Assembly: GCF_900116555.1 (NCBI RefSeq)
Contig: NZ_FPAT01000007.1
Span: 124,001 to 188,000, forward strand
Direction of reading: 5' to 3'
DNA from: Actinopolyspora lacussalsi subsp. righensis
GTDB taxonomy: Bacteria; Actinomycetota; Actinomycetes; Mycobacteriales; Pseudonocardiaceae
DNA length: 64,000 nucleotides
The notes beneath the pieces were generated by a model. The model saw only the letters and a list, made by a program, of their open reading frames with translations, was not told where the DNA came from and searched no databases. This document shows positions 1 through 64,000 of this stretch, piece after piece (positions within the stretch are counted from its first letter, which is position 1; every line of letters begins with the position of its first letter). Made by a program: the position numbers and the translations under genes.

Positions 1-14
1 TCCCCGACGGAACG

Positions 15-578
15 TCACTCCTCGAAGGTGGCGTGCATCGCGTTGAGCAGGTTCGGTGCCAGAGCGCTGTCCTCGACGAGCTCACCCTCCTCCCGCTCCG
101 GATCACCGTCGAAGCCGTCGTCGACCTCGGGATCCTTGTTGCGCAACCGCAGCAGGCAGGTCTGCGTTCCGCCGCGCAGTACGGCGGCGACCAGCCGTGC
201 TTCCCGGCGTTCCGGATGTTGCGCGGCGGCGCTCCGCGCGGCGTCGTCCTCGCTCGGGAGCTCCTGCTCTGCCTCCGGGGGCAACACCACGATCTCCTGG
301 ACCAGCGCGCAGCCCAGTACCCGTTCCGGCCAGCCGATACCAGCCAGGGCCTCTCCGATGTCGTTGCCGGGCAGCTCTTCCTGCTCCACCGGCGTCAGTG
401 TCGAACTCGTGTTGAGCTGTTCGGCCAGGCCGGGCTCGGCCTCCAGCAGCTCCGCGGTATCGACCAGCGCGAACATTCTGGCCGGCCGTTCCCAGCCTTC
501 CGAAGCCACGAACTGCTCGATCTCGCGTGCCACCGCGGGCAACCCCGCGGTCATTTCCTCGGTGATAGCGGACGACAT
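15..578 (-). CDS. PPA1309 family protein
   Basis: Acidic protein of 187 residues of unknown biochemical role. I start it at the ATG at 578, where the sequence begins MSSAITEEMTAGL; longer in-frame extensions upstream are Arg-rich and look non-coding. A mid-protein stretch reading GWPERVLGCALVQEIVVLPP and the Asp/Glu-rich C-terminus resemble the actinobacterial PPA1309 family, which is commonly encoded divergently next to UPF0182 genes, as here. No signal peptide or membrane segment is visible. Family assignment is from memory of the neighbourhood and the sequence style. Confidence 0.7.
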   Translation of the reverse strand: MSSAITEEMTAGLPAVAREIEQFVASEGWERPARMFALVDTAELLEAEPGLAEQLNTSSTLTPVEQEELPGNDIGEALAGIGWPERVLGCALVQEIVVLPPEAEQELPSEDDAARSAAAQHPERREARLVAAVLRGGTQTCLLRLRNKDPEVDDGFDGDPEREEGELVEDSALAPNLLNAMHATFEE

Positions 579-816
579 TCGCCCATCGTCGCACCGCCGA
601 GACCTCCCGGTTCGATCCCCGTGACAGCGCTCGTCGCAGGTGATCGGCACACCTTTCCACCTGGTGATCCCACGCTGGGCGGGATGTCCGTTTGATGCGA
701 ATTCGCGGGCGCGTCCCACCATCTCGTGACGAGGTCGTAGAGTTGTCCGCACGGGAGCCCGGGTCGCACCGGTGACCCGGCCCCGTTGCCCGCGGATCGT
801 CACCAGGGAGTGCGCT

Positions 817-3800
817 GTGGCCACGAGGCCGGTAGGAGTACCCAATTTGTCCCGGCGAAGCCGGATCCTTCTGATCCTGGGCGCGGTCGTGCTGGTAGGA
901 CTGATAGTCGGATCACGCCTGATCGGGACATACGTCAATTGGCTGTGGTTCGGCAGTATCGACTACCGGGGGATCTTCACGACGATCGTGCTCACCCGGA
1001 TCGTGTTGTTCGTCTGTGCGGCCGTTTTCCTCGCCGGAGTCCTGGCGTTGAACCTCTGGCTGGCCTATCGCACCAGACCCGTGTTCGTGCCGCTCGGAAG
1101 TGGGCAGGACGACCCGTTGATGCGGTACCGCACCGTCATCACGCAGCGGTCCAAGTGGTTCGGCATCGGAATCCCGGCGATCGTCGGTGCCATCGGTGGT
1201 CTGGCCGCCACCGGTGACTGGCGCATGGTGCAGCTGTTCCTGAACCGCACCCCGTTCGGGACCGAGGACCCGGTCTTCGGCCACGACATCAGCCTCTACA
1301 TCTTCCAGCTGCCGTTCTTCCGCTGGCTGCTGGCATGGGCGTTCATCGCCGTCACGCTGTCGTTCTTCGGCGCACTGGCCGTGCACTACATCTTCGGTGG
1401 CATCAAGCTCGCGGGCAGGTCCGGGCAGATCTCGCAGCCCGCCCGGATCCAGCTCGCCCTGTTGGCCGGGATCTTCGTGCTGCTCAAGGCCGTCGACTTC
1501 TTCTTCGACCGCTGGGATCTGCTGCTTTCGCAGCGCAGTGAGCTGTTCACCGGTGCCAGCTACACCGACCTCAACGCGGTGATGCCCGCGAAGGTGATCC
1601 TGCTGTGCATCTCCATCATCTGCGCCCTGGCCTTCTTCGCCGTCGTGTTCCTGCGCAACCTGCAGATTCCGGCGTTGGCGACGGTGTTGCTGGTGCTGTC
1701 CAGTCTGGTCATCGGCGCGCTGTGGCCCGCACTGCTGCAGCAGTTCTCGGTCGAACCCAACGCCAACCAGCGCGAGGCGACCTCGATCGAGCGCAACATA
1801 GCCGCCACCAGGCAGGCCTTCGGTATCAGCAAGGAGGACGTGACAGTTCGCGAGAACTACACGCAGGGCGGTGGCTCGGACTCTGGTGACTCCGGCTCCG
1901 GCTCCGACTCCGGTTCGAGCGGCTCCGATGTAACTCCGGAGGACGTCGCCGAGGACACCGGCACCGTCTCCAACGTGCGACTGCTCGACCCGAGCCTGCT
2001 CTCCGAGACGTTCACCCAGCTGCAGCAGCAGTTCAACTTCTACGGGTTCCCGGAAGAACTCGACATCGACCGTTACCGGGACGAGAACGGCGACCTGCAG
2101 GACTACCTGGTCGCCGTGCGGGGGATCAACACCGATGGCCTGGCCGAGAACCAGCAGTCCTGGATCAACCGGCACATGGTCTACACCCACGGCAACGGTT
2201 TCGTGAGCGCACCCGCCGACCGCGTCAGCTCGGTGCCCGGTGAAGGAGGCGACACCGGTGCCTACCCGGTGTTCTCGATGAGCGACGTCTCCAACGACGG
2301 CGAGGGCGAGATCCCGGTCGAGCAGCCCCGGGTCTACTACGGTGAGCTGAACCAGGACTACGCCATCGTCGGTGCCGAGCAGGGTGAGGAGCCGCAGGAG
2401 TACGACACGCAGAACTCGCGCTACACCTACCAGGGTGAGGGTGGCGTCGGCATCGGGAACTGGTTCAACCGTGCCGTGTTCGCGGCCAACTACGGTGAGC
2501 GCAACATCCTGTTCAACCAGGAGATCGGCTCGCAGTCGCAGATCATGTTCAACCGCAATCCGCGGGAGCGGGTGCAGAAGGTCGCCCCGTGGCTCAAGTT
2601 GGACGGCGATCCCTATCCGACCGTGATCGACGGGAAGATCAAGTGGATCGTCGACGGCTACACCACGCTGAACAATTACCCCTACTCCAAGCTGACCTCG
2701 TTCGGGCAGGCGGCCAGTGACTCCACCAGTAACGTCGCTCAGCCCGACCAGCAGATCAACTACATCCGCAACTCGGTGAAGGCCACCGTGGACGCCTACA
2801 CCGGTGAGGTGACGCTCTACGAGTTCGGTGACAAGGATCCGGTGCTGGAGGCGTGGAAGGGCGTCTTCCCGGGTGTGGTCAAGCCGAAGAGCGAGATCAG
2901 TGACGAGCTGCGGCAGCATTTCCGCTATCCCGCCGACATGTTCAAGGTGCAGCGCGAGCTGCTCGCCCGGTACCACGTGGACGACCCGGGGGACTTCTAC
3001 GCCACCCGCGGTTTCTGGGAGGTCCCCAACGATCCCAACCAGGACCAGCGCAGCGGTTCCGGTGAGAAGCAGCCGCCGTTCTACGTGATCGCCCAGGCAC
3101 CCACGCAGAACCGGCCGACCTTCCAGCTGACCAGTGCCATGACCGCGCTGGAACGCCCGAACCTGTCCGCGTGGATCTCGGCCTCCTCGGATCCCGAGAC
3201 CTACGGCCAGATCACCATGCTGGAGCTGCCCACGGAAAACCAGACGCCGGGACCGGTGCAGGTACAGCGGCAGATGGAGTCCACGCCGAAGGTCACCGAG
3301 GACCGGACGCTGTTCGACAACCCCGGGGTCCGGGCGATGTTCGGTAATCTGCTGACCCTGCCGGTCGAGGGCGGGATGCTCTACGTGGAGCCGATCTACA
3401 TCCGACCGAACAGCGAGGACTCCTACCCGCAGTTGGCCAGGGTGCTGACCTCTTACGGCGACAACGTCGGCTATGCCGATACGCTGCAGGGCTCGCTGGA
3501 GCAGGTGTTCGGTCCCGGTGCGGGGCAGAACACCGAGACCGCCGAGGACGAGAACCAGCAGCAGGACGGTCAGGGGCAGCAGCAGGGCGACCAAGGACAA
3601 CAGCAGGGCGATCAGGGGCAACAGCAGGGCGACCAGGATCAGCAGAGCGACCAGAACCAGCAGCAGGGCAACGGTCAGGGGCAGCAGAACAGCTCCGAGG
3701 TGAACCAGGCCGTGCAGGAGGTGCAGGCCGCGATGGAAGAGGTCCGTTCCGCGCAGAACTCCGGTGACCTCGGCCAGCTGGGTCAGGCGTTCCAGCGACT

Positions 3801-3849
3801 GGAGGAAGCCATGAACCGGTACGAGGAGGTCACCGGCGACGGTGGCTGA
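817..3849 (+). CDS. UPF0182 family integral membrane protein
   Basis: Large membrane protein, 1010 residues, function unknown. I choose the GTG at 817, giving VATRPVGVPNLSRRSR, because a GGGAG ribosome site lies just before it and this N-terminus is characteristic of the family; the in-frame ATG at 772 is less likely. About seven hydrophobic segments occupy the first 310 residues, followed by a Ser/Gly/Asp linker near residues 350-375 and a long hydrophilic domain. Residues about 912-958 form a tandem repeat of the unit GQQQGDQ, absent from most family members as I know them, before a short predicted helical tail. A stem-loop follows the stop. Confidence 0.93.
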   Translation: MATRPVGVPNLSRRSRILLILGAVVLVGLIVGSRLIGTYVNWLWFGSIDYRGIFTTIVLTRIVLFVCAAVFLAGVLALNLWLAYRTRPVFVPLGSGQDDPLMRYRTVITQRSKWFGIGIPAIVGAIGGLAATGDWRMVQLFLNRTPFGTEDPVFGHDISLYIFQLPFFRWLLAWAFIAVTLSFFGALAVHYIFGGIKLAGRSGQISQPARIQLALLAGIFVLLKAVDFFFDRWDLLLSQRSELFTGASYTDLNAVMPAKVILLCISIICALAFFAVVFLRNLQIPALATVLLVLSSLVIGALWPALLQQFSVEPNANQREATSIERNIAATRQAFGISKEDVTVRENYTQGGGSDSGDSGSGSDSGSSGSDVTPEDVAEDTGTVSNVRLLDPSLLSETFTQLQQQFNFYGFPEELDIDRYRDENGDLQDYLVAVRGINTDGLAENQQSWINRHMVYTHGNGFVSAPADRVSSVPGEGGDTGAYPVFSMSDVSNDGEGEIPVEQPRVYYGELNQDYAIVGAEQGEEPQEYDTQNSRYTYQGEGGVGIGNWFNRAVFAANYGERNILFNQEIGSQSQIMFNRNPRERVQKVAPWLKLDGDPYPTVIDGKIKWIVDGYTTLNNYPYSKLTSFGQAASDSTSNVAQPDQQINYIRNSVKATVDAYTGEVTLYEFGDKDPVLEAWKGVFPGVVKPKSEISDELRQHFRYPADMFKVQRELLARYHVDDPGDFYATRGFWEVPNDPNQDQRSGSGEKQPPFYVIAQAPTQNRPTFQLTSAMTALERPNLSAWISASSDPETYGQITMLELPTENQTPGPVQVQRQMESTPKVTEDRTLFDNPGVRAMFGNLLTLPVEGGMLYVEPIYIRPNSEDSYPQLARVLTSYGDNVGYADTLQGSLEQVFGPGAGQNTETAEDENQQQDGQGQQQGDQGQQQGDQGQQQGDQDQQSDQNQQQGNGQGQQNSSEVNQAVQEVQAAMEEVRSAQNSGDLGQLGQAFQRLEEAMNRYEEVTGDGG

Positions 3850-3860
3850 TCCGTAGCGGG

Positions 3861-3890
3861 GAACCGGGTGGTCGGACGACCACCCGGTTC
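3861..3890 (+). terminator. Stem-loop after UPF0182 gene
   Basis: A 14-bp perfect inverted repeat (GAACCGGGTGGTCG and its complement) with a two-base centre starts 11 nt after the UPF0182 stop. It has no T tract, which is common for actinobacterial terminators. A second hairpin, CACCCACCCCC against GGGGGTGGGTG, lies at 3928-3954 just upstream of the first tRNA promoter. Confidence 0.65.
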
Positions 3891-3960
3891 CGATCCAACC
3901 GCTCCGTGACAAGCGAAAACGCGATAACACCCACCCCCGCGCAGGGGGTGGGTGACCACG

Positions 3961-4064
3961 GTGTAGAGTTGCAACTACAACGAAACACGGCGCGGGGTGG
4001 AGCAGTTCGGTAGCTCGCTGGGCTCATAACCCAGAGGTCACAGGTTCGAATCCTGTCCCCGCTA
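3961..4064 (+). repeat. Direct duplication of promoter plus tRNA-fMet (copy 1)
   Basis: The segment from GTGTAGAGTT through the tRNA body recurs at 4375-4478, exactly 414 bp downstream, with no differences that I see over about 104 bases. It covers the tRNA and roughly 30 bases upstream, including a TAGAGT that could be the -10 box, so both copies carry their own promoter. Sequence outside the repeat is unrelated, including the two terminators. Confidence 0.85.
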
Positions 4065-4067
4065 CCA
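3991..4067 (+). tRNA. tRNA-fMet (CAT), copy 1, CCA encoded
   Basis: Cloverleaf folds with anticodon CAT. Three consecutive G-C pairs at the base of the anticodon stem (GGG...CCC) and an unpaired first base (C1 opposite T72) mark it as the initiator tRNA. The 3' CCA is encoded in the DNA. A strong terminator follows immediately. Confidence 0.97.
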
Positions 4068-4071
4068 GAAA

Positions 4072-4107
4072 GCCCCCTTCCGGGAATCCCGGAAGGGGGC
4101 GATTTTT
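4072..4107 (+). terminator. Rho-independent terminator after tRNA-fMet copy 1
   Basis: Perfect 14-bp stem GCCCCCTTCCGGGA paired with its complement, directly adjoining, followed by GATTTTT. It starts five bases after the encoded CCA. Confidence 0.92.
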
Positions 4108-4374
4108 CGTCCGGCTGTGGTTCGCCCCGTCAGGGACTTCGGCCGGGGCTCTTTTGGTCCCGGTCCGCGATTCTTTCGGAACCGGGGCGGGAGTGTCACG
4201 AGCCGGACCACGTCCGGGTTACGGCATCCCTCCCGGGCGGACGCGAAGCCACACACGCTTGTCGGTCCGTCACCCGGCACCAGGGGGCTCCCCTGCCTGA
4301 TGGAGCGAGAAACCGCTGATGAGCGGAGGGGATCATCGGTTGAGCACCCCCCTGTGTGGCGGTCGCGGGCGGCG

Positions 4375-4478
4375 GTGTAGAGTTGCAACTACAACGAAAC
4401 ACGGCGCGGGGTGGAGCAGTTCGGTAGCTCGCTGGGCTCATAACCCAGAGGTCACAGGTTCGAATCCTGTCCCCGCTA
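4375..4478 (+). repeat. Direct duplication of promoter plus tRNA-fMet (copy 2)
   Basis: Second copy of the 104-bp unit at 3961-4064. The identity ends at the discriminator base: copy 1 continues into CCA and copy 2 into CTG, so the duplication boundary or later divergence lies exactly at the tRNA 3' end. Confidence 0.85.
4405..4478 (+). tRNA. tRNA-fMet (CAT), copy 2, CCA not encoded
   Basis: Same body as the first copy, with anticodon CAT and initiator features. The discriminator A is followed by CTGAG, so CCA must be added after transcription. Differing CCA status between otherwise identical neighbours is unusual. Confidence 0.96.
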
Positions 4479-4485
4479 CTGAGAT

Positions 4486-4514
4486 CGGCCCCCGGAGCAC
4501 GGCTCCGGGGGCCG
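4486..4514 (+). terminator. Stem-loop after tRNA-fMet copy 2
   Basis: Inverted repeat CGGCCCCCGGAGC / GCTCCGGGGGCCG with a three-base loop, seven bases beyond the tRNA. No T run follows. Confidence 0.7.
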
Positions 4515-5005
4515 AATCGTGTTCGCGGACCCCGGCCCTTCGCGAGGCGTTTCGTAGGGCCGCTTCGGGCGCGCTCTCGTAGGGATCCCTCACGCGGGCA
4601 GATACCGAGTGCGGTCGGTAGGCCGCTGTCGGAGTCGATGCCGGACGCCGGTAGGCGACACGCGGGCCGGGCTGTACGGGCCGGGATTACGCGGGCTGGA
4701 TGACACCGGACACGAACAAGTGGTTCCCACGGTTTCCGGGCCCGCGCATCGCCGAGCCCGGATCTCGTGCCCGTCGGCCTCATCGAAGGTTTCCGGTCGG
4801 GTTGGCGGGTTGCCGCTCGGCGGAACCTCCCGCCGGCTCTCGCTCCGGGGGCCCGACATCGGGTAGCGGCCTACACGACGTCGGGCCGTCCTCGCGAGAG
4901 CGCGACGCGGGAGAACCCGCGGATGATCGGCTGGCTGGGGCTCTCCGACGTTCCCGGCACCGGCAAGACCCACGTCGATCAGTCAACACGACAGGAAAAC
5001 GTCAG
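4515..5005. other. Non-coding stretch, no gene seen
   Basis: About 490 bases between the second initiator tRNA and the small zinc-finger gene. Open frames here overlap one another on both strands, are rich in Arg/Pro/Gly, and lack ribosome sites. I see no RNA gene or clear repeat. Confidence 0.5.
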
Positions 5006-5218
5006 TCAGCCGTCGGCCCACTTGCGGGCACAGTTGGGCGAGCAGACCCGCCCCTCGCTGCTCCCGCCGCGGAAGGCACGCATCTTGCGGCCGCACACTA
5101 TGCAGTTGTGCGGATTCTCCACCTGGATCGGCATCATCGACTTCGCCCGTTCCGAAACCTTGCTCGCCACCTTGGTCCTGCTCTGGGCGAGCTTGGTCCG
5201 CAGCAGACTCCGATGCAC
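5006..5218 (-). CDS. Small CxxC zinc-finger protein of unknown function
   Basis: Basic 70-residue protein starting at a GTG preceded by a strong ribosome site (AGGGAGG, complement of 5226-5232). The N-terminal half is Lys/Arg/Ser-rich with no hydrophobic run. The C-terminal half holds two Cys pairs, CIVC and CSPNC, separated by about 17 residues, which would bind one zinc ion as in zinc-ribbon proteins. The pattern suggests a nucleic-acid- or ribosome-associated protein, but this is inference. It stands alone, divergent from the PadR gene. Confidence 0.7.
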   Translation of the reverse strand: MHRSLLRTKLAQSRTKVASKVSERAKSMMPIQVENPHNCIVCGRKMRAFRGGSSEGRVCSPNCARKWADG

Positions 5219-5575
5219 GGTGTTACCTCCCTAGCTCGGCGGGTCCGTCCCGTACGTCCCCGTCGCAGTGCCCGGCTCCGTTACACTGCCGGTCAGTGTG
5301 AAGGGTGCCCTTAACAGCGGGCCTTACGCAGCATCTCAACCAGATTTACCCATTTCGAGTTAAAAATTAACCCTGTCCAGCGGACAGTGAGTACACGAAT
5401 TGGTTGCTCCCGGGGGATGAAGCCGCGATGGAAGTGAATCCGGGTCGCGACAGTGGTTCCGTGCGCCGAATTGGATGCGTTGCGTGTTCACCGCTCCCCC
5501 TGGTTGCGCTGCTGTTTCGGACACGGCATACGGCCATTGTGGACAGCCTGTCAGTGCCGTGGCACCGTAGGAGCC
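5219..5575. other. Divergent promoter region
   Basis: Intergenic region of 357 bases between the divergent zinc-finger and PadR genes. It contains an AT-richer patch at about 5341-5400, likely where promoters sit, and a partial inverted repeat around 5280-5305 (ACACTG...CAGTGT). No gene is supported. Confidence 0.5.
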
Positions 5576-6073
5576 GTGACCGACCTGAATGCGACATCCG
5601 CAGCCTTGCTGGGACTTCTCCACGAGGGGCCGATGACCGGGGGACAGTTGGTGGCCGCGGCCACCGACCGGTTCAGCGGGTTCTTCAGCGTCACCCGCAG
5701 CCAGGTTTACCGGGAACTGCCCGCGCTGGCCGAGGACGGCATGTTGCGCCTCGGCAAACAGGGGCCCCGCTCCAGCCAGCAGTACATCATCACCGCGGCG
5801 GGCAAGCGTGCCTTCAAGTCGTGGCTGAACACCGAACCGGGACCGGACAACGTGCGCAGTCCGCTGTTGCTGCGGTTGCGCTATGCCGGCATGCTCACCG
5901 CGAAACAACGTGACCACCTGGTCACCTCGGCCCGTGAGCAGTACGTCGAGAAGCTCAACGAGGCCAAGAACGCCGCCAAGGTGGCCGAGGACCCCTACGA
6001 GAAGGCCGCGGCGGACTTCTCGGTGGCGCACAACCGTGCGGTCATCAAGATGCTCGACGCGATACCCGAATGA
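5576..6073 (+). CDS. PadR family transcriptional regulator
   Basis: Winged-helix regulator of 165 residues. The start is the GTG at 5576 beginning VTDLNATSAALLGLL, with AGGAG just upstream; longer extensions are Cys/Arg-rich and unlikely. Residues about 5-80 form the PadR DNA-binding domain, including the signature SVTRSQVYRELPALAEDGML and a wing reading SSQQYIITAAGKRAF. The C-terminal half (about 95-160) is a charged helical dimerisation segment. Its target is not evident; the next gene downstream is the housekeeping prfB. Confidence 0.9.
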   Translation: MTDLNATSAALLGLLHEGPMTGGQLVAAATDRFSGFFSVTRSQVYRELPALAEDGMLRLGKQGPRSSQQYIITAAGKRAFKSWLNTEPGPDNVRSPLLLRLRYAGMLTAKQRDHLVTSAREQYVEKLNEAKNAAKVAEDPYEKAAADFSVAHNRAVIKMLDAIPE

Positions 6074-6155
6074 CCTTCGCGTGAGGTCCGAGCTCGGAAA
6101 AAGGACCGCCGGTCCACGTCCGTGGCCGTGAAGCTGTGAAGTAGGCTGGGGAACC

Positions 6156-7274
6156 GTGAACCCCGACGTCGCCGCCGAGCTCAAGGACATGTCCGAAACC
6201 CTCGAGGGCATCGAGCGAGTCATGGATCTCGATGCGTTGCGGGCCCGGATCGCGGAGCTGGAGGAGGAAGCGGCTCGCCCGGACCTGTGGGACGACGTCG
6301 AATACGCCCAGCGGATCAACAGTCAGCTCGTGTACAAGCAGAGCGATCTGCGCAAGATCACCGGGCTTCGACAGCGTCTCGAAGACCTCGGAGTGCTCTA
6401 CGAACTCGGTGAGAACGAGGACGACAGCGCCAGCGTCGCCGAGGCCGAGCAGGAGCGTGGCCAGCTCAAGAAGGATCTCGCCGATCTGGAGATCCGCACC
6501 CTGCTCTCGGGCGAGTACGACGAGCGCTCCGCCATGGTCACCATCCGGGCGGAAGCGGGTGGCGTGGACGCCGCCGACTTCGCCGAGATGCTGCTGCGGA
6601 TGTACCTGCGGTGGGCGGAACGCCACGAGTACGGGACCGAGGTCTACGACACCTCCTATGCGGAGGAGGCGGGCGTGAAGTCCGCGACCTTCCGGGTGGA
6701 CACCCCCTTCGCCTACGGCACCCTCTCGGTGGAACAGGGCACCCACCGCTTGGTGCGTATCTCGCCGTTCGACAACCAGGGGCGCAGGCAGACCTCGTTC
6801 GCGGGTGTTGAGGTACTGCCGGTGGTCGAGGAGACCGACCACGTGGAGATCCCGGAGAAGGACATCCGGGTGGACGTGTTCCGCTCGTCCGGCCCCGGTG
6901 GGCAGAGCGTCAACACCACCGATTCGGCGGTTCGGCTGACCCACCACCCCACGGGGATCGTGGTTTCCTGCCAGAACGAGAAGTCCCAGCTGCAGAACAA
7001 GGCAGCGGCCATGCGGGTGTTGCAGTCCAAGCTGCTGGCGCGCAAGCGGGAGGAGGAGCGAGCCCAGCTCGACGCGCTGCGGGACAGCAGCGGTTCCGGC
7101 TGGGGCAACCAGATCCGTTCCTACGTGCTGCATCCGTACCAGATGGTCAAGGACCTCCGCAGCGGCTACGAGGTGGGAAACCCGGAGTCGGTGCTCGAGG
7201 GGCAGATCGACGGGCTGCTGGAGTCCGGTATCCGGTGGCGCAAGCAGCAGCACGACCAGGAACAGCAGAGCTGA
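6156..7274 (+). CDS. prfB: Peptide chain release factor 2
   Basis: Class I release factor for UGA and UAA codons, 372 residues from a GTG start. The codon-recognition loop SPF is visible in [15 protein letters not shown], and the peptidyl-hydrolysis motif GGQ lies in [10 protein letters not shown]. The N-terminal helical domain is Glu/Leu-rich. There is no programmed +1 frameshift: the gene reads as one frame and the N-terminus has no in-frame UGA, so the E. coli type of autoregulation is absent. It heads the conserved prfB-ftsE-ftsX-smpB order. Confidence 0.98.
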
Positions 7275-7544
7275 TCCGAGCTCGTCGCGCCGCCTCGGCG
7301 AGCCACCGGTCGTAACCTGCCCGCGCGGGTCCCCGCGGCCCCGGCGGCTCGGATGCCGTGGAGTTCCTTCCCGCGTGGGCGGTTCCGGTGGTTGCCTCCC
7401 GGCGCGCTCTCCGCCGCCTGCGCGGTCCGGAGCCGCTCGCGTCTTTCCCCGCGTTCGAAAAGCGCGCATGGTAATTGGCCGAGTGCAACCAATGGTACGG
7501 GTGAGTGAAGGCCCCCCGGGTGGTCGCAGGTAAGCTCACTGCCC

Positions 7545-8234
7545 GTGATCCGGCTCGAACACGTGTCAAAGACGTACAAGACGTTGGCGCGCCCCGCACT
7601 CGACGACGTCTCGGTGTCCGTGGACAAGGGCGAGTTCGTATTCCTCATCGGCCCCTCCGGGTCGGGCAAGTCCACGTTCCTGCAGTTGCTACTGCGGGAG
7701 GAAGTCCCCACCCGAGGCCGGGTGATCGTCGCCGACTGGAACGTCGCCAAGCTGCCGAGACGGCGCGTTCCCAAGCTGCGGCAGCGGGTCGGTTGTGTGT
7801 TCCAGGACTTTCGCCTGCTCAACAACAAGACCGTCTTCGGCAACGTCGCCTTCGCCCTCGAAGTGATCGGAAAACCCCGGCACACCATCCGCAAGGTGGT
7901 TCCCGAGGTGCTGCAGCTCGTCGGTCTGGACGGCAAGGCGGACCGGATGCCCGTCGAGCTGTCCGGTGGTGAACAGCAGCGGGTCGCCATAGCCAGGGCG
8001 TTCGTCAACCGGCCGCTGGTGCTGATGTGCGATGAGCCCACCGGAAACCTCGATCCGGACACCAGCCAGGACATCATGCTGTTGCTGGAGCGCATCAACC
8101 GCACCGGAACCACGCTGGTCATGGCCACGCACGACCACTCGATCGTCGACTCCATGCGTAGGAGGGTCGTCGAGCTCAGTCACGGCCAGGTCATCCGTGA
8201 CGACGCCCGCGGTGTGTACGGCGTGGGCCGCTGA
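7545..8234 (+). CDS. ftsE: Cell division ATP-binding protein FtsE
   Basis: ATPase subunit of the FtsEX ABC-type complex that controls peptidoglycan hydrolases during division; 229 residues from a GTG. Visible motifs are Walker [10 protein letters not shown], the ABC signature LSGGEQQR, Walker [14 protein letters not shown] and the switch His in MATHDH. The partner ftsX follows after 64 nt. Confidence 0.98.
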
Positions 8235-8298
8235 GCCCGCCGCACGCAAGGGCAGCCCCGAACCCCAAGTCGCAGACCGCACCGAAAGCTGACTCAAG

Positions 8299-9201
8299 AT
8301 GCGCGCGAGCTTCGTATCCAGCGAGGTCGTCAACGGCCTTCGTCGTAACGTGTCGATGACGATCGCGATGATCCTGACCACGGCGGTTTCCCTCACCCTG
8401 CTCGGTGGCGGCCTGATCGTCGTCCGCAAGGTGGATCAGGCCCAGGAATCGCTGCGCGACGCGGCAGACGTCGTCGTCTACATGAACGAGGACGTCAGTG
8501 CCAACGATCCCGAGTGCGCCAACGATCCCTGTTCGGGGATCCGTTCCGAGCTGGAGCAGGCCTCCGGCGTGCGGTCGGTGCAGTATCTGAACCGCCAGGC
8601 GATCTTCGAGCGGGCGACCGAGGAGTTCTCGAACCAGCCGCAGCTGCGGGAACTGGTTCGCCCCAAGGCGCTGCCCGCGGCCCTGTGGGTCGAGCTGGGC
8701 GACAACGTCACGCCGCGGGCCATCAAGGAGCAGTTCGAGGGACGTACCGGCATCGGTTCGATCAACGACCAGTCCCAGTTCGTGCGGAACATGGTCAACA
8801 AGCTCAACGACGTGCGTGACGGGACATTCCTGATCGCGGCGTTGCAGGCGTTCGCCGCGCTGCTGTTGATTTCGAACACCATTCAGCTCTCTGCGTTCAA
8901 CCGCCGTACCGAGACGGGCATCATGCGGTTGGTGGGCGCTTCCCGCTGGTACACCCAGCTGCCCTTCCTGCTGGAGGCCATGGTATCCGGCATCATCGGT
9001 TCCGTCGCGGCGACCGGGCTGCTCATGGTGCTCAAGGAGGCGTTCCTCGACGGGCTGATGAAGCCGCTGACCAACGCCGACCTGCTGACCCCGGTCAGTT
9101 ACGCCGACGTGGCCTTCGTGGCACCGATCCTGGTGCTGGTGGCCTCGGCGATCTCCGGTCTGACCGGGTATCTCACCCTGCGGCTGTACGTGCGGATCTG
9201 A
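8299..9201 (+). CDS. ftsX: Cell division protein FtsX
   Basis: Integral membrane partner of FtsE, 300 residues, with the usual topology: a short cytoplasmic tail (NGLRRN near residue 15), a first membrane helix, an extracytoplasmic domain from about residue 50 to 165 that in relatives recruits a cell-wall hydrolase, then three more membrane helices (about 175-195, 220-245, 270-295). A Cys pair (ECANDPC) sits in the external domain and may form a disulphide. Confidence 0.97.
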
Positions 9202-9313
9202 GGATCGCTCGTTTCGCGGCTCGGTGCCTCGGCGTTCGGCGCCGGGGTCCGGGCCGTGCCGCGTGCGAAAACCACGTGGTCCACTCGTCGGACGCAGCGC
9301 TATGCTCGCCGGT

Positions 9314-9790
9314 ATGGCAAAGGAACGTGGCCACAACCTGATCGCGCGCAATCGCAAGGCGCGGCACGACTGGACGGTGCTGGACACCTACGAGGGCGGC
9401 ATGGTGCTGACCGGAACCGAGGTGAAGAGTCTCCGTCAGGGCCGAGCCTCGCTGGTCGACTCCTTCGCGACGATCGACCGGGGCGAAGTGTGGCTGCGCA
9501 ACGTGCACATCCCCGAGTACACCGAGGGAACGTGGACCAACCACGCCCCGCGTCGTTCGCGCAAGCTGCTGCTGCACCGCGACGAGATCGAACGACTGCT
9601 TGGCAAGACCAAGGAGAGCGGGCTGAGCCTGGTGCCGCTCTCGCTGTACTTCTCCGACGGCAAGGCCAAGGTCGAGCTGGCACTCGCCCGAGGTAAGCGG
9701 ATCCACGACAAGCGCAGGGACATGGCCAAGCGCGACGCCGAGCGTGAGATGGCGCGGGCGATCGGCCAGCACCGGAAGGGCATGCGCTGA
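9314..9790 (+). CDS. smpB: SsrA-binding protein SmpB
   Basis: tmRNA-binding protein for trans-translation, 158 residues from the ATG at 9314 ([20 protein letters not shown]). Hallmarks are the [10 protein letters not shown] motif, the internal [10 protein letters not shown] segment and the basic C-terminal tail ([17 protein letters not shown]) that enters the ribosomal mRNA channel. An upstream ATG at 9302 would add four residues. Its partner RNA ssrA lies 1.2 kb downstream, separated by one amidohydrolase gene. Confidence 0.97.
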
Positions 9791-9868
9791 GATGCCGTTA
9801 GGCGGACGACTCCCGTGTGATCGGTCGCGCTCGGATCGGGTGGCGCACGCGGCGTTCGGCTGCCCGCG

Positions 9869-10777
9869 GTGAGCGGGCTCGAGGGGCCGTCGTCCGACGA
9901 GGAGGTTCCGGACTGGCTCGCCGGCCTCGGCCTGCCGGGGCTGGTGGATCTGCACACGCACTTCCTGCCCGAGCGCGTGCTGCGCAAGGTCTGGGACTAC
10001 TTCGACCTGGCCGGTACTCACTACGGGATCGAGTGGCCGATCCGGTACCGCTTCGACGAGCCGACCCGGCTCGACGTGCTGTCCGGCCTCGGGGTGCGCG
10101 TGTTCGCGCCGCTGGTGTATCCGCACAAACCGGGTATGGCCGAGTGGCTCAACCGCTGGGCGCTCGAGTTCGGCCGCACCACTGCCGGTGCCGTGCCCAC
10201 CGCCACGATGTATCCGGAACCCGGGGCCGCCGAGTACGTGGCCGCCGCCCTGGAAGGCGGGGCGCGCTGCTTCAAGGTGCACGTCCAGGTGGGCGGGTTC
10301 GACCCGCGCGACCCGCTGCTGCGGCGATCGTGGCAGTTGTTGGCCGAGTCCGGGGTGCCGGTGGTGGTGCACTGCGGTCACGGTCCGCTGCGCGGGGAGT
10401 TCACCGGGATGGACGTGTTCGCCGAGGTGCTCGAACGCCATCCGGGGCTGGTGGCGGTGCTGGCGCACGCCGGTATGCCCGAGTACGGGCGAGCGCTGGA
10501 GCTGGCGCGGGATCATCCCGGGGTTTACCTGGACACCACGATGGTCGGTGTCGTCTTCAGCGAGCGGTTCGCGCCGTTGCCCTCGGACTGGGCCGACCGG
10601 CTGGTGCCGGTGGCGGAGCGGGTGGTGCTCGGCTCCGACTTCCCGAACATTCCCTATCCCTACGCCGAGCAGCTGGCAGCCGTGGCCGGCTGGGCCGCCG
10701 CCGAGGAGCGGCTGGGAATACCGTTCCTGCGTGCGGTGTTGCACGACACGCCCGCACGGTTGCTCGGATGCGGTTGA
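9869..10777 (+). CDS. Amidohydrolase family protein (ACMSD-like TIM barrel)
   Basis: Predicted metal-dependent hydrolase or decarboxylase of the amidohydrolase-2 family, 302 residues from a GTG. The metal-ligand motif HTH occurs in VDLHTHF, followed by likely ligand segments VVHCGHG and LAHAGMPEYG and the final Asp in LGSDFPN. The length fits the family. The substrate cannot be read from sequence. It is inserted between smpB and ssrA. Confidence 0.88.
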   Translation: MSGLEGPSSDEEVPDWLAGLGLPGLVDLHTHFLPERVLRKVWDYFDLAGTHYGIEWPIRYRFDEPTRLDVLSGLGVRVFAPLVYPHKPGMAEWLNRWALEFGRTTAGAVPTATMYPEPGAAEYVAAALEGGARCFKVHVQVGGFDPRDPLLRRSWQLLAESGVPVVVHCGHGPLRGEFTGMDVFAEVLERHPGLVAVLAHAGMPEYGRALELARDHPGVYLDTTMVGVVFSERFAPLPSDWADRLVPVAERVVLGSDFPNIPYPYAEQLAAVAGWAAAEERLGIPFLRAVLHDTPARLLGCG

Positions 10778-10877
10778 CCGGATCGTGATTGCCGGTCCGT
10801 GAACCGGTGGTTCGCCCCGCGGAACTTTTCGCGAACCGATCCGCCGGACCGGGAGTGATCGGGCGGGAGTCGTACGT

Positions 10878-10883
10878 TATGAT
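10878..10883 (+). promoter_or_regulatory. Putative -10 box for ssrA
   Basis: TATGAT in TCGTACGTTATGATGTTGG is the best sigma-70-like -10 hexamer in the gap. It sits about 77 bases before the mature tmRNA 5' end, consistent with a processed precursor. No convincing -35 box is seen. Confidence 0.5.
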
Positions 10884-10959
10884 GTTGGATACGGCTCCGT
10901 CCGGGCGAGGCCCGGTGGGGGCGGACTGTTGCACAACAGGTTGCTTAGTAACAAAACAC

Positions 10960-11329
10960 GGGGGTGAACGGTTTCGACTCTGGCCGTTGAGCCAAGGGAA
11001 GCGTGCCGGTGCAGGCGGAAGACCACCGTAAAGCGTCGCCGTAAATTAACAAGCGCCGACAACAAGAGTCAGCGCGAGTTCGCACTCGCCGCCTGAGCGA
11101 GTAGCGACTCTGTCGGACCGGGTAAGTCTCCGACCCGGACCCCGGCATCGGTTAGGGGACTCACCGTTTAGTTCGGTCGCGGGACTGAACGGGACATCGC
11201 ACAGCGACTGGGCTTGTCACACCGGCTTGTTCGCGTGACCGGTGAAGTCGAGTAGAGACAGAGCGGACTGCGCACGGAGAAGCCTTGGTGAGGCGACAGA
11301 GGACCCGGGTTCGAATCCCGGCACCTCCA
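10960..11329 (+). ncRNA. ssrA: Transfer-messenger RNA (tmRNA)
   Basis: The 5' end GGGGGTG pairs with the 3' CACCTCC to make the tRNA-like acceptor stem, and the T arm GGACCCGGGTTCGAATCCCG is intact. The tag frame at 11055-11096 reads ADNKSQREFALAA then TGA, a typical actinobacterial degradation tag ending ALAA. Length is 370 nt. CCA is not encoded. Confidence 0.97.
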
Positions 11330-11366
11330 CTGCGGTCCCGGTGACCGCGCGAATCTCGAAGTGATA

Positions 11367-11400
11367 CCCCGCTCGGCGAGTCCCGCCGGGCGGGGTTTTC
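11367..11400 (+). terminator. Terminator after tmRNA
   Basis: Stem CCCCGC...GCGGGG with an inner GC-rich part, followed by TTTTC. A second run, GGGGTTTTT, follows at about 11410. Confidence 0.8.
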
Positions 11401-11454
11401 GTCGTCGCGGGGTTTTTCGTTGTCGGAGCCCCGCTCCGCTTCGGCCCCGGGCGC

Positions 11455-11479
11455 GGCGATTTCGCGAGAAATTGACGCC
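11455..11479 (-). repeat. Dispersed 25-bp hairpin repeat, copy 1
   Basis: Reverse-orientation copy of an intergenic element whose consensus I derive as GGCGTCGATTTC, TCGC, GAAATCGCC: an imperfect palindrome with a four-base centre. This copy has one change in the stem (G to A). Other copies are at 15511, 15553, 41149 and 41200. Confidence 0.7.
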
Positions 11480-11589
11480 GAGCCGCTCCGCTGTTGCCAC
11501 ATTTCCGCTGCTGCGCCGTCGTCGCGTGCGGGGTTGTGCGGCTACGATTCCGCCGTGCTCACCGCGACGGCGAGTATCGGAGGCAGGCG

Positions 11590-12624
11590 ATGAGCGGAAA
11601 CCATTCCCACGACCACGGTCATGGCCAGGTCGGGCGGAGCGGTTCCCCGCCCGGACCACGCGCCACGCGTTCGGCTCTCGCGCGGGGACTGCTCCACCGG
11701 CTCGGGCACTTCCTCCTGCCTCACGAGCACGATCCCGCCGAACGGGTGGACACCGAGCTGGAGGGCAGTCGCGCGGGAATGCGCGCCCTGTGGCTCTCGC
11801 TGCTGGTGCTCACCGCCACCGCCGCGCTGCAAGCCGGGGTGCTGTGGTTCTCCGGCTCGGTGGCGCTGTTGTCCGACACGCTGCACAACATCGCCGACGC
11901 GCTCACCGCCGTCCCGCTCGCGGCGGCGTTCCTGCTGGCGCGCAGACCCGCCAACCGTCGCTTCCCCTACGGTTACGGCCGAGCCGAGGACGTTGCCGGG
12001 GTGATCGTGGTGCTGGTGATCGCGGGTTCGGCGGTGGCCGCACTGGTCGAGTCCGCGCACCGGTTGTTCGGCCCCGCCGGCATCGGTGATCCGCTGCTGG
12101 TAGCGCTGGCCGGTGGCGTGGGGTTCTGCGGCAACGAGCTCGCCGCTCGGATACGCGTCCGCACCGGCCACCGGATCGGTTCGGCCGCGCTCGTGGCGGA
12201 CGGGTTGCACGCCAGGACGGACTCGTTCACCTCGCTCGGCGTGGTGCTCGCCGCCGGTGGGGCGGCGCTGGGGTGGCCGTTGCTGGATCCACTGGTAGGT
12301 CTGCTGATCGGGCTGGCCATCGCGATGGTCACCTGGTCGGCTGCCAAGCGGATTCTGGCGCGGTTGATGGACTCGGTGGCGCCGGAACTGACCGACACCG
12401 CCTACCGGGCGCTGGGCACCCATCCGGATGTGCGTGCGGTGGAGGCGGTGCGGCTGCGCTGGATCGGGCACGCCCTGCACGCCGAGGTACAACTCGGTGT
12501 CGCCGCGGAACTCACGCTGTACCGGGCGCACGAGATCGCGCACGAGGCCGAGCGTGACCTGCACCGGGAGCTGCCCCGGCTTTCCGGTGCCACGGTGCAC
12601 GCTCATCCGGCCGAACTCGGCTGA
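11590..12624 (+). CDS. Cation diffusion facilitator family transporter
   Basis: Divalent-metal/proton antiporter of the CDF (CzcD/ZnT-like) family, 344 residues. The start is the ATG at 11590 after GGAGGCAG, giving MSGNHSHDHGHGQ. The N-terminus is His-rich, as in zinc-type CDFs. Membrane helices 2 and 5 carry the metal-site pairs SDTLHNIADAL and ADGLHARTDSF (H-x3-D each). About six membrane segments precede a cytoplasmic C-terminal domain from about residue 260. The likely substrate is zinc or a related metal. Confidence 0.94.
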   Translation: MSGNHSHDHGHGQVGRSGSPPGPRATRSALARGLLHRLGHFLLPHEHDPAERVDTELEGSRAGMRALWLSLLVLTATAALQAGVLWFSGSVALLSDTLHNIADALTAVPLAAAFLLARRPANRRFPYGYGRAEDVAGVIVVLVIAGSAVAALVESAHRLFGPAGIGDPLLVALAGGVGFCGNELAARIRVRTGHRIGSAALVADGLHARTDSFTSLGVVLAAGGAALGWPLLDPLVGLLIGLAIAMVTWSAAKRILARLMDSVAPELTDTAYRALGTHPDVRAVEAVRLRWIGHALHAEVQLGVAAELTLYRAHEIAHEAERDLHRELPRLSGATVHAHPAELG

Positions 12625-12874
12625 GTCACTACCGGGTGACAACGATCACTGTTGACGTGGTTTCCCCGCGTTCACGCGAGTGACCCCCAGTCCCCAGTGC
12701 GCTTCGTTCCGGTGCTACTCCCTGGTCACGGAGCTGCCCGCGGAGAGCTCCCTCTTTGTTGTCTCGTATCGCTGTCGAGTGTGAACGCAGCGTCAGCACG
12801 TAAAATCAGGCAAATGGTGTGCCGGGAAGACTGGTCGGCGGGAAGTTGATGGACGACCCGAACAGGACGTGTTG

Positions 12875-14233
12875 ATGGCGACCGATCCCCAGCGTGACGA
12901 AGCACGTGCGGACTCCCAGGGCGGGAATTCCCAGGACGGGAGTTCCCCGCAGGAGCATTCCCGACCCCAGGACTCGCGGCCCGAGGAGCCGCAGCGCAAT
13001 CCGGTGCGACGCTTGTTCGCCCCCACCCCCGATGCCGAGAAGCGCACCCTCGCCGACATCCTCCGCACGGAGACCGTCGGCGGTGTGCTGGTGCTCGTGG
13101 CCGCGGTGCTCGCGCTGCTCTGGGCCAACTCGCCGTGGGGCGAGACGTACAAGACTGCCGCCGAGTTCGTCCCCTGGCCGGGTGGGGAGTTCCTCGGGCT
13201 GGACCTGAACCTCAAGCACTGGGCCTCGGACGGGCTGCTGGCGATCTTCTTCTTCGTGGTCGGCCTGGAGCTCAAGCGCGAGTTCGTGGTGGGTGAACTG
13301 CGCAATCCCCGAAGAGCCGTGCTGCCCGTGGTGGCGGCCGTGGCGGGAATGATCGTCCCCGCCCTGTTCTTCTTCGCCATCGCCTCCACAGCGGGCGGTG
13401 ACGCGTTGCGTGGCTGGGCGATCCCCACGGCCACCGACATCGCTTTCGCGCTGGCCGTGCTCGCGATCGTCGGCAAGTACCTGCCCAGCGCGTTGCGCGC
13501 CTTCCTGCTGACGCTCGCGGTGGTCGACGACCTGCTGGCGATCACGGTCATCGCCGTGTTCTACACCGACGACTTCCATCCGCTGCCGCTGCTGGGGGCC
13601 GTGCTGCCGATAGTGGCTTTCGCGTTGCTGGTGCGGCTGCGCGGTCCGTGGTGGCCGGTACTGCTGGTGCTCGGTGTGCTGGCCTGGGGACTGGTGCACG
13701 AGTCCGGAGTGCACGCCACCATCGCCGGTGTGCTGCTGGGCTTCATGGTTCCGGTGCTGGGCCGGGGTGGCAGCGAACCCGGACCCGCCGAGCACCTGGA
13801 ACACCGCTGGCGCCCGATCTCGGCAGGGGTGGCGGTACCGCTGTTCGCGCTGTTCGCGGCCGGGGTTTCGCTCGGCGGTGGTGGCATCGCCACCGCCTTC
13901 GCGGATCCGGTGGTTCCCGCGGTGATGGCGGGGTTGGTGCTCGGCAAGCTTGTCGGCATCTTCGGTGCGACGTTCCTGATGGCCAAGTTCACCGGGGCCC
14001 AGCTCGACGCCAACCTGTCCTGGTGGGACCTGATCGGTCTCTCGCTGCTCGCGGGAATCGGTTTCACCGTCTCGCTGCTGATCGGTGAACTCGCCTTCGG
14101 CGCCGGTGAACGTGGTGAGAACGTCAAGGTCGCCGTGCTGCTGGGTTCGGTGCTGGCCGCGCTGCTGGCCTCTGTGGTGCTCGGTATCCGCAACCGTGCC
14201 CACCGCGGGGCACAGCCGAACGGCGCCGGGTAG
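12875..14233 (+). CDS. nhaA: Na+/H+ antiporter NhaA
   Basis: Sodium/proton antiporter of 452 residues. AGGA at 12864-12867 favours the ATG at 12875 over the adjacent GTG and TTG. An unusual hydrophilic N-terminal extension of about 55 residues (Gln/Ser/Glu-rich) precedes the membrane core. The catalytic aspartates are seen in [10 protein letters not shown], and the unwound-helix motif in [12 protein letters not shown]. Length exceeds E. coli NhaA mainly through the extension. Monocistronic. Confidence 0.96.
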
Positions 14234-14353
14234 CTCGCGAGCCGGTGACCACCACACCGGCTGAGACCGCCGCCCGGGCGATCCGGTACGTCCCGTCGTC
14301 CGCCGTTCGGTGGTGGATACCGGTGTGGCCCACGGGGGCGGGGAGGCGCGAGG

Positions 14354-15439
14354 TCAGCCGCTCCGCCCCGTGACGGTGGAGCGCTGTTCCGGTGAGCCGT
14401 CGAGTTCGGCGGTCAGTTCCGCGACAGCGGTCCGGGCGGTGCGGCCCACGCCGATCAGGGTGGCCGAGGCGGCACCGGTCCACTCGCCGTAGCCCAGCAG
14501 ATGCAACCTCGGCTCTTCGACACTGCGGGTTCCCTCGGTGGGAATGCGACCCTGCCGTCCGCGCAGCCCCAGTGGACGCAGTTGCCGAAGGGCGGGCCGG
14601 AACCCGGTGCACCACACGACGCTGTCGAACTCCCGCTCGGTTCCGCCCGCCCATGCCGCGCCACGTCGGGTGAGCCCGTCGAACATCGGAAGTGCGTGCA
14701 GCACGCCGCGTTCGCGGGCCTCCCGCACGCTGTCGACCATCACGATGTCGCCGAGTTCGGAGACACCGTTCGCCGCGCCCGACAGCCTCCGGGTGGCCAC
14801 GTCGAACAGCACCCGGCCGTCCACCTCGTCGGGCATGAACCGGGGAGCTCGGCGCGTCACCCAGGTGGTGTCGGCGACCGTGGACAGCTCCGCCAGGATC
14901 TGGGCCGCCGAGTTGCCACCGCCCACCACCAGCACGCGCTGTCTCCGGAACGGCTCCGGGCCGGGGTAGGAGGAGGTGTGCCACTGCGTGCCGGTGAAAC
15001 CGGCCATGCCCGGATACGCGGGCACGTAAGGCGCGCGCCAGGTTCCGGTGGCACTCACCAAGCCCTTGGCCGACCACGGGCCCGCGTCCGTGTCCACGAG
15101 GAATTCGCCGTTGGTTCGCCGCACCCCGTCGACCCGTACCGGTCGTCGCACGGGCAGTTCGTAGCGGCGTTCGTATTCCCGCAGGTATTCGACCGCGTGG
15201 TCCACCGTGGGAAATTCCGCGCCGGGCTGTGGCGGCATCGGCCAGCCGGGCAGTGAGTTGTGCGGCGCGGGGGAGAACAGCCGCAGCGAGGGCCACATGT
15301 GCTGCCACGCCCCGCCGCCCTGCTGTCGCTCGTCGAGGATCACGAAGTCCGCGCCCGCTCTGCGCAGGAAGTATCCCGCCGCGAGCCCAGCCTGGCCACC
15401 GCCGATGACGATCACCTCGTGGCGCGGTGTTTCCGACAT
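14354..15439 (-). CDS. Flavin-containing monooxygenase-like oxidoreductase
   Basis: FAD/NADPH-dependent monooxygenase-like protein of 361 residues. The FAD-binding motif GGGQAGLAAG is at residues about 13-22, an NADPH-binding motif GGGNSAAQ near 175, and a characteristic ATGTW near 133. It resembles the ArsO/CzcO group often found with metal or arsenic genes, but none lie adjacent; the nearest transporters are nhaA (convergent) and CDF. The substrate is undetermined. Confidence 0.88.
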   Translation of the reverse strand: MSETPRHEVIVIGGGQAGLAAGYFLRRAGADFVILDERQQGGGAWQHMWPSLRLFSPAPHNSLPGWPMPPQPGAEFPTVDHAVEYLREYERRYELPVRRPVRVDGVRRTNGEFLVDTDAGPWSAKGLVSATGTWRAPYVPAYPGMAGFTGTQWHTSSYPGPEPFRRQRVLVVGGGNSAAQILAELSTVADTTWVTRRAPRFMPDEVDGRVLFDVATRRLSGAANGVSELGDIVMVDSVREARERGVLHALPMFDGLTRRGAAWAGGTEREFDSVVWCTGFRPALRQLRPLGLRGRQGRIPTEGTRSVEEPRLHLLGYGEWTGAASATLIGVGRTARTAVAELTAELDGSPEQRSTVTGRSG

Positions 15440-15510
15440 CCTGCTCTCGCGCTCCTAGGGGACGTGGGGTTGCGCGATTTCCGAAACGCTTTCATGCTCC
15501 TGCGTTATTC

Positions 15511-15535
15511 CGCGATTTCGCGAGAAATCGACGCC
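15511..15535 (-). repeat. Dispersed 25-bp hairpin repeat, copy 2
   Basis: Reverse-orientation copy with stem CGATTTC/GAAATCG around GCGA. It forms an inverted pair with copy 3, with 17 bases between the two elements. The intergenic region 15440-15720 holds these copies and no gene. Confidence 0.75.
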
Positions 15536-15552
15536 TGGGTGTGGCGCAGCGC

Positions 15553-15577
15553 GGTGTCGATTTCTCGCGAAATCGCC
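15553..15577 (+). repeat. Dispersed 25-bp hairpin repeat, copy 3
   Basis: Forward copy, one change from consensus (GGTG for GGCG). Together with copy 2 it can form either two small hairpins or one long cruciform, the arrangement typical of paired REP/BIME-like elements. Confidence 0.75.
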
Positions 15578-15720
15578 GGGCGTCGGGGTTGTACTGCGGC
15601 GGGATAGGGGCGCCCGGCCGGGTCGGGAGCGGGGAGGGAACCCGGCCGGGCGGGGACGGCCCGGCCGCCCCGGTCGTCGGGGGTTTCGCGGCGGTCGGGC
15701 CGTGGTCGGAGCGTGTCGGG

Positions 15721-16113
15721 CTACAGGGCGCGGAGTCCGTCGAGCACGCGGCGCATGAGCAGCAGCTCCGGGTGCTGGTCCGGTGAGTCGTGGTCCCGAT
15801 CCGGCACGGTAGATTCGGTAGCCGGGCTCCCCGGTAGGTAACGGCTACCGGGGCGTCCCTTCCTCGGGGGATCGTCGAGGGGCCAAAGCGTGCCCGACCA
15901 GCTCATCCGCCGTGTTTCACGGCCCGCGAGTCCGGGGCGGTACGTCGGGAACGCCCCCGTCGTCCGGTGGAGCAGTTTTCCCACGGTCAGTGCGTCCACC
16001 CCGGCCAGTGCGTGGCGGGGTCGGTACCGGCTCGGATGTGTGCGGATCGCCAGGGTGATCGCCACGACGGGCAGCAGGAAAGCCCCGGTCAACGCGAGCA
16101 GTGGTTCAGTCAT
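15721..16113 (-). CDS. Hypothetical protein, third gene of zinc-finger operon
   Basis: Protein of 130 residues with one N-terminal membrane segment (LLALTGAFLLPVVAITLAI) and a Pro/Arg-rich remainder. No family recognised. It starts 8 nt inside the preceding gene (ATG at 16113, stop of the upstream frame at 16106), so translation is probably coupled. Its place in the operon is the main support for calling it. Confidence 0.55.
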   Translation of the reverse strand: MTEPLLALTGAFLLPVVAITLAIRTHPSRYRPRHALAGVDALTVGKLLHRTTGAFPTYRPGLAGRETRRMSWSGTLWPLDDPPRKGRPGSRYLPGSPATESTVPDRDHDSPDQHPELLLMRRVLDGLRAL

Positions 16114-16450
16114 CCTCGTTCCCGTGGTCCCTGTCGTTCCCGTGATCCCTGTCGTTCCCGTGATCCCTGTCGTTTCCGGGTTCCCCGTCGCTTTTGTTGT
16201 CCCCGTCGTTCCCGCTGTTCGGATCGGGACCGTCCGCTTCGGCGGGGTGCTCGGTTCCGGCGGTGAGCTCGCCGCGCGGCAGGGTCGCGGCGTGCTCGTG
16301 AAGCGCCGCGGCCAGCTGCTCCAGCGCGTCGGCGGTGTCGTTGCACTGGGTGGGGCTGTAGCGGTTTCCGCCGATCTCGTAGGCGGCTCGCTCCAGCAGC
16401 CAGTGGCCCTGGGTCAGCAGTCCGGCCAGGTGGGTGTGGGGGTTGCTCAT
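16106..16450 (-). CDS. Hypothetical protein with acidic repeat tail
   Basis: Protein of 114 residues, starting MSNPHTHLAGLLTQGHWLLERAAYEIGG. The first 75 residues look helical and resemble small actinobacterial proteins encoded with XRE/DUF397 regulators. The C-terminus is a low-complexity tail with repeats of NDRDHG and many Asp/Asn. It overlaps the upstream zinc-finger gene by 4 nt (ATGA) and the downstream gene by 8 nt. Confidence 0.65.
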   Translation of the reverse strand: MSNPHTHLAGLLTQGHWLLERAAYEIGGNRYSPTQCNDTADALEQLAAALHEHAATLPRGELTAGTEHPAEADGPDPNSGNDGDNKSDGEPGNDRDHGNDRDHGNDRDHGNEDD

Positions 16451-16701
16451 GAGTTCGTTCCGATCCGTCGCTCGATCTCGGCCAGCGGTTCGAGTCCCAC
16501 GATCTCGCGGGTTCGCTCGTCGCAGGTGCGGCAGGTCTTCCACAGCCAGGCGAGATCGCCGGTGGCGCTGGTGACCCGCTGCCCGCAAAGCGTCGTCACC
16601 GTGATGTCGGGCGGGAACTCGTTGCCCGAAAAGGACGGAACCTGGTCCTGGCTGGCGTGCCTGGCCCGATCTCCGGGCACCCAGGTGAACGGGTGTGACA
16701 T
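16447..16701 (-). CDS. Small zinc-finger protein, first gene of operon
   Basis: Protein of 84 residues, start at the ATG at 16701 (MSHPFTWVPGDRARHA). Cys residues in TLCGQRV and CRTCDERTR, with flanking basic residues, suggest a zinc site of the type seen in small proteins encoded beside DUF5753/DUF397 pairs in actinomycetes. It is divergent from the XRE gene across a region with clear palindromes, which suggests repression by that regulator. Confidence 0.72.
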   Translation of the reverse strand: MSHPFTWVPGDRARHASQDQVPSFSGNEFPPDITVTTLCGQRVTSATGDLAWLWKTCRTCDERTREIVGLEPLAEIERRIGTNS

Positions 16702-16725
16702 GATCACTCCTGCTGGAACTCTTCT

Positions 16726-16768
16726 CACCAGTGGTGTTAGTGGTGCAATCTGGTGTGCACCAGATTGC
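16726..16768. promoter_or_regulatory. Palindromic operator region between zinc-finger operon and XRE gene
   Basis: Two inverted repeats share the core CACCA/TGGTG. At 16745-16768, GCAATCTGGTG-TG-CACCAGATTGC is a perfect 11-bp inverted repeat. At 16726-16736, CACCA-G-TGGTG is a shorter version. Their position between divergent genes, one encoding a DNA-binding protein, makes them likely operators. Confidence 0.7.
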
Positions 16769-16842
16769 TAGTGATGCCCCACAGCTCGCAATCCCACGAT
16801 CGGTTGACTTTGTCCGTTCGCGTGTCCAACTAGGATCGGTGT

Positions 16843-17697
16843 ATGGCTCGCACCAACGGAGGTACGCCAAGAGCGCGTGCTCTCGGCGCTGAACTGCGAA
16901 GAGCACGCGAAGAGTGCGGTATAGGTGTTCGCGAACTGGCGCGCCGTCTCGATACCGATCACTCGAAGATTTCGCGTCACGAGAGCGGACATTCGACTCC
17001 TCCGGCGCCGGAGTACGTGGCGAGCATCCTCACGGCACTGGGGGTTTCCGAGAACGAGCGCGAAAGACTCGTCGAGATGGCACGTGGCGCGGGTGAACCC
17101 AACTGGGTCTCACCTGGTGTGCCTGGTGTGCAACATGAGTTGACCACCCTGATCGAGTTCGAGCGGGACGCCACTCAGGTGACCGAAGTATCGACGATGG
17201 TGCTGCCGGGGTTGCTGCAGATCGCCGACTACGCGCGAGCGGTAATGACGGGAGCTTCGAGCAGCGATGTCGAAGCACGTGTCACGCTTCGGCTCGGAAG
17301 GCGAGAGATCCTGACGAACAAGCAGGGTCCGCACTTCACCGCTCTCATCATGGAAACCGCGTTGCGCAATCCGATCGGTGGTCGTGCCGTTCTCGCCGAG
17401 CAACTTCGGCACATCGTCGACGTGGCGAGTTGGGAAAGAGTGACTGTGCAGGTCATCCCAGCCGGAATCGAGAGGTGGCACCCCGCGCACGCTGGAGCCT
17501 TCATCCTGTTCGAATTTCCGAAGTCGAAACCGATCGTCCACATAGAGCAGTACAGCTCCTCCACCTTCCTGCACGAGCCCGAGGATGGTCGGGCATATCA
17601 GGAAGCGGCGGGTACGCTCCGGCAGTTGGTGATGAGCCCTGAGGATTCCACTGAGCTCATCGCTCGTATCGCCAACGAAACGGAGAACTCGCAGTGA
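16843..17697 (+). CDS. XRE-type regulator with DUF5753 domain
   Basis: DNA-binding protein of 284 residues. Residues about 10-70 form the helix-turn-helix (LRRAREECGIGVRELARRL, then DHSKISRHESG). The remainder is the DUF5753 domain, usually found C-terminal to such HTH segments in actinomycetes. It overlaps the DUF397 gene by 4 nt. Such pairs behave like toxin-antitoxin-like developmental or antibiotic regulators in Streptomyces. Codon use is less GC-extreme than the core genes, hinting at accessory origin. Confidence 0.92.
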   Translation: MARTNGGTPRARALGAELRRAREECGIGVRELARRLDTDHSKISRHESGHSTPPAPEYVASILTALGVSENERERLVEMARGAGEPNWVSPGVPGVQHELTTLIEFERDATQVTEVSTMVLPGLLQIADYARAVMTGASSSDVEARVTLRLGRREILTNKQGPHFTALIMETALRNPIGGRAVLAEQLRHIVDVASWERVTVQVIPAGIERWHPAHAGAFILFEFPKSKPIVHIEQYSSSTFLHEPEDGRAYQEAAGTLRQLVMSPEDSTELIARIANETENSQ

Positions 17698-17888
17698 CGG
17701 CACACCACCCCGAAGGATGGCGTAAGTCCAGCCGTTCGCAACATCAAACGGCGTGCGTCGAGGTCGGTCGGATCGCCGACGGCGCGGCGGTGCGGGACAG
17801 CAAGGACCGTGCGGCCGGGTTCGTCACGGCCAGTGGTTCGCAGTGGCGGGCGTTCGTGACGGCGGTCAAGACGGATCGGTTCGGCTGA
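17694..17888 (+). CDS. DUF397 domain protein
   Basis: Small protein of 64 residues, translationally coupled to the XRE gene. The DUF397 signature is visible as GWRKSSRSQHQTACVEV and VRDSKDR, with the closing W-x-x-F (QWRAFVTAVK). Partner of the upstream regulator, by analogy with the well-known actinobacterial pair. Confidence 0.92.
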   Translation: MTAHHPEGWRKSSRSQHQTACVEVGRIADGAAVRDSKDRAAGFVTASGSQWRAFVTAVKTDRFG

Positions 17889-17900
17889 GCAGCGGAAACC

Positions 17901-17930
17901 GGCATCCCGGTGATCAAGCCGGGATGCCGC
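17901..17930. terminator. Bidirectional stem-loop between convergent genes
   Basis: CGGCATCCCGG / CCGGGATGCCG with an 8-base loop, placed between the stops of the DUF397 gene and the lipoprotein gene. Confidence 0.75.
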
Positions 17931-17962
17931 GCGTCTCATCCCCGCGGCACCGGTCACTTCCC

Positions 17963-18862
17963 TCAGTCGTCGGCCATGACGGCTCGGGCGTTGTCCAGCG
18001 CGGCACTCCGCAGTTTCCGCAGTTCCCGCAGCCGCGCACGATGACCTCGCAGCACCTCCGCCTCCTCGGCACGCTGCACTTCGCGCACCGTTTCCGCCAG
18101 CCCGACCCGGCGCTGACAGCGGGCGTCCTGTTCGGCCAGTGAGAGCTCCAACCCGGCGATATTCTTGTTGGGGCCCCGCTCGTCCAGTTTCTCACGTATG
18201 GTGCGCAACGGTCCCTGCAGAGTTTCGTACTCGTGTCCCGCGGAACTCATGCACTCGGACCAGTGCCGCTGGTCCTCGGAGAATTCCTTGGAGCCGGTGA
18301 CGCCGCGAATCACCTCGTTCGACAGATCCTGCATGGTGTAGAACGCGCGGTCCCACGATTCCCCGTACACTTCGGTGCGGGCCTCGTGCAGACACCCGTC
18401 CGTCGCGAACGTCAATTCGGTTCCGGTATCGGTGGTTATCGTTTTCCTGTTCTCTTTTTCCCCATTGAGCGCTATGTTCCGTTCGGGGGAATCGTTCCGA
18501 TCTTTCCTGTTTTCGTTCTTCTCGTCGGTGGAGGAGTTCCGGACGGCCCGCATGGTCATGCCATAGCCGTTGTCCGCGGCCCGCTCGGGTGAGAGCAGAC
18601 CGTACGGATTGTCCGCACCGGACTCGTTCTCGTTCTGCTCGGAGGGTTCGTAGTCGAATCCGCGCCCGTTCATGCACCCGGCCACGAGCCGTTCCTCCGC
18701 GTCGTGCAGCACTCGTCGCTCCGCCTCGCCGAACCGCGTCACGCCGTCGAACGGATATCCCACCCGCACGGCGGACCGATGGCCGGATGCTCCGGAGCAT
18801 CCGGCCAAGACCAGTGCACACAGCAGCGTCACGGCAACGCCCGCCCTGGTCCGAAAACGCAT
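17963..18862 (-). CDS. Putative lipoprotein of unknown function
   Basis: Secreted protein of 299 residues. It has a type II signal peptide with lipobox LAGC (Cys at about 22). The mature part is charged, rich in Glu/Asn/Arg with a low-complexity segment near residues 110-150, and has scattered Cys (VAGCMNGRGFDYEP, TDGCLHEAR, SECMSSAGH) that may form disulphides. The C-terminus is predicted coiled coil. No family recognised. A peptidase-inhibitor-like gene lies four bases upstream and may be co-transcribed. Confidence 0.78.
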   Translation of the reverse strand: MRFRTRAGVAVTLLCALVLAGCSGASGHRSAVRVGYPFDGVTRFGEAERRVLHDAEERLVAGCMNGRGFDYEPSEQNENESGADNPYGLLSPERAADNGYGMTMRAVRNSSTDEKNENRKDRNDSPERNIALNGEKENRKTITTDTGTELTFATDGCLHEARTEVYGESWDRAFYTMQDLSNEVIRGVTGSKEFSEDQRHWSECMSSAGHEYETLQGPLRTIREKLDERGPNKNIAGLELSLAEQDARCQRRVGLAETVREVQRAEEAEVLRGHRARLRELRKLRSAALDNARAVMADD

Positions 18863-18866
18863 CGGA

Positions 18867-19235
18867 TCAGACGCACCAGTTGTTCGAGGCCACGCCGCCC
18901 GCGTAGGCCGTGCTGTCCAGGTTCTCCCACTGGTAGTTACGTTTGACCACGGTCTCCGTGCCGGTGTAGTTCAGGCCGGTGTAGATCGCGACGTTGCAGG
19001 AGTTCCCGTTGTTGTAGATCGATCCGGCGTCGGCGAACTTGGCGTACTGCAGCAGGTTGTAGTTGTCGCCGTAGACCGTACCCGGGTCTCCGACGTTGGC
19101 GTTGCTGGAGTACCAGGCGCACAACGCCCCGGCGGGGCAGGATTCCGCCGATGCCGGAGCGGCGAATCCGGCCATCCCGAGTCCCGTCATGGCGAGGGCG
19201 CCGACCAGCGATGCCGCCTTCTTGCGGAAAGACAC
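18867..19235 (-). CDS. Peptidase inhibitor family I36-like secreted protein
   Basis: Secreted protein of 122 residues with a Sec signal peptide ending around ASA (residue 30). The mature sequence begins SCPAGALCAWYSSN and contains repeated Tyr/Asn/Gly motifs and four Cys, typical of the beta/gamma-crystallin-like I36 family (Streptomyces metalloproteinase inhibitor fold). Activity is not established for most members. Confidence 0.85.
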   Translation of the reverse strand: MSFRKKAASLVGALAMTGLGMAGFAAPASAESCPAGALCAWYSSNANVGDPGTVYGDNYNLLQYAKFADAGSIYNNGNSCNVAIYTGLNYTGTETVVKRNYQWENLDSTAYAGGVASNNWCV

Positions 19236-19513
19236 CTTTTCTCCGTTCCGTTCTGTTTTTGTTTCTGTCGCCGAGCGCGACCGGTGAACACGTTATTCGA
19301 GTTCCGGAAAGCGATGTACCGCCTTCGGGGTGACTTCTTTCGCGGTGTCCTGATTCGAACATGTGCAGTAATTCGGATTGGGCGATTTCTCGATTTCGTC
19401 GCGACTCGCGCGAAAATCCGGGTGGATCCTCGGTGAACCCGTTTCGTCGTGGCGGTGACATCCGGCCCAGGGGAGTCGAAGACGAGTGCGCGGGCCGGGA
19501 CGACAATGCGGGT

Positions 19514-20359
19514 GTGGACCCACTACACGATCCGGACGACGAAGAGCTGCTCGCGCCGGAGCAGGCCCGAGACCTCGCCGCGCTGGTGGAGCGCGCCCAG
19601 CTGGCCTCCGGTGCGGTGCGCGAGGGACGAGTCGGCAAGGTCGGCGTCGCCGACGTCGTGCTCAACGCGGGCAACCCGCTGGCCCTCGGCAACCGCGCCT
19701 GCGGATTGTGGGGCACCTCCGCCGAGGTCGCCACCACGCTGTTCCGGCTGGAGAGCGTGTTCGCCGAGTCGGGCAGGCCCGAGGCCGTGGTGCACGCCTC
19801 CCCGACCACGGTGGCCGACATCGAGGGGATCGCCGACGACTCGGGCTGGCACGCGGTCGCCGAGAACGTCGCGCTGCTGTACCGCCCCGACCCGGACGCA
19901 CGCGAGACCGAGGCCATCGGCACCCACCCGGTGCGCGAAGCGGTGCAGGACGACCTGCCCTCGGTGGCCGAACTGCTGGCGGACGAACTGGGCCTCTCGT
20001 CCGGGGCCGAACGCCGCCTGCCACGCAACCTCGGCCAGCGGCTGGACGATCCACGGTGCTTCCTGCACGTGCTGGACGACGGCGAGCTCGAACGGGTGGC
20101 CGGGTTCGTGCTCGGTTTCGCCGAGAGCGGTATGGGGCTGATCGAGCACATCGCGGTACGCCCTGGCAGGCGCAATAGAGGCAGGGGCGGCGAGCTGTTG
20201 CGCGTCGGGGTGGACGCGGCGGCGGAACGCGGGGCGCTGCTGGTGGCCACGCACGCCGAGGACGGTGGATCCGCGCAGCGCTTCGCGGAGTCCTGCGGAT
20301 TCGAGACCGCCTACGCCGTCACCGCATACACTCGCCGCGTGGACGAACTCCTCGAATAG
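19514..20359 (+). CDS. GNAT family N-acetyltransferase
   Basis: Predicted acetyltransferase of 281 residues. The C-terminal domain (from about 140) has the acetyl-CoA motif region VRPGRRNRGRGGELLRVGVD and IEHIAV just before it. The N-terminal half has an Ala-rich domain (GNRACGLWGTSAEV) I do not recognise. The start is uncertain: GTG at 19514 (VDPLHDPDDEELL) is chosen because homology-like sequence begins there; a GTG at 19433 is possible. Confidence 0.8.
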   Translation: MDPLHDPDDEELLAPEQARDLAALVERAQLASGAVREGRVGKVGVADVVLNAGNPLALGNRACGLWGTSAEVATTLFRLESVFAESGRPEAVVHASPTTVADIEGIADDSGWHAVAENVALLYRPDPDARETEAIGTHPVREAVQDDLPSVAELLADELGLSSGAERRLPRNLGQRLDDPRCFLHVLDDGELERVAGFVLGFAESGMGLIEHIAVRPGRRNRGRGGELLRVGVDAAAERGALLVATHAEDGGSAQRFAESCGFETAYAVTAYTRRVDELLE

Positions 20360-20605
20360 CGACGCCACGGTCCGCTGTGCCTGTGGAGTGGCGATCTCTC
20401 CCGCTGGCTCGCGTCTTCCCTCCGGGAGGAGTGTCGGACAGGGCATCCGGTAGGCGCTGTATCTCCGGTGGGCGCTGCGTCTCCGGTAGTAGTCGCGGCC
20501 GGTGAGCACCGCGTCACGTGTGGCGAAATCCCGCCCGACGTGGCGAGATCGGGAATATTTCACGGTCGGGTGAACTTGTGCCCTGCTGGACGACAAGGAG
20601 GCACA

Positions 20606-21898
20606 GTGCCGGAGACCTCGCCGACCGCGACCGAGAACCAGCCGAACGAATCGCCACGCAAGTCGAGCACGCTGTCCGAGCTGCCCCGCGAGATATGGGT
20701 CCTGATCAGCGGCGGTTTCATCGTCGCCATCGGGATGGGCATCGTCTCGCCCGCGCTGCCCACCTTCGCGACCAGCTTCAACGTCGGCGTGACGGCGGCG
20801 GCTTTCATCGTCAGTGCCTTCGCGCTGATGCGGCTGGTCTTCGCCCCCGCCAGCGGACGGCTGGTCTCGGCGTTCGGCGAGCGGCCGAACTACGTGCTCG
20901 GCATCGTCATCGTCGGCATCAGCTCCACCGCCTGCGCCTTCGCGCAGTCCTACTGGCAGCTGCTGGTGTTCCGGGGGCTCGGCGGCATCGGCTCCACCAT
21001 GTTCACCGTCTCGGCACTGGCCCTGCTGGTGCGGCTCGCCCCGGCGCACCTGCGTGCCAGGGCCTCCGGGCTGTGGGCGACCAGCTTCCTGCTGGGCAGC
21101 ATCTCGGGTCCGGTGCTCGGCGGGTTGCTGATCGGGTTCTCGCTGCGACTGCCCTTCCTGATCTACGGCATCGCGCTGTACCTGGCCGCCTTCGTCGGCT
21201 GGTTCCTGCTGCGCGACTCCACGCTGGCCGATCCGCAGCAGCACACCGACGCCCCCGACCTCAAGGTCCTCACCGCGCTGCGGGACTCCAGTTACCGCGC
21301 CTCGCTGCTGGCGAACTTCAGCAAGGGCTGGACCGCGCAGGGCGTGCGGATCGCGCTGATCCCGCTGTTCATCGTCGAGGCGATGCGGCTGCCCGACGCG
21401 ATGACCGGCATCGCCCTGTCGGTGTTCGCGGCGGGCAACGCGGCCGTGCTGTTACCGGCGGGCAGGCTGGCCGACTCGCGCGGGCGCAAACCGATGCTGC
21501 TGAGTGGGTTGGCCATCGCCGCTGTGGGCAGCGCCGCGATCGGATTCAGCGAGTCGGTGCCCTGGCTGCTGGGGGCCTCGCTGGTGGGCGGAATCGGCAT
21601 GGGGCTGTGTACCCCGGCGCAGAGCGCGGCCGTGGCCGACATCGTCGGCCCGAAGGCCAAGGGCGGCCCGGTGCTGGCCGCCTTCCAGATGTCGGCCGAC
21701 GTCGGCACGATCATCGGGCCGCCGTTGGCGGGTGCGCTGGCGGGTGCGTTGTCCTACCGTGCCGCGTTCCTGCTCACCGGTTGTGTGGCGCTGGTCGCGA
21801 TGGTGACCTGGCTGTTCGCGCCGGAGACGCTCGGCCGCAAATCCCGTTCCGAGCCGACCGATCCCGATCGGCCCGTCGAGTCGGCCGACCCCGCGTAG
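20606..21898 (+). CDS. MFS transporter
   Basis: Major facilitator transporter of 430 residues. An excellent ribosome site AAGGAGG sits five bases before the GTG at 20606. Twelve hydrophobic segments are evident. The loop motif between helices 2 and 3 is seen in GRLVSAFGERPNYVLG and its counterpart in the second half as GRLADSRGRKPMLL. A drug or metabolite exporter is likely; the substrate is not readable. Confidence 0.93.
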   Translation: MPETSPTATENQPNESPRKSSTLSELPREIWVLISGGFIVAIGMGIVSPALPTFATSFNVGVTAAAFIVSAFALMRLVFAPASGRLVSAFGERPNYVLGIVIVGISSTACAFAQSYWQLLVFRGLGGIGSTMFTVSALALLVRLAPAHLRARASGLWATSFLLGSISGPVLGGLLIGFSLRLPFLIYGIALYLAAFVGWFLLRDSTLADPQQHTDAPDLKVLTALRDSSYRASLLANFSKGWTAQGVRIALIPLFIVEAMRLPDAMTGIALSVFAAGNAAVLLPAGRLADSRGRKPMLLSGLAIAAVGSAAIGFSESVPWLLGASLVGGIGMGLCTPAQSAAVADIVGPKAKGGPVLAAFQMSADVGTIIGPPLAGALAGALSYRAAFLLTGCVALVAMVTWLFAPETLGRKSRSEPTDPDRPVESADPA

Positions 21899-22014
21899 TC
21901 GGGACCGGGTGCGGCGGAACGGGCACGGCGGAACGAATTCCCGGTGGCGGGTGTCGCACCGCCGCCAACCGGGTACCCCCGCGGAAAACCCGGCGGGGAG
22001 GGGAGCGCGTGTCC

Positions 22015-22236
22015 ATGGAAACCGGAGTGGAAGCAACCGAGTTGTCCGAGGTCGACCTGCGGCGGGAGCTGCGGCACCTGCACGAGACGCGGAACGAGAC
22101 GTTTCTGCACGGTGCCTCGGACGCGCTGGAGGAACACACCCGCAGGACGTTCGAGCTGGAGCAGGAGTACCTCCGCAGGCATCCCGAACGGGAGGTCGAT
22201 CCGAGGCGTACCCGAGAGGGCGCCCGAGCGGGTTGA
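22015..22236 (+). CDS. DUF6158 family small protein
   Basis: Charged helical protein of 73 residues. The motif LSEVDLRRELRHLHETRNETFLHG, then EHTRRTFELEQEYLRRHP, matches small actinobacterial proteins annotated DUF6158. The start is the ATG at 22015, nine bases after GGGAG; GTG at 22009 is too close to the site. Function unknown. Confidence 0.78.
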   Translation: METGVEATELSEVDLRRELRHLHETRNETFLHGASDALEEHTRRTFELEQEYLRRHPEREVDPRRTREGARAG

Positions 22237-22529
22237 ACGCCACGCGGCGGCGGTGCGGGTGGCCGAGTCCTCGAAGAGTGGGTGGTTCGGCTCACTTCGG
22301 GCACCTTCGGGGGTGTCGATGGGCTCGTTCGCCCCACCGCGCTGCCCGCTGCCGGAGCGGTCGCCGTAAGCGGTTGTGAAACCGCTGGGCACGGCGCTTA
22401 TGGTTCTTGTGATCGAAAAAGTGGGACCCCCTGCTCGGAAGGGGGTTCGCCCTGTTGTAAAGTAGTGGCACAACGGAAGGCGAGGCCGGAAACGAAAAAC
22501 CGAGTCGGCCGACCGGGAGAACCGAACAA

Positions 22530-22602
22530 GGGGCTGTGGCGCAGTTGGTAGCGCACCTGACTGGCAGTCAGGGGGTCACGGGTTCGAGTCCCGTCAGCTC
22601 CA
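22530..22602 (+). tRNA. tRNA-Ala (GGC), copy 1
   Basis: Acceptor stem GGGGCTG/CAGCTCC (one G-U pair), anticodon stem CCTGA/TCAGG, loop CTGGCAG giving anticodon GGC, and T arm GGGTTCGAGTCCC. CCA is not encoded. An identical gene is at 41027-41099. Confidence 0.97.
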
Positions 22603-22607
22603 CCGAC

Positions 22608-22643
22608 AGTGTGCCTCTCACCTCCTGTGAGGGGCACACTTTT
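22608..22643 (+). terminator. Terminator after tRNA-Ala copy 1
   Basis: Inverted repeat AGTGTGCC-TCTCAC / GTGAG-GGGCACACT followed by TTT, starting six bases after the tRNA. Confidence 0.88.
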
Positions 22644-22775
22644 GCCATCACCGTGTATCTTCCGCCGATTTACCCGTCTGCTGCTCAGGGGGCGCTCGTC
22701 AGGGCTGGCGTCCCTGGCACCCGGCGATCCGCCTCGGGACGGGTGGACTTCGGGATCACGGAACTCCCCCGTTGC

Positions 22776-22859
22776 AGCCTCGTCGGGTGGGGTCTGGAAC
22801 ACGCCGAACCCGACGGCGGGCATCTCCACCCCGTTGTGCAGAGTCAAACTCGCGGTCAT
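22776..22859 (-). pseudogene. Truncated aldo/keto reductase N-terminus
   Basis: Starting at the ATG at 22859, the first 28 residues read as the typical N-terminus of an aldo/keto reductase (SLTLHNGVEMPAVGFGVFQT, then PPDEA). After Ala28 similarity stops abruptly and the frame continues as unrelated Ser/Arg/Gly sequence. No remaining part of the enzyme, catalytic Tyr or Asp segment is seen nearby, so about 90% has been lost. The breakpoint lies about 175 bp from the tRNA-Ala. Confidence 0.75.
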
Positions 22860-23163
22860 AAGCCCGGGTTAGGAACGTGAGACTCCGCCGGGGACGGTCT
22901 GCCACTGCCTCGCTGTACCCACGATCGTGGCAGTTCGGGGACGCTGTCGAGCCCGTCGGGCGATCCGGGTGCCGTGTTCGGCTGAGTTCAGTCACACGGC
23001 ACCCGGTCCACGTCCATCGGAAGAACCTCGACATCTCCCGAGCTGCTTCCGCGCTCCGCCGTCCGTCGGTGGACTCGTCGCGGCGCCTCCGGAGGACGCC
23101 CCCCGGGGGCACGAGCTCGTCGTCGTGGTGCACCTCGTGCGCGGTGCGAGCCATTGCGTCCGC
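22860..23163. other. Intergenic stretch, no supported gene
   Basis: About 300 bases between the truncated reductase and the ArsR-type gene. A frame on the minus strand from 23154 is open but has no recognisable similarity and Arg-rich composition. Nothing else is seen. Confidence 0.45.
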
Positions 23164-23547
23164 CTATGACTCGCTGGTCTCCTGCTCGGGTTCCCAGTGC
23201 GCGACGAGGGTGAGTAGCCCCGGAAATCGTTTTTCCAGTTCGTCGTCCCGGAGCTGACACCGTCGTTCCAGACCGTACTGGCGCTGGCGAAGTACGCCCG
23301 CCTCACGCAGCACACGGAAGTGATGGGTCAGTGAGGACTTGGGGCGATCGAGTTCGAACCAACCGCACGAGTGGTCGAGGCCTTCGGCGTGCAGCAACAG
23401 TCGTCGCACGATGTGCAGGCGCAGCGGCACGCTCAATGCCGCCATCACCTTCTCCAGACGTATCTGTTCGATGCTCGGTTCGGGGAGCGGGGTGGGCAGG
23501 GGCTGAGTTCTCGGGTCTTCGGAACGGTCGTTCGTCCTCGTTGCCAT
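23164..23547 (-). CDS. ArsR-type winged-helix regulator
   Basis: Regulator of 127 residues. The HTH spans about 35-100: ALSVPLRLHIVRRLLLHAEG, then PKSSLTHHFRVLREAGVL, then the wing YGLERRCQLRDDEL. A Pro-rich N-terminal arm precedes it. No Cys metal-site motif of classic ArsR sensors is present, so it may sense an organic ligand. It is divergent from the MFS gene, with a palindrome in the shared promoter, suggesting it represses the transporter. Confidence 0.9.
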   Translation of the reverse strand: MATRTNDRSEDPRTQPLPTPLPEPSIEQIRLEKVMAALSVPLRLHIVRRLLLHAEGLDHSCGWFELDRPKSSLTHHFRVLREAGVLRQRQYGLERRCQLRDDELEKRFPGLLTLVAHWEPEQETSES

Positions 23548-23574
23548 AGGACTCCCCTAATAGCCGTTTCGTTA

Positions 23575-23594
23575 TGTACGAGTTTTCTCGTACA
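23575..23594. promoter_or_regulatory. Inverted-repeat operator for the ArsR/MFS pair
   Basis: TGTACGAG-TTTT-CTCGTACA is a perfect 8-bp inverted repeat with a 4-base centre, located 27 bases beyond the ArsR start and 48 bases before the MFS start. Its position fits a site that blocks transcription in both directions. Confidence 0.72.
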
Positions 23595-23642
23595 GCAGCT
23601 ATGTTTCCGTCGGATCTGGCCATCAATCAAGGAGTTCCGGCC

Positions 23643-24929
23643 GTGACTGACAACGTGACCACTCAACAGCCTCAGAAATCCGAATCCGAGACTGAACAGT
23701 TGCGGCCCCCCGCCTCGAGCGGTCGTGATGCCCCTCCCGGTGTGGCTCCCCGTTGGTGGGTCTGGCTCACCGCTTTCCCGGTGGCCGCGATCTTCGCACT
23801 GTCCAACGCCGCCACCCCGCTGTACGTGCTGTGGCAGCGCGATATCGGTTTCTCGCAGGGCGTGCTCACCGTGATCTTCGCGCTCTACATCGTCGGACTC
23901 ATCGGTTCCCTACTGGTGTGCGGGGTGGTCTCCGACCGGCTCGGACGCAAGACCGTGCTCTTCCCCGCCCTGATACTGGCGCTGATCGCCTGTCTCATGT
24001 TCGCCGCGGCGGATTCGGTACTGGTGCTGTGTGCCGCCCGGTTGTTCACCGGGATTTCCGTCGGAGCGGCGGTATCGGCAGGCATGGCGGCGGTCACCGA
24101 CGTCGGGGGAGCTTCCCGCAAACGACTGGCCGCCCTGCTCGCCTCGACCGCGATGGTGCTGGGGGCGGGACTCGGGCCTATGCTGGCCGGTGTTCTCTCC
24201 GAACTGGCGCCCGGGCCGACGGTGACTGTGTTCGCGGTTGAGGCCGGTCTGCTGGCGCTTGCCCTGCTCGTCGTGTGGCGTATGCCGGTGAGCCGCCCCC
24301 GTTCCACCGGCAGCGGGGCGTGGATCCGCGTGCCCTCGGTGCCGAAGAACGACCGGCTGCGGCTCGTGCTCGGGATCGCGGTCTTCGCACCGGGAATCAC
24401 CGCTACCTCGTTCGTGCTCTCACTCGGGCCTTCCCTGCTGGCGAGCCTGCTGGGGTCGACGAATCGGATGGTCGCTGGCGGATTGGCCTTCGTGATGTTC
24501 CTGATCGCCACCGGTATCCAGTTCGCGGTGCAGCGGATGTCGGTACCCCGCATCCTGCAGCTGGGTGCGGTCAGCACGGTGCTGAGCATGGTGGCGATGG
24601 CCGCCGCGGTGTTCACCAATTCCGTGCCTCCGTTGGCCCTCGCGGCTCTGCTGGCCGGTTGCGGCCAGGGCATGGGACAGCTGGGAGGACTCTCGTTGCT
24701 CAATGCCTCCGTTCCCGGTCATCGGCTCGCCGAGGCCAACGCGGGGCTGAACGTCGGTGGCTACGCGCTGGCGGGCACGCTTCCGGTGTTGACCGGTTAC
24801 CTCAGTGACCTCGTCGGGCTGGCCGCCGGAACCATGGCCTTCGGAATCGTCCTCATCGTGCTGGCGGCCACGGGAGGAGTGATCGTCACCGCTACCAGGA
24901 AGAACATCGAACCGACGCCCTCCCGCTAG
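23643..24929 (+). CDS. MFS transporter
   Basis: Major facilitator of 428 residues. The start is the GTG at 23643 with AAGGAG eight bases before; an upstream ATG at 23574 lies in the operator and is unlikely. A hydrophilic N-terminal tail (Gln/Ser/Glu) of about 40 residues precedes 12 predicted helices. The motif DRLGRKTVLFP is in loop 2-3. It is probably an efflux pump under control of the divergent regulator. Confidence 0.93.
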   Translation: MTDNVTTQQPQKSESETEQLRPPASSGRDAPPGVAPRWWVWLTAFPVAAIFALSNAATPLYVLWQRDIGFSQGVLTVIFALYIVGLIGSLLVCGVVSDRLGRKTVLFPALILALIACLMFAAADSVLVLCAARLFTGISVGAAVSAGMAAVTDVGGASRKRLAALLASTAMVLGAGLGPMLAGVLSELAPGPTVTVFAVEAGLLALALLVVWRMPVSRPRSTGSGAWIRVPSVPKNDRLRLVLGIAVFAPGITATSFVLSLGPSLLASLLGSTNRMVAGGLAFVMFLIATGIQFAVQRMSVPRILQLGAVSTVLSMVAMAAAVFTNSVPPLALAALLAGCGQGMGQLGGLSLLNASVPGHRLAEANAGLNVGGYALAGTLPVLTGYLSDLVGLAAGTMAFGIVLIVLAATGGVIVTATRKNIEPTPSR

Positions 24930-25076
24930 CCACTTTCAGGCAGTCGTACCGCCCGCTGGTCCCGGTCGGGGCGCCGAGCGGGCGGTGTAGCTGTGGGTCA
25001 AGGACACCGATCGGGCGGCGCTGCTCGGGACAGCGAGCCCGGGAGTGATCCGGTCGTCGATCGTGAGGGAGCGCGG

Positions 25077-25670
25077 GTGGCGAAGCAGGAGAGAGCTCGG
25101 CGCACTCGGCAGCGAATTCTCGACGCTGCCGCAGCGGAGTTCGCTTTCGAGGGATACGCGGGTACGACGTTGCACAGGATCGCCGAGCGTGCGGGAATGA
25201 CCAAGGGCGCGTTGCAGGGGCACTTCTCCTGCAAGGAGGCGCTCGCCCACACGGTGACCACCGACGGGATGGATCGGGGACTGGAAGTGCTCGCGGCACT
25301 GGGCCGTACCTCCACCGGTGGTGATTCACCGATGTCCGCCCTGATTCGCCGGGTGTACGAGGATCTCCGGCTGCGTGCCGGGCTCGAGCTCCTCACCGAT
25401 CCGGTGCTCCGGAAGGACACCGATCCGCGGGAGCTGACGTGGTTCCACCGAGCCCTGGTGGACTTGCTCGGCGTCGCGGAGGTCGAAGGAGTCGACGAGC
25501 GAGCCCGTTCGGAGGAAGTGGCGCACCGTCTGCTGGTTACGGTGTGTGGAATGCTCCGGGTTCACCGCGCCTTCGGTCACACGTTCGGAATCGAAGTGTG
25601 TACCGATCCGTGCCTGTTACAACTCATGTCGCTGACTACGGACCGGAAAGGTGATCGCACGAGTCCGTAG
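25077..25670 (+). CDS. TetR-family regulator resembling gamma-butyrolactone receptors
   Basis: TetR-like regulator of 197 residues. The GTG at 25077 has GAGGGAG five bases before it and gives VAKQERARRTRQRILDAA, the hallmark N-terminus of ScbR/ArpA-type receptors. The recognition helix region reads MTKGALQGHFSCKEALA, where relatives usually have YFHF, so QGHF is a departure. The ligand domain occupies residues 60-197. No butyrolactone synthase gene is nearby. Confidence 0.85.
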   Translation: MAKQERARRTRQRILDAAAAEFAFEGYAGTTLHRIAERAGMTKGALQGHFSCKEALAHTVTTDGMDRGLEVLAALGRTSTGGDSPMSALIRRVYEDLRLRAGLELLTDPVLRKDTDPRELTWFHRALVDLLGVAEVEGVDERARSEEVAHRLLVTVCGMLRVHRAFGHTFGIEVCTDPCLLQLMSLTTDRKGDRTSP

Positions 25671-25784
25671 GACGTAGCGATCCGTGTTCGATCGGACACT
25701 TTGACGGTTTTCTTGTTACGTCCGGACGGATTCCGTGCCATGCTCGCGGCTGTCGTGGAGCGCATCGACGGGAGTGCCGTGGAC

Positions 25785-26831
25785 ATGGGATACACCATGA
25801 CTGATGGGGGCTACGAGAACTCCGAGCGAGGAGGGCGAGCGGTATCGAAACCACGCAGCGACAGCGGCGGGTCGACGAGTGACGAGTTCCTGCAGGCCGT
25901 CTCCGCCGCCGCGGACATCGACAACTTCGATCTCCGCCACCTGAGATACTTCCTGGCCGTGGTGCAGGCCGGTAGTGTTTCCGGGGCCGCGCAGGAGTTG
26001 TACATCTCGCAGCCGAGCCTGAGTCAGCAGATCCGGCGTCTGGAACGGCGGTTGGGGGCGGCGTTGTTCGTCCGGACCGCCTGGGGAGTTGAACTGACCC
26101 CGGACGGTCGGGCTTTTCTCGATGCTGTCCAGGGGATTCCCGCCCAATTGCGTACCGCGATATCAGCCGTGGCCCCCGCTCCCTCCCAGTGGAAGGTGGG
26201 AGTGTGCGGCGGAGTTCCGGAGCAGGCGCTGTTCGAAGTCCAGCGCGGACTGTCGCGGTGCCTGGAACGTGGCAACGGATTCGTCAACACCGATCAGTCG
26301 CTGAGCATGCAGGCAGTACCCGCGGCGTCGCAACCGGAGCTCATCGAGCGCGGTGAGCTCGCCTTCGGCATAGTTCGATTGCCGCACAGCAGCACGGGAC
26401 TGGTGTGCGGCACCCTGCTCGACGAACCACTCGGACTCGTGATGCGCAAGGAACACCCATTGGCGTCGAGCACGACACTGAGCTGGGAAGCTCTCGCTTC
26501 GCAGCGTCTGGTCTGGTACAACTCGGGCTGCGCCCCGGGGTATGCCGAAGTGGTCCTTTCGCAGCTGGCGGAACTCGGATGGCAGCCGAGGCTGCACCCG
26601 TTGGATCAGGACCAGGACGCGCTGTTCCGCCACGCCATGTTGTCGATGCCGAGCCTGGTGGCGTTGCGTCCGGCCTCCGTGATCAACGACGACGAGTTGG
26701 TGTGGCGTCCGCTGCCGACCCAACACGCCCCGCGGGAGCGACTCGCGCTGGCCACTCTGGGCGGGAGCCGTTTCGAGAGCACGTTGCGTCGGGCAGCGCG
26801 ACAGGAGGGGTGGATGGTCTCCTCCACCTGA
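25785..26831 (+). CDS. LysR-family transcriptional regulator
   Basis: Regulator of 348 residues. The HTH is at about residues 50-105 (LRHLRYFLAVVQAGSVSGAA, then YISQPSLSQQIRRLERRLG). The C-terminal ligand domain has two subdomains from about 135. It has an unusual N-terminal extension of about 45 residues; start candidates are the GTG at 25779 and the ATGs at 25785 and 25797. It converges on the seven-gene operon, so it is a good candidate for its activator although not divergently placed. Confidence 0.88.
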   Translation: MGYTMTDGGYENSERGGRAVSKPRSDSGGSTSDEFLQAVSAAADIDNFDLRHLRYFLAVVQAGSVSGAAQELYISQPSLSQQIRRLERRLGAALFVRTAWGVELTPDGRAFLDAVQGIPAQLRTAISAVAPAPSQWKVGVCGGVPEQALFEVQRGLSRCLERGNGFVNTDQSLSMQAVPAASQPELIERGELAFGIVRLPHSSTGLVCGTLLDEPLGLVMRKEHPLASSTTLSWEALASQRLVWYNSGCAPGYAEVVLSQLAELGWQPRLHPLDQDQDALFRHAMLSMPSLVALRPASVINDDELVWRPLPTQHAPRERLALATLGGSRFESTLRRAARQEGWMVSST

Positions 26832-26945
26832 GGCTTCCGGGCGGGTGCTGTACCGGACTCCGGTGGAACGGCGGTGATCTTTCACGGTCACCGCAACGGC
26901 ATCGCGATTTTCACGAAGGAGTCGTCGGAGCAGCGGTGCACGACT

Positions 26946-26973
26946 CGTGGGACACCTGGGGATGTGTCCCACG
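26946..26973. terminator. Bidirectional stem-loop between LysR gene and the operon
   Basis: CGTGGGACAC / GTGTCCCACG with an 8-base loop, between convergent genes, followed on the plus strand by GGTCTTT. Confidence 0.75.
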
Positions 26974-26996
26974 GGTCTTTCGGCGTGCGGTTCGCC

Positions 26997-27881
26997 TTAC
27001 TCGAGTGACAGCATTTCAGCAGGATTTCCCTGGGTGATTCTCCGGGCCAGCGCGGTGTCCACCGCCGTGACCCGGAACCACCGCGCGGTACGTTCCAGCC
27101 ACGGCCGGACGTCGAGCTGTTCGGGTTGGCCGAGGTCCGAGCTGTACACGGTTCCGGGGTGTGCCGAGGTCACCGATGCCAGCTCGTCGAGCTCCCGACG
27201 GCGCAGCAGGTACGTGAGTGCCGTGGTTTCGGGATAGATCCAGCGCAGTGTGGCCAGATCGGCCAGATCCCGAGCGCGCAAACCGGACATCGGGTGAGTC
27301 GCGTGTGTCAGCATCAGCGGGGGTGCCGGGCGTAATCGCTCGGCTTCTTCGATCACTCGTAGCGTCTCCTGTCGGTTGCAGTGTCCTGTGGCGAGTACGA
27401 CCGGAAGATCGCGAGCCGAGCGCATCACCTCGCGCACCTCGGAGCTGAGATCGCCGTCGTCGTCCAGCATCCCCGGGCTGGACCAGCGCTCGGTTTCCAC
27501 CGCGGGGTGAAACAGTTTCCGTCCGGGAGAGTGATGCGGGGAGTGGTGGCCGGGTGCGGAACGGGTGAGGGTGGGCAAGTAGACGATCAGACGGGCCGGC
27601 GGTTCCGGGCCGTGCGCATAGACCGCCTGCTCCACGACGCTGGTCCGGACTCCGCCGGACAGCTCGTTGAGCACCACGGATCCCGAGACGGGTAACCCCT
27701 CCTGTCGCGCCTCCCACGCCTGTGCCGCGGTGGAGGTCAGGTGGCTCTTGAGTACCACCCAACCTCCGGCCTCGGAGTGGACCCGACCGGCCTGTGCCGC
27801 CGTGTAACGGCGGCGGTACAGGTCCGGTCCCGCGTGGTAGTGCACGTCCACGTACTCCGCATCCGCCGGACACGTGATCAC
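26997..27881 (-). CDS. DUF6282 family metal-dependent hydrolase
   Basis: Protein of 294 residues, last gene of the operon. The GTG at 27881 overlaps the stop of the fusion gene by 4 nt. An amidohydrolase-like metal motif HYH is seen in EYVDVHYHAGPDLYRRRY, with later His in VVLKSHL, ATGHCNRQ and MLTHATHPMSG, and Asp in YSSDLGQPEQ. The closest family I recall is DUF6282. Likely hydrolysis of a ring or amide intermediate. Exact chemistry unknown. Confidence 0.82.
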   Translation of the reverse strand: MITCPADAEYVDVHYHAGPDLYRRRYTAAQAGRVHSEAGGWVVLKSHLTSTAAQAWEARQEGLPVSGSVVLNELSGGVRTSVVEQAVYAHGPEPPARLIVYLPTLTRSAPGHHSPHHSPGRKLFHPAVETERWSSPGMLDDDGDLSSEVREVMRSARDLPVVLATGHCNRQETLRVIEEAERLRPAPPLMLTHATHPMSGLRARDLADLATLRWIYPETTALTYLLRRRELDELASVTSAHPGTVYSSDLGQPEQLDVRPWLERTARWFRVTAVDTALARRITQGNPAEMLSLE

Positions 27882-29671
27882 GACTGCTCCTTGAGCCGTT
27901 CGTCCCACGGGCGTGAGTAGCCGTACCGCTCCCTGGCCTCGTCGAGGCGGAGACCGGACGTGACTCCCCGTGCGATCTCGGACTCGGTGCGCTCGACGCG
28001 CTCGGCCCGCTCGACCGTTTCCACGAGGTGCTCGGCGGGAATCCGGAGCGCGCCGTTGTCGTCGGCAACGATCACGTCGCCATGACGGACCGTGGTTCCC
28101 GCGATGTCCACGTCGGCACCCGTGGCGGCCAGTTCCACCCGGTTCTTCCCGCTGACCATGGTCACCCCCGAGCTGAACAGCGGATATCCCAGTTCGTTGA
28201 TCTCCGCGACATCGCGTGCACTGCCGTGCACCACCGTGCCGTGCACACCCCGTCGTTGCGCCACGGTCGTCAACAGGGAACCCCAGTTCGTGCAGGAGGT
28301 GCTGCCCTGGTTATCCAGCACGACGACGCTTCCCGCGGGCACCTCGTCGAGGTAGTTCGCGGCATCGCGGTACTCGGTGTCGTCGGCGTCCACTTCGCGA
28401 TAGGTCACCGTGTAGGCGAGCCCCGCCGCACGGGTGCCGGTGACGCGAGCCGCTATACCTGGTAGGACTCCTCTGACCCCCATGCTGTCCAGGGCATCGG
28501 AGACAGCGGCGGTGTCGAGTGCGCCCAGCCGTTCGAGCAGTTCGTTCTCGGGATCGGCACCGTGCTTCCGCTTCGTCCACCGGAACGGCCGCAGCTGTTC
28601 GACGAGCTCTGCACCCGCCTGCTCGGTCGTGGCGGTTCCACCGAGATCGTAGGTGACCGCCCGGCGCGAACGAACGGCACGAGTGACCGCGTCTGCCATG
28701 TCCCCCGCGGCAACCGGCATGTCCACATGACGGAGCAGTTGCGCGAGGGCCAGGACCGTCCCGGTCGGGTTGGCGCGGCTATCGCCCGCCATGCCCGGTG
28801 CGCTTCCGTGCACCGGTTCGAAGTAGCTTCCCCGGTCGCCGATGTTCCCACTGCCCGCCAACCCCAGGCCGCCCATGACACCGGCACCCAGGTCCGAGAG
28901 GATGTCGCCGAACATGTTCTCCGCCACCAGAACCTGGAACCGTTCCGGCCTGCGAACCATCCAGAGGGCCACCGCGTCGACGTTGAGGATCTCGGTTTCG
29001 ATCTCGGGGTACTCCTCGGCGTGCGATTCGAGACGCTCGCGCAGGAAATTACCGCTCTGACGCAGCACGTTGGGCTTGTCGACCAACGTGAGCCGCCGAC
29101 GTCCCTGAGCGCGTGCGTGTTCGAAACCGAAACGCAGTATCCGATCGATGCCGTGACGAGTCTGTAATCGTAGCGTAGCGCTGGTGTTCCTCCTGCCCGA
29201 GACCGAGGCGTTGGGATGATCTCCCACTACCGCCCACAGTGATTCGTCAAGGCCGTGGAAGTCTAGGCCCGCGTAGAGGCCCTCGGTGTTCTCCCTGATG
29301 ACCGTGAAGTCGAAGCGTCCTTCGGCGAGGTCGGTCACGGGGCGGACATTGGCGTACAGCCCCAGCCGTTGTCGCAGCTGGACCACCGGTGAGACGAAGG
29401 TGTGGCCGGTTCCCCGCAGCGCGGGGGACAGCTCGGCGTCCGCTTCTCGCGCGGGTTTACTGGTTATGGCACCGAGCAGGCAGGTGTCGGTCTCCTCCAG
29501 GAGTTTCCAGGTGCGTTCCGGAACCGGATCTCCCTCCTCCTGCCAGAACTTCCAGCCGATGTCGCCGAAACGGACTTCCAACGGCAGGTCCAGTTTGTCC
29601 AGTACGTCCAGCGCGGCGTCGGTGACCTCGGGGCCGATGCCGTCTCCGGGCAGAACCGCGATGCTCGTCAT
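27878..29671 (-). CDS. Fusion: IPMDH/tartrate-type dehydrogenase + RraA-family aldolase
   Basis: Single protein of 597 residues. Residues 1-355 are a beta-decarboxylating dehydrogenase ([10 protein letters not shown], the substrate loop [54 protein letters not shown]), close to tartrate/D-malate/isopropylmalate dehydrogenases. Residues about 370-560 are an RraA-fold domain ([30 protein letters not shown]), as in 4-hydroxy-4-methyl-2-oxoglutarate aldolases. The linker [19 protein letters not shown] reads straight through. Starts with ATGA overlap and AAGGAG inside the previous gene. Each domain is of full length. Fusing a dehydrogenase/decarboxylase to a retro-aldolase suggests channelling of a 2-oxo acid. 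Confidence 0.9.
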
Positions 29672-30441
29672 CGTTGGATCTCCTTTCGGAGGAAGCCTCG
29701 AACGGTCGCGGCGACCTCGGCCTCCCCGTCGATGTGGGGGCGCATGCCGGCTCCGCGCACCGTGTGCACTCGGTGGTGCTCGGCGGCGGCTGTGTGCACT
29801 GTCGAAACGAGTCGAGAGGCACCTCCGACGATGTTGAGCAGCGCTCCGGGGTGCCTTCGCACAGCACGGGTCACGTCGAGGCGACGCAGCATTCGCATGC
29901 CGACTGCCAGACGGTTCCCGGCAGAGCTCGGATGGTGGAGTAAACGACTCTCAGCCGAGTCCTCCGGTTCGACGTCTCGCGGGAGCACCGCACGCGCCAG
30001 TGCCGCGAGGCTCTCGTGGGGGTGGCCGGCCTCGGCCGGTTCGGCTATCGTCGCCAGCCGTCGTTCCAGGGTGGCGTCGGTCCGCGCGGGACCGGACACC
30101 AGCAGAACGCCGGTGCTCGGTGGCAGGTGTGGGAGCAGATACTGTGCGACTGCTCCGCCCAGGGCGTTGCCGCAGACCAGATCGAGGTGCCCTAGGCGGG
30201 GGAGCCACGCCGACCAGTGTTCCGCCAGCGCGGCGAGCGTGGCGGTGGAGTCGTCCAGCATGCTCAACGTGTCCACCACGAAGACCCGCATTCCGGCTTC
30301 GTTGAGCAGACGGGTCACTGGTTCGAAGAACGCACCTCCTTCCCACTCGGGCAGGACGGGACTGAATACCAGTGCTTGTCGCGCGGTGGCGTCCGCGGGT
30401 AGGAAGGCCGCCACCGACACGTCCCGTTCCTGCGTGCTCAC
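29668..30441 (-). CDS. Alpha/beta-hydrolase-like protein lacking the catalytic Ser
   Basis: Protein of 257 residues. The fold is suggested by the strand-turn-helix LDLVCGNALGGAVAQYLLP, the place of the usual G-x-S-x-G; here the nucleophile position is Ala (GNALG). The His region GMRPHIDGEAEV near residue 235 is where a catalytic His is expected. Without Ser it may be a non-hydrolytic C-C bond enzyme or a binding protein. GTG start, 4-nt overlaps with both neighbours, so expression is tightly coupled. Confidence 0.72.
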   Translation of the reverse strand: MSTQERDVSVAAFLPADATARQALVFSPVLPEWEGGAFFEPVTRLLNEAGMRVFVVDTLSMLDDSTATLAALAEHWSAWLPRLGHLDLVCGNALGGAVAQYLLPHLPPSTGVLLVSGPARTDATLERRLATIAEPAEAGHPHESLAALARAVLPRDVEPEDSAESRLLHHPSSAGNRLAVGMRMLRRLDVTRAVRRHPGALLNIVGGASRLVSTVHTAAAEHHRVHTVRGAGMRPHIDGEAEVAATVRGFLRKEIQR

Positions 30442-31370
30442 GAAGCGGCCGCCAGACCGCGGGCCTTCACGAGCCCTTCACGCGCGTCCCCCAGGATGTT
30501 TCTGCGGTGCTCGACCGGCAGGTCATAGCGGCCGAGCACCAGATCCGGCACGGAGAGCGAAGGAGTCGCTTCCGGCACCTTGGCCAACAACAATTCGGCG
30601 AGTTCGAGCGCTGGGGCTAGCTGGAGGTGGGAACAGGTGCCGGGGGAGGACCGGTCGAGGTGTGCCAACCACTGTTCCGCGATCAGGTTCCCCGGGCCCT
30701 TGCCCATGCCCTGGATCGACGAGTCCATCCAGACGGCACCGTGATCGGCTGCCGCGATGGCATTGCTCAGCGCCAGCCCGAGGTTGTTGTGCGCGTGCAG
30801 CCCAACGTCACCACCGGTGATGCTCCTGGTCAGCGTCACCAGCTCCGCTGCTTCCATAGGGGACAGGCTTCCGTTGGAGTCGGCCAGGTAGACGACGTCC
30901 GCCGCCGCGTCCGCGCACGCCGCGGCCAGGTCCGCGAGCCGGCGAGCGGACAGTTGACTGACCCTGGCGAAGTTCACTCCTACGGTGAAGCCGATCTCCC
31001 GTGCTCGGCGTACGTGGCGAAGCCCCGGCTCCGGCTCGTCGGGAGGGACGATGATGCGGACCAGTCGGGCTCCCGCCGCGTACATCTCGGTCAGGTCGGC
31101 TGCTGTGATGTTCTTCGGATGCAGGATGATCGCCACGTGCTCCGGGCCGATCTCCCTTGCCATGCTGCGGATGTATTCGTTTTCCCCCCTTCCGGTCAGT
31201 CCGATGTTCGGAATCGGTTTGAATGATCCGTTTCGGTAAGCGATCTCGACCCAGTCGAAACCGGACTCAACGCTGAGACGTGCGTGTTCCAGGGCGTAGT
31301 CCAGTGGGAAGGCGAAACCGTTGCGGTAGCCGCCGTCGCGGAGGGTGACGTCGATGTTGATGAAGCTCAT
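30438..31370 (-). CDS. DRE-TIM metallolyase (HMGL-like aldolase)
   Basis: Aldolase-like protein of 310 residues. The family motif is DVTLRDGGYRNGF at residues 7-19, and the metal-binding HAHNNLGLALSNAI is near 190. Both are intact, as in 4-hydroxy-2-oxovalerate aldolases and HMG-CoA lyases. It also has VYLADSNGSLSPMEA. The likely reaction is retro-aldol cleavage or condensation using a divalent metal. No acetaldehyde dehydrogenase partner is next to it, so it is not an ordinary meta-cleavage pair. Confidence 0.88.
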   Translation of the reverse strand: MSFINIDVTLRDGGYRNGFAFPLDYALEHARLSVESGFDWVEIAYRNGSFKPIPNIGLTGRGENEYIRSMAREIGPEHVAIILHPKNITAADLTEMYAAGARLVRIIVPPDEPEPGLRHVRRAREIGFTVGVNFARVSQLSARRLADLAAACADAAADVVYLADSNGSLSPMEAAELVTLTRSITGGDVGLHAHNNLGLALSNAIAAADHGAVWMDSSIQGMGKGPGNLIAEQWLAHLDRSSPGTCSHLQLAPALELAELLLAKVPEATPSLSVPDLVLGRYDLPVEHRRNILGDAREGLVKARGLAAAS

Positions 31371-31412
31371 TTCCGGAACCTTTCGGTGTGTCCTCGTCGG
31401 GACTGCTGTGGA

Positions 31413-32837
31413 TTACCGAGCGAACCCCGCGGCGTGATGAGCCGCACGCCTACCGAAGATCAACGAACGTAATACCGAGGTGGCGGGTGGGTAGGCGTGG
31501 TAGAACAGCCCGGTCGCCTCGCCGGCGGCGTACAGACCGGGTATGGCGGTCGTGGAGGGTGTGACCACACGCGCCGACGTGTCGGTGCGGACGCCGCCGT
31601 AGGTGAAGCACACGGCAGCGGTGATGGGAATGCCGATGAAGGGTGCCGTGTCGAGCGGGATCGCCCAGTTCGACTTGTCGGGTTCCAGACCGGTTGTGTG
31701 TTTGGCATCGAAACCGAAGGGGCCGAACTCACCGGGCCGGATCGCCGCGTTGAACTCAGCGACCGCCTTGTCCAGTCCTCCCGGATCGACGCCGAGCTTG
31801 TCCGCCAACTCCTCGATCGTGTCCGCCTGTTCCGGAGGGACATCGCTGAGCAGCGAATTCATGATTCCGGGGATGGACAGGGTCTTCGCGTCCGCGATCC
31901 AGTACGCTTCTTGGTTCTGGTTGCGCCAGACTTCGTAACCGACGTGCTCGAAAGTGTTGTCCCAGGTGTTCTGCCCCTCGTCGAAAAAGCGTTCCAGCTT
32001 GCCGTTGAGGAAGATCCCGTAGCTGAAGCCGTACAGCACCGCGTCCGCCGCGTCGGTGCGACGGTCCACGGGCTCGGCGTGGATCATGTCGAACTGACCC
32101 GCCGTGTCGGCGCCCAGTTCCGACGTCATGCGCAGGGCGTCCCCACGGTTGTTGCCGACGCCGGGAGCTATGAGCGGTAGGTCGCAGGCCCCGGCCCCCG
32201 CGTACCGCGCGAGCATCTCTGCGTTTCCCTCGAAACCACCGCAGGCCAACACCACCGCCGTGCCGCGAAGTCGTCGCAGACGCCCGTCGGAACCACGAGC
32301 CAGGACGCTGTTCACGTCGCCGTTGTCGTCGAGGCCGAGGCGAAAGGCTTCGGTCTCGTAGTGGACATCGACCCTCGGATCCGCTTCCAGCTCGTTTCCC
32401 AGGTTCTCGACGATCGAGGCACCGCCCCCGTCCGGGCTCGCGGGCGCTGACATGCCCGGTTGACCGCCGTGGAAGGTGTGCGGCAGGGGAAAGTCGTCGA
32501 ATCGGATCCGCACACCGTGTCGTTCGAGGAACCGGAGGGTTTCCGGTGTCTGCTGTTCCAGCGTGCGGCAGTACTCCTCATCGGCCAGCCCACCGGATAC
32601 TCGGCGCATGTGATCGACCCAGTCGGTATCCAGATTTCGTTGCTCGTCCACCCGGAGGAAAGCCCCGGTCCATCGAGTGGCACCACCGCGTTCCGCACGC
32701 GGTGCCCGTTCCAACACCGCGATGCGCGCGGGGCGCTCCCAGTTCTCGGAGGCTTCGGCGTAACTCAGGGCAGCGGACAGGCCAGCTGCGCCGAATCCCA
32801 CGACGATGAAGTCGTAATCTTGTGATTCGGGATCCAT
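31413..32837 (-). CDS. FAD-dependent dehydrogenase, tricarballylate dehydrogenase/fumarate reductase type
   Basis: Flavoprotein of 474 residues. Dinucleotide motif VVGFGAAGLSAALS at residues 12-25, second FAD motif VVLACGGFEGNAEML near 195, and the C-terminal FAD motif GGVRTDTSARVV then GLYAAGEATG near 440. This is the FAD_binding_2 architecture of TcuA, fumarate reductase and 3-oxosteroid dehydrogenases. No signal peptide, heme motif or FMN motif, so a cytosolic dehydrogenase. AGGAG precedes the ATG. Confidence 0.9.
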   Translation of the reverse strand: MDPESQDYDFIVVGFGAAGLSAALSYAEASENWERPARIAVLERAPRAERGGATRWTGAFLRVDEQRNLDTDWVDHMRRVSGGLADEEYCRTLEQQTPETLRFLERHGVRIRFDDFPLPHTFHGGQPGMSAPASPDGGGASIVENLGNELEADPRVDVHYETEAFRLGLDDNGDVNSVLARGSDGRLRRLRGTAVVLACGGFEGNAEMLARYAGAGACDLPLIAPGVGNNRGDALRMTSELGADTAGQFDMIHAEPVDRRTDAADAVLYGFSYGIFLNGKLERFFDEGQNTWDNTFEHVGYEVWRNQNQEAYWIADAKTLSIPGIMNSLLSDVPPEQADTIEELADKLGVDPGGLDKAVAEFNAAIRPGEFGPFGFDAKHTTGLEPDKSNWAIPLDTAPFIGIPITAAVCFTYGGVRTDTSARVVTPSTTAIPGLYAAGEATGLFYHAYPPATSVLRSLIFGRRAAHHAAGFAR

Positions 32838-32864
32838 GTTCTGTCTCCTGGTTCGTTCCGGGGA

Positions 32865-33452
32865 TCAGTTGCGCGGAGAGATTATTCGGCTGGTGCGGTA
32901 GAGCCGGAATTTCGCGTGGTTCGTGGTCTCGGCGAACACGCCGTATCGGCGACGGAACTCCGGATCGTCGAATATGGCGTCGAAGTGTGGCTTGCTCGAC
33001 CACATCGCGAAGTTGACGATCGCGTCTCCGTCGAGGCTGGTCAGCAATCGTGAGCCCTGGAACCCTGGCGCGTGCGAGACGTGGTCGACGGTCTTCGCCA
33101 GTGCCTCCACCGATTCCTCGGCGTCGTCGGTGGTCGCGACATTGATCAGTAGTACCTGTTCGTTCATGCCGGTGGCCGTGATCACGCCGGGACTGGCGTA
33201 GCGGCCGTCGAAGGATGTCCACTCGTAGGTGGCTACATCGTGCTGGTGCCACGGGTCGTCCTCGATGAGCCGCCGCACCCCTTCGTCGGACAGATCCGCG
33301 GTTACTACCGTGCCGCCGCCGTTCACGGCGGGGCCTGCCAGCAGGATGAGTCCCGCGTCGCAGTTGCGGCGTACCCACTCTCGGTGTGCTTCCAGATGTC
33401 GGGCGACGAGTTCGTCCGATGCCGTGATGCTCAGTCTCAGAACGTGGATCAT
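32865..33452 (-). CDS. YciI-like + antibiotic biosynthesis monooxygenase (ABM) domain fusion
   Basis: Protein of 195 residues made of two ferredoxin-like alpha/beta domains. Residues 1-90 are YciI-like (HLEAHREWVRRNCDAGLILLAGP, and DDPWHQHDVATYE). Residues about 95-190 are ABM-like (LLINVATTDDAEESVEALAKT, APGFQGSRLL, NFAMWSS). Either domain may isomerise or oxidise a small ring intermediate. The fusion is unusual. 27 nt before the next gene. Confidence 0.72.
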   Translation of the reverse strand: MIHVLRLSITASDELVARHLEAHREWVRRNCDAGLILLAGPAVNGGGTVVTADLSDEGVRRLIEDDPWHQHDVATYEWTSFDGRYASPGVITATGMNEQVLLINVATTDDAEESVEALAKTVDHVSHAPGFQGSRLLTSLDGDAIVNFAMWSSKPHFDAIFDDPEFRRRYGVFAETTNHAKFRLYRTSRIISPRN

Positions 33453-33492
33453 GTTTTCTCTCCTCGATGTGCCGATGCGGGAACGGAACTGT

Positions 33493-34485
33493 TCAGACCC
33501 GCGAACCGGCGTCGACCAGCCGGTTGAGACGCGAGGCGACCTGCTCGGCCTCCGTGACTGTTTCGTGCACGATTTCGGCGGCCGGTCGGATCTCGTTCAC
33601 CAGATCCAGCACCTCGCCGGCGAACATGGCCCGCTGTGTGGTGTCGTCGGCCACGACGGCTGCGGTCCAGGTCGGTTCCACTTCGTGGCGGACCGCCTCG
33701 AGTTCGTCGTCCCGTCCGTTCCAGGTTCGGGTGAAGTCGTTTTCCACGGCCCGTGCCTGATACATCCCGTCCCAGGGGATTCCCCGCAGCACGTCGAAAG
33801 AGCGGGTGTTGACGGTCTCCGAGGTGCCGCTGCCCACCAGGGTGCTCCGAAAACCGGGGGTGGACAGCGATTCCTGAGCCGCGGCGAATCGAGTGCCCAT
33901 CATGACGCCGTCGGCTCCCAGGGCCAGAGCTGCCGCGAGCCCGCGACCGTCCGCGATACCGCCGGCCGCTATCACCGGAATGCTCTCGGAGCACGCTTCG
34001 ACGACGGCGGGAATCAGCGGAAGCGTCGCTTGTGACTTGTGGTGCCCTCCGGCTTCGGCGCCCTGGACGATCAGCATGGTTGCGCCGGACTCCACCGCGA
34101 TCCTGGCCTGTGCCACGTCGTGCACCTGCACCGGCACGTGTGCCCCGGCCGAACGTGCCGAAGAGACATACCTGCTCACCTGGTCCGGGTCACCGAATGA
34201 CAGCGCCACCACGGGTGGCGCATAGGACATCACTCGCTCCCACAGACCGGGCCGCTCGTCGAAAGTGAACATCACGCAGCCGACACCCCACATACCGTCG
34301 AACTCCGCTGTGCGCGCGACGTGCTCGTCGATGAAACCGGCGTCTCCGTAGCTGACACCCACGAGTCCCAGCCCCCCAGCGGTAGACACCTCGGTGGCCA
34401 GGTGACTCCCTGCCACCGAGCCCATGGGTGCGCTGACCACCGGATGCTCGATCCCGAGCAATTCGGTCATTTTTGTCCGAATCAC
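33493..34485 (-). CDS. Nitronate monooxygenase-like FMN protein
   Basis: FMN TIM-barrel protein of 330 residues. Features are PVVSAPMGSVAG near the N-terminus, VQGAEAGGHHKS with the conserved His, and the phosphate-binding AAGGIADGRGLAAALALGADGVMMGTRF. The start is GTG at 34485 with GGAG five bases before; ATG at 34470 is possible. In this context it may oxidise an enolate-like intermediate rather than a nitronate. First gene of the operon. Confidence 0.88.
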   Translation of the reverse strand: MIRTKMTELLGIEHPVVSAPMGSVAGSHLATEVSTAGGLGLVGVSYGDAGFIDEHVARTAEFDGMWGVGCVMFTFDERPGLWERVMSYAPPVVALSFGDPDQVSRYVSSARSAGAHVPVQVHDVAQARIAVESGATMLIVQGAEAGGHHKSQATLPLIPAVVEACSESIPVIAAGGIADGRGLAAALALGADGVMMGTRFAAAQESLSTPGFRSTLVGSGTSETVNTRSFDVLRGIPWDGMYQARAVENDFTRTWNGRDDELEAVRHEVEPTWTAAVVADDTTQRAMFAGEVLDLVNEIRPAAEIVHETVTEAEQVASRLNRLVDAGSRV

Positions 34486-36634
<2,149 letters not shown>

Positions 36635-37353
36635 GCGTCCGTCGTGCAACCAACCGTGTCGAGGGCGGTGCTTCCCGCTGAGGCTCGCGGCTCTCGTACC
36701 CGTGCCGAGCCGGTCGGCTTCGTGACGGAGTCCCGATCGGCTCGGCACGACGGGGGCGCTGAGCGGGCTTCTCGGTGTGAGGACGAGTCCCGAAACGGAT
36801 CTCGCCCGAGTTCGCCCGTCGGGCGGTTGACCGCTGGTGCTTCCGGGGCGATCCGGGAAGTCGTTTTCGCGGGACTGTTGACAGCGATCGGCACTTCGTG
36901 GAACTTGTATCCCCGATGGCTTCGAACTTTGTTCGGTATCACGAACAAGGATTTCGGGGTTGTCGCGGCGACTCCGTGGGCGAAGGTCACGAGGAGGGTT
37001 CCATGTGAGCGGGATTCCGGCTTTCCGGTGACACGTGCTCTCCGGTGTTTCACGGCCGGAGGTGTCGGAAGAAGATCGACTGCTCCCGCGGTTCTCCGGT
37101 CGATTCCGAGGCCGGTGTCCGCTTTCTTCGCAGTTCTCCGTTGTCCGCTTCTTCTTGGTGCGTGGCAATTATGGGAGCGCTCCCATAAAACGGGACAGCG
37201 AGCCGATATCACCGGACAGGAGTGCCACAGCGGTGTCTTCGATTCGTACGCGTTCACGGAGTTGAACCGGGAGCCGAAGTGCTCCGGTTCGAGCTCTCCC
37301 GAGGAACTCGCCCACTCGATCCCGGCAAACGCTTCCGTCAGGAGGAGACCACA
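36635..37353. other. Intergenic region with GH62 promoter
   Basis: About 720 bases with no supported gene. The last 190 bases include the CebR-type palindrome and the strong ribosome site of the GH62 gene. No other repeats are evident. Confidence 0.55.
37169..37188. promoter_or_regulatory. CebR-type operator (perfect 20-bp palindrome)
   Basis: TTATGGGAGCGCTCCCATAA is a perfect palindrome whose core TGGGAGCGCTCCCA is the sequence known as the binding site of the LacI-family repressor CebR (cellulose/cellobiose response) in Streptomyces. It lies 165-185 bp before the GH62 start. Confidence 0.85.
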
Positions 37354-38427
37354 GTGCGATGCTCACGCTGGTTCGCGGTGCTTGCCGCCGCGATGCTCGC
37401 GGCGGGCGGGATGTCCGCCGGTTACGCGGACACGACCGCGAGCGCGGACACGACCGCGAACACCACGGCTGATCTGCCCTCGAACTTCCAGTGGACCTCG
37501 ACCGGCCCGTTGATCGGCCCCAAACCCGACGCGAACCACGACGCGGTCTCCTTCAAGGACCCGTCGGTGGTGCGCTACGACGGCGAGTGGTTGGTGTACG
37601 GGACGACCGCGAGCGAGTCGGGCGGTTGGAACCTGGTCTACACCCACTTCAGCGACTGGTCGCAGGCATCCTCGGCCCCGCACTACTACCTCGACCAGTC
37701 CGACATCGGCTCCGGATACCGTGCCGCACCGCAGGTGTTCTACTTCGAGCCCCAGGACAAGTGGTACCTGGTCTACCAGACCGGTGTGCCTTCCTACTCC
37801 ACCACGGACGATCCCAGTGATCCGAGTTCCTGGTCCGAGCCGAGGAACCTCATGGACAGCATGCCGGACATCGTTTCCGACAACATCGGTGACGGGCACT
37901 GGGTGGACTTCTGGGTCACCTGCGACTCGGCCATGTGCTACCTGTTCTCCTCCGACGACAACGGTCACCTCTACCGTGCGGAGACCACGATCGGACAGTT
38001 CCCCTACGGCTTCGGCGATACCGAGATCGCCGTGTGGGACACCCCCGAGGACCTGTTCGAGGCGAGCAACGTCTACAAGGTGGCGGGAACCGGCAAGTAC
38101 CTGCTGCTGGTGGAGGCCATCGGCAGCGACGGCCATCGCTGGTTCCGCTCCTGGACCTCCGACAGCATCGACGGCTTCTGGAGCAGGCTGGCCGACACCG
38201 AGCGGAACCCGTTCGCCCGATCGAACAACGTCACCTTCCCCGGTGGCGAGTGGACGGCCGACATCAGCCACGGTGAGCTGATCCGATCCGGTGTCGACCA
38301 GAACATGACGATCGACCCCTGCCGGCTCCAGTTCCTCTACCAGGGCAAGGATCCGGACGCGGGCGGTGAGTACTCCCAGCTCCCGTACGAGCTCGGGCTG
38401 CTGACCCAGACCAACTCCTCCTGCTGA
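37354..38427 (+). CDS. Secreted GH62 alpha-L-arabinofuranosidase
   Basis: Secreted enzyme of 357 residues that removes arabinose side chains from xylan. GTG start with GGAGGAG upstream. A Sec signal peptide ends about residue 26-30. The mature part begins with a short Thr/Ala-rich stretch, then the five-bladed propeller: LPSNFQWTSTGPLIGPK, DPSVVRYDGEWLVYGTT with the catalytic Asp, APQVFYFEPQDKWYLVYQTG, and TEIAVWDTPEDLFEASNVYKV. No carbohydrate-binding module is present. The operator upstream indicates induction by plant cell-wall sugars. Confidence 0.94.
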   Translation: MRCSRWFAVLAAAMLAAGGMSAGYADTTASADTTANTTADLPSNFQWTSTGPLIGPKPDANHDAVSFKDPSVVRYDGEWLVYGTTASESGGWNLVYTHFSDWSQASSAPHYYLDQSDIGSGYRAAPQVFYFEPQDKWYLVYQTGVPSYSTTDDPSDPSSWSEPRNLMDSMPDIVSDNIGDGHWVDFWVTCDSAMCYLFSSDDNGHLYRAETTIGQFPYGFGDTEIAVWDTPEDLFEASNVYKVAGTGKYLLLVEAIGSDGHRWFRSWTSDSIDGFWSRLADTERNPFARSNNVTFPGGEWTADISHGELIRSGVDQNMTIDPCRLQFLYQGKDPDAGGEYSQLPYELGLLTQTNSSC

Positions 38428-38855
38428 CAGAAGTTCGTCGGCTCGGTTCTCTCCCGCGCCGCTCGTTGGAACGTTTCGGGGCTCTCGCCCGCGGCGGCCC
38501 GGTGTCGAGCAGTGGCCACACCACACCGGGCCGTCCGCGAGAGCCGCGCGGGAGAACTCGCGGGTGGGCGGACAGCGAACCACCACCCGCTCTCCTGGAA
38601 GCGCGGTTCCGCCGGCGCCCGCTCCGCTGTGAAATACGTTGAGGGCTCCGGTAGGTCCTTTTGTCCGATTCGGTACTCCCCTCGGCGTAGCGAGCATTAC
38701 GACATACGGGCATGTTTCCTGCTGTGCGATGCGTAAATACCCGATCGCACCCTGTCCGGAGCCGTTCCGGCGTGTAAGGATCCTCGCCGGAAAACTCGGG
38801 ATCTTCCGGCTCGCCCGGCGAGTCCTGAGTTGGGGTTTTCAGGGAGGTTGACCGA
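38428..38855. other. Intergenic region, no gene seen
   Basis: Between GH62 and the LVIVD gene. The last 20 bases carry AGGGAGG for the downstream gene. A weak inverted repeat lies at about 38780-38825. Nothing else is supported. Confidence 0.5.
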
Positions 38856-40238
<1,383 letters not shown>

Positions 40239-40303
40239 TCCGTCCTGCCGCCGGGTCCGGTCGCCACCGGGCCCGGCGCGGGCCGTTCGGAAGGGAGCAG
40301 GCG

Positions 40304-40870
40304 ATGTTCCTGCGGAAACTTTCCCCACTGGTGGTGCTGCTGCTGGTGGGCCTGCTCGGCGCCGGGACCGCGAGTGCGGCCACCCAGGCGTACAACGAGG
40401 CCGACGCCGAGTTCACCCGCATGATGATCCCGCACCACTACCAGGCGATCGTCATGTCCGAACTGGCTCCGGACCGCGCGGCGGATCCCGAGCTGAAGTC
40501 GCTGGCCGACCGCATTCGCACCGAGCAGAGTCTGGAAATTCAGATGATGCGGGGCTGGCAGGGCCGCAACGGTCTGCCGGTGACCGATCCGGAGACCGCC
40601 TACCAGGACGTGCTGGACAACCCCGACATGCTCGAGCGGATGGGGATGGCCAGCCGGGAGGAGATGGACCGGCTCGCGACGCTCTCCGGAGCCGAGTTCG
40701 ACCGGATGTTCTTGGACCTGATGATCCCGCACCACGATGGTGCGGTCGCGATGTTGCGGGACGTGATCCTCAACGGCAGTGATCAGGAGCTGAACCAGAT
40801 GTCCCAGGACATGATGTCCACTCAGAAGGCTCAGCTCGCGATCATGCACGACATGCGCGAGACCGTGTGA
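40304..40870 (+). CDS. Secreted DUF305 domain protein
   Basis: Protein of 188 residues with an N-terminal hydrophobic signal (residues 8-25) and two DUF305 halves, each with MMIPHH or LMIPHH. The paired IPHH motifs and many Met (MRGWQG, MSQDMMSTQK) are typical of ferritin-like helical proteins associated with copper. AAGGGAG precedes the ATG. Likely co-transcribed with the LVIVD gene. Confidence 0.9.
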   Translation: MFLRKLSPLVVLLLVGLLGAGTASAATQAYNEADAEFTRMMIPHHYQAIVMSELAPDRAADPELKSLADRIRTEQSLEIQMMRGWQGRNGLPVTDPETAYQDVLDNPDMLERMGMASREEMDRLATLSGAEFDRMFLDLMIPHHDGAVAMLRDVILNGSDQELNQMSQDMMSTQKAQLAIMHDMRETV

Positions 40871-41026
40871 GGCGAGCGCGCCGTGCCCGGGCCGTCATCG
40901 GCGGCCCGGGCATCCGTGTGGGCACGGCGTGGGGCGGGCCCCCGAACGGCTCGCGTGCGGGCGGTGTATCGTGTCCGCGCAAGGGATGAGCAGTCACGAC
41001 GAGCTGAACATCCCGATCGGGAAAAC

Positions 41027-41099
41027 GGGGCTGTGGCGCAGTTGGTAGCGCACCTGACTGGCAGTCAGGGGGTCACGGGTTCGAGTCCCGTCAGCTCCA
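41027..41099 (+). tRNA. tRNA-Ala (GGC), copy 2
   Basis: Identical over all 73 bases to the gene at 22530. CCA is not encoded. Downstream sequence is unrelated, with no similar terminator. Confidence 0.97.
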
Positions 41100-41148
41100 C
41101 AGTAGATATTTGACAGCTCCGCTCCTCGCTTCGTCGCCGCGGGCACCG

Positions 41149-41173
41149 GGCGTCGATTTCTCGCGAAATCGTC
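41149..41173 (+). repeat. Dispersed 25-bp hairpin repeat, copy 4
   Basis: Forward copy, one change from consensus (GTC for GCC at the end). About 50 bases after tRNA-Ala copy 2. Confidence 0.72.
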
Positions 41174-41199
41174 GGGTCGGTGGGCGGTGTGGCTCCGAC

Positions 41200-41224
41200 C
41201 GCGTGAATTTCCCACGAAATCGCC
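41200..41224 (+). repeat. Dispersed 25-bp hairpin repeat, copy 5 (degenerate)
   Basis: CGCGTGAATTTCCCACGAAATCGCC, five differences from consensus, same orientation as copy 4. The stretch 41100-41350 has no gene. Confidence 0.55.
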
Positions 41225-41350
41225 GCGCCATCGACGCAGGCCGAACTCCGACCACCCTCGCTAGGCGAACTCCGACCACCCTCGCCCCCGGCACCGCCGG
41301 GCCGGAGGTTCCGCGACGGAACCGGCTACGCGGACCGGGCCGCCGAACTC

Positions 41351-42247
41351 CTACCCGTAGGACACGAAGGCGAACCGACCGCTGTCGGGAGCCCAGTTGC
41401 CCACGTTGCTGGTGCCCTGCCCGCCGAACAGCGGGAAGGTGCGGAGCGGGGTCTGCCAGTCCGCGGTGGAGACCACGTGGATCGCGACCTCGGTGTCGGG
41501 CGGGTGCCCGAGAGTCCCGGCCGGGTAGGACAGGTAGTTCGCGTACCTGCCGTCGGGGGAGACGTGCGGGAACCAGTCCACGGTCGCCGAGCTCACCAGC
41601 CGACGAGGTGTTCCCCCTTCGGCGGGGACGCGTGCCAGCTGCGCGTGCCCGGGTTCCTCGCCGAACGACTCGTCGTTGAACACGATCCACTCGCCGTCCG
41701 GGGTGTACTCCGGCCCGTCGAGGTGTCCCGGCCCGGTCTCCAGCACCCGCACGGGACCGCCCGTGGCGGGCAGTACCGCCAGCTCACCGGCTGTACCGTC
41801 CCCACCGCTCGGCAGCAGCACGCACGCCAGACTCCTTCCGTCCGGACTGACGCCGTGCAGGTAGTGCCGCCACCCGTCGTCCTCGGTCAGCCGGGTGGCC
41901 GCGCCTCCGGTGATCGGGGCGGCGTAGATGTGCCCGTCCTTGGCCGTGACGTAAACGGTCCGCCCGTCCGGTGCGGGCACGTGATCGTTGTTGATGTCCG
42001 GCACCCCGGTCAGCGGGACGTGTTCGACGTCATCGGGACGAGCGACGTCGAGCCGCCACAGCGCTCCGTTCCCGTTGAGCAGCAGCGCGCTGCCGTCCGG
42101 GGTCCAGTTGGGGGCTTCGAGCAGGATCTCGGTCGTCTCGAACAGCTTCCTGGACTCCGGGGCGTCCGGGGCGGCGAGCCGAACCACGGTGCGTTGGCCC
42201 GGTGCCAGTCGTCGGAAGTTCCCGCCGTCGCGCGCACTGTCGGTCAT
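41351..42247 (-). CDS. TolB/PD40-type beta-propeller protein
   Basis: Cytosolic protein of 298 residues from the ATG at 42247 (MTDSARDGG). Repeated PD40 motifs: APNWTPDGSALLLNGNG, HVPAPDGRTVYVTAK, HGVSPDGRSLAC, GPEYTPDGEWIVFND, FPHVSPDGRYANYLS. No signal peptide, so unlike periplasmic TolB. Commonly a scaffold or sugar-binding propeller; function unassigned. Confidence 0.87.
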   Translation of the reverse strand: MTDSARDGGNFRRLAPGQRTVVRLAAPDAPESRKLFETTEILLEAPNWTPDGSALLLNGNGALWRLDVARPDDVEHVPLTGVPDINNDHVPAPDGRTVYVTAKDGHIYAAPITGGAATRLTEDDGWRHYLHGVSPDGRSLACVLLPSGGDGTAGELAVLPATGGPVRVLETGPGHLDGPEYTPDGEWIVFNDESFGEEPGHAQLARVPAEGGTPRRLVSSATVDWFPHVSPDGRYANYLSYPAGTLGHPPDTEVAIHVVSTADWQTPLRTFPLFGGQGTSNVGNWAPDSGRFAFVSYG

Positions 42248-42359
42248 GCGTCCATCGTCCGTGGCGAGCCGCGGTACTCGGCTTGGGGGCGGTACGGCGG
42301 GAGAGCCCACCGCTCGCCTCGAACGGTCGAGGAGCCTCCGGCGCGCCGCCCGGAGAACC

Positions 42360-43631
42360 TCACTCCGCCACGACGGGCCGGTCGGGTACCCGGTCCGTCT
42401 TGGCCCAGGAGTTCCGCCGGGTCAGCCTGCGGAACATCGCGCGCCACGTGGCGAACACCCCGCACAGCAGGAAACCCGGATAGCACAGCCCGGCCAGCAT
42501 ACAACGCCGCAGCGGCTCGTCACCCAGCCGCAGGCGGTGCACCAGACCCCACACCAGTCCGGGCAGGAACAGCAGGAACAGCCAGGTGACGGAGGCCAGC
42601 GCGATCGCCGGGGCAGCCGTGAGCACGTTTCCGGTGGTCGCCGCGGTGGTGGTGACCACGCTGAGCGCGACCAGACCGCTGAATACCACCGACATCGGGA
42701 CCGTCGCCCAGGGCATGATCAACGCCAGCAGGAAGTCCAGCAGCGCCGGATTGCTCACCGCACGCGATCTCACCAGGCTCGGAACGTGGTGCGCGCACTG
42801 CAGATTGCCCTGTGCCCAGCGGGCTCGTTGCCGCAGCAGCCTCGGTACGTCCGGCAGCCCCTGCTGGCCGACGCGTGCACTGTTGGTGTATCTGACGCGC
42901 ACACCGTCCAAGTGCAACCGCAGCGCGAATTCGTAGTCCTCCACCAGGCTGTCGGACCAGGAGTACGAGGCGAGCACGGAAAGCCGGATGAACTGGCCGT
43001 TGCCGCCCAGTCCCACACTGCCGAGCAGATCCCGCAGCAGCTGCACGGAGTCCATCATCACGCCGAACTCCAGGTCCTGCAGCAGTGCCAGCACACTCTC
43101 GCGGTTCTGGATGCGTATTCCGCACTGCACCGCACCGATCGTCTCGTCACGCAGCATGTTCGTGACTTCGCCGAGCATGTCGGGGCTGCCCCGGCCGTCA
43201 CCGTCGAGCACGCCGACCACGGTCCGAGCGGGATCCAGCTCCGTGTGGCTGAGGATGTAGCCGCACGCCTGGTTGAGCGAGTCGCCCTTGCCGATGCGTG
43301 CCCGGGGTGGTTCGCGGTGGATCACGTGCAGCCGGGGGTCGGTGATGCCCGCCAGTATCGCGCGGGTGTCGTCGTCGGAGTCGTCGTCGATCACCAGCAC
43401 CCGAACCGGCGTTTCGGGGCTCCCCAGTGCCAGTGCGTGATCGACGGTGCTTGCGATGACGCGTTCCTCGTTCAGCGTCGGGATCACGATGAAGAACGAG
43501 AACGGCTCGTTCTCGTCGTGCTCCGTCACGGACGCCGGGACCCGCCACGAGAACACCGCGAGTAGCAGATTCAGCGTGGGCCACCAGACGAGTAGTACGA
43601 TCATCAGTACTACCGGGAACCATCCGATCAT
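42360..43631 (-). CDS. Membrane glycosyltransferase family 2
   Basis: Processive-type glycosyltransferase of 423 residues. An N-terminal membrane segment (residues 5-28) is followed by the GT-A domain: VIPTLNEERVI, the UDP-binding IDDDSDDDT, the metal DGDGRGS, EDYEFALRL with the catalytic Asp, and QRARWAQG matching the Q-x-x-R-W motif. Three or four membrane helices follow from about 275 to 400. Overlaps the small upstream gene by 4 nt and is divergent from a UDP-GlcNAc 2-epimerase, suggesting synthesis of a surface polysaccharide. Confidence 0.93.
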   Translation of the reverse strand: MIGWFPVVLMIVLLVWWPTLNLLLAVFSWRVPASVTEHDENEPFSFFIVIPTLNEERVIASTVDHALALGSPETPVRVLVIDDDSDDDTRAILAGITDPRLHVIHREPPRARIGKGDSLNQACGYILSHTELDPARTVVGVLDGDGRGSPDMLGEVTNMLRDETIGAVQCGIRIQNRESVLALLQDLEFGVMMDSVQLLRDLLGSVGLGGNGQFIRLSVLASYSWSDSLVEDYEFALRLHLDGVRVRYTNSARVGQQGLPDVPRLLRQRARWAQGNLQCAHHVPSLVRSRAVSNPALLDFLLALIMPWATVPMSVVFSGLVALSVVTTTAATTGNVLTAAPAIALASVTWLFLLFLPGLVWGLVHRLRLGDEPLRRCMLAGLCYPGFLLCGVFATWRAMFRRLTRRNSWAKTDRVPDRPVVAE

Positions 43632-43813
43632 TTCTCGTGCCCGATCAGGAGCGTGGCCTCCGGTCGCCGGTGCAGTCGCACGGATCGTACGGCCAGCAGC
43701 AACGCCAGCAGTGAAAGGATCGACAGAATACCGTAGAGAACACCGAGGTTACCGCTGGTGCTCGCGATTCCCATGCTCGACACGGCAGCGCCGCAGAACC
43801 GAAGAGAATACAT
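43628..43813 (-). CDS. Small membrane protein coupled to the glycosyltransferase
   Basis: Protein of 61 residues (MYSLRFCGAAVSSMGIAS), with one strongly hydrophobic helix (LGVLYGILSILSLLALLLAV) and a basic tail. Its start has GGAG five bases before. The stop overlaps the ATG of the glycosyltransferase by 4 nt. Probably an accessory subunit; no family recognised. Confidence 0.75.
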   Translation of the reverse strand: MYSLRFCGAAVSSMGIASTSGNLGVLYGILSILSLLALLLAVRSVRLHRRPEATLLIGHEK

Positions 43814-43951
43814 GTCCACTCCGTTCGAACAAGATCTTTCATTATTCGGACACGAGCGCGGACGTGCATGCGGTACCGCGCTTTTTTCGGTATAGATCCC
43901 CTGTGGGTCGAGCAGAGTCGGCCGTTTTCGGCGTGTCGGAGGTCGCGGAAT

Positions 43952-45214
43952 ATGTACGGCAGCGAGATTAACAGTTTCGCGCCTCGCGGGCAGCCAGAAG
44001 TGTGGCTCGTCGCGGGAACACGACCCGAGGCGGTCAAACTCGCCCCGGTGGCCCGCGCGTCGTTCGACAACGGTCGGATACGTCCGGTAATGGTGGCATC
44101 CGGACAGCATCCGGAAATGGTTTCGCAGGCGTTGCGCACCTTCGGTCTGAAGTCCGACGTGGACATCACGGTGCGCCGCGGTAGCGGGACGCAGCCGGAA
44201 CTGCTGAGCGAGCTGATCACGGCTCTAGACGAGTTGGCCGAGAGTCGGCCGCCGGCAGCGGTGCTGGTGCAGGGTGACACCACCACGACGCTGGCGGGCG
44301 CGCTCACCGCTTTCTGGCGCCGTGTTCCGGTGGTCCATCTGGAGGCGGGACTGCGCTCGTTCGACCTGCGAGCGCCGTTCCCGGAGGAACTCAACCGAAG
44401 AATGGTCACCCAGGTCGGCGATTTTCATCTCGCCCCAACCGAGCTCGCGGCGCGGAATCTGCGCGATTCTGGGATCGCCCCCGAAAGAATCCTGGTGAGT
44501 GGCAATACCGTGGTGGACGCGGTGGAATCGGCGACCCGCGGTGAAAGGGTGTTCGAGAACGGGGAGCTGGCCGGGACGGTGGAACGGGCCGCCAACGGTG
44601 ACGATCGACTGGTATTGGTGACCGTGCACCGCAGGGAATCCTGGGGTGAGCCGATGCGGCGCATTCTCACCGCGGTCCGGGAGCTGACCACGCTGCACCC
44701 CGACATCCGGGTGGTGCTGCCCGCTCACCCCAATCCGCGGGTCGGCGGGATGGTCCGGGGCATGTTCGAGGCCGATCCCCGCGTGCTGGTCACCGATCCA
44801 CTGCCCTACGGCGAGCTGGCGCACGTGCTCGCCGCCAGCACACTGGTGCTTTCCGATTCGGGCGGGATCCAGGAGGAGGCGCCGGCCTTCGGCGTTCCGG
44901 TGCTGGTGCTGCGCGACGTCACCGAACGCACCGAAGCCGTCGACGCGGGGTGTGCTCTGCTGGTGGGCTCCGAGCGGGCCCGGATCGTGCACCACGCCTC
45001 GCGGTTGCTCGACGACGCCCGTGCCAGGGAGTCGATGCTGGCCGGTGGCAATCCGTTCGGTGACGGTCGCGGCGCCGAGCGGGCCGAGGTCGTACTGGCG
45101 TGGCTGCTCGGTGCGGCTCCGGAACTTCCCGAACCGTTCGTGGCCGCTACCTCACCCGCGTCCGGGGTGTGCTCGTCCGTGGACTCGGCTGGGGTGCCCG
45201 AGCACTCCGGTTGA
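43952..45214 (+). CDS. wecB: UDP-N-acetylglucosamine 2-epimerase (non-hydrolysing)
   Basis: Enzyme of 420 residues interconverting UDP-GlcNAc and UDP-ManNAc. Start ATG at 43952, with GGAGG nine bases upstream. Motifs are GTRPEAVKLAPV, VQGDTTTTLAGAL, HLEAGLRSFDL with the catalytic Glu/Asp region, ELNRRM, TVHRRESWGEP and SDSGGIQEEAPAFG. C-terminal tail of about 35 residues is extra. Divergent from the family 2 glycosyltransferase, with which it probably makes a ManNAc-containing polymer. Confidence 0.95.
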   Translation: MYGSEINSFAPRGQPEVWLVAGTRPEAVKLAPVARASFDNGRIRPVMVASGQHPEMVSQALRTFGLKSDVDITVRRGSGTQPELLSELITALDELAESRPPAAVLVQGDTTTTLAGALTAFWRRVPVVHLEAGLRSFDLRAPFPEELNRRMVTQVGDFHLAPTELAARNLRDSGIAPERILVSGNTVVDAVESATRGERVFENGELAGTVERAANGDDRLVLVTVHRRESWGEPMRRILTAVRELTTLHPDIRVVLPAHPNPRVGGMVRGMFEADPRVLVTDPLPYGELAHVLAASTLVLSDSGGIQEEAPAFGVPVLVLRDVTERTEAVDAGCALLVGSERARIVHHASRLLDDARARESMLAGGNPFGDGRGAERAEVVLAWLLGAAPELPEPFVAATSPASGVCSSVDSAGVPEHSG

Positions 45215-45313
45215 TCTCCGGGTTCGCAGGCTGATCCCGCTCTCGCGTGGTCGGACGCTCCGCTCGTCGTCCGCCTTCGTCACCCCGCGACACCGAGATC
45301 GGCGATCACCGCG

Positions 45314-45349
45314 TCCGCCGGGAATCCGTTTCCCGGCGGATTCTTTTTT
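45314..45349 (+). terminator. Terminator downstream of wecB
   Basis: Stem TCCGCCGGGAA / TTCCCGGCGGA, then TTCTTTTTT. Confidence 0.88.
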
Positions 45350-45792
45350 CGCGCCGGGTGACGCAACCGAAGGCGCGGGAATCGCGTCCCCGACACGAAG
45401 AGTGTTCTCACGGAGAGTGCTCGGAGGATTTACGCGCGCGTTGTAATTGTCAAACGATTTTTTGTCCATGCCGAAAATTGTGAAAACGAACACCGCGCGA
45501 ACCGGTTGATCGGCACAAAAAGATCACAAAGAGATATACCCTCTTCAATTCACGCCAGTTTCACGGCTAAGTTCCGCCGGGCGTTTCGACGGCCGGGCCC
45601 GGATTGCCGGGTTCCGCCGCGTGACGCCGGTACGTGCAGTTCGGGACCGAACGGAGACGGGTCCGGTGTGGGCACACCGCCTTCCGTCGCTCCGGCGTGG
45701 CCGGTGCTCCGCTCGGTTCCACTCGGGTCGTGGTCGGCTCTCCGCTGTCGCGGTGGGGCGGTCCGCGGCTCACGGCTGGTGAGGAACTTCTG
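45350..45792. other. Leader region of the giant RHS gene
   Basis: About 440 bases. An AT-rich core at 45440-45550 probably holds the promoter; candidate -10 boxes (TATACC around 45535) leave a long 5' leader. In-frame codons continue upstream of the ATG at 45793 as far as 45634, but the signal peptide starts only at 45793. Confidence 0.5.
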
Positions 45793-48700
45793 ATGAGCTA
45801 CGACGCGCACCGTGGCAGCACGCCGCGTCCCGCCAGGATCGGGTCGTTACTGCTCGCGTTGGCAGTGGTCGTGGGGCTGATCAACGCCCCGCAGCTGCAG
45901 GCGCGGGCCGCCACGCAGGGCGAGATCCCGGAACAGCGGCAGGGCAGTGCGGCCGGGCGCTCCCACGACGCCTCCAGCGAGGACACCTCGGCCGAGAACG
46001 AATCCGGCGGGAAGTCGCACAACGCGCGGCCCGCCGAGGGGCTGCCCTCGGACGAACGCCCGCCCGCCCCGGAACTGCCGCAGCAGTTGCCGGAGAAGGC
46101 GAAGGTCAGCATCGGCTCCGAACCGGACGCCGCCACTCGAGGGTTCGATCCCAACACCAGCCGTGAGCTCAAGAGTGAGCGCTCCAGCCAGAGCCAGACC
46201 TTCGCCAACGCCGACGGCACCAGGACGCTGCGCGTCTACCAGAGCCAGAAGTTCGCCGAGACCACCGACGGCGGCCTCCAGCCGGTCGATCTGACCCTGG
46301 AACAGGACGGCGGTGTCTGGAAGACCACCACCGACTCGCGGACCAAGAACTTCGCGGACGCCGCGAGCACCTCCGAGATCGCCTCGGTCGAACTCGCCGA
46401 CGGCAGATCCCTGGGATTCCGGGTGGCCGACGCCGCCGACGTCACCGCGAAGGTCTCCGGCAGCTCGGTCACCTACCCGGGGATCCGGCCGCAGTCCGAT
46501 CTCAACCTGCAGGCCACCGCGGTCGGCATCAAGGAGACGATCCGGCTGAAGTCGGCCGACGCGCCGACCGTGTGGGACTTCCCGATGAACGTCGGCGATC
46601 TCACGCCGGAGCCGCACGAGGGCTCGGTGCTGCTCAAGGACTCCGAGGGCGAGGTCCGCCACGTCATCCCGCCGGGCTACATGGTGGACTCCAACGTCCA
46701 CCCCCGCTCCGGTGAGGGCGTGCGCTCCGACGGCGTGAAGTACGAGATCGTCGGCGACGCCGAGCAGCCCGTGCTGCGGGTCTCGGTGGACGAGGAGTGG
46801 CTCGCGGACCCGGAACGGGTCTTCCCGGTCAAGGTCGACCCGAGCGTGGTCGGCAAGGACACCGACGGCACCACCTACGTGCAGTCGCCCTACGACAGCG
46901 ACTACTCGGGCGAGCCCAACATGAGCGTGGGCACCTACAACGGCGGTGGCAACAAGGCCGCCGCCTTCCTGAAGTTCGACTCGATCAGCTCCGATCTGGC
47001 GGGCAACTACATCCTCGGTGCCAGGCTGCGGATGTTCGAGACCTGGTCCTACTCCTGCGAGGCCAGGCCGGTTCGGGTGCACGAGGTCACCCAGCCCTGG
47101 TCGGTGCAGGGCAGCAAGAGCTATCCCGGACCGGCCACCGGCGCGGAGATCGCCCGCAAGAGCTTCGCCCACGGCTACAACGACAGCTGCGGGTCGCAGT
47201 GGGTGGACATCCCGCTGGGCAACGCCGGGCGCGATCTCGTGCACGGCTGGACCCACGGCGAACCCAACCACGGCCTGGCGCTGCGCGCCTCGGACACCGA
47301 CTCCAAGGGTTGGAAGAAGTTCGCCAGCGCGGCCTCGGCCAACCCGCCCTACCTGGAGGTCACCTACACGCCGTACTGGGCCGACTACGAGCTCGGTGGT
47401 ATGAGCCCGGTCGTCACCAGCAGCGACGACGGCCGGATGAGCGTCACGGTGACCAACCGCGGGCGCGACACCTGGACCCCGGACAACGACTACAAGCTGG
47501 GCTACCGGCTCTGGGACGCCGAGGGCAACGAGCTGCCGCGCACCTCCACGGCGTGGACGGACATGCCGCACGACGTCGCTCCCGGACAGACGGTCACCCT
47601 CGACGCCCGCGTCGAGAAACTGCCGCCGGGCGAGTACTCGCTGCGCTGGGACATGGACCACTACGGCACCACCCGGTTCTCCTCGACCGGTGCGCCGATG
47701 TCGGCGTCGGTGGCGTTCACCGTGCCCAACCAGCCGCCCGCCGTGGACTCCATGTCGCCGCCCAGCGACTACAACGCCTCGGTACTGACCCCCACGCTCG
47801 CGCTGACCGGTCACGACCAGGACGCCTACCCGGGCGAGGGCATCAACTACCGCTTCAAGGTCTGCTCCGCGTCCGGTGAGGACTGCTTCAACTCCGGCTG
47901 GGTGGACTCCCCGGTCTGGTCGGTGCCGGAAGGCGAGCTCACCTGGGGCGAGAACTACGTCTGGTACGGCCAGATCGGCGACATGCGGATCGCCAGCCCC
48001 TGGACGCAGGGCTCCCACCTGACCACCAAGGTGCCGCAGCCGCCGGTGACCAGCCACCTCTCCTCAGGTGACGAGGTCGGCGGGCGCGTCGACCCCGGTG
48101 TGGGCAACTTCGCCGAGGTCGAGACCGACGCCGAGATCGCCGCCGTGGGTCCGGAACTGTCCGTGGCGCGCTCCTACAACAGCCTCGACCCACGGCAGAA
48201 CCTGGCCTTCGGCTCCGGCTGGTCGACCAAGTGGGACGCGCGGGTGGTGCCCGACGACGACGGTTCCGGCAACGTCGTGGTCACCTACGCCACCGGGCAG
48301 CAGGCCCGCTACGGGCGGAATCCCGACGGCAGCTACGCCACCCCCTCCGGCCGCACCGCCACGCTGGTGCGCACCGAATCGGACGGTTGGACGCTGCGCA
48401 CCCAGGGCGGCCAACGCTACGAGTTCGACTCGAACGGACGGCTGAGCCGGATCGTCGACGCGCAGGGGCGCGAGCAGCACCTCTCCTACGACGACTCGGG
48501 CAACCTCGCCACGGTCACCGACGCCACCTCGGGGCGCTCGCTGAACCTGACCTTCTCCGGCGGGCACGTCACCGAGGTCAGCACCGCGCCGGATCCGGTG
48601 TCGACCTGGTACTACCACTACGACGGCGATCGGCTCACCAGGGTCTGCGACCCCACCGGGGCCTGTGACAACTACACCTACACCGACAGCTCGCACTACC

Positions 48701-51700
48701 GCTCGGTCACGCTCGACGCCAACCCGCACGCCTACTGGCGACTGTCCGAACAGTCCGGCACCGCCGTGACCAGCGAGGTACCCGGCTACTGGGAGTCCAA
48801 GGAAGCCACCTCCCACAACCTCACCCACGGCAGGCCCGGCCCGATCGCGGGCGGCTCCACCACCGCCGCCGGTTTCGACGGCTCGTCCAGCTACGTCCAG
48901 CTGCCCGACGACATGGTGCGCAACTCGCAGTACCTGGCCGTGGAGATGTGGTTCAAGACCAGCAGTTCCAACGGTGAGATCCTGTTCTCCACGGGCTACG
49001 ACCGGCCGGGCACCTCGAACCCGAGCGACGCCGCCATGCCGGTGCTCTACGTGGGCACCGACGGCAAGCTGCACGGCCACTTCTGGAACGGCAAGACGGC
49101 CGGGATCGCCACCGGTTCCACCGTCAACGACGGTGAGTGGCACCACGTGGTGCTCTCCGGCGCCCGCGACACCCAGACGCTGTTCCTCGACGGGCGGACC
49201 GTGGGCAGCCAGAGCGGAGAACTCGCCAACGTCGACCCGCTCAACCACGTCGGCGCGGGCTGGTTCAACTCCCGCGACTGGCCCGCCGCCCCCAACGCGA
49301 CGTGGGACTACTTCGACGGCGACATCGCCGAGGTGGCGATGTACCACCAGCCGATGGGCCGAACCGTCGCCGCCGAGCACCACGCTGCCCGCACCGCCAC
49401 CGAACAGCTGACCTCCATCAAGCGCGCTGGCGGTGCCTACGCGGCCGAGATCTCCTACGATTCGTCCACCGCCAGGGTGACCAGCTACACCGACTCGGAC
49501 GGCGGCACCTGGCAGGTCGGTGAGTCCACCACCGAGGGCGACGGGTTCCGCTACGGCGAAGCCGTGACCGGATCGCGCCCGAACGCCCACTGGCGACTGC
49601 GGGAGAACGAGGGAACCACCGCGCGCGGCGATCCCGCGCTGCGGCGCGCCGAGTACCACTCGGTCTCGCGCACCTCCGGCCCGTTCCCGGACACCGCGGC
49701 GCGTTCCTTCGACGGGCAGCGCTCCTACGTCCAGCTACCGGACGACGCGCTCACCGGCAGGAAACGACTGGCGGTCGAACTGTGGTTCAAGACCTCCAGC
49801 ACCGACGGCGGCGTGCTGTTCTCCACGGGCAACAACCGCCCGGACGACGAGAACCCCACCGGCGGTGCCATGCCGGTGCTCTACGTGGGCACCGACGGCA
49901 AGCTGCACGGCCACTTCTGGAACGCCAAGACCGAGGGCGCCGTCTCGGCGAACAAGGTCAACGACGGCCAGTGGCACCAGGTGATGCTGTCCGGCAAGCC
50001 CGAGCAGCAGACGCTGTACCTGGACGGTAACGCCGTCCAGACGCTGCAGGGCGAGCTGCAGAACGTCGACCCCTACGGCTACGTCGGAACCGGGCTGCTC
50101 AACGGCCTGAACTGGCCCGCCAAACCCGAGGGCACCTGGGGCTACTTCGAGGGCTCGATCGGACAGGTCGCGCTGTACCCCTACGGAGTCTCAGCCTCCG
50201 ACGCCCAGGAGCACTACGCGGCGCGCGGCGACGCGGCCGACTACCGGGCGGCCGTGCGCGAGGAGAACGTCCACACCCTCTGGACACTGGGCGATCCGGC
50301 GGGCAGCACGCACGCCGAATCGGTGCACGCGCTGACCGACGCCACCTACCACGGTGTCGACAAGGACGTTTCCCCGCCGATGCGCGGCGCGGGAGCCGTC
50401 GGTTTCGACGGGCAGAGCTCGTACGTGCGACTGCCCAACAGCCAGGCGCGCGGCCGCGGCCGACTATCCGTGGAGATGTGGTTCAAGACCTCCAGCTCGG
50501 CCGGCGGGGTGCTTTACGCCACCGGCTACTTCGGGCCGAACGTCTCCCAACCGTCCACCGGTGCCGTGCCGGTGCTCTACGTGGGCACCGACGGCAAGCT
50601 GCGCGGGCACTTCCGCAACGGCAAGGTTTCGGGGATCACCACCGACTCGGCCGTCAACGACGGTGAGTGGCACCACGTGGCGCTGTCGGCCGCCGGCGAC
50701 TCGCAGCGGCTCTACCTGGACGGCGACATGGTGGGATCGCAATCGGGCGAGGTCGACAACTTCTTCCGCTACGACTTCCTCGGCATCGGACAGGTCGACT
50801 CGAAGGACTGGCCCGCCCTGCCCGACCAGGTGTGGAACCACTTCGAGGGCTCCATCGGCGAGGTGGCCCTCTACCACCGGCCGCTGGACAGCGCCAGCGT
50901 GGCCGACCACTACTCGGCCAGGAACGCGGCCACGGCCGTGGACATCACCGGCCCGGACGGCGGGGTCCGCACCTACACCTACGACCCCAACGCCGGTGGC
51001 CGGACCATCTCGGTGACCAACTCGGACGGCGCCACCAAGGTGTACGGCTACGACACCGGCGGGTTCGTCAACCGGATCACCGACGCCAACGGCAACACCA
51101 CCAGGATCTCCAACGACGAACGCGGCAACCAGCTGTCCCGCACCCGATGCCGCACCGACGGCACCGAGAAGTGCTACACCAGCTACCGCTCCTACTACCA
51201 CAACCCCGACGACCCGCTGGACCCGCGCAACGGCAAGGTCACCGAGTTCCGGGACGCCCGTTCGGACTCCGAAACCGACGACACCTACCTGACCACCTAC
51301 TCCTACAACGCCGCGGGCAAGCTCACCAGCACCTCGGAGCCGGGTGAGACCGGCGGTGCCCAGCGCACCACCACCAACACCTACACCACCGGCGACGAAC
51401 CGGCTCCGGACGGCGGAACCCAGCCACCGGGGCTGCTGGCCTCCGAGACCGACCCGGCGGGCAACGAGACCAGCCACACCTACACCAGCGCCGGTGACCT
51501 GGCCAGCGTCACCGACCCGGCCGGGCTGGTCACCGAGTACGACTACGACGGACTCGGGCGCAAGACCACCGAGACCCAGGTCTCCGACAGCGAACCGGAC
51601 GGGCTGACCACCACCTTCGACTACGACCAGGCCTCCAGGCTGGTCGAGAAGGTCGGCCCCGAGACCGAGAACGCCGTCACCGGCGAGCTCCACCAGCGCC

Positions 51701-54700
51701 GGGTGCGCAACACCTACAACGGCGACGGCAGCATCGCCGAGACCACGGTGGACGACGCGCTGGGCAACGACCCGGCCCGCACCACCTCCTACACCTACGA
51801 CAACCGGGGCCGTCGCCTGGAGGTCACCGGCCCGGAGGGCGGGGTCACCCGCACCGAGTACGACGAGTTCGGCGAGGTAGTGCGCCGGGTGACTCCCACC
51901 GGGACCGAGTACACCTACACCTACACCGCCGCCCGGCACCAGCTGGCCACCATGACGGTGACCGGGTTCAGCGGTGACGGTTCCGAACCGCACGACGTGG
52001 TGCTTGAGTCCCGCGCCTACGACCCGGCGGGTCGGCTGGCCAGCGTCACCGACGCGATGGGCCGCACCACCACCCGCACCTACTACGACGACGGGCAGCT
52101 CGCGGCCGAGCGACTGCTGGACTATCAGGACCCGGAAAGCGGCGAGACCCGCGACCTGCTGCTGCGGCGCTACGAGTACCTGGGCAACGGCTCCGAGTCG
52201 CTGGTGGTCCGCGGTGACGGGCAGTACAGCACCAGCACCGAGTACGACCCCGCCGGACGCCCGGTGCGCAGCACCGACCGCGAGGGCGAGCGGGTGCTGC
52301 GCTCCACCGAGACCAGCTACGACGCGGTCGGCAACCCGGTCGAGGTCATCGACCGGAACCCCCAGGGCGAGACCGTCCGGCACGCCGAGAGCGACTACGA
52401 CCCGATGGGGCGGCGCCTCTCGCACACCGTCCACACCGGCGGGGAAACCCTGGTGTCGAAGAGCCACCGCGACCAGCGCGGGCTCGTGACGTCCACCGTG
52501 GACCCGCGCGGCACCGCGCAGGGGGCTGATCCGGCCGAGTTCACCACCGAGTACGGCTACGACGAGCTCGGCAGGCGCGTCACCGTGACGCGACCGGAGG
52601 TGCGGGCCGAATCCGGCGGCAACCCGGCCGAGCCCGTCTCGCCGGTGGTCACCAACGGCTACAACACCTTCGGCGAAGCGGTGGCGCGGCGCGGCCCGAA
52701 CGGCAACGTGACCACCAGCGCCTACGACAAGGCCGGGCGGCAGGTGAGCACCACCAGGCCCGACTACACCCCGCCGGGCGCGAGCGAGCCGATCACCGCC
52801 ACCAGCACCAAGAGCTACGACGCGGCCGGTCGCGTGGTCGAGAGCACCGACGCGCTGGGCGACACCACCACGTTCGGCTACGACGAACTGGGCAACCTGG
52901 TGCGGCGCACCAATCCCGCACGCGAGGGTGAGCAGTCCGGCGGCGTGTGGCGCGCCACCTACGACCCGCTGGGCGAGCGGCTCTCGGTCACCGACGTGAC
53001 CGGCGCCGAGCGGCACTACACCTACGACGAGCTCGGCAGGACGATCACCTCCACCGTGGTGGAGCGCGTGCCGGAACCGACCAGGAACCTGACCACCCGC
53101 TACACCTACGACGCGCTGGGCAACCCGGCCTCGGTCAGCACGCCCACCGGCTTGACCACCACCTACGAGCACGACGACCTCGGCAACCCGGTGAGCATGA
53201 CCGACCCGGCGGGCAACACCACCACGTCGGTCTACAACGCGCAGGGCAAACCGGTCTCGATCACCGAGCCGTCCGGGGTGACCACCAACTACGAGTACGA
53301 CCTCGCGGGCAGGCTGCTGCGCACGTCCGACCTGGACGCCTCCGGCGACGAGGTGCGCGACCGCGCCTTCGGCTACGACCGGGCGGGCAACCAGGTCAGC
53401 AGCACCGACGCGCACGGGGTGACCACCACCCGCTCGTTCGACCCGCTGAACCGGCTGCGCTCGGTCACCCGCCCGGTCGCCGACGGCGAGGAGATCACCA
53501 CCAGCTACGGCTACGACGCGGCGGGCAACGTCACCAGGGCCACCGACGGCAACGGCAACAACACCGTCTACACCGTCAACTCGTGGAACACGACCGAGTC
53601 CACGATCGAGCCCGCCACCGAGCGGCACCCGGACGCCGCCGACCGCACCTACACCACCGCCTACGACGCGCTGGGACGGGTGAAGCGGGAGATCCAACCG
53701 GGCGGGGTGACCGTCAGCAAGTCCTACGACGCGCTGGGCAACCTCGTCGGCGAGAGCGGCTCCGGTGCGGAGGCGTCCACCCCGGACCGGAGCTTCGGCT
53801 ACGACAAGGCCGGGCGGATGACCTCGGCCACGGTGTCCGGCAAGACCAACACCTTCGGCTACGACGACCGCGGCAACCTGGTCTCGGCCGCCGGGCCCTC
53901 CGGTGACTCCACCTTCGCCTACGACGACGAGGGCAGGATCAGCACCACCACCACGGCGGCGGGCGAGGCGTCGTTCGGCTACGACGCGGCCGGACGACTG
54001 GCCACGGCGGTGGACCCGCTCACCGGCATCACCGCCACGTACGGCTACGACGACGCCGGGCGCCGCGCCCAAGTGGAGTACGGCGGTCAGGGGACCTACC
54101 GCGAGTACGGCTACGACGAGCTCAGCAGGCTCTCCTCCGACACGGTGCACCGGGCCGACGATTCGGTCAGCACGGAGCTGTCCTACGACTACGACGTCGC
54201 CGACCGGCTGATCAGCAAGCAGAACTCGACGGCCTCGGCCACCACGACCTCGGACTACACCTACGACAAGGCGGGCAGGCTCACCTCCTGGGACAACGGT
54301 GACCAGGTCACCCAGTACTCCTGGGACGCGGCGGGCAACCTCGTCGGCTCCGGCGGCGAGACGGCCACCTACGACGAACGCAACCGGCTGCTCTCGCGGG
54401 GCGGCACCGAGTTCGAGTACTCGGCGCGCGGCACCGTGACCGCCCGGAGCGCGGGCGGGACCACCACCGACGTGCGGTTCAACGCCTACGGCGAGATGAC
54501 CGCCGACGGCGGCAAGTCCTACGGCTACGACGCGCTGAACCGGCTGGTCTCGTCCGGGTCGCGTTCACTGTCCTACGCGGGCGACTCGCTGAAGGTGACC
54601 TCGGACGGGCAGAGCGAGTACTCCTACACGCCGGAGGGTGGTGCGCTCGGGGTCGGCAACGGCGACTCGGCCGGGATCGCGGTGACCAACCAGCACACCG

Positions 54701-56568
54701 ACCTGGTGGGCACGGTCTCGCCGGGTGACGGTTCGGTGTCGGGGTGGCGCTCGTACTCGCCGTTCGGCCAGGTGAGCGAGCAGGAGGGCTCGCAGCCCTC
54801 GCTGGGCTACCAGGGGCAGTTCACCGATTCCGACAGCGGCAAGGTGAACATGGGCTCGCGCTGGTACCGGCCCGGCACGGGTACGTTCACCTCGCGCGAC
54901 TCGGCGAACCTGGATCCGACCAGCACGACCGATGCCAACCGGTACGCCTATGCGGGTGGTAATCCGCTGACGCGGATCGATCCGCGGGGCTACTTCTGGG
55001 GCAAGGCGCTCGACGTCGTCAAGGAGGTGTCGGGCTACAACGACGCCAAGCGGTGTTTGCAGGGCTCCTGGGCGGGGTGTGCCTGGACGGCGGCGAACTT
55101 CACGCCGGTCGGCAAGATCGCCAAGGGAGTCAAGACCGCCTACAAGGGCTACAAGACCTGGAGTCGGGGCCGCAAGGCGGGCAAGGCGGCCGACGACGTG
55201 CCGTCCAGTGGTAGGAAGTTCAATCGCGGGGGCGGTAGCAAGGCCAAGAGCAAGGGTAAGAGTCGCGGTGGTGGTAAGGCCCGTGGTAGGGCCGGTACTC
55301 GGGTCGGTAAGACCGTGGGGCACGTCGGTGGGCGTGTGGCCGTTTCCGCTGGTGGTTCGGCGGCCGGTAGCACCATGTCGCGGGCGGCGATCGCTCAGGC
55401 CCGGGAGGCGGCGCGTGAGGCGGCCCGGTTGGCGGCGCGGCGTAAGCGGGTGCGTGACGATGCGATGACGCATCACCCCAAGCCGAAGCCGTCGAACACG
55501 GTCTCCAAGCAGGTGCAGAACAGGCTGAATCGGCTGGACAACCAGGAGCCGATCGAGCTGGGCGTGCTGGCCGCGGATGCGGCGTCGGCGGGGTCTGCGG
55601 AGGATGCCGGTGGGTTCGTGCCGGATGCGTTGGGGGCTGTGGGTGGTCTCCGGCGTGGTGGCGGCATGTCCCGTCCGGGGTCGGCGCCGGAGCTGCCCGG
55701 TGGTGGTTCGGCGCGGTCGTCGGGCTCTGGCGGTTCGTCGGGTGCTGGTGGGTCGTGCACGCCGAACAGTTTCGTGCCGGGTACCGAGGTGGTGTTGGCC
55801 GATGGGTCGCGGAAGGCGATCGAGGAGGTCGAGCTCGGGGATCGGGTGTTGGCCACCGACCCGCAGAGCGGGGAGACCGAGCCGGAGCGGGTGACGGCCA
55901 CCATCACCGGCGAGGGTGAGAAGCACTTGGTGGAGGTCACCGTCGACACCGATGGTGACCGAGGATCCGCGACCGAGTCGGTGACCGCGACGGGTGAGCA
56001 CCCGTTCTGGGTGCCCAATCGGGATGAGTGGGTCGACGCGGCCGATCTCCAGGCTGGGGATCGGGTGCGTACCGCTGAGGGTGAGCAGCGGCTGGTCACC
56101 AGTATCCGCACCTGGACCGCGCTGCAGCGGGTCCACAACCTCACCATCAACGACACCCACACCTACTACGTCGACCTCAACGGCCACGACGAAACACTCG
56201 TCCACAACTCGAATTGTTCCACTCAGTCGAAGAAGCTCAAAAGAAATTTAGAGGCTATAGGAGAATTTCCGCCTGCGGCTGGGCATCAGGCACATCATAT
56301 TGTGCCAAGTGGATCACCTAAGGTGGCTGGAGCGCGTGCTGCTCTGGAAAAATTTGGAATCAGTATCAATGATCCCAGGAACGGGATATTTCTTCCGCAG
56401 ACGGAAAGAGGGGAAAATCCTGAAGGTCGCACTACGCATAACAAAACTTTTAGAAACGAATACTACTTCGCTGTTGAGCGAGAGTTTTCGAGAGCGGGTT
56501 CGGCCGAGGAAGTGCTAGAATCTCTTTCGAGATTCAAAGATGTTTTGCATGCTGGAGAGTGGCCGTGA
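45793..56568 (+). CDS. Giant RHS/YD-repeat polymorphic toxin with three LamG modules, HINT and AHH nuclease
   Basis: Secreted protein of 3591 residues. Order: basic N-terminus and hydrophobic signal (17-43); DNRLRE-like adhesive domain (about 350-520); Ig-like stretch; RHS entry segment with RSYNSLDP (about 770); first YD repeats; three LamG domains (about 969-1711); more than 25 YD repeats (about 1720-3000); RHS core ending SRWYRPGTGTFTSRDS, then DPRGYF at about 3064; Lys/Gly/Arg linker (about 3150-3200); HINT domain from Cys3322 (CTPNSFVPGTEVVLADGS, His3403 in TGEHPFW) to VHN-S at 3470-3473; toxin of about 119 residues with GHQAHHIVPSG and NPEGRTTHN, an AHH-type HNH/endonuclease VII nuclease. 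HINT likely cleaves off the toxin. GC drops at the toxin. Confidence 0.95.
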   Translation: MSYDAHRGSTPRPARIGSLLLALAVVVGLINAPQLQARAATQGEIPEQRQGSAAGRSHDASSEDTSAENESGGKSHNARPAEGLPSDERPPAPELPQQLPEKAKVSIGSEPDAATRGFDPNTSRELKSERSSQSQTFANADGTRTLRVYQSQKFAETTDGGLQPVDLTLEQDGGVWKTTTDSRTKNFADAASTSEIASVELADGRSLGFRVADAADVTAKVSGSSVTYPGIRPQSDLNLQATAVGIKETIRLKSADAPTVWDFPMNVGDLTPEPHEGSVLLKDSEGEVRHVIPPGYMVDSNVHPRSGEGVRSDGVKYEIVGDAEQPVLRVSVDEEWLADPERVFPVKVDPSVVGKDTDGTTYVQSPYDSDYSGEPNMSVGTYNGGGNKAAAFLKFDSISSDLAGNYILGARLRMFETWSYSCEARPVRVHEVTQPWSVQGSKSYPGPATGAEIARKSFAHGYNDSCGSQWVDIPLGNAGRDLVHGWTHGEPNHGLALRASDTDSKGWKKFASAASANPPYLEVTYTPYWADYELGGMSPVVTSSDDGRMSVTVTNRGRDTWTPDNDYKLGYRLWDAEGNELPRTSTAWTDMPHDVAPGQTVTLDARVEKLPPGEYSLRWDMDHYGTTRFSSTGAPMSASVAFTVPNQPPAVDSMSPPSDYNASVLTPTLALTGHDQDAYPGEGINYRFKVCSASGEDCFNSGWVDSPVWSVPEGELTWGENYVWYGQIGDMRIASPWTQGSHLTTKVPQPPVTSHLSSGDEVGGRVDPGVGNFAEVETDAEIAAVGPELSVARSYNSLDPRQNLAFGSGWSTKWDARVVPDDDGSGNVVVTYATGQQARYGRNPDGSYATPSGRTATLVRTESDGWTLRTQGGQRYEFDSNGRLSRIVDAQGREQHLSYDDSGNLATVTDATSGRSLNLTFSGGHVTEVSTAPDPVSTWYYHYDGDRLTRVCDPTGACDNYTYTDSSHYRSVTLDANPHAYWRLSEQSGTAVTSEVPGYWESKEATSHNLTHGRPGPIAGGSTTAAGFDGSSSYVQLPDDMVRNSQYLAVEMWFKTSSSNGEILFSTGYDRPGTSNPSDAAMPVLYVGTDGKLHGHFWNGKTAGIATGSTVNDGEWHHVVLSGARDTQTLFLDGRTVGSQSGELANVDPLNHVGAGWFNSRDWPAAPNATWDYFDGDIAEVAMYHQPMGRTVAAEHHAARTATEQLTSIKRAGGAYAAEISYDSSTARVTSYTDSDGGTWQVGESTTEGDGFRYGEAVTGSRPNAHWRLRENEGTTARGDPALRRAEYHSVSRTSGPFPDTAARSFDGQRSYVQLPDDALTGRKRLAVELWFKTSSTDGGVLFSTGNNRPDDENPTGGAMPVLYVGTDGKLHGHFWNAKTEGAVSANKVNDGQWHQVMLSGKPEQQTLYLDGNAVQTLQGELQNVDPYGYVGTGLLNGLNWPAKPEGTWGYFEGSIGQVALYPYGVSASDAQEHYAARGDAADYRAAVREENVHTLWTLGDPAGSTHAESVHALTDATYHGVDKDVSPPMRGAGAVGFDGQSSYVRLPNSQARGRGRLSVEMWFKTSSSAGGVLYATGYFGPNVSQPSTGAVPVLYVGTDGKLRGHFRNGKVSGITTDSAVNDGEWHHVALSAAGDSQRLYLDGDMVGSQSGEVDNFFRYDFLGIGQVDSKDWPALPDQVWNHFEGSIGEVALYHRPLDSASVADHYSARNAATAVDITGPDGGVRTYTYDPNAGGRTISVTNSDGATKVYGYDTGGFVNRITDANGNTTRISNDERGNQLSRTRCRTDGTEKCYTSYRSYYHNPDDPLDPRNGKVTEFRDARSDSETDDTYLTTYSYNAAGKLTSTSEPGETGGAQRTTTNTYTTGDEPAPDGGTQPPGLLASETDPAGNETSHTYTSAGDLASVTDPAGLVTEYDYDGLGRKTTETQVSDSEPDGLTTTFDYDQASRLVEKVGPETENAVTGELHQRRVRNTYNGDGSIAETTVDDALGNDPARTTSYTYDNRGRRLEVTGPEGGVTRTEYDEFGEVVRRVTPTGTEYTYTYTAARHQLATMTVTGFSGDGSEPHDVVLESRAYDPAGRLASVTDAMGRTTTRTYYDDGQLAAERLLDYQDPESGETRDLLLRRYEYLGNGSESLVVRGDGQYSTSTEYDPAGRPVRSTDREGERVLRSTETSYDAVGNPVEVIDRNPQGETVRHAESDYDPMGRRLSHTVHTGGETLVSKSHRDQRGLVTSTVDPRGTAQGADPAEFTTEYGYDELGRRVTVTRPEVRAESGGNPAEPVSPVVTNGYNTFGEAVARRGPNGNVTTSAYDKAGRQVSTTRPDYTPPGASEPITATSTKSYDAAGRVVESTDALGDTTTFGYDELGNLVRRTNPAREGEQSGGVWRATYDPLGERLSVTDVTGAERHYTYDELGRTITSTVVERVPEPTRNLTTRYTYDALGNPASVSTPTGLTTTYEHDDLGNPVSMTDPAGNTTTSVYNAQGKPVSITEPSGVTTNYEYDLAGRLLRTSDLDASGDEVRDRAFGYDRAGNQVSSTDAHGVTTTRSFDPLNRLRSVTRPVADGEEITTSYGYDAAGNVTRATDGNGNNTVYTVNSWNTTESTIEPATERHPDAADRTYTTAYDALGRVKREIQPGGVTVSKSYDALGNLVGESGSGAEASTPDRSFGYDKAGRMTSATVSGKTNTFGYDDRGNLVSAAGPSGDSTFAYDDEGRISTTTTAAGEASFGYDAAGRLATAVDPLTGITATYGYDDAGRRAQVEYGGQGTYREYGYDELSRLSSDTVHRADDSVSTELSYDYDVADRLISKQNSTASATTTSDYTYDKAGRLTSWDNGDQVTQYSWDAAGNLVGSGGETATYDERNRLLSRGGTEFEYSARGTVTARSAGGTTTDVRFNAYGEMTADGGKSYGYDALNRLVSSGSRSLSYAGDSLKVTSDGQSEYSYTPEGGALGVGNGDSAGIAVTNQHTDLVGTVSPGDGSVSGWRSYSPFGQVSEQEGSQPSLGYQGQFTDSDSGKVNMGSRWYRPGTGTFTSRDSANLDPTSTTDANRYAYAGGNPLTRIDPRGYFWGKALDVVKEVSGYNDAKRCLQGSWAGCAWTAANFTPVGKIAKGVKTAYKGYKTWSRGRKAGKAADDVPSSGRKFNRGGGSKAKSKGKSRGGGKARGRAGTRVGKTVGHVGGRVAVSAGGSAAGSTMSRAAIAQAREAAREAARLAARRKRVRDDAMTHHPKPKPSNTVSKQVQNRLNRLDNQEPIELGVLAADAASAGSAEDAGGFVPDALGAVGGLRRGGGMSRPGSAPELPGGGSARSSGSGGSSGAGGSCTPNSFVPGTEVVLADGSRKAIEEVELGDRVLATDPQSGETEPERVTATITGEGEKHLVEVTVDTDGDRGSATESVTATGEHPFWVPNRDEWVDAADLQAGDRVRTAEGEQRLVTSIRTWTALQRVHNLTINDTHTYYVDLNGHDETLVHNSNCSTQSKKLKRNLEAIGEFPPAAGHQAHHIVPSGSPKVAGARAALEKFGISINDPRNGIFLPQTERGENPEGRTTHNKTFRNEYYFAVEREFSRAGSAEEVLESLSRFKDVLHAGEWP
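48697..50925 (+). repeat. Triplicated LamG (concanavalin-like) module within the RHS gene
   Basis: Three units (about 48697-49395, 49551-50215, 50233-50925) each encode AYWRL- or LWTL-type openings, FDGxSSYVQLP, VEMWFKTSS, PVLYVGTDGKL, NDGEWHHV, LYLDG and a closing FxGxIxEVALY. Stretches such as the one encoding PVLYVGTDGKLHGHF are nearly identical in DNA, so the copies arose by recent duplication. Confidence 0.85.
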
Positions 56569-56580
56569 TTAGGAGAGATC

Positions 56581-57183
56581 GTGCGGGTATATCATCCGAT
56601 GCCTCCTGAGGGAGTCGAGTGGGTAACCCCTGCGGACGAGGGAAAACTGCCGCTGTTCTTGCTTAGTGGGAAGTCGCAGGCGGATCACTGGAAGCCTGTA
56701 GACATGGAGTACATCCATGATGACGAGGGGATTCCTTGCGGCGCCTATTCGGACTTCCCGTGGTACAGTGCCGATGCGTTCGTTATGCGTGAACGAGCAT
56801 ACGAGGTGCTGTATCCATGGCTGGCGCCTTATGGGGAATTTCTGAGGATTCGTTGCGACCATGACAACTTGTTTGTTTTTAATTGTACTTATTTTGTTTC
56901 GGGTTTGAATTATGAAGAATCTAAAATAGATGTGCGTTCTTCTGGTTCCGTAATAGGGGTTAGGAAATATTCATTCAGGGATGATGTATCTTTACCATGC
57001 GTTTTTCGGCTGGCCGATGATCCTCATGTGGTTCTTTTTACTGATGAATTTGTGCAGATCGTTACGAAGTTCGGGCTTACGGGGATCGAGTTTCGTGCGG
57101 TCTGGGATGGCGAAATGGGTTCTCTCGGGGATATATATCGCGTTCGCCGTGAAGGATTGCTCGATGAGGATGTCGTCCTGTAG
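56581..57183 (+). CDS. Imm11-like (DUF1629) immunity protein
   Basis: Protein of 200 residues from a GTG with AGGAGAG upstream, 12 nt after the toxin stop. The sequence begins VRVYHPMPPEGVEWV and ends with the pattern VVLFTDEFVQIVTKFGLTGIEFRAVWDGE, as in the imm11/DUF1629 immunity family. The gene is markedly AT-rich against the window. It should neutralise the AHH nuclease encoded just before it. Confidence 0.82.
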   Translation: MRVYHPMPPEGVEWVTPADEGKLPLFLLSGKSQADHWKPVDMEYIHDDEGIPCGAYSDFPWYSADAFVMRERAYEVLYPWLAPYGEFLRIRCDHDNLFVFNCTYFVSGLNYEESKIDVRSSGSVIGVRKYSFRDDVSLPCVFRLADDPHVVLFTDEFVQIVTKFGLTGIEFRAVWDGEMGSLGDIYRVRREGLLDEDVVL

Positions 57184-57239
57184 GCAAGGAACCAGTTTAT
57201 TTAGAGCACCTAACACATTGGTGGCACCGGGGTGAGATG

Positions 57240-57870
57240 ATCTTGTTTGATGGTTGCGCCGTGGGTGGTCTCGGACGGGTTGTGGGAGCGGGTTGAGCCG
57301 CTGTTGCCGGTCGTTCGGTGAGTCGGACGGGTTCGAAGCCGTTGTCGGATCGGCAGGTGTTGCTGGCCGAGCTCAATGCCGTTGGTGAGATCGACCGGTC
57401 GTGGGCGTGTGTGGATGCCTCCCACATCCGCGCGAAAAGGGGGGCGGCCACAGGGTCGAGTCCCGTCAACCGGGGCACAACCGGCTCGAAACATCACCTG
57501 ATCTGTGACGGTGGTGGTGTGCCGCTGGCCATCACGCTTACCGGCGGCAACCGGAACGACATGACCCAACTGCTGCCGGTGGTCGAGGTCGTCGTTGCCG
57601 ACCGTGACTACGATGACGAGCTCTACCGAGACCAGCTCCGCCAACGCGGAATCACTCCCTGATCAGCCAAAAACGTACCCACGACACCAACCAATCCGTG
57701 CGCTTGGTCGTCGAATACACCCTCGCACTGCTGCACTGGTTTCGACACCTGGTCACCCGCTGGGAACGCCGCGCCGATCTCCACCACAGCTTCCTGGACC
57801 TGGCCACCAGCCTCATCTGCTGGTATCGAGTCCCCAGACGGATACGTTAGGGGCTCTTATGAAACAAGAT
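57240..57870 (+). mobile_element. Degenerate IS5-type insertion sequence
   Basis: Transposase remnants appear in broken frames: from 57250, APWVVSDGLWERVEPLLPVV then a stop after 23 codons; then VDASHIRAKRGA, GSKHHLICDGGGVPLAITLT and the DDE region VVADRDYDDELYRDQLRQRG; then after another stop EYTLALLHWFRHLVTRWERRADLHHSF up to 57850. A middle piece is deleted. 12-bp inverted ends ATCTTGTTTGAT (57240) and ATGAAACAAGAT (57859) match at 11 of 12. Non-functional. Confidence 0.85.
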
Positions 57871-57990
57871 GAGGAGAAAGTGCGGCGTTTTTGATCCAGG
57901 CTCATCCGAATTCGGGTGAATTCGGGTCTGCTGGGTAGCGAGGTATCATTACTTACTTGGCTCCATGGTAGTGGGATGGAGATTCAATAG

Positions 57991-58365
57991 ATGCCAGGTT
58001 ATCCGTGTCCGTGCTGTGGTCGTCTTGTGCACGATCAGCCTCCTGGATCGTACTTGATTTGTCCTGTGTGTGGCTGGGAAGATGACTTGATCCAGCTCCG
58101 GTGGCCTCACCGTACAAGAGGAGCTAATCGGTCCTCGCTCGTCGAGGCGCAGTATAGCCAGGAGGTAAAAAGTGCATGCAATTTTTGCCTCGGAGTAAAG
58201 GGTTGCGATCCTGATCGCTGTTGGCCGTCTGATCCTGGTTTTCGTTTTATCGACTTGGATGTCGATAATTTCGAATCGCTGGAAACCGTAGAAAACGAAT
58301 GGCCAAAAGATCGGACACGGCTTTACTGGTGGAGGAGAACTTTCTGGAGAGGCTCTCAACCGTAG
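57991..58365 (+). CDS. CPCC family cysteine-rich protein
   Basis: Protein of 124 residues. CPCCGRLVHDQPPGSYLICPVCGWEDD is the CPCC motif of small proteins encoded in polymorphic toxin loci. Further Cys pairs (CNFCLG, CDPDRC) are seen later. Two or more zinc sites are plausible. GC is low compared with the core. Candidate immunity or accessory protein of a lost cassette. Confidence 0.82.
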   Translation: MPGYPCPCCGRLVHDQPPGSYLICPVCGWEDDLIQLRWPHRTRGANRSSLVEAQYSQEVKSACNFCLGVKGCDPDRCWPSDPGFRFIDLDVDNFESLETVENEWPKDRTRLYWWRRTFWRGSQP

Positions 58366-58409
58366 ATCAAATTCCTTTGATTGGTGGATTACCTCAGTGG
58401 TGTTGCGGC

Positions 58410-58530
58410 AACCCTGTAAGGCTGGCAAGGCCGCTGATGTTGTATCGTCCAGTGGTAGGAAGTTCCACCGTGGCGACGGTCGCGCGGGCCAAGGCGGCGG
58501 CGCGTGAGGCCGCGCGGCGCAAGCGGGTAT
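58410..58530 (+). pseudogene. Fragment of RHS pre-toxin linker
   Basis: Sequence like the linker in the intact RHS gene (55170-55230 and 55390-55460): KAGKAADVVSSSGRKFHRG in one frame and ARAKAAAREAARRKRV in another, showing a frameshift and internal deletion. It sits upstream of a candidate immunity gene, as left by loss of a toxin cassette. 58366-58731 holds only this. Confidence 0.78.
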
Positions 58531-58731
58531 GCTTAGTGCGGGATGTTGGAGTTACTGGGGCATGTCGTGGTGGCGATCGACTCGTGGGTTCGTTGCGGGA
58601 GCCGAAGGCATTTCATCTCGTCCCTTTCACAGCAGGAATAATAGGGCTTATGCAAGGAAGGATCAGGAAGTTTTGATCTTTCGACGTGTGTCGGTCGATG
58701 CCATCGTGAGGCGTTGGTGAGGAGATTGCTG

Positions 58732-59034
58732 ATGGAGGACGATCTGCTGGAGGCGTTGGAATACGCATGGAACGGCGAGTCTGGTTTTTTGAGAAAGCTC
58801 CGATCAGGCCTGTTTGATCCCGAAGCGGGGGAAGCCTACGTGGCGCTGTTGTCAAGGATCCCACCGATCGATAATATCGTTGATTCGAGGCTGATTCAGT
58901 TAATTTGGTTTGCCCCTACATTTATGGAGTGGCGGATCGAGAGGGCCACCAAAAGTCCTGATGAAGCGGACAAGTTGAGGAGGATCGCGAGCCGAGCTCA
59001 CGAAGCATTGGTTGCTATTCTAGGTGTTCCCTAG
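58732..59034 (+). CDS. Candidate immunity protein, paralogue A
   Basis: Acidic protein of 100 residues (MEDDLLEALEYAWNGESGFL). No family recognised. Two close paralogues lie at 61325 and 63815; all begin M-(D/E)-(D/E)-x-LLEAL and share FDPxAGEAYVALLS, and this and paralogue B share WFAPTFxEWxIERATKSP; the third ends at window edge after WFAP. Ribosome site GAGGAG seven bases upstream, in a leader that is also similar among copies. Confidence 0.75.
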   Translation: MEDDLLEALEYAWNGESGFLRKLRSGLFDPEAGEAYVALLSRIPPIDNIVDSRLIQLIWFAPTFMEWRIERATKSPDEADKLRRIASRAHEALVAILGVP

Positions 59035-59205
59035 AGTGGTCGAACACGTAGTCTGCGCTTGGCTGCTTGTCGGTGAAGCTGTGTTAAAGCCGGGGCTTTA
59101 GCGGTTGAAGTGGGTAATGCGCGTCACTGCTAGTGTCCAGCTTCTTTCATGGGGGTTTTCTTCGTTGCCGCGGTCGTAGGGAACACAGTGAGGAGTTGGT
59201 GTCGG

Positions 59206-59691
59206 GTGTCTGTGGACTGGAAAATTGAGATCGTCGAGTGCGGTGAGATCGTCCAGGATGAGGATGAGACTGTTCCGCAGGATGAAGCCGAGCGGCAGTG
59301 GAATCGCTATGTGGAGCTGGCTGACTCCGTGAGCGGTGATGAAGGTTCGGAGGCGGTTGTTCCGATCGTTTCTTCGTTGAAAGTCCGATACGATTACGGT
59401 GCTTATCAAGCCGCGTATGGTGCTCTGGAGCGTTTTCCTCCCGCGGATCTCGGGAAGGGTGTCGCTTGGGCGGCTGAGGAGCTCACTCGAATTCCGTATG
59501 ATCAAAGTGGAGTTGTTCTTGTGACTGTGGCCAGGTCTCCCGCCGGTGCGGTGGAGGCGTTCAACGAGGCGGTCAAGTCCGTTCCGGGGGATGTTCGGAG
59601 CAGGCTTCGCGATGTTGTCGATTTCCACGAGTCGAACGAGTGGCTCGCCGAGGACGAGGACAAAGGCATCATCAAGGTGCCCCGCGAGTAA
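59206..59691 (+). CDS. Hypothetical protein, candidate immunity protein
   Basis: Acidic protein of 161 residues (VSVDWKIEIVECGEIVQDEDE). Its centre reads RYDYGAYQAAYGALERFP then FPPADLGKGVAWAAEEL, a pattern seen in some immunity proteins, but I cannot name a family. GTG at 59206, with AGGAG ten bases before. Lies between paralogue A and an RHS-linker fragment. Confidence 0.68.
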   Translation: MSVDWKIEIVECGEIVQDEDETVPQDEAERQWNRYVELADSVSGDEGSEAVVPIVSSLKVRYDYGAYQAAYGALERFPPADLGKGVAWAAEELTRIPYDQSGVVLVTVARSPAGAVEAFNEAVKSVPGDVRSRLRDVVDFHESNEWLAEDEDKGIIKVPRE

Positions 59692-59788
59692 GGAACGCTC
59701 GATGCGGGTCACTGAGACTCGCATGTGACCGCGCAGCTTGCCTGGTAGCTGAGGCCGAACCGTTGAGGGTGAGGGACCTCGAACAACG

Positions 59789-60010
59789 GTGTCGTCCCTG
59801 GAGTCGGTGTTGGCGTCGGATGCGGCGTCGGCGTCGTCGGAGGGGGATGCCGGTGGGTTCGTGCCGGATGCGTTGGGGGCTGTGGGTGGTCTCCGGCGTG
59901 GTGGCGGCATGTCGCGTCCGGGGTCGACGCCGGATCTGCCCGGTGTTGGTTCGGTGCGGCTGTCGGGTGCTGGTGGCGGGTGTGCACAGCCACTTCCGTG
60001 GCTGTCGGGC
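59789..60010 (+). pseudogene. Fragment of RHS pre-toxin linker with exact repeat
   Basis: Encodes ASDAASASSEGDAGGFVPDALGAVGGLRR and onwards, corresponding to 55575-55760 of the RHS gene. 59845-59913 is identical to 55602-55670 (69 of 69). Similarity ends at GAGGGC, exactly where the HINT Cys would begin. The frame then runs into unrelated sequence, so HINT and toxin have been lost. Confidence 0.88.
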
Positions 60011-60083
60011 TTTCGCTGCCTGGTAGCTCGTTATGAACGTTGCGGTAGCCTCTTCCTCCTGCTTGCCGTGAGAAAATCCCCGA

Positions 60084-60596
60084 GTGAGACTTGGCCATGT
60101 AGAGTTGGATAATTGTGTGTGCGAAAATCTCGCGGATGTGCTTTTCTGCGAAAAACTGTCGATCGAGCGAATGCGTGAGCGAGTCAGAGATATGCCTGAT
60201 TGTGTGGAGCAAGTGATGGGTGGACTTGAAGTTTCCCTCGCCCGGCGGGATTGGGATAGTTTCGAGGCGTACTTGCTGGCGGCTCACGAGTTTCCTGCTT
60301 TTTCCTATAGCGATGCGCTGATCGGTGCGCTCGAGATGCGAAGTGAGCTTGTTCCGAATGAGGACGTGTTGCAAGTCCTCTCCTATATCGGAGATCCAGA
60401 GACGCTGCCTGTTCTTCGTGAGACACTTTGGTGGAGACCCGTTTGGGACGAGTTCGATCAAGTTGCCGTGAAATGCATATGGGCTATCGGTTCAATCAGA
60501 AACAGATCAGCGAGGGATGTTCTCCTGGAAGTCATTGAGTATGGATCCGAGCCGATGCGGGACTGGGCACGAAGTAAGCTTTCCTGGGCGATCTAG
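60084..60596 (+). CDS. HEAT-like repeat protein, candidate immunity protein
   Basis: Protein of 170 residues from a GTG. The second half has helical repeats: EDVLQVLSYIGDPETLPVLRETLWW, VAVKCIWAIGSIRNRSARDVLLEVIEYG, PMRDWARSKLSWAI, typical of HEAT/PBS-type proteins. Such proteins occur as immunity proteins in toxin arrays. Ribosome site weak. AT-richer than the core genes. Confidence 0.75.
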   Translation: MRLGHVELDNCVCENLADVLFCEKLSIERMRERVRDMPDCVEQVMGGLEVSLARRDWDSFEAYLLAAHEFPAFSYSDALIGALEMRSELVPNEDVLQVLSYIGDPETLPVLRETLWWRPVWDEFDQVAVKCIWAIGSIRNRSARDVLLEVIEYGSEPMRDWARSKLSWAI

Positions 60597-60629
60597 AAGC
60601 ATCGAACGTGTGGTAGTCGTGGGTGCTTG

Positions 60630-61240
60630 ATGGTGGATTGGCTGTCACGGCGATTGATGCCGGATGAGTTGTGGGATTTGATCCGCCCGTTGATTCCGCT
60701 GCTTCGCGGCGACCGCAGGGTAGTGGGACGGCTCCTGCTGAATGATCGATCGGTGTTTACCTCCCCGCGCAAGAGCTGACCAAGGGGTATGTCCGGCGGT
60801 ATCTGTCGCTCCTCTTCGGAGCCACTGCTTCCACAGTGCATCGGCGGGGTCGCGCGATGGTTGACGCGGCCGAGATTCGTGCCATGAAGGGGTTCGAGGA
60901 CCGGTCTCAGCCCCGTCGGTCGCGGCAAGTCCGGCTCAACGATCCACCTGCTGTCCGACCGGACCGGACTCCCCCCCCCCCGGAGTCGGCGGTCTCGACA
61001 GCCAACATCTAAGACAGCGAGGACTCGCACTACGGATCACTCGGATCGGCGTCCACTCCTGCGAGAGGCTCGGCCGCTGCCGATGGCTCGTCGAGCGCGG
61101 TTTGGCCTGTTCGTCCGGTTACTGTCGCCTGAGCCAGTGCTACGAACGCACAGCCCGCCACTTCATTGCCTTCCCCAACCTCGCAACAAGCCTCATCCGT
61201 TTGGCCGCCGACACCGCTCCCCAGCGAACCTGTTGGGAAC
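60630..61240 (+). mobile_element. Degenerate IS5-type transposase remnant
   Basis: From 60630, the frame reads MVDWLSRRLMPDELWDLIRPLIPLL, the start of an IS5-group transposase, and stops at about 60721. A later fragment reads SGSTIHLLSDRTGL, followed by a run of 11 C at 60971-60981, then RCRWLVERGLACSSGYCRLSQCYERTARHFIAF, a transposase C-terminus. Frames are broken throughout. Ends not identified. Confidence 0.72.
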
Positions 61241-61324
61241 TCTCACAGCCGGGAGGTTCGGGAGGTTCTGGTCTGTCAGTGTGTCGAGTGAGGCTATCGT
61301 GCGCCGGTGAATAGGAGGTTGGTG

Positions 61325-61627
61325 ATGGACGAAGAGCTGCTGGAGGCGTTGGACGAGGTGTGGGACATTGACACCGGCTTTTTGGGAAGGCTCCGTGCGG
61401 GCCATTTCGATCCCGAGGCGGGGGAGGAGTATGTAGCGTTGTTGTCGCGGATTCCTCCGGTCGGGGACACCGTTGACTACAGGCTGGTCCAACGGATCTG
61501 GTTCGCCCCCACGTTCATCGAGTGGCAGATCGAGAGGGCCACCAAAAGCCCTGGGGACGAGGTCAGGTTGCGGCGGATCGAGAGCCAGGTCCGCGAAGCC
61601 GTGGTTGCTGTTCTGGGTGTTCCCTAG
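61325..61627 (+). CDS. Candidate immunity protein, paralogue B
   Basis: Protein of 100 residues (MDEELLEALDEVWDIDTGFLGRLRAG). Same length as paralogue A and similar along its whole length, more GC-rich. AGGAGG lies six bases before the ATG. Follows the IS remnant. Confidence 0.75.
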   Translation: MDEELLEALDEVWDIDTGFLGRLRAGHFDPEAGEEYVALLSRIPPVGDTVDYRLVQRIWFAPTFIEWQIERATKSPGDEVRLRRIESQVREAVVAVLGVP

Positions 61628-61819
61628 AGGCACGGTCATGCTCGGACTCCTGATGACGAAGCTGTGTCGGAGCCAGGGGATCACCCGGCCCAAGCGAGTA
61701 AGGCCCTGGTCTTGTGGCGGCCCGCCGGACACCGACGATCCGCTTCTCAACCGGGACCGGGACAGGTTTCAGCCCGAGGAACTCACCGGCCGCGTCCTGA
61801 GATCCGGGAGGAGCCAGAG

Positions 61820-62101
61820 GTGAGGTACGTCAAGGTCGCATGGGAACACGACTTCGTCGATGAGCCCGTGCTGTATCTCAGCGAGCTCGGCGGCGACGGC
61901 TACGAGATTCGGAAGGTGCAGTTCTACCGTGATGGTCGGTCCGAGTGGGCCGACGAAAGCCACGAAACCGCGAACTCCGGACTCGCTGAAATCCCGTTTC
62001 CACCGCTCGAGGAAATCTCCGGTCAGGAAGGACTCAGCGCCGAGTGGATCGACCGGGAAGAGTTCGAGCGTGCGTGGGGCGAGGCACAGATCGATTATTG
62101 A
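61820..62101 (+). CDS. DUF6881 domain protein, candidate immunity protein
   Basis: Protein of 93 residues from a GTG with GGGAGGAG upstream: VRYVKVAWEHDFVDEPVLYLSELGGDGYEIRKVQFYRDG. This matches the DUF6881 type (short beta-rich proteins often found in toxin-immunity arrays). Upstream extension of the frame to 61664 is Pro/Arg-rich and unlikely. Confidence 0.8.
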   Translation: MRYVKVAWEHDFVDEPVLYLSELGGDGYEIRKVQFYRDGRSEWADESHETANSGLAEIPFPPLEEISGQEGLSAEWIDREEFERAWGEAQIDY

Positions 62102-62430
62102 TGGAGCGTTGATTCGTAGCGCGTGGTGCCTGGTTCGTACTGCTCGCTGCTTTCGACTCTCCTCGGAGAGACTCCGGTCCGCGGGTGTTTCAGTTCGACT
62201 GGTCACTTCCGCCCAACAGGCCCTCCAGATCCGGGCCGGAGCGTGGACCAAGCACTCGATCCCGTGCTGCCGTTCGAACGGCGGCGGAATCGCGGTCACC
62301 ACGGAACAGCTGGTCCGGCAGCTATCCGCGAGACGTAACCACTCGTCCCGAAGCCGTCGACCCGGCTCCGGAACAAGCGTGCTCGAGATGGGACCGACCG
62401 GGTACTGGAGATCGACAGCGTGCGGGGTGG
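62102..62430. other. Gap with no supported gene
   Basis: About 330 bases between convergent DUF6881 and SUKH genes. Overlapping frames are Arg/Ser-rich with no recognisable motif; possibly decayed coding sequence. Confidence 0.45.
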
Positions 62431-63717
62431 TTACCAGTAGCTGTCCTGGCCCCAGGGGTGGAACTCGGCGAATTCGACCGGATCGTCGTCCTCGTCGAAC
62501 CGGGGAAGCCCCTCGGTTCCGAACTTACCGCGCTGCCACTCCAATAGTGTGGCGATAAGGCCCCGCTCCAGCGGCGGGCCCTGATCGTCATGCCGCGGAT
62601 GGACTATCAGCGGCCACTCGTCGGGATTCGTGCTGTTGGCCAGCCAGCCGACCTCGTCCTCGTCCAGGGAAGTGGCGAACGGCAGGAACCCACCGGGCTC
62701 CGGCCATACGGGCAGCGGAAAGCCTTCCGGGAACTCATCCCGCAGGTACCGGTACCCGTCGTTGATCTCCCGAACGTGGTCGGTGAAACCGTTCTCCCCG
62801 GTGCGCAGCGGTGTGTGGAAGCGGAGCCACCTGGTCCAGCAGCCCGAGCCGTACGTTTCCATGAGTTCCATGTACTCGGCCGGCAGACGGGTGCCCAGCT
62901 CGGTGAAAAGCTCTTCCCAGGAAGAGCCTCCCAGGTGCGGTGCCCGCGGCGGCGGACACAGCAATCGTAGCGCTTTCAGGCCGGAGCCGGTTTCGAGCGC
63001 GACCCGGCGCTCCGCGTCGGTGAGTCGTGGGCCGGTGTCCTCCGGTGGTTCCCAGGGGCGTGGGGACACCAGGAAGCGAGTGCGGGAGATGGTGGGTGGA
63101 AGCCGCCCGAAGAACGGATCGGGGGTCTGTTCGTCATCGGTGAGGTACTTGAGGTACTCGGTGAAACCGAGACCGTACTCACGCCACTCGGTGTGCCGTT
63201 CCGCTTCCGGGTGCGACGGGCTCTTGTGGATGACCTCCCATCCGTGGCACACGACTACAGGCCACTCGTCCGGATCGGAGGAAGCGGAAGTGTCCCAGAA
63301 CAGGATGTCGCTGTGACGACCGAATCCCCAGGCGAGCAACCCACCGACAGTCGGGTGGAAGACGGGGCGGTCCGACTCCGGTAGCTCGTCGCGGGCCATG
63401 ATGCGTGCCCAGCGGTGAGTATCGTGCAGCCAGCTTCCGTAGTCGAAGTCCTGCTGACCTCGTTCGATGTCACCATCCTGAAAACAGGGGACATGAATCC
63501 AGATGTATTCACCGAACAGTACCGGGCCGTGTGCACTGGCAAGTCTCTTGTAATCGGTGGGTAACCTCAGACCGAGCCATTCCTCCACCCCGTCCAAGTC
63601 GACGGGGAGTGGCTCTGTGGGGGTTCCGTATCCGTGTGGACGAACTCCAGTAGTCGCTGGGGCGTTCGGACACGTCAAGGCACGTCCCGGAAGGGATTCG
63701 ATCCAGGGAAAAAGCAA
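62431..63717 (-). CDS. Double SUKH (SMI1/KNR4-like) protein, candidate immunity protein
   Basis: Up to 428 residues on the strand opposite to the rest of the array. Two SUKH-like units: one from about 40 (GVEEWLGLRLPTDYKRLASAHGPVLFGEYIWIHVP ... GGLLAWGFGRHSDILFWDTS ... EWPVVV) and another from about 255 (WEELFTELGTRLPAEYMELMETYGSGCW ... GGFLPFATSLDEDEVGWLANS ... EWPLIVHP). Such proteins bind and block many nuclease toxins. The start is uncertain: only TTG codons (63717 and about 63681) precede the first domain, with no ribosome site, so the 5' end may be damaged. Confidence 0.78.
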   Translation of the reverse strand: MLFPWIESLPGRALTCPNAPATTGVRPHGYGTPTEPLPVDLDGVEEWLGLRLPTDYKRLASAHGPVLFGEYIWIHVPCFQDGDIERGQQDFDYGSWLHDTHRWARIMARDELPESDRPVFHPTVGGLLAWGFGRHSDILFWDTSASSDPDEWPVVVCHGWEVIHKSPSHPEAERHTEWREYGLGFTEYLKYLTDDEQTPDPFFGRLPPTISRTRFLVSPRPWEPPEDTGPRLTDAERRVALETGSGLKALRLLCPPPRAPHLGGSSWEELFTELGTRLPAEYMELMETYGSGCWTRWLRFHTPLRTGENGFTDHVREINDGYRYLRDEFPEGFPLPVWPEPGGFLPFATSLDEDEVGWLANSTNPDEWPLIVHPRHDDQGPPLERGLIATLLEWQRGKFGTEGLPRFDEDDDPVEFAEFHPWGQDSYW

Positions 63718-63814
63718 GAGAAATGATATGGACTCGTGACGAATCGGAGGTGAGGAGACCGTAGTTTCTGTGGGGTCGCGAGGCCGTCGTGGGTCGTTGG
63801 TGAGGAGGTTGGCG

Positions 63815-64000
63815 ATGGACGACGAGCTGTTGGAGGCGTTGGAAGAGGCCTGGGACTCCGAGTCCGGGTTTTTGGGAAAGCTTCGTTCGGGCCGGTTTGA
63901 TCCCGATGCTGGGGAGGCCTACGTGGCGCTGTTGTCGACGGTTCCGCCGATCGGGGATACCGTCGATTCGAGACTGGTTCAGCTGATCTGGTTCGCTCCC
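63815..64000 (+). CDS. Candidate immunity protein, paralogue C (cut by window end)
   Basis: The 62 visible codons read MDDELLEALEEAWDSESGFLGKLRSGRFDPDAGEAYVALLS and continue to LIWFAP. Third member of the same family as 58732 and 61325, with a matching leader (GTTGGTGAGGAGGTTGGCG). Continues beyond the window. Confidence 0.78.
   Translation, partial: MDDELLEALEEAWDSESGFLGKLRSGRFDPDAGEAYVALLSTVPPIGDTVDSRLVQLIWFAP

What the first reader, a model, noticed from the sequence alone, without database searches (positions are those of the whole stretch)
26997..34485. Seven-gene operon for an unidentified pathway
Gene order NMO-like, YciI-ABM, FAD dehydrogenase (TcuA type), DRE-TIM aldolase, pseudo-hydrolase, dehydrogenase-RraA, DUF6282. 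The last four genes are joined by 4-nt stop/start overlaps and none of the gaps exceeds about 45 nt, so the products probably act together. The enzyme classes (two C-C lyases, one decarboxylating dehydrogenase, one succinate/tricarballylate-type flavoprotein) fit catabolism of a branched polycarboxylate, but no known pathway has this set. Established knowledge is limited to each family; the pathway is inference.
Basis: partly seen in the sequence, partly recalled or inferred. Interest (0 to 1): 0.78.

Follow-up and report, generated by a model that had tools for sequence, protein, structure and literature searches.

The report
Orphan metabolite operon on tRNA-linked island
A set of genes in an insertion beside a tRNA gene encodes a small metabolic pathway whose five-enzyme core recurs, with varying add-on enzymes and transporters, in very different bacteria, yet its product or substrate is unknown.

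Summary
The seven-gene operon is real: coordinates, most family labels and the 4-nt overlaps check out. It is larger than described. A LysR gene (25701-26831) and an MFS transporter (23574-24929) go with it, and the nine genes lie beside a tRNA-Ala in a stretch missing from that place in a same-species strain. A five-gene core (DRE-TIM aldolase, alpha/beta-hydrolase with a damaged triad, isocitrate-type dehydrogenase, RraA aldolase, DUF6282) was matched in full in 45 of 80 fetched relatives from three phyla, among them Streptomyces, Pseudomonas, Legionella, Citrobacter and Pedobacter. These 80 were chosen by similarity of the dehydrogenase-RraA protein, so this is no frequency. NMO and ABM are an obligate pair and, like the FAD enzyme, optional. 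Other lineages add a CinA domain with a Bcr/CflA pump, a RutA-like oxygenase, or an ATP-grasp ligase. No description was found, but only open-access papers could be searched.

The parts
22530..22604 (+). tRNA-Ala (GGC) at the left edge of the island
   Evidence: ARAGORN; 80-nt direct repeat, 98% identical, with 41021-41100; the relative strain's alignment resumes at 22603
23574..24929 (+). MFS transporter, efflux-type by weak matches only
   Evidence: Pfam MFS_1; NCBIfam matches all below cut-off; 70% identical copy near the core in L042, 53% and 50% in Pseudomonas L080 and L085; 29-32% in 5 of 6 same-family loci
25701..26831 (+). LysR regulator (true start probably about 70 codons downstream: HTH begins at residue 78)
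   Evidence: Pfam HTH_1 and LysR_substrate; 42-59% identical LysR near the core in L039, L040, L042, L051, L053; 41-46% in L174-L179
26997..27881 (-). DUF6282, predicted metal-dependent amidohydrolase-fold enzyme
   Evidence: PF19799 149.7 bits; H14, H16, H47, H167, D249 invariant in 44 sequences; AF2 pLDDT 93; Foldseek to dihydroorotase and other amidohydrolases
27878..29671 (-). fusion of beta-decarboxylating dehydrogenase (residues 4-353) and RraA-type aldolase (387-541)
   Evidence: Pfam Iso_dh 265.4 bits and RraA-like 112.2 bits; catalytic residues conserved
29668..30441 (-). alpha/beta-hydrolase fold protein whose expected catalytic His, and mostly Ser, are replaced
   Evidence: no Pfam hit; Met at the expected His position in 45 of 49, Ser kept in 17 of 49 (position chosen by motif); AF2 pLDDT 93.2; fold matches
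30438..31370 (-). DRE-TIM aldolase, 4-hydroxy-2-oxovalerate-aldolase-like
   Evidence: Pfam HMGL-like; PDB 1nvm E=2.8e-29; R11, D12, H192, H194 in 49 of 49
31413..32837 (-). FAD enzyme of the fumarate reductase/tricarballylate dehydrogenase family (optional part)
   Evidence: Pfam FAD_binding_2; NCBIfam TcuA best but below cut-off; in 8 of 80 loci
32865..33452 (-). ABM-domain protein with a YciI-like N-terminal half (accessory, always with NMO)
   Evidence: Pfam ABM 26.3 bits, YCII sub-threshold; same 16 of 80 loci as NMO
33493..34485 (-). NMO/FabK-like flavoprotein (accessory)
   Evidence: Pfam NMO 157.1 bits; in 16 of 80 loci
41027..41100 (+). second tRNA-Ala (GGC); in strain G1098 a diverged MFS-LysR-DUF6282 remnant lies beside this copy

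Best explanation
A LysR-controlled operon, moved horizontally and inserted beside tRNA-Ala, that makes and exports a small oxo-acid/polycarboxylate-derived metabolite. SHOWN: gene content, synteny, conserved catalytic residues, predicted folds, patchy distribution. INFERRED: (1) the DRE-TIM enzyme joins (or splits) a pyruvate-type enolate and an aldehyde/oxo-acid; (2) DUF6282 (metal-dependent) hydrates, dehydrates or opens/closes a ring, in place of the missing aconitase-type isomerase; (3) the dehydrogenase oxidises and decarboxylates an isocitrate-like hydroxy-acid; (4) the fused RraA domain adds or removes pyruvate/oxaloacetate on that product; (5) the damaged hydrolase, with invariant D57, R177 and R234, holds a carboxylated intermediate or catalyses a non-hydrolytic step; (6) NMO+ABM and the FAD enzyme (elsewhere a RutA-like oxygenase or an ATP-grasp ligase) tailor it; (7) the MFS protein exports it.
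For: All five core genes matched on one strand in 45 of 80 fetched loci from three phyla. LysR and MFS co-conserved. A Bcr/CflA-type MFS lies in 23 of the 29 loci with a CinA domain and in 0 of the other 51; 7 of the 8 MFS scanned from CinA-type loci pass the Bcr/CflA cut-off. ATP-grasp protein in 12 of 13 Legionella loci (two scanned). RraA catalytic Arg 52/53 and metal Asp 53/53, cf. R123/D124 of HMG/CHA aldolase (PMC5065237, abstract and passages). Dehydrogenase Y133, D232, D256 61/61; K199, D260 60/61. Hydrolase D57, R177, R234 49/49. Patchy: core-type DUF6282 in 7 of 297 family genomes, own included, and 1 of 369 in the Citrobacter class, the centre itself. Stretch absent from its place in one same-species strain. 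P. kilonensis cassette apart from other Pseudomonas.
Against: Transport direction cannot be read from sequence: the Bcr/CflA proteins also match the importer FslD (below cut-off); the window's own MFS reaches no cut-off; L176's (CinA-type) fails the Bcr/CflA cut-off and L098's best matches an aromatic-acid symporter family. No NRPS, PKS or other textbook biosynthetic marker was among the neighbours scanned. A divergent DUF6282 branch sits with RraA-like and dioxygenase genes, i.e. catabolism. A RutA-like oxygenase, NMO and LysR would equally suit catabolism. No substrate is identified.
Confidence: 0.5

Rival explanations
1. Catabolic operon: an imported polycarboxylate or ring-cleavage product is oxidised by the accessory flavoenzymes and split by the dehydrogenase and two aldolases to pyruvate, oxaloacetate and CO2.
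For: [quoted passage not shown] Divergent DUF6282 proteins lie beside RraA-like genes in 8 of 22 genomes; the one looked at further (L140/L159, same place) also has intradiol and extradiol dioxygenase-type and FAA-hydrolase genes and LIV-type transporter-like genes (read by eye). RutA-like oxygenase in 12 of 80 loci, all with NMO and ABM.
Against: No carboxylate uptake system among the neighbours scanned. An ATP-grasp ligase in Legionella and CinA fusion in 29 of 80 loci have no obvious catabolic role. Bcr/CflA-type MFS in 23 of 80 loci.
Confidence: 0.35
2. Detoxification or metabolite repair: the operon removes a toxic host- or competitor-made carboxylate, with the MFS as an efflux pump.
For: Efflux-type MFS; the NMO family includes nitronate-detoxifying enzymes (recalled); host-associated genera among holders.
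Against: Two C-C lyases plus a decarboxylating dehydrogenase and a conserved damaged hydrolase are more than a detox route usually needs; no toxic substrate known.
Confidence: 0.12
3. Operon coupling is fortuitous: the genes serve separate routes.
For: Accessory genes vary; FAD is in only 8 of the 51 loci scored with four or five core genes.
Against: Core order and short overlaps recur in distant relatives; dehydrogenase-RraA fusion in both actinomycetes and Legionella.
Confidence: 0.03

Closest known systems
Gallate / protocatechuate 4,5-cleavage lower pathway (HMG/CHA aldolase, RraA fold)
   Same: RraA-type class II pyruvate aldolase with conserved Arg and metal Asp; divergent DUF6282 relatives sit beside RraA-like genes in an aromatic-catabolism setting
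   Different: No ring-cleavage dioxygenase and no OMA hydratase in the operon; adds DRE-TIM aldolase, isocitrate-type dehydrogenase, damaged hydrolase, LysR and MFS
2-Oxo-acid chain elongation (leucine, alpha-aminoadipate, AksF-type pathways; recalled)
   Same: DRE-TIM enzyme plus isocitrate/homoisocitrate-type decarboxylating dehydrogenase (best NCBIfam AksF2; best PDB isocitrate and homoisocitrate dehydrogenases)
   Different: DRE-TIM enzyme is closest to 4-hydroxy-2-oxovalerate aldolase, not to an acetyl-CoA synthase; no aconitase-type isomerase in the operon; RraA and DUF6282 are extra
Tricarballylate utilisation (TcuA)
   Same: FAD enzyme best matched by the TcuA model
   Different: Below the curated cut-off (309 against 369 bits); no other tricarballylate gene in the operon
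Rut pyrimidine pathway
   Same: All 12 B-type loci carry a RutA-like and 9 a RutF-like gene (only L062's pair was scanned); the hydrolase has RutD among its better fold matches
   Different: L062's proteins are below the RutA and RutF cut-offs; other rut genes were not searched for; the pair is absent from the window's operon

Membership tests
Tricarballylate dehydrogenase TcuA | score above NCBIfam NF006130 / TIGR02485 cut-offs | tested here: not met
   309.2 against 369 and 157 against 372.55 bits
Class II HMG/CHA pyruvate aldolase (RraA fold) | essential Arg (R123) and metal-binding Asp (D124) | tested here: met
   R 52/53, D 53/53 at the R-D position; roles from PMC5065237 passages; mapping is by motif, no direct alignment made
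Class II HMG/CHA pyruvate aldolase (RraA fold) | score above the CHA aldolase NCBIfam cut-offs | tested here: not met
   72.8 against 304.5 and 71 against 179 bits
Class II HMG/CHA pyruvate aldolase (RraA fold) | aldolase activity | not testable with these tools
   needs enzyme assay
4-hydroxy-2-oxovalerate aldolase | score above NCBIfam cut-offs | tested here: not met
   127 against 286 and 132 against 229 bits
4-hydroxy-2-oxovalerate aldolase | catalytic His (H21 of DmpG, recalled) | tested here: not met
   window has Tyr; Tyr 35, His 12, Asn 2 of 49 relatives
Isocitrate / isopropylmalate / tartrate / homoisocitrate dehydrogenases | catalytic residues of beta-decarboxylating dehydrogenases (roles recalled) | tested here: met
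   R110, R126, Y133, D232, D256 in 61/61; R100, K199, D260 in 60/61
Isocitrate dehydrogenase proper | Ser and Asn of the substrate-binding S-x-N stretch (recalled) | tested here: not met
   Ser 60/61 kept, Asn position V/I/L in 60/61; no isocitrate dehydrogenase cut-off reached among the 25 rows shown
Serine alpha/beta-hydrolases | Ser-His-Asp triad | tested here: not met
   expected His position M 45, T 3, A 1 of 49; nucleophile Ala 32, Ser 17. Positions chosen by motif, not by superposition; three residues on, His stands in 17 of 49, window included
Amidohydrolase superfamily (DUF6282) | barrel fold with HxH and further His/Asp metal ligands | tested here: inconclusive
   H14xH16, H47, H167, D249 invariant in 44; best Foldseek E 2.5e-5, TM at most 0.59 in the 50 rows shown; metal not testable
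Integrative genomic island | integrase and att repeats | tested here: inconclusive
   tRNA-Ala neighbour and absence in one strain; no integrase was looked for

The most novel reading that the evidence does not exclude
The cassette makes an unrecognised class of secreted TCA-cycle-like antimetabolite (a branched tri-/oxo-carboxylate). The CinA domain fused to the NAD-dependent dehydrogenase in many lineages clears NAD adducts that the compound or its precursor forms, as self-protection, while the damaged alpha/beta-hydrolase has become a new kind of lyase or carrier for polycarboxylates. (The NAD-adduct role of CinA is recalled from work on mycobacteria; no call here.)
Probability: 0.1. Interest if true: 0.85.

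Novelty: new variant of a known kind. Interest (0 to 1): 0.6.

Why it matters
A five-enzyme block kept together from Streptomyces to Legionella, Pseudomonas and Pedobacter must do something useful, yet its product or substrate is unknown and two of its families (DUF6282 and the damaged hydrolase) have no known function. Because the block is compact and occurs in culturable soil actinomycetes, it makes an orphan pathway directly testable, would give functions to both families, and could reveal a new metabolite class.

Tried and rejected
Known pathway by literature: searches for DUF6282, PSPTO_3202 to 3207, combinations of the enzyme names, DRE-TIM networks (10 of 35 papers listed) and RraA-type aldolases listed no paper whose title or abstract start names this operon. 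I read passages of PMC12078273 (unrelated) and PMC5065237; the rest I saw as listings only. Only open-access PMC was searched, so this does not prove that nothing is in print.

Seven genes as one fixed pathway: rejected, since NMO/ABM and FAD are optional. DUF6282 as a marker of this system: rejected; (22 of 396 genomes) the proteins other than the window's own are at most 31% identical to it where BLASTP aligned them, and 31 of 39 family hits score below 110 bits; of those 31 I fetched three regions (L180-L182), none with the core. E. coli: no DNA match to the Citrobacter locus. Plasmids: one Legionella plasmid with the core. Promoter/terminator scan: no more than shuffles, not used. Aconitase-type enzyme: none in the operon.

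Composition as proof of transfer: rejected; GC3 of the nine genes is 0.76-0.80 against 0.84-0.91 in the nearest called neighbours, but 0.75-0.79 also occurs elsewhere in the window.
Full report
THE OBSERVATION. Gaps are 40, 27 and 42 nt; the last four genes overlap by 4 nt at each of three junctions, taking the DUF6282 start at GTG 27881. Pfam confirms NMO, ABM, FAD_binding_2, HMGL-like, Iso_dh + RraA-like and DUF6282 above cut-off. The YciI half is sub-threshold, TcuA is the best NCBIfam match of the FAD enzyme but below its cut-off, and the hydrolase has no Pfam hit.

EXTENT. Two more genes go with it. The LysR gene 25701-26831 has 42-59% identical counterparts near the core in L039, L040, L042 (39% covered), L051 and L053 and 41-46% in all 6 same-family loci with the core that I fetched, L174-L179. 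L176 and L179 are probably the same records as L051 (Lentzea) and L053 (Prauserella), since contig lengths agree, so four are new; the family is therefore probably Pseudonocardiaceae (recalled taxonomy). The MFS gene 23574-24929 has a 70% copy in L042, 53% and 50% in Pseudomonas L080 and L085, 32% in L051, and 29-32% relatives in 5 of the 6.

ISLAND. A tRNA-Ala(GGC) gene lies at 22530-22604, and a 98% identical 80-nt copy, also tRNA-Ala, at 41021-41100. In a genome labelled same species, G1098, the flanks are 97-98% identical but the stretch between window 22603 and 35127 is missing at that place. Instead, beside the other tRNA-Ala, it holds a diverged MFS (91% protein), LysR (77%) and a 3' fragment of DUF6282 (74%, residues 187-301). 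So at least one strain lacks the enzyme genes, and the locus is linked to tRNA-Ala. The 8 other genomes of the genus listed have no DUF6282 match. Core-type DUF6282 (over 300 bits) occurs in 7 of 297 genomes of the family, own included, and in 1 of 369 in the class of the Citrobacter genome, the centre itself.

RELATIVES. Being chosen by this protein's similarity, they give no frequencies. Matches to all five core genes, on one strand and within 8 kb of the dehydrogenase, were found in 44 and in L100: 45 of 80. One search did not rescore 20 loci (L099-L118), for which only, with window proteins as queries, holds. Whether every frame is intact was not checked; for some the start-finding step met a stop. 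Seven more have four core genes, three of them (L041, L064, L066) without the aldolase near a contig end. All seven window genes are matched in L039, L040, L042 and L053; in L053 the order differs.

FOUR MAKE-UPS. A (window, L039, L040, L042, L053): NMO, ABM, FAD + core. B (12 loci, mostly Pseudomonas, one Burkholderia, one gammaproteobacterial MAG): core + NMO, ABM, a RutA-like monooxygenase in 12 of 12 and a RutF-like reductase in 9 of 12. C (29 loci: Streptomyces, Lentzea, Citrobacter, Lonsdalea, Endozoicomonas, Pedobacter, P. kilonensis, Bartonella and others): a CinA-type domain after the dehydrogenase; 23 of the 29 have a Bcr/CflA-type MFS, against 0 of the other 51; four Streptomyces also have a 42-45% FAD homologue. 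Pfam was run on the CinA domain of L090 only. D (Legionella): an ATP-grasp protein in 12 of 13 loci (in L046 weak and elsewhere) and in L119, nowhere else among the 80. NMO and ABM occur in the same 16 of 80 loci. In Bartonella, 8 loci match the dehydrogenase-CinA gene (L113 in two pieces), while no intact aldolase, RraA or DUF6282 was found: a decaying version. A FastTree of 50 taxa puts P. kilonensis apart from the other Pseudomonas, which suggests transfer; support values were not read.

ENZYME STATE. Dehydrogenase: catalytic residues kept in 60-61 of 61; the Ser that aligns with isocitrate dehydrogenases' substrate Ser is kept (60/61) but the Asn position is V/I/L (60/61) (role labels recalled). 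RraA: catalytic Arg 52/53 and metal Asp 53/53, by motif the residues R123 and D124 of the P. putida HMG/CHA aldolase (PMC5065237, abstract and passages). Its nearest PDB entry is 3k4i, an uncharacterised protein (P. syringae origin recalled). DRE-TIM: R11, D12, H192, H194 in 49/49, but the position of the catalytic His of 4-hydroxy-2-oxovalerate aldolase (recalled) is Tyr in 35, His in 12, Asn in 2. DUF6282: H14, H16, H47, H167 and D249 invariant in 44, a confident model, weak matches to amidohydrolases (best E 2.5e-5). Hydrolase: a confident alpha/beta-hydrolase model; at the expected His position no sequence of 49 has His (45 Met) and the nucleophile is Ala in 32, Ser in 17; D57, R177 and R234 are invariant. 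I chose these positions by motif; three residues further on, 17 of 49, the window among them, do have His, so a shifted His is not excluded. It is unlikely to be an ordinary serine hydrolase, and its arginines suit a carboxylate ligand (inference).

FUNCTION. All core enzymes suit short oxo-/hydroxy-polycarboxylates. Export is suggested by the transporters: 7 of 8 MFS proteins scanned from CinA-type loci pass the Bcr/CflA cut-off (L054, L063, L075, L079, L090, L092, L093; not L176). Those of the window, L042, L080, L176 and L057 match efflux models best, but below cut-off; L098's matches a symporter family best. The ATP-grasp protein of Legionella, the patchy distribution and the island also read as a specialised-metabolite locus. 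Against this, divergent DUF6282 proteins lie beside RraA-like genes in 8 of 22 genomes and, in the one examined further (L140/L159), near dioxygenase-type and FAA-hydrolase genes; and the RutA-like enzyme belongs to a catabolic family.

LITERATURE. Searches named in Tried and rejected found no description. They cover open-access text only.

Noticed in passing
window 45634-56568: A 3,644-aa ORF with RHS repeats, laminin-G domains, a pretoxin HINT domain and an AHH-type nuclease C-terminus, beside the island; looks like a polymorphic inter-bacterial toxin.
   Followed up: no
window 41021-41100 and 22524-22603; L173 13551-13624; L183 882-955: Two nearly identical tRNA-Ala genes bound an 18.5-kb stretch; in a same-species strain a diverged remnant of the locus sits at the other copy, so the twin tRNA genes may be alternative insertion sites.
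   Followed up: partly
L079, L081, L094, L095, L097, L103, L106, L113: Bartonella keeps the dehydrogenase-CinA fusion (and in 6 of 8 the hydrolase, in 6 of 8 the MFS, some in pieces) while the aldolase, RraA and DUF6282 are gone; only L106 shows aldolase scraps.
   Followed up: partly
loci L133-L140, L155, L159: A divergent DUF6282 branch next to RraA-like genes; in L159 also dioxygenase-type and PIG-L genes: a second, probably catabolic context for this unknown family.
   Followed up: partly
L039 12711-13793, L042 12765-13700: A metallo-beta-lactamase-fold protein follows the operon in two Streptomycetaceae loci; no such gene was noted in the window's operon.
   Followed up: no
L055, L061: Williamsia has a stand-alone dehydrogenase about 60% identical to the window's, without other core genes in the fetched loci.
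   Followed up: no
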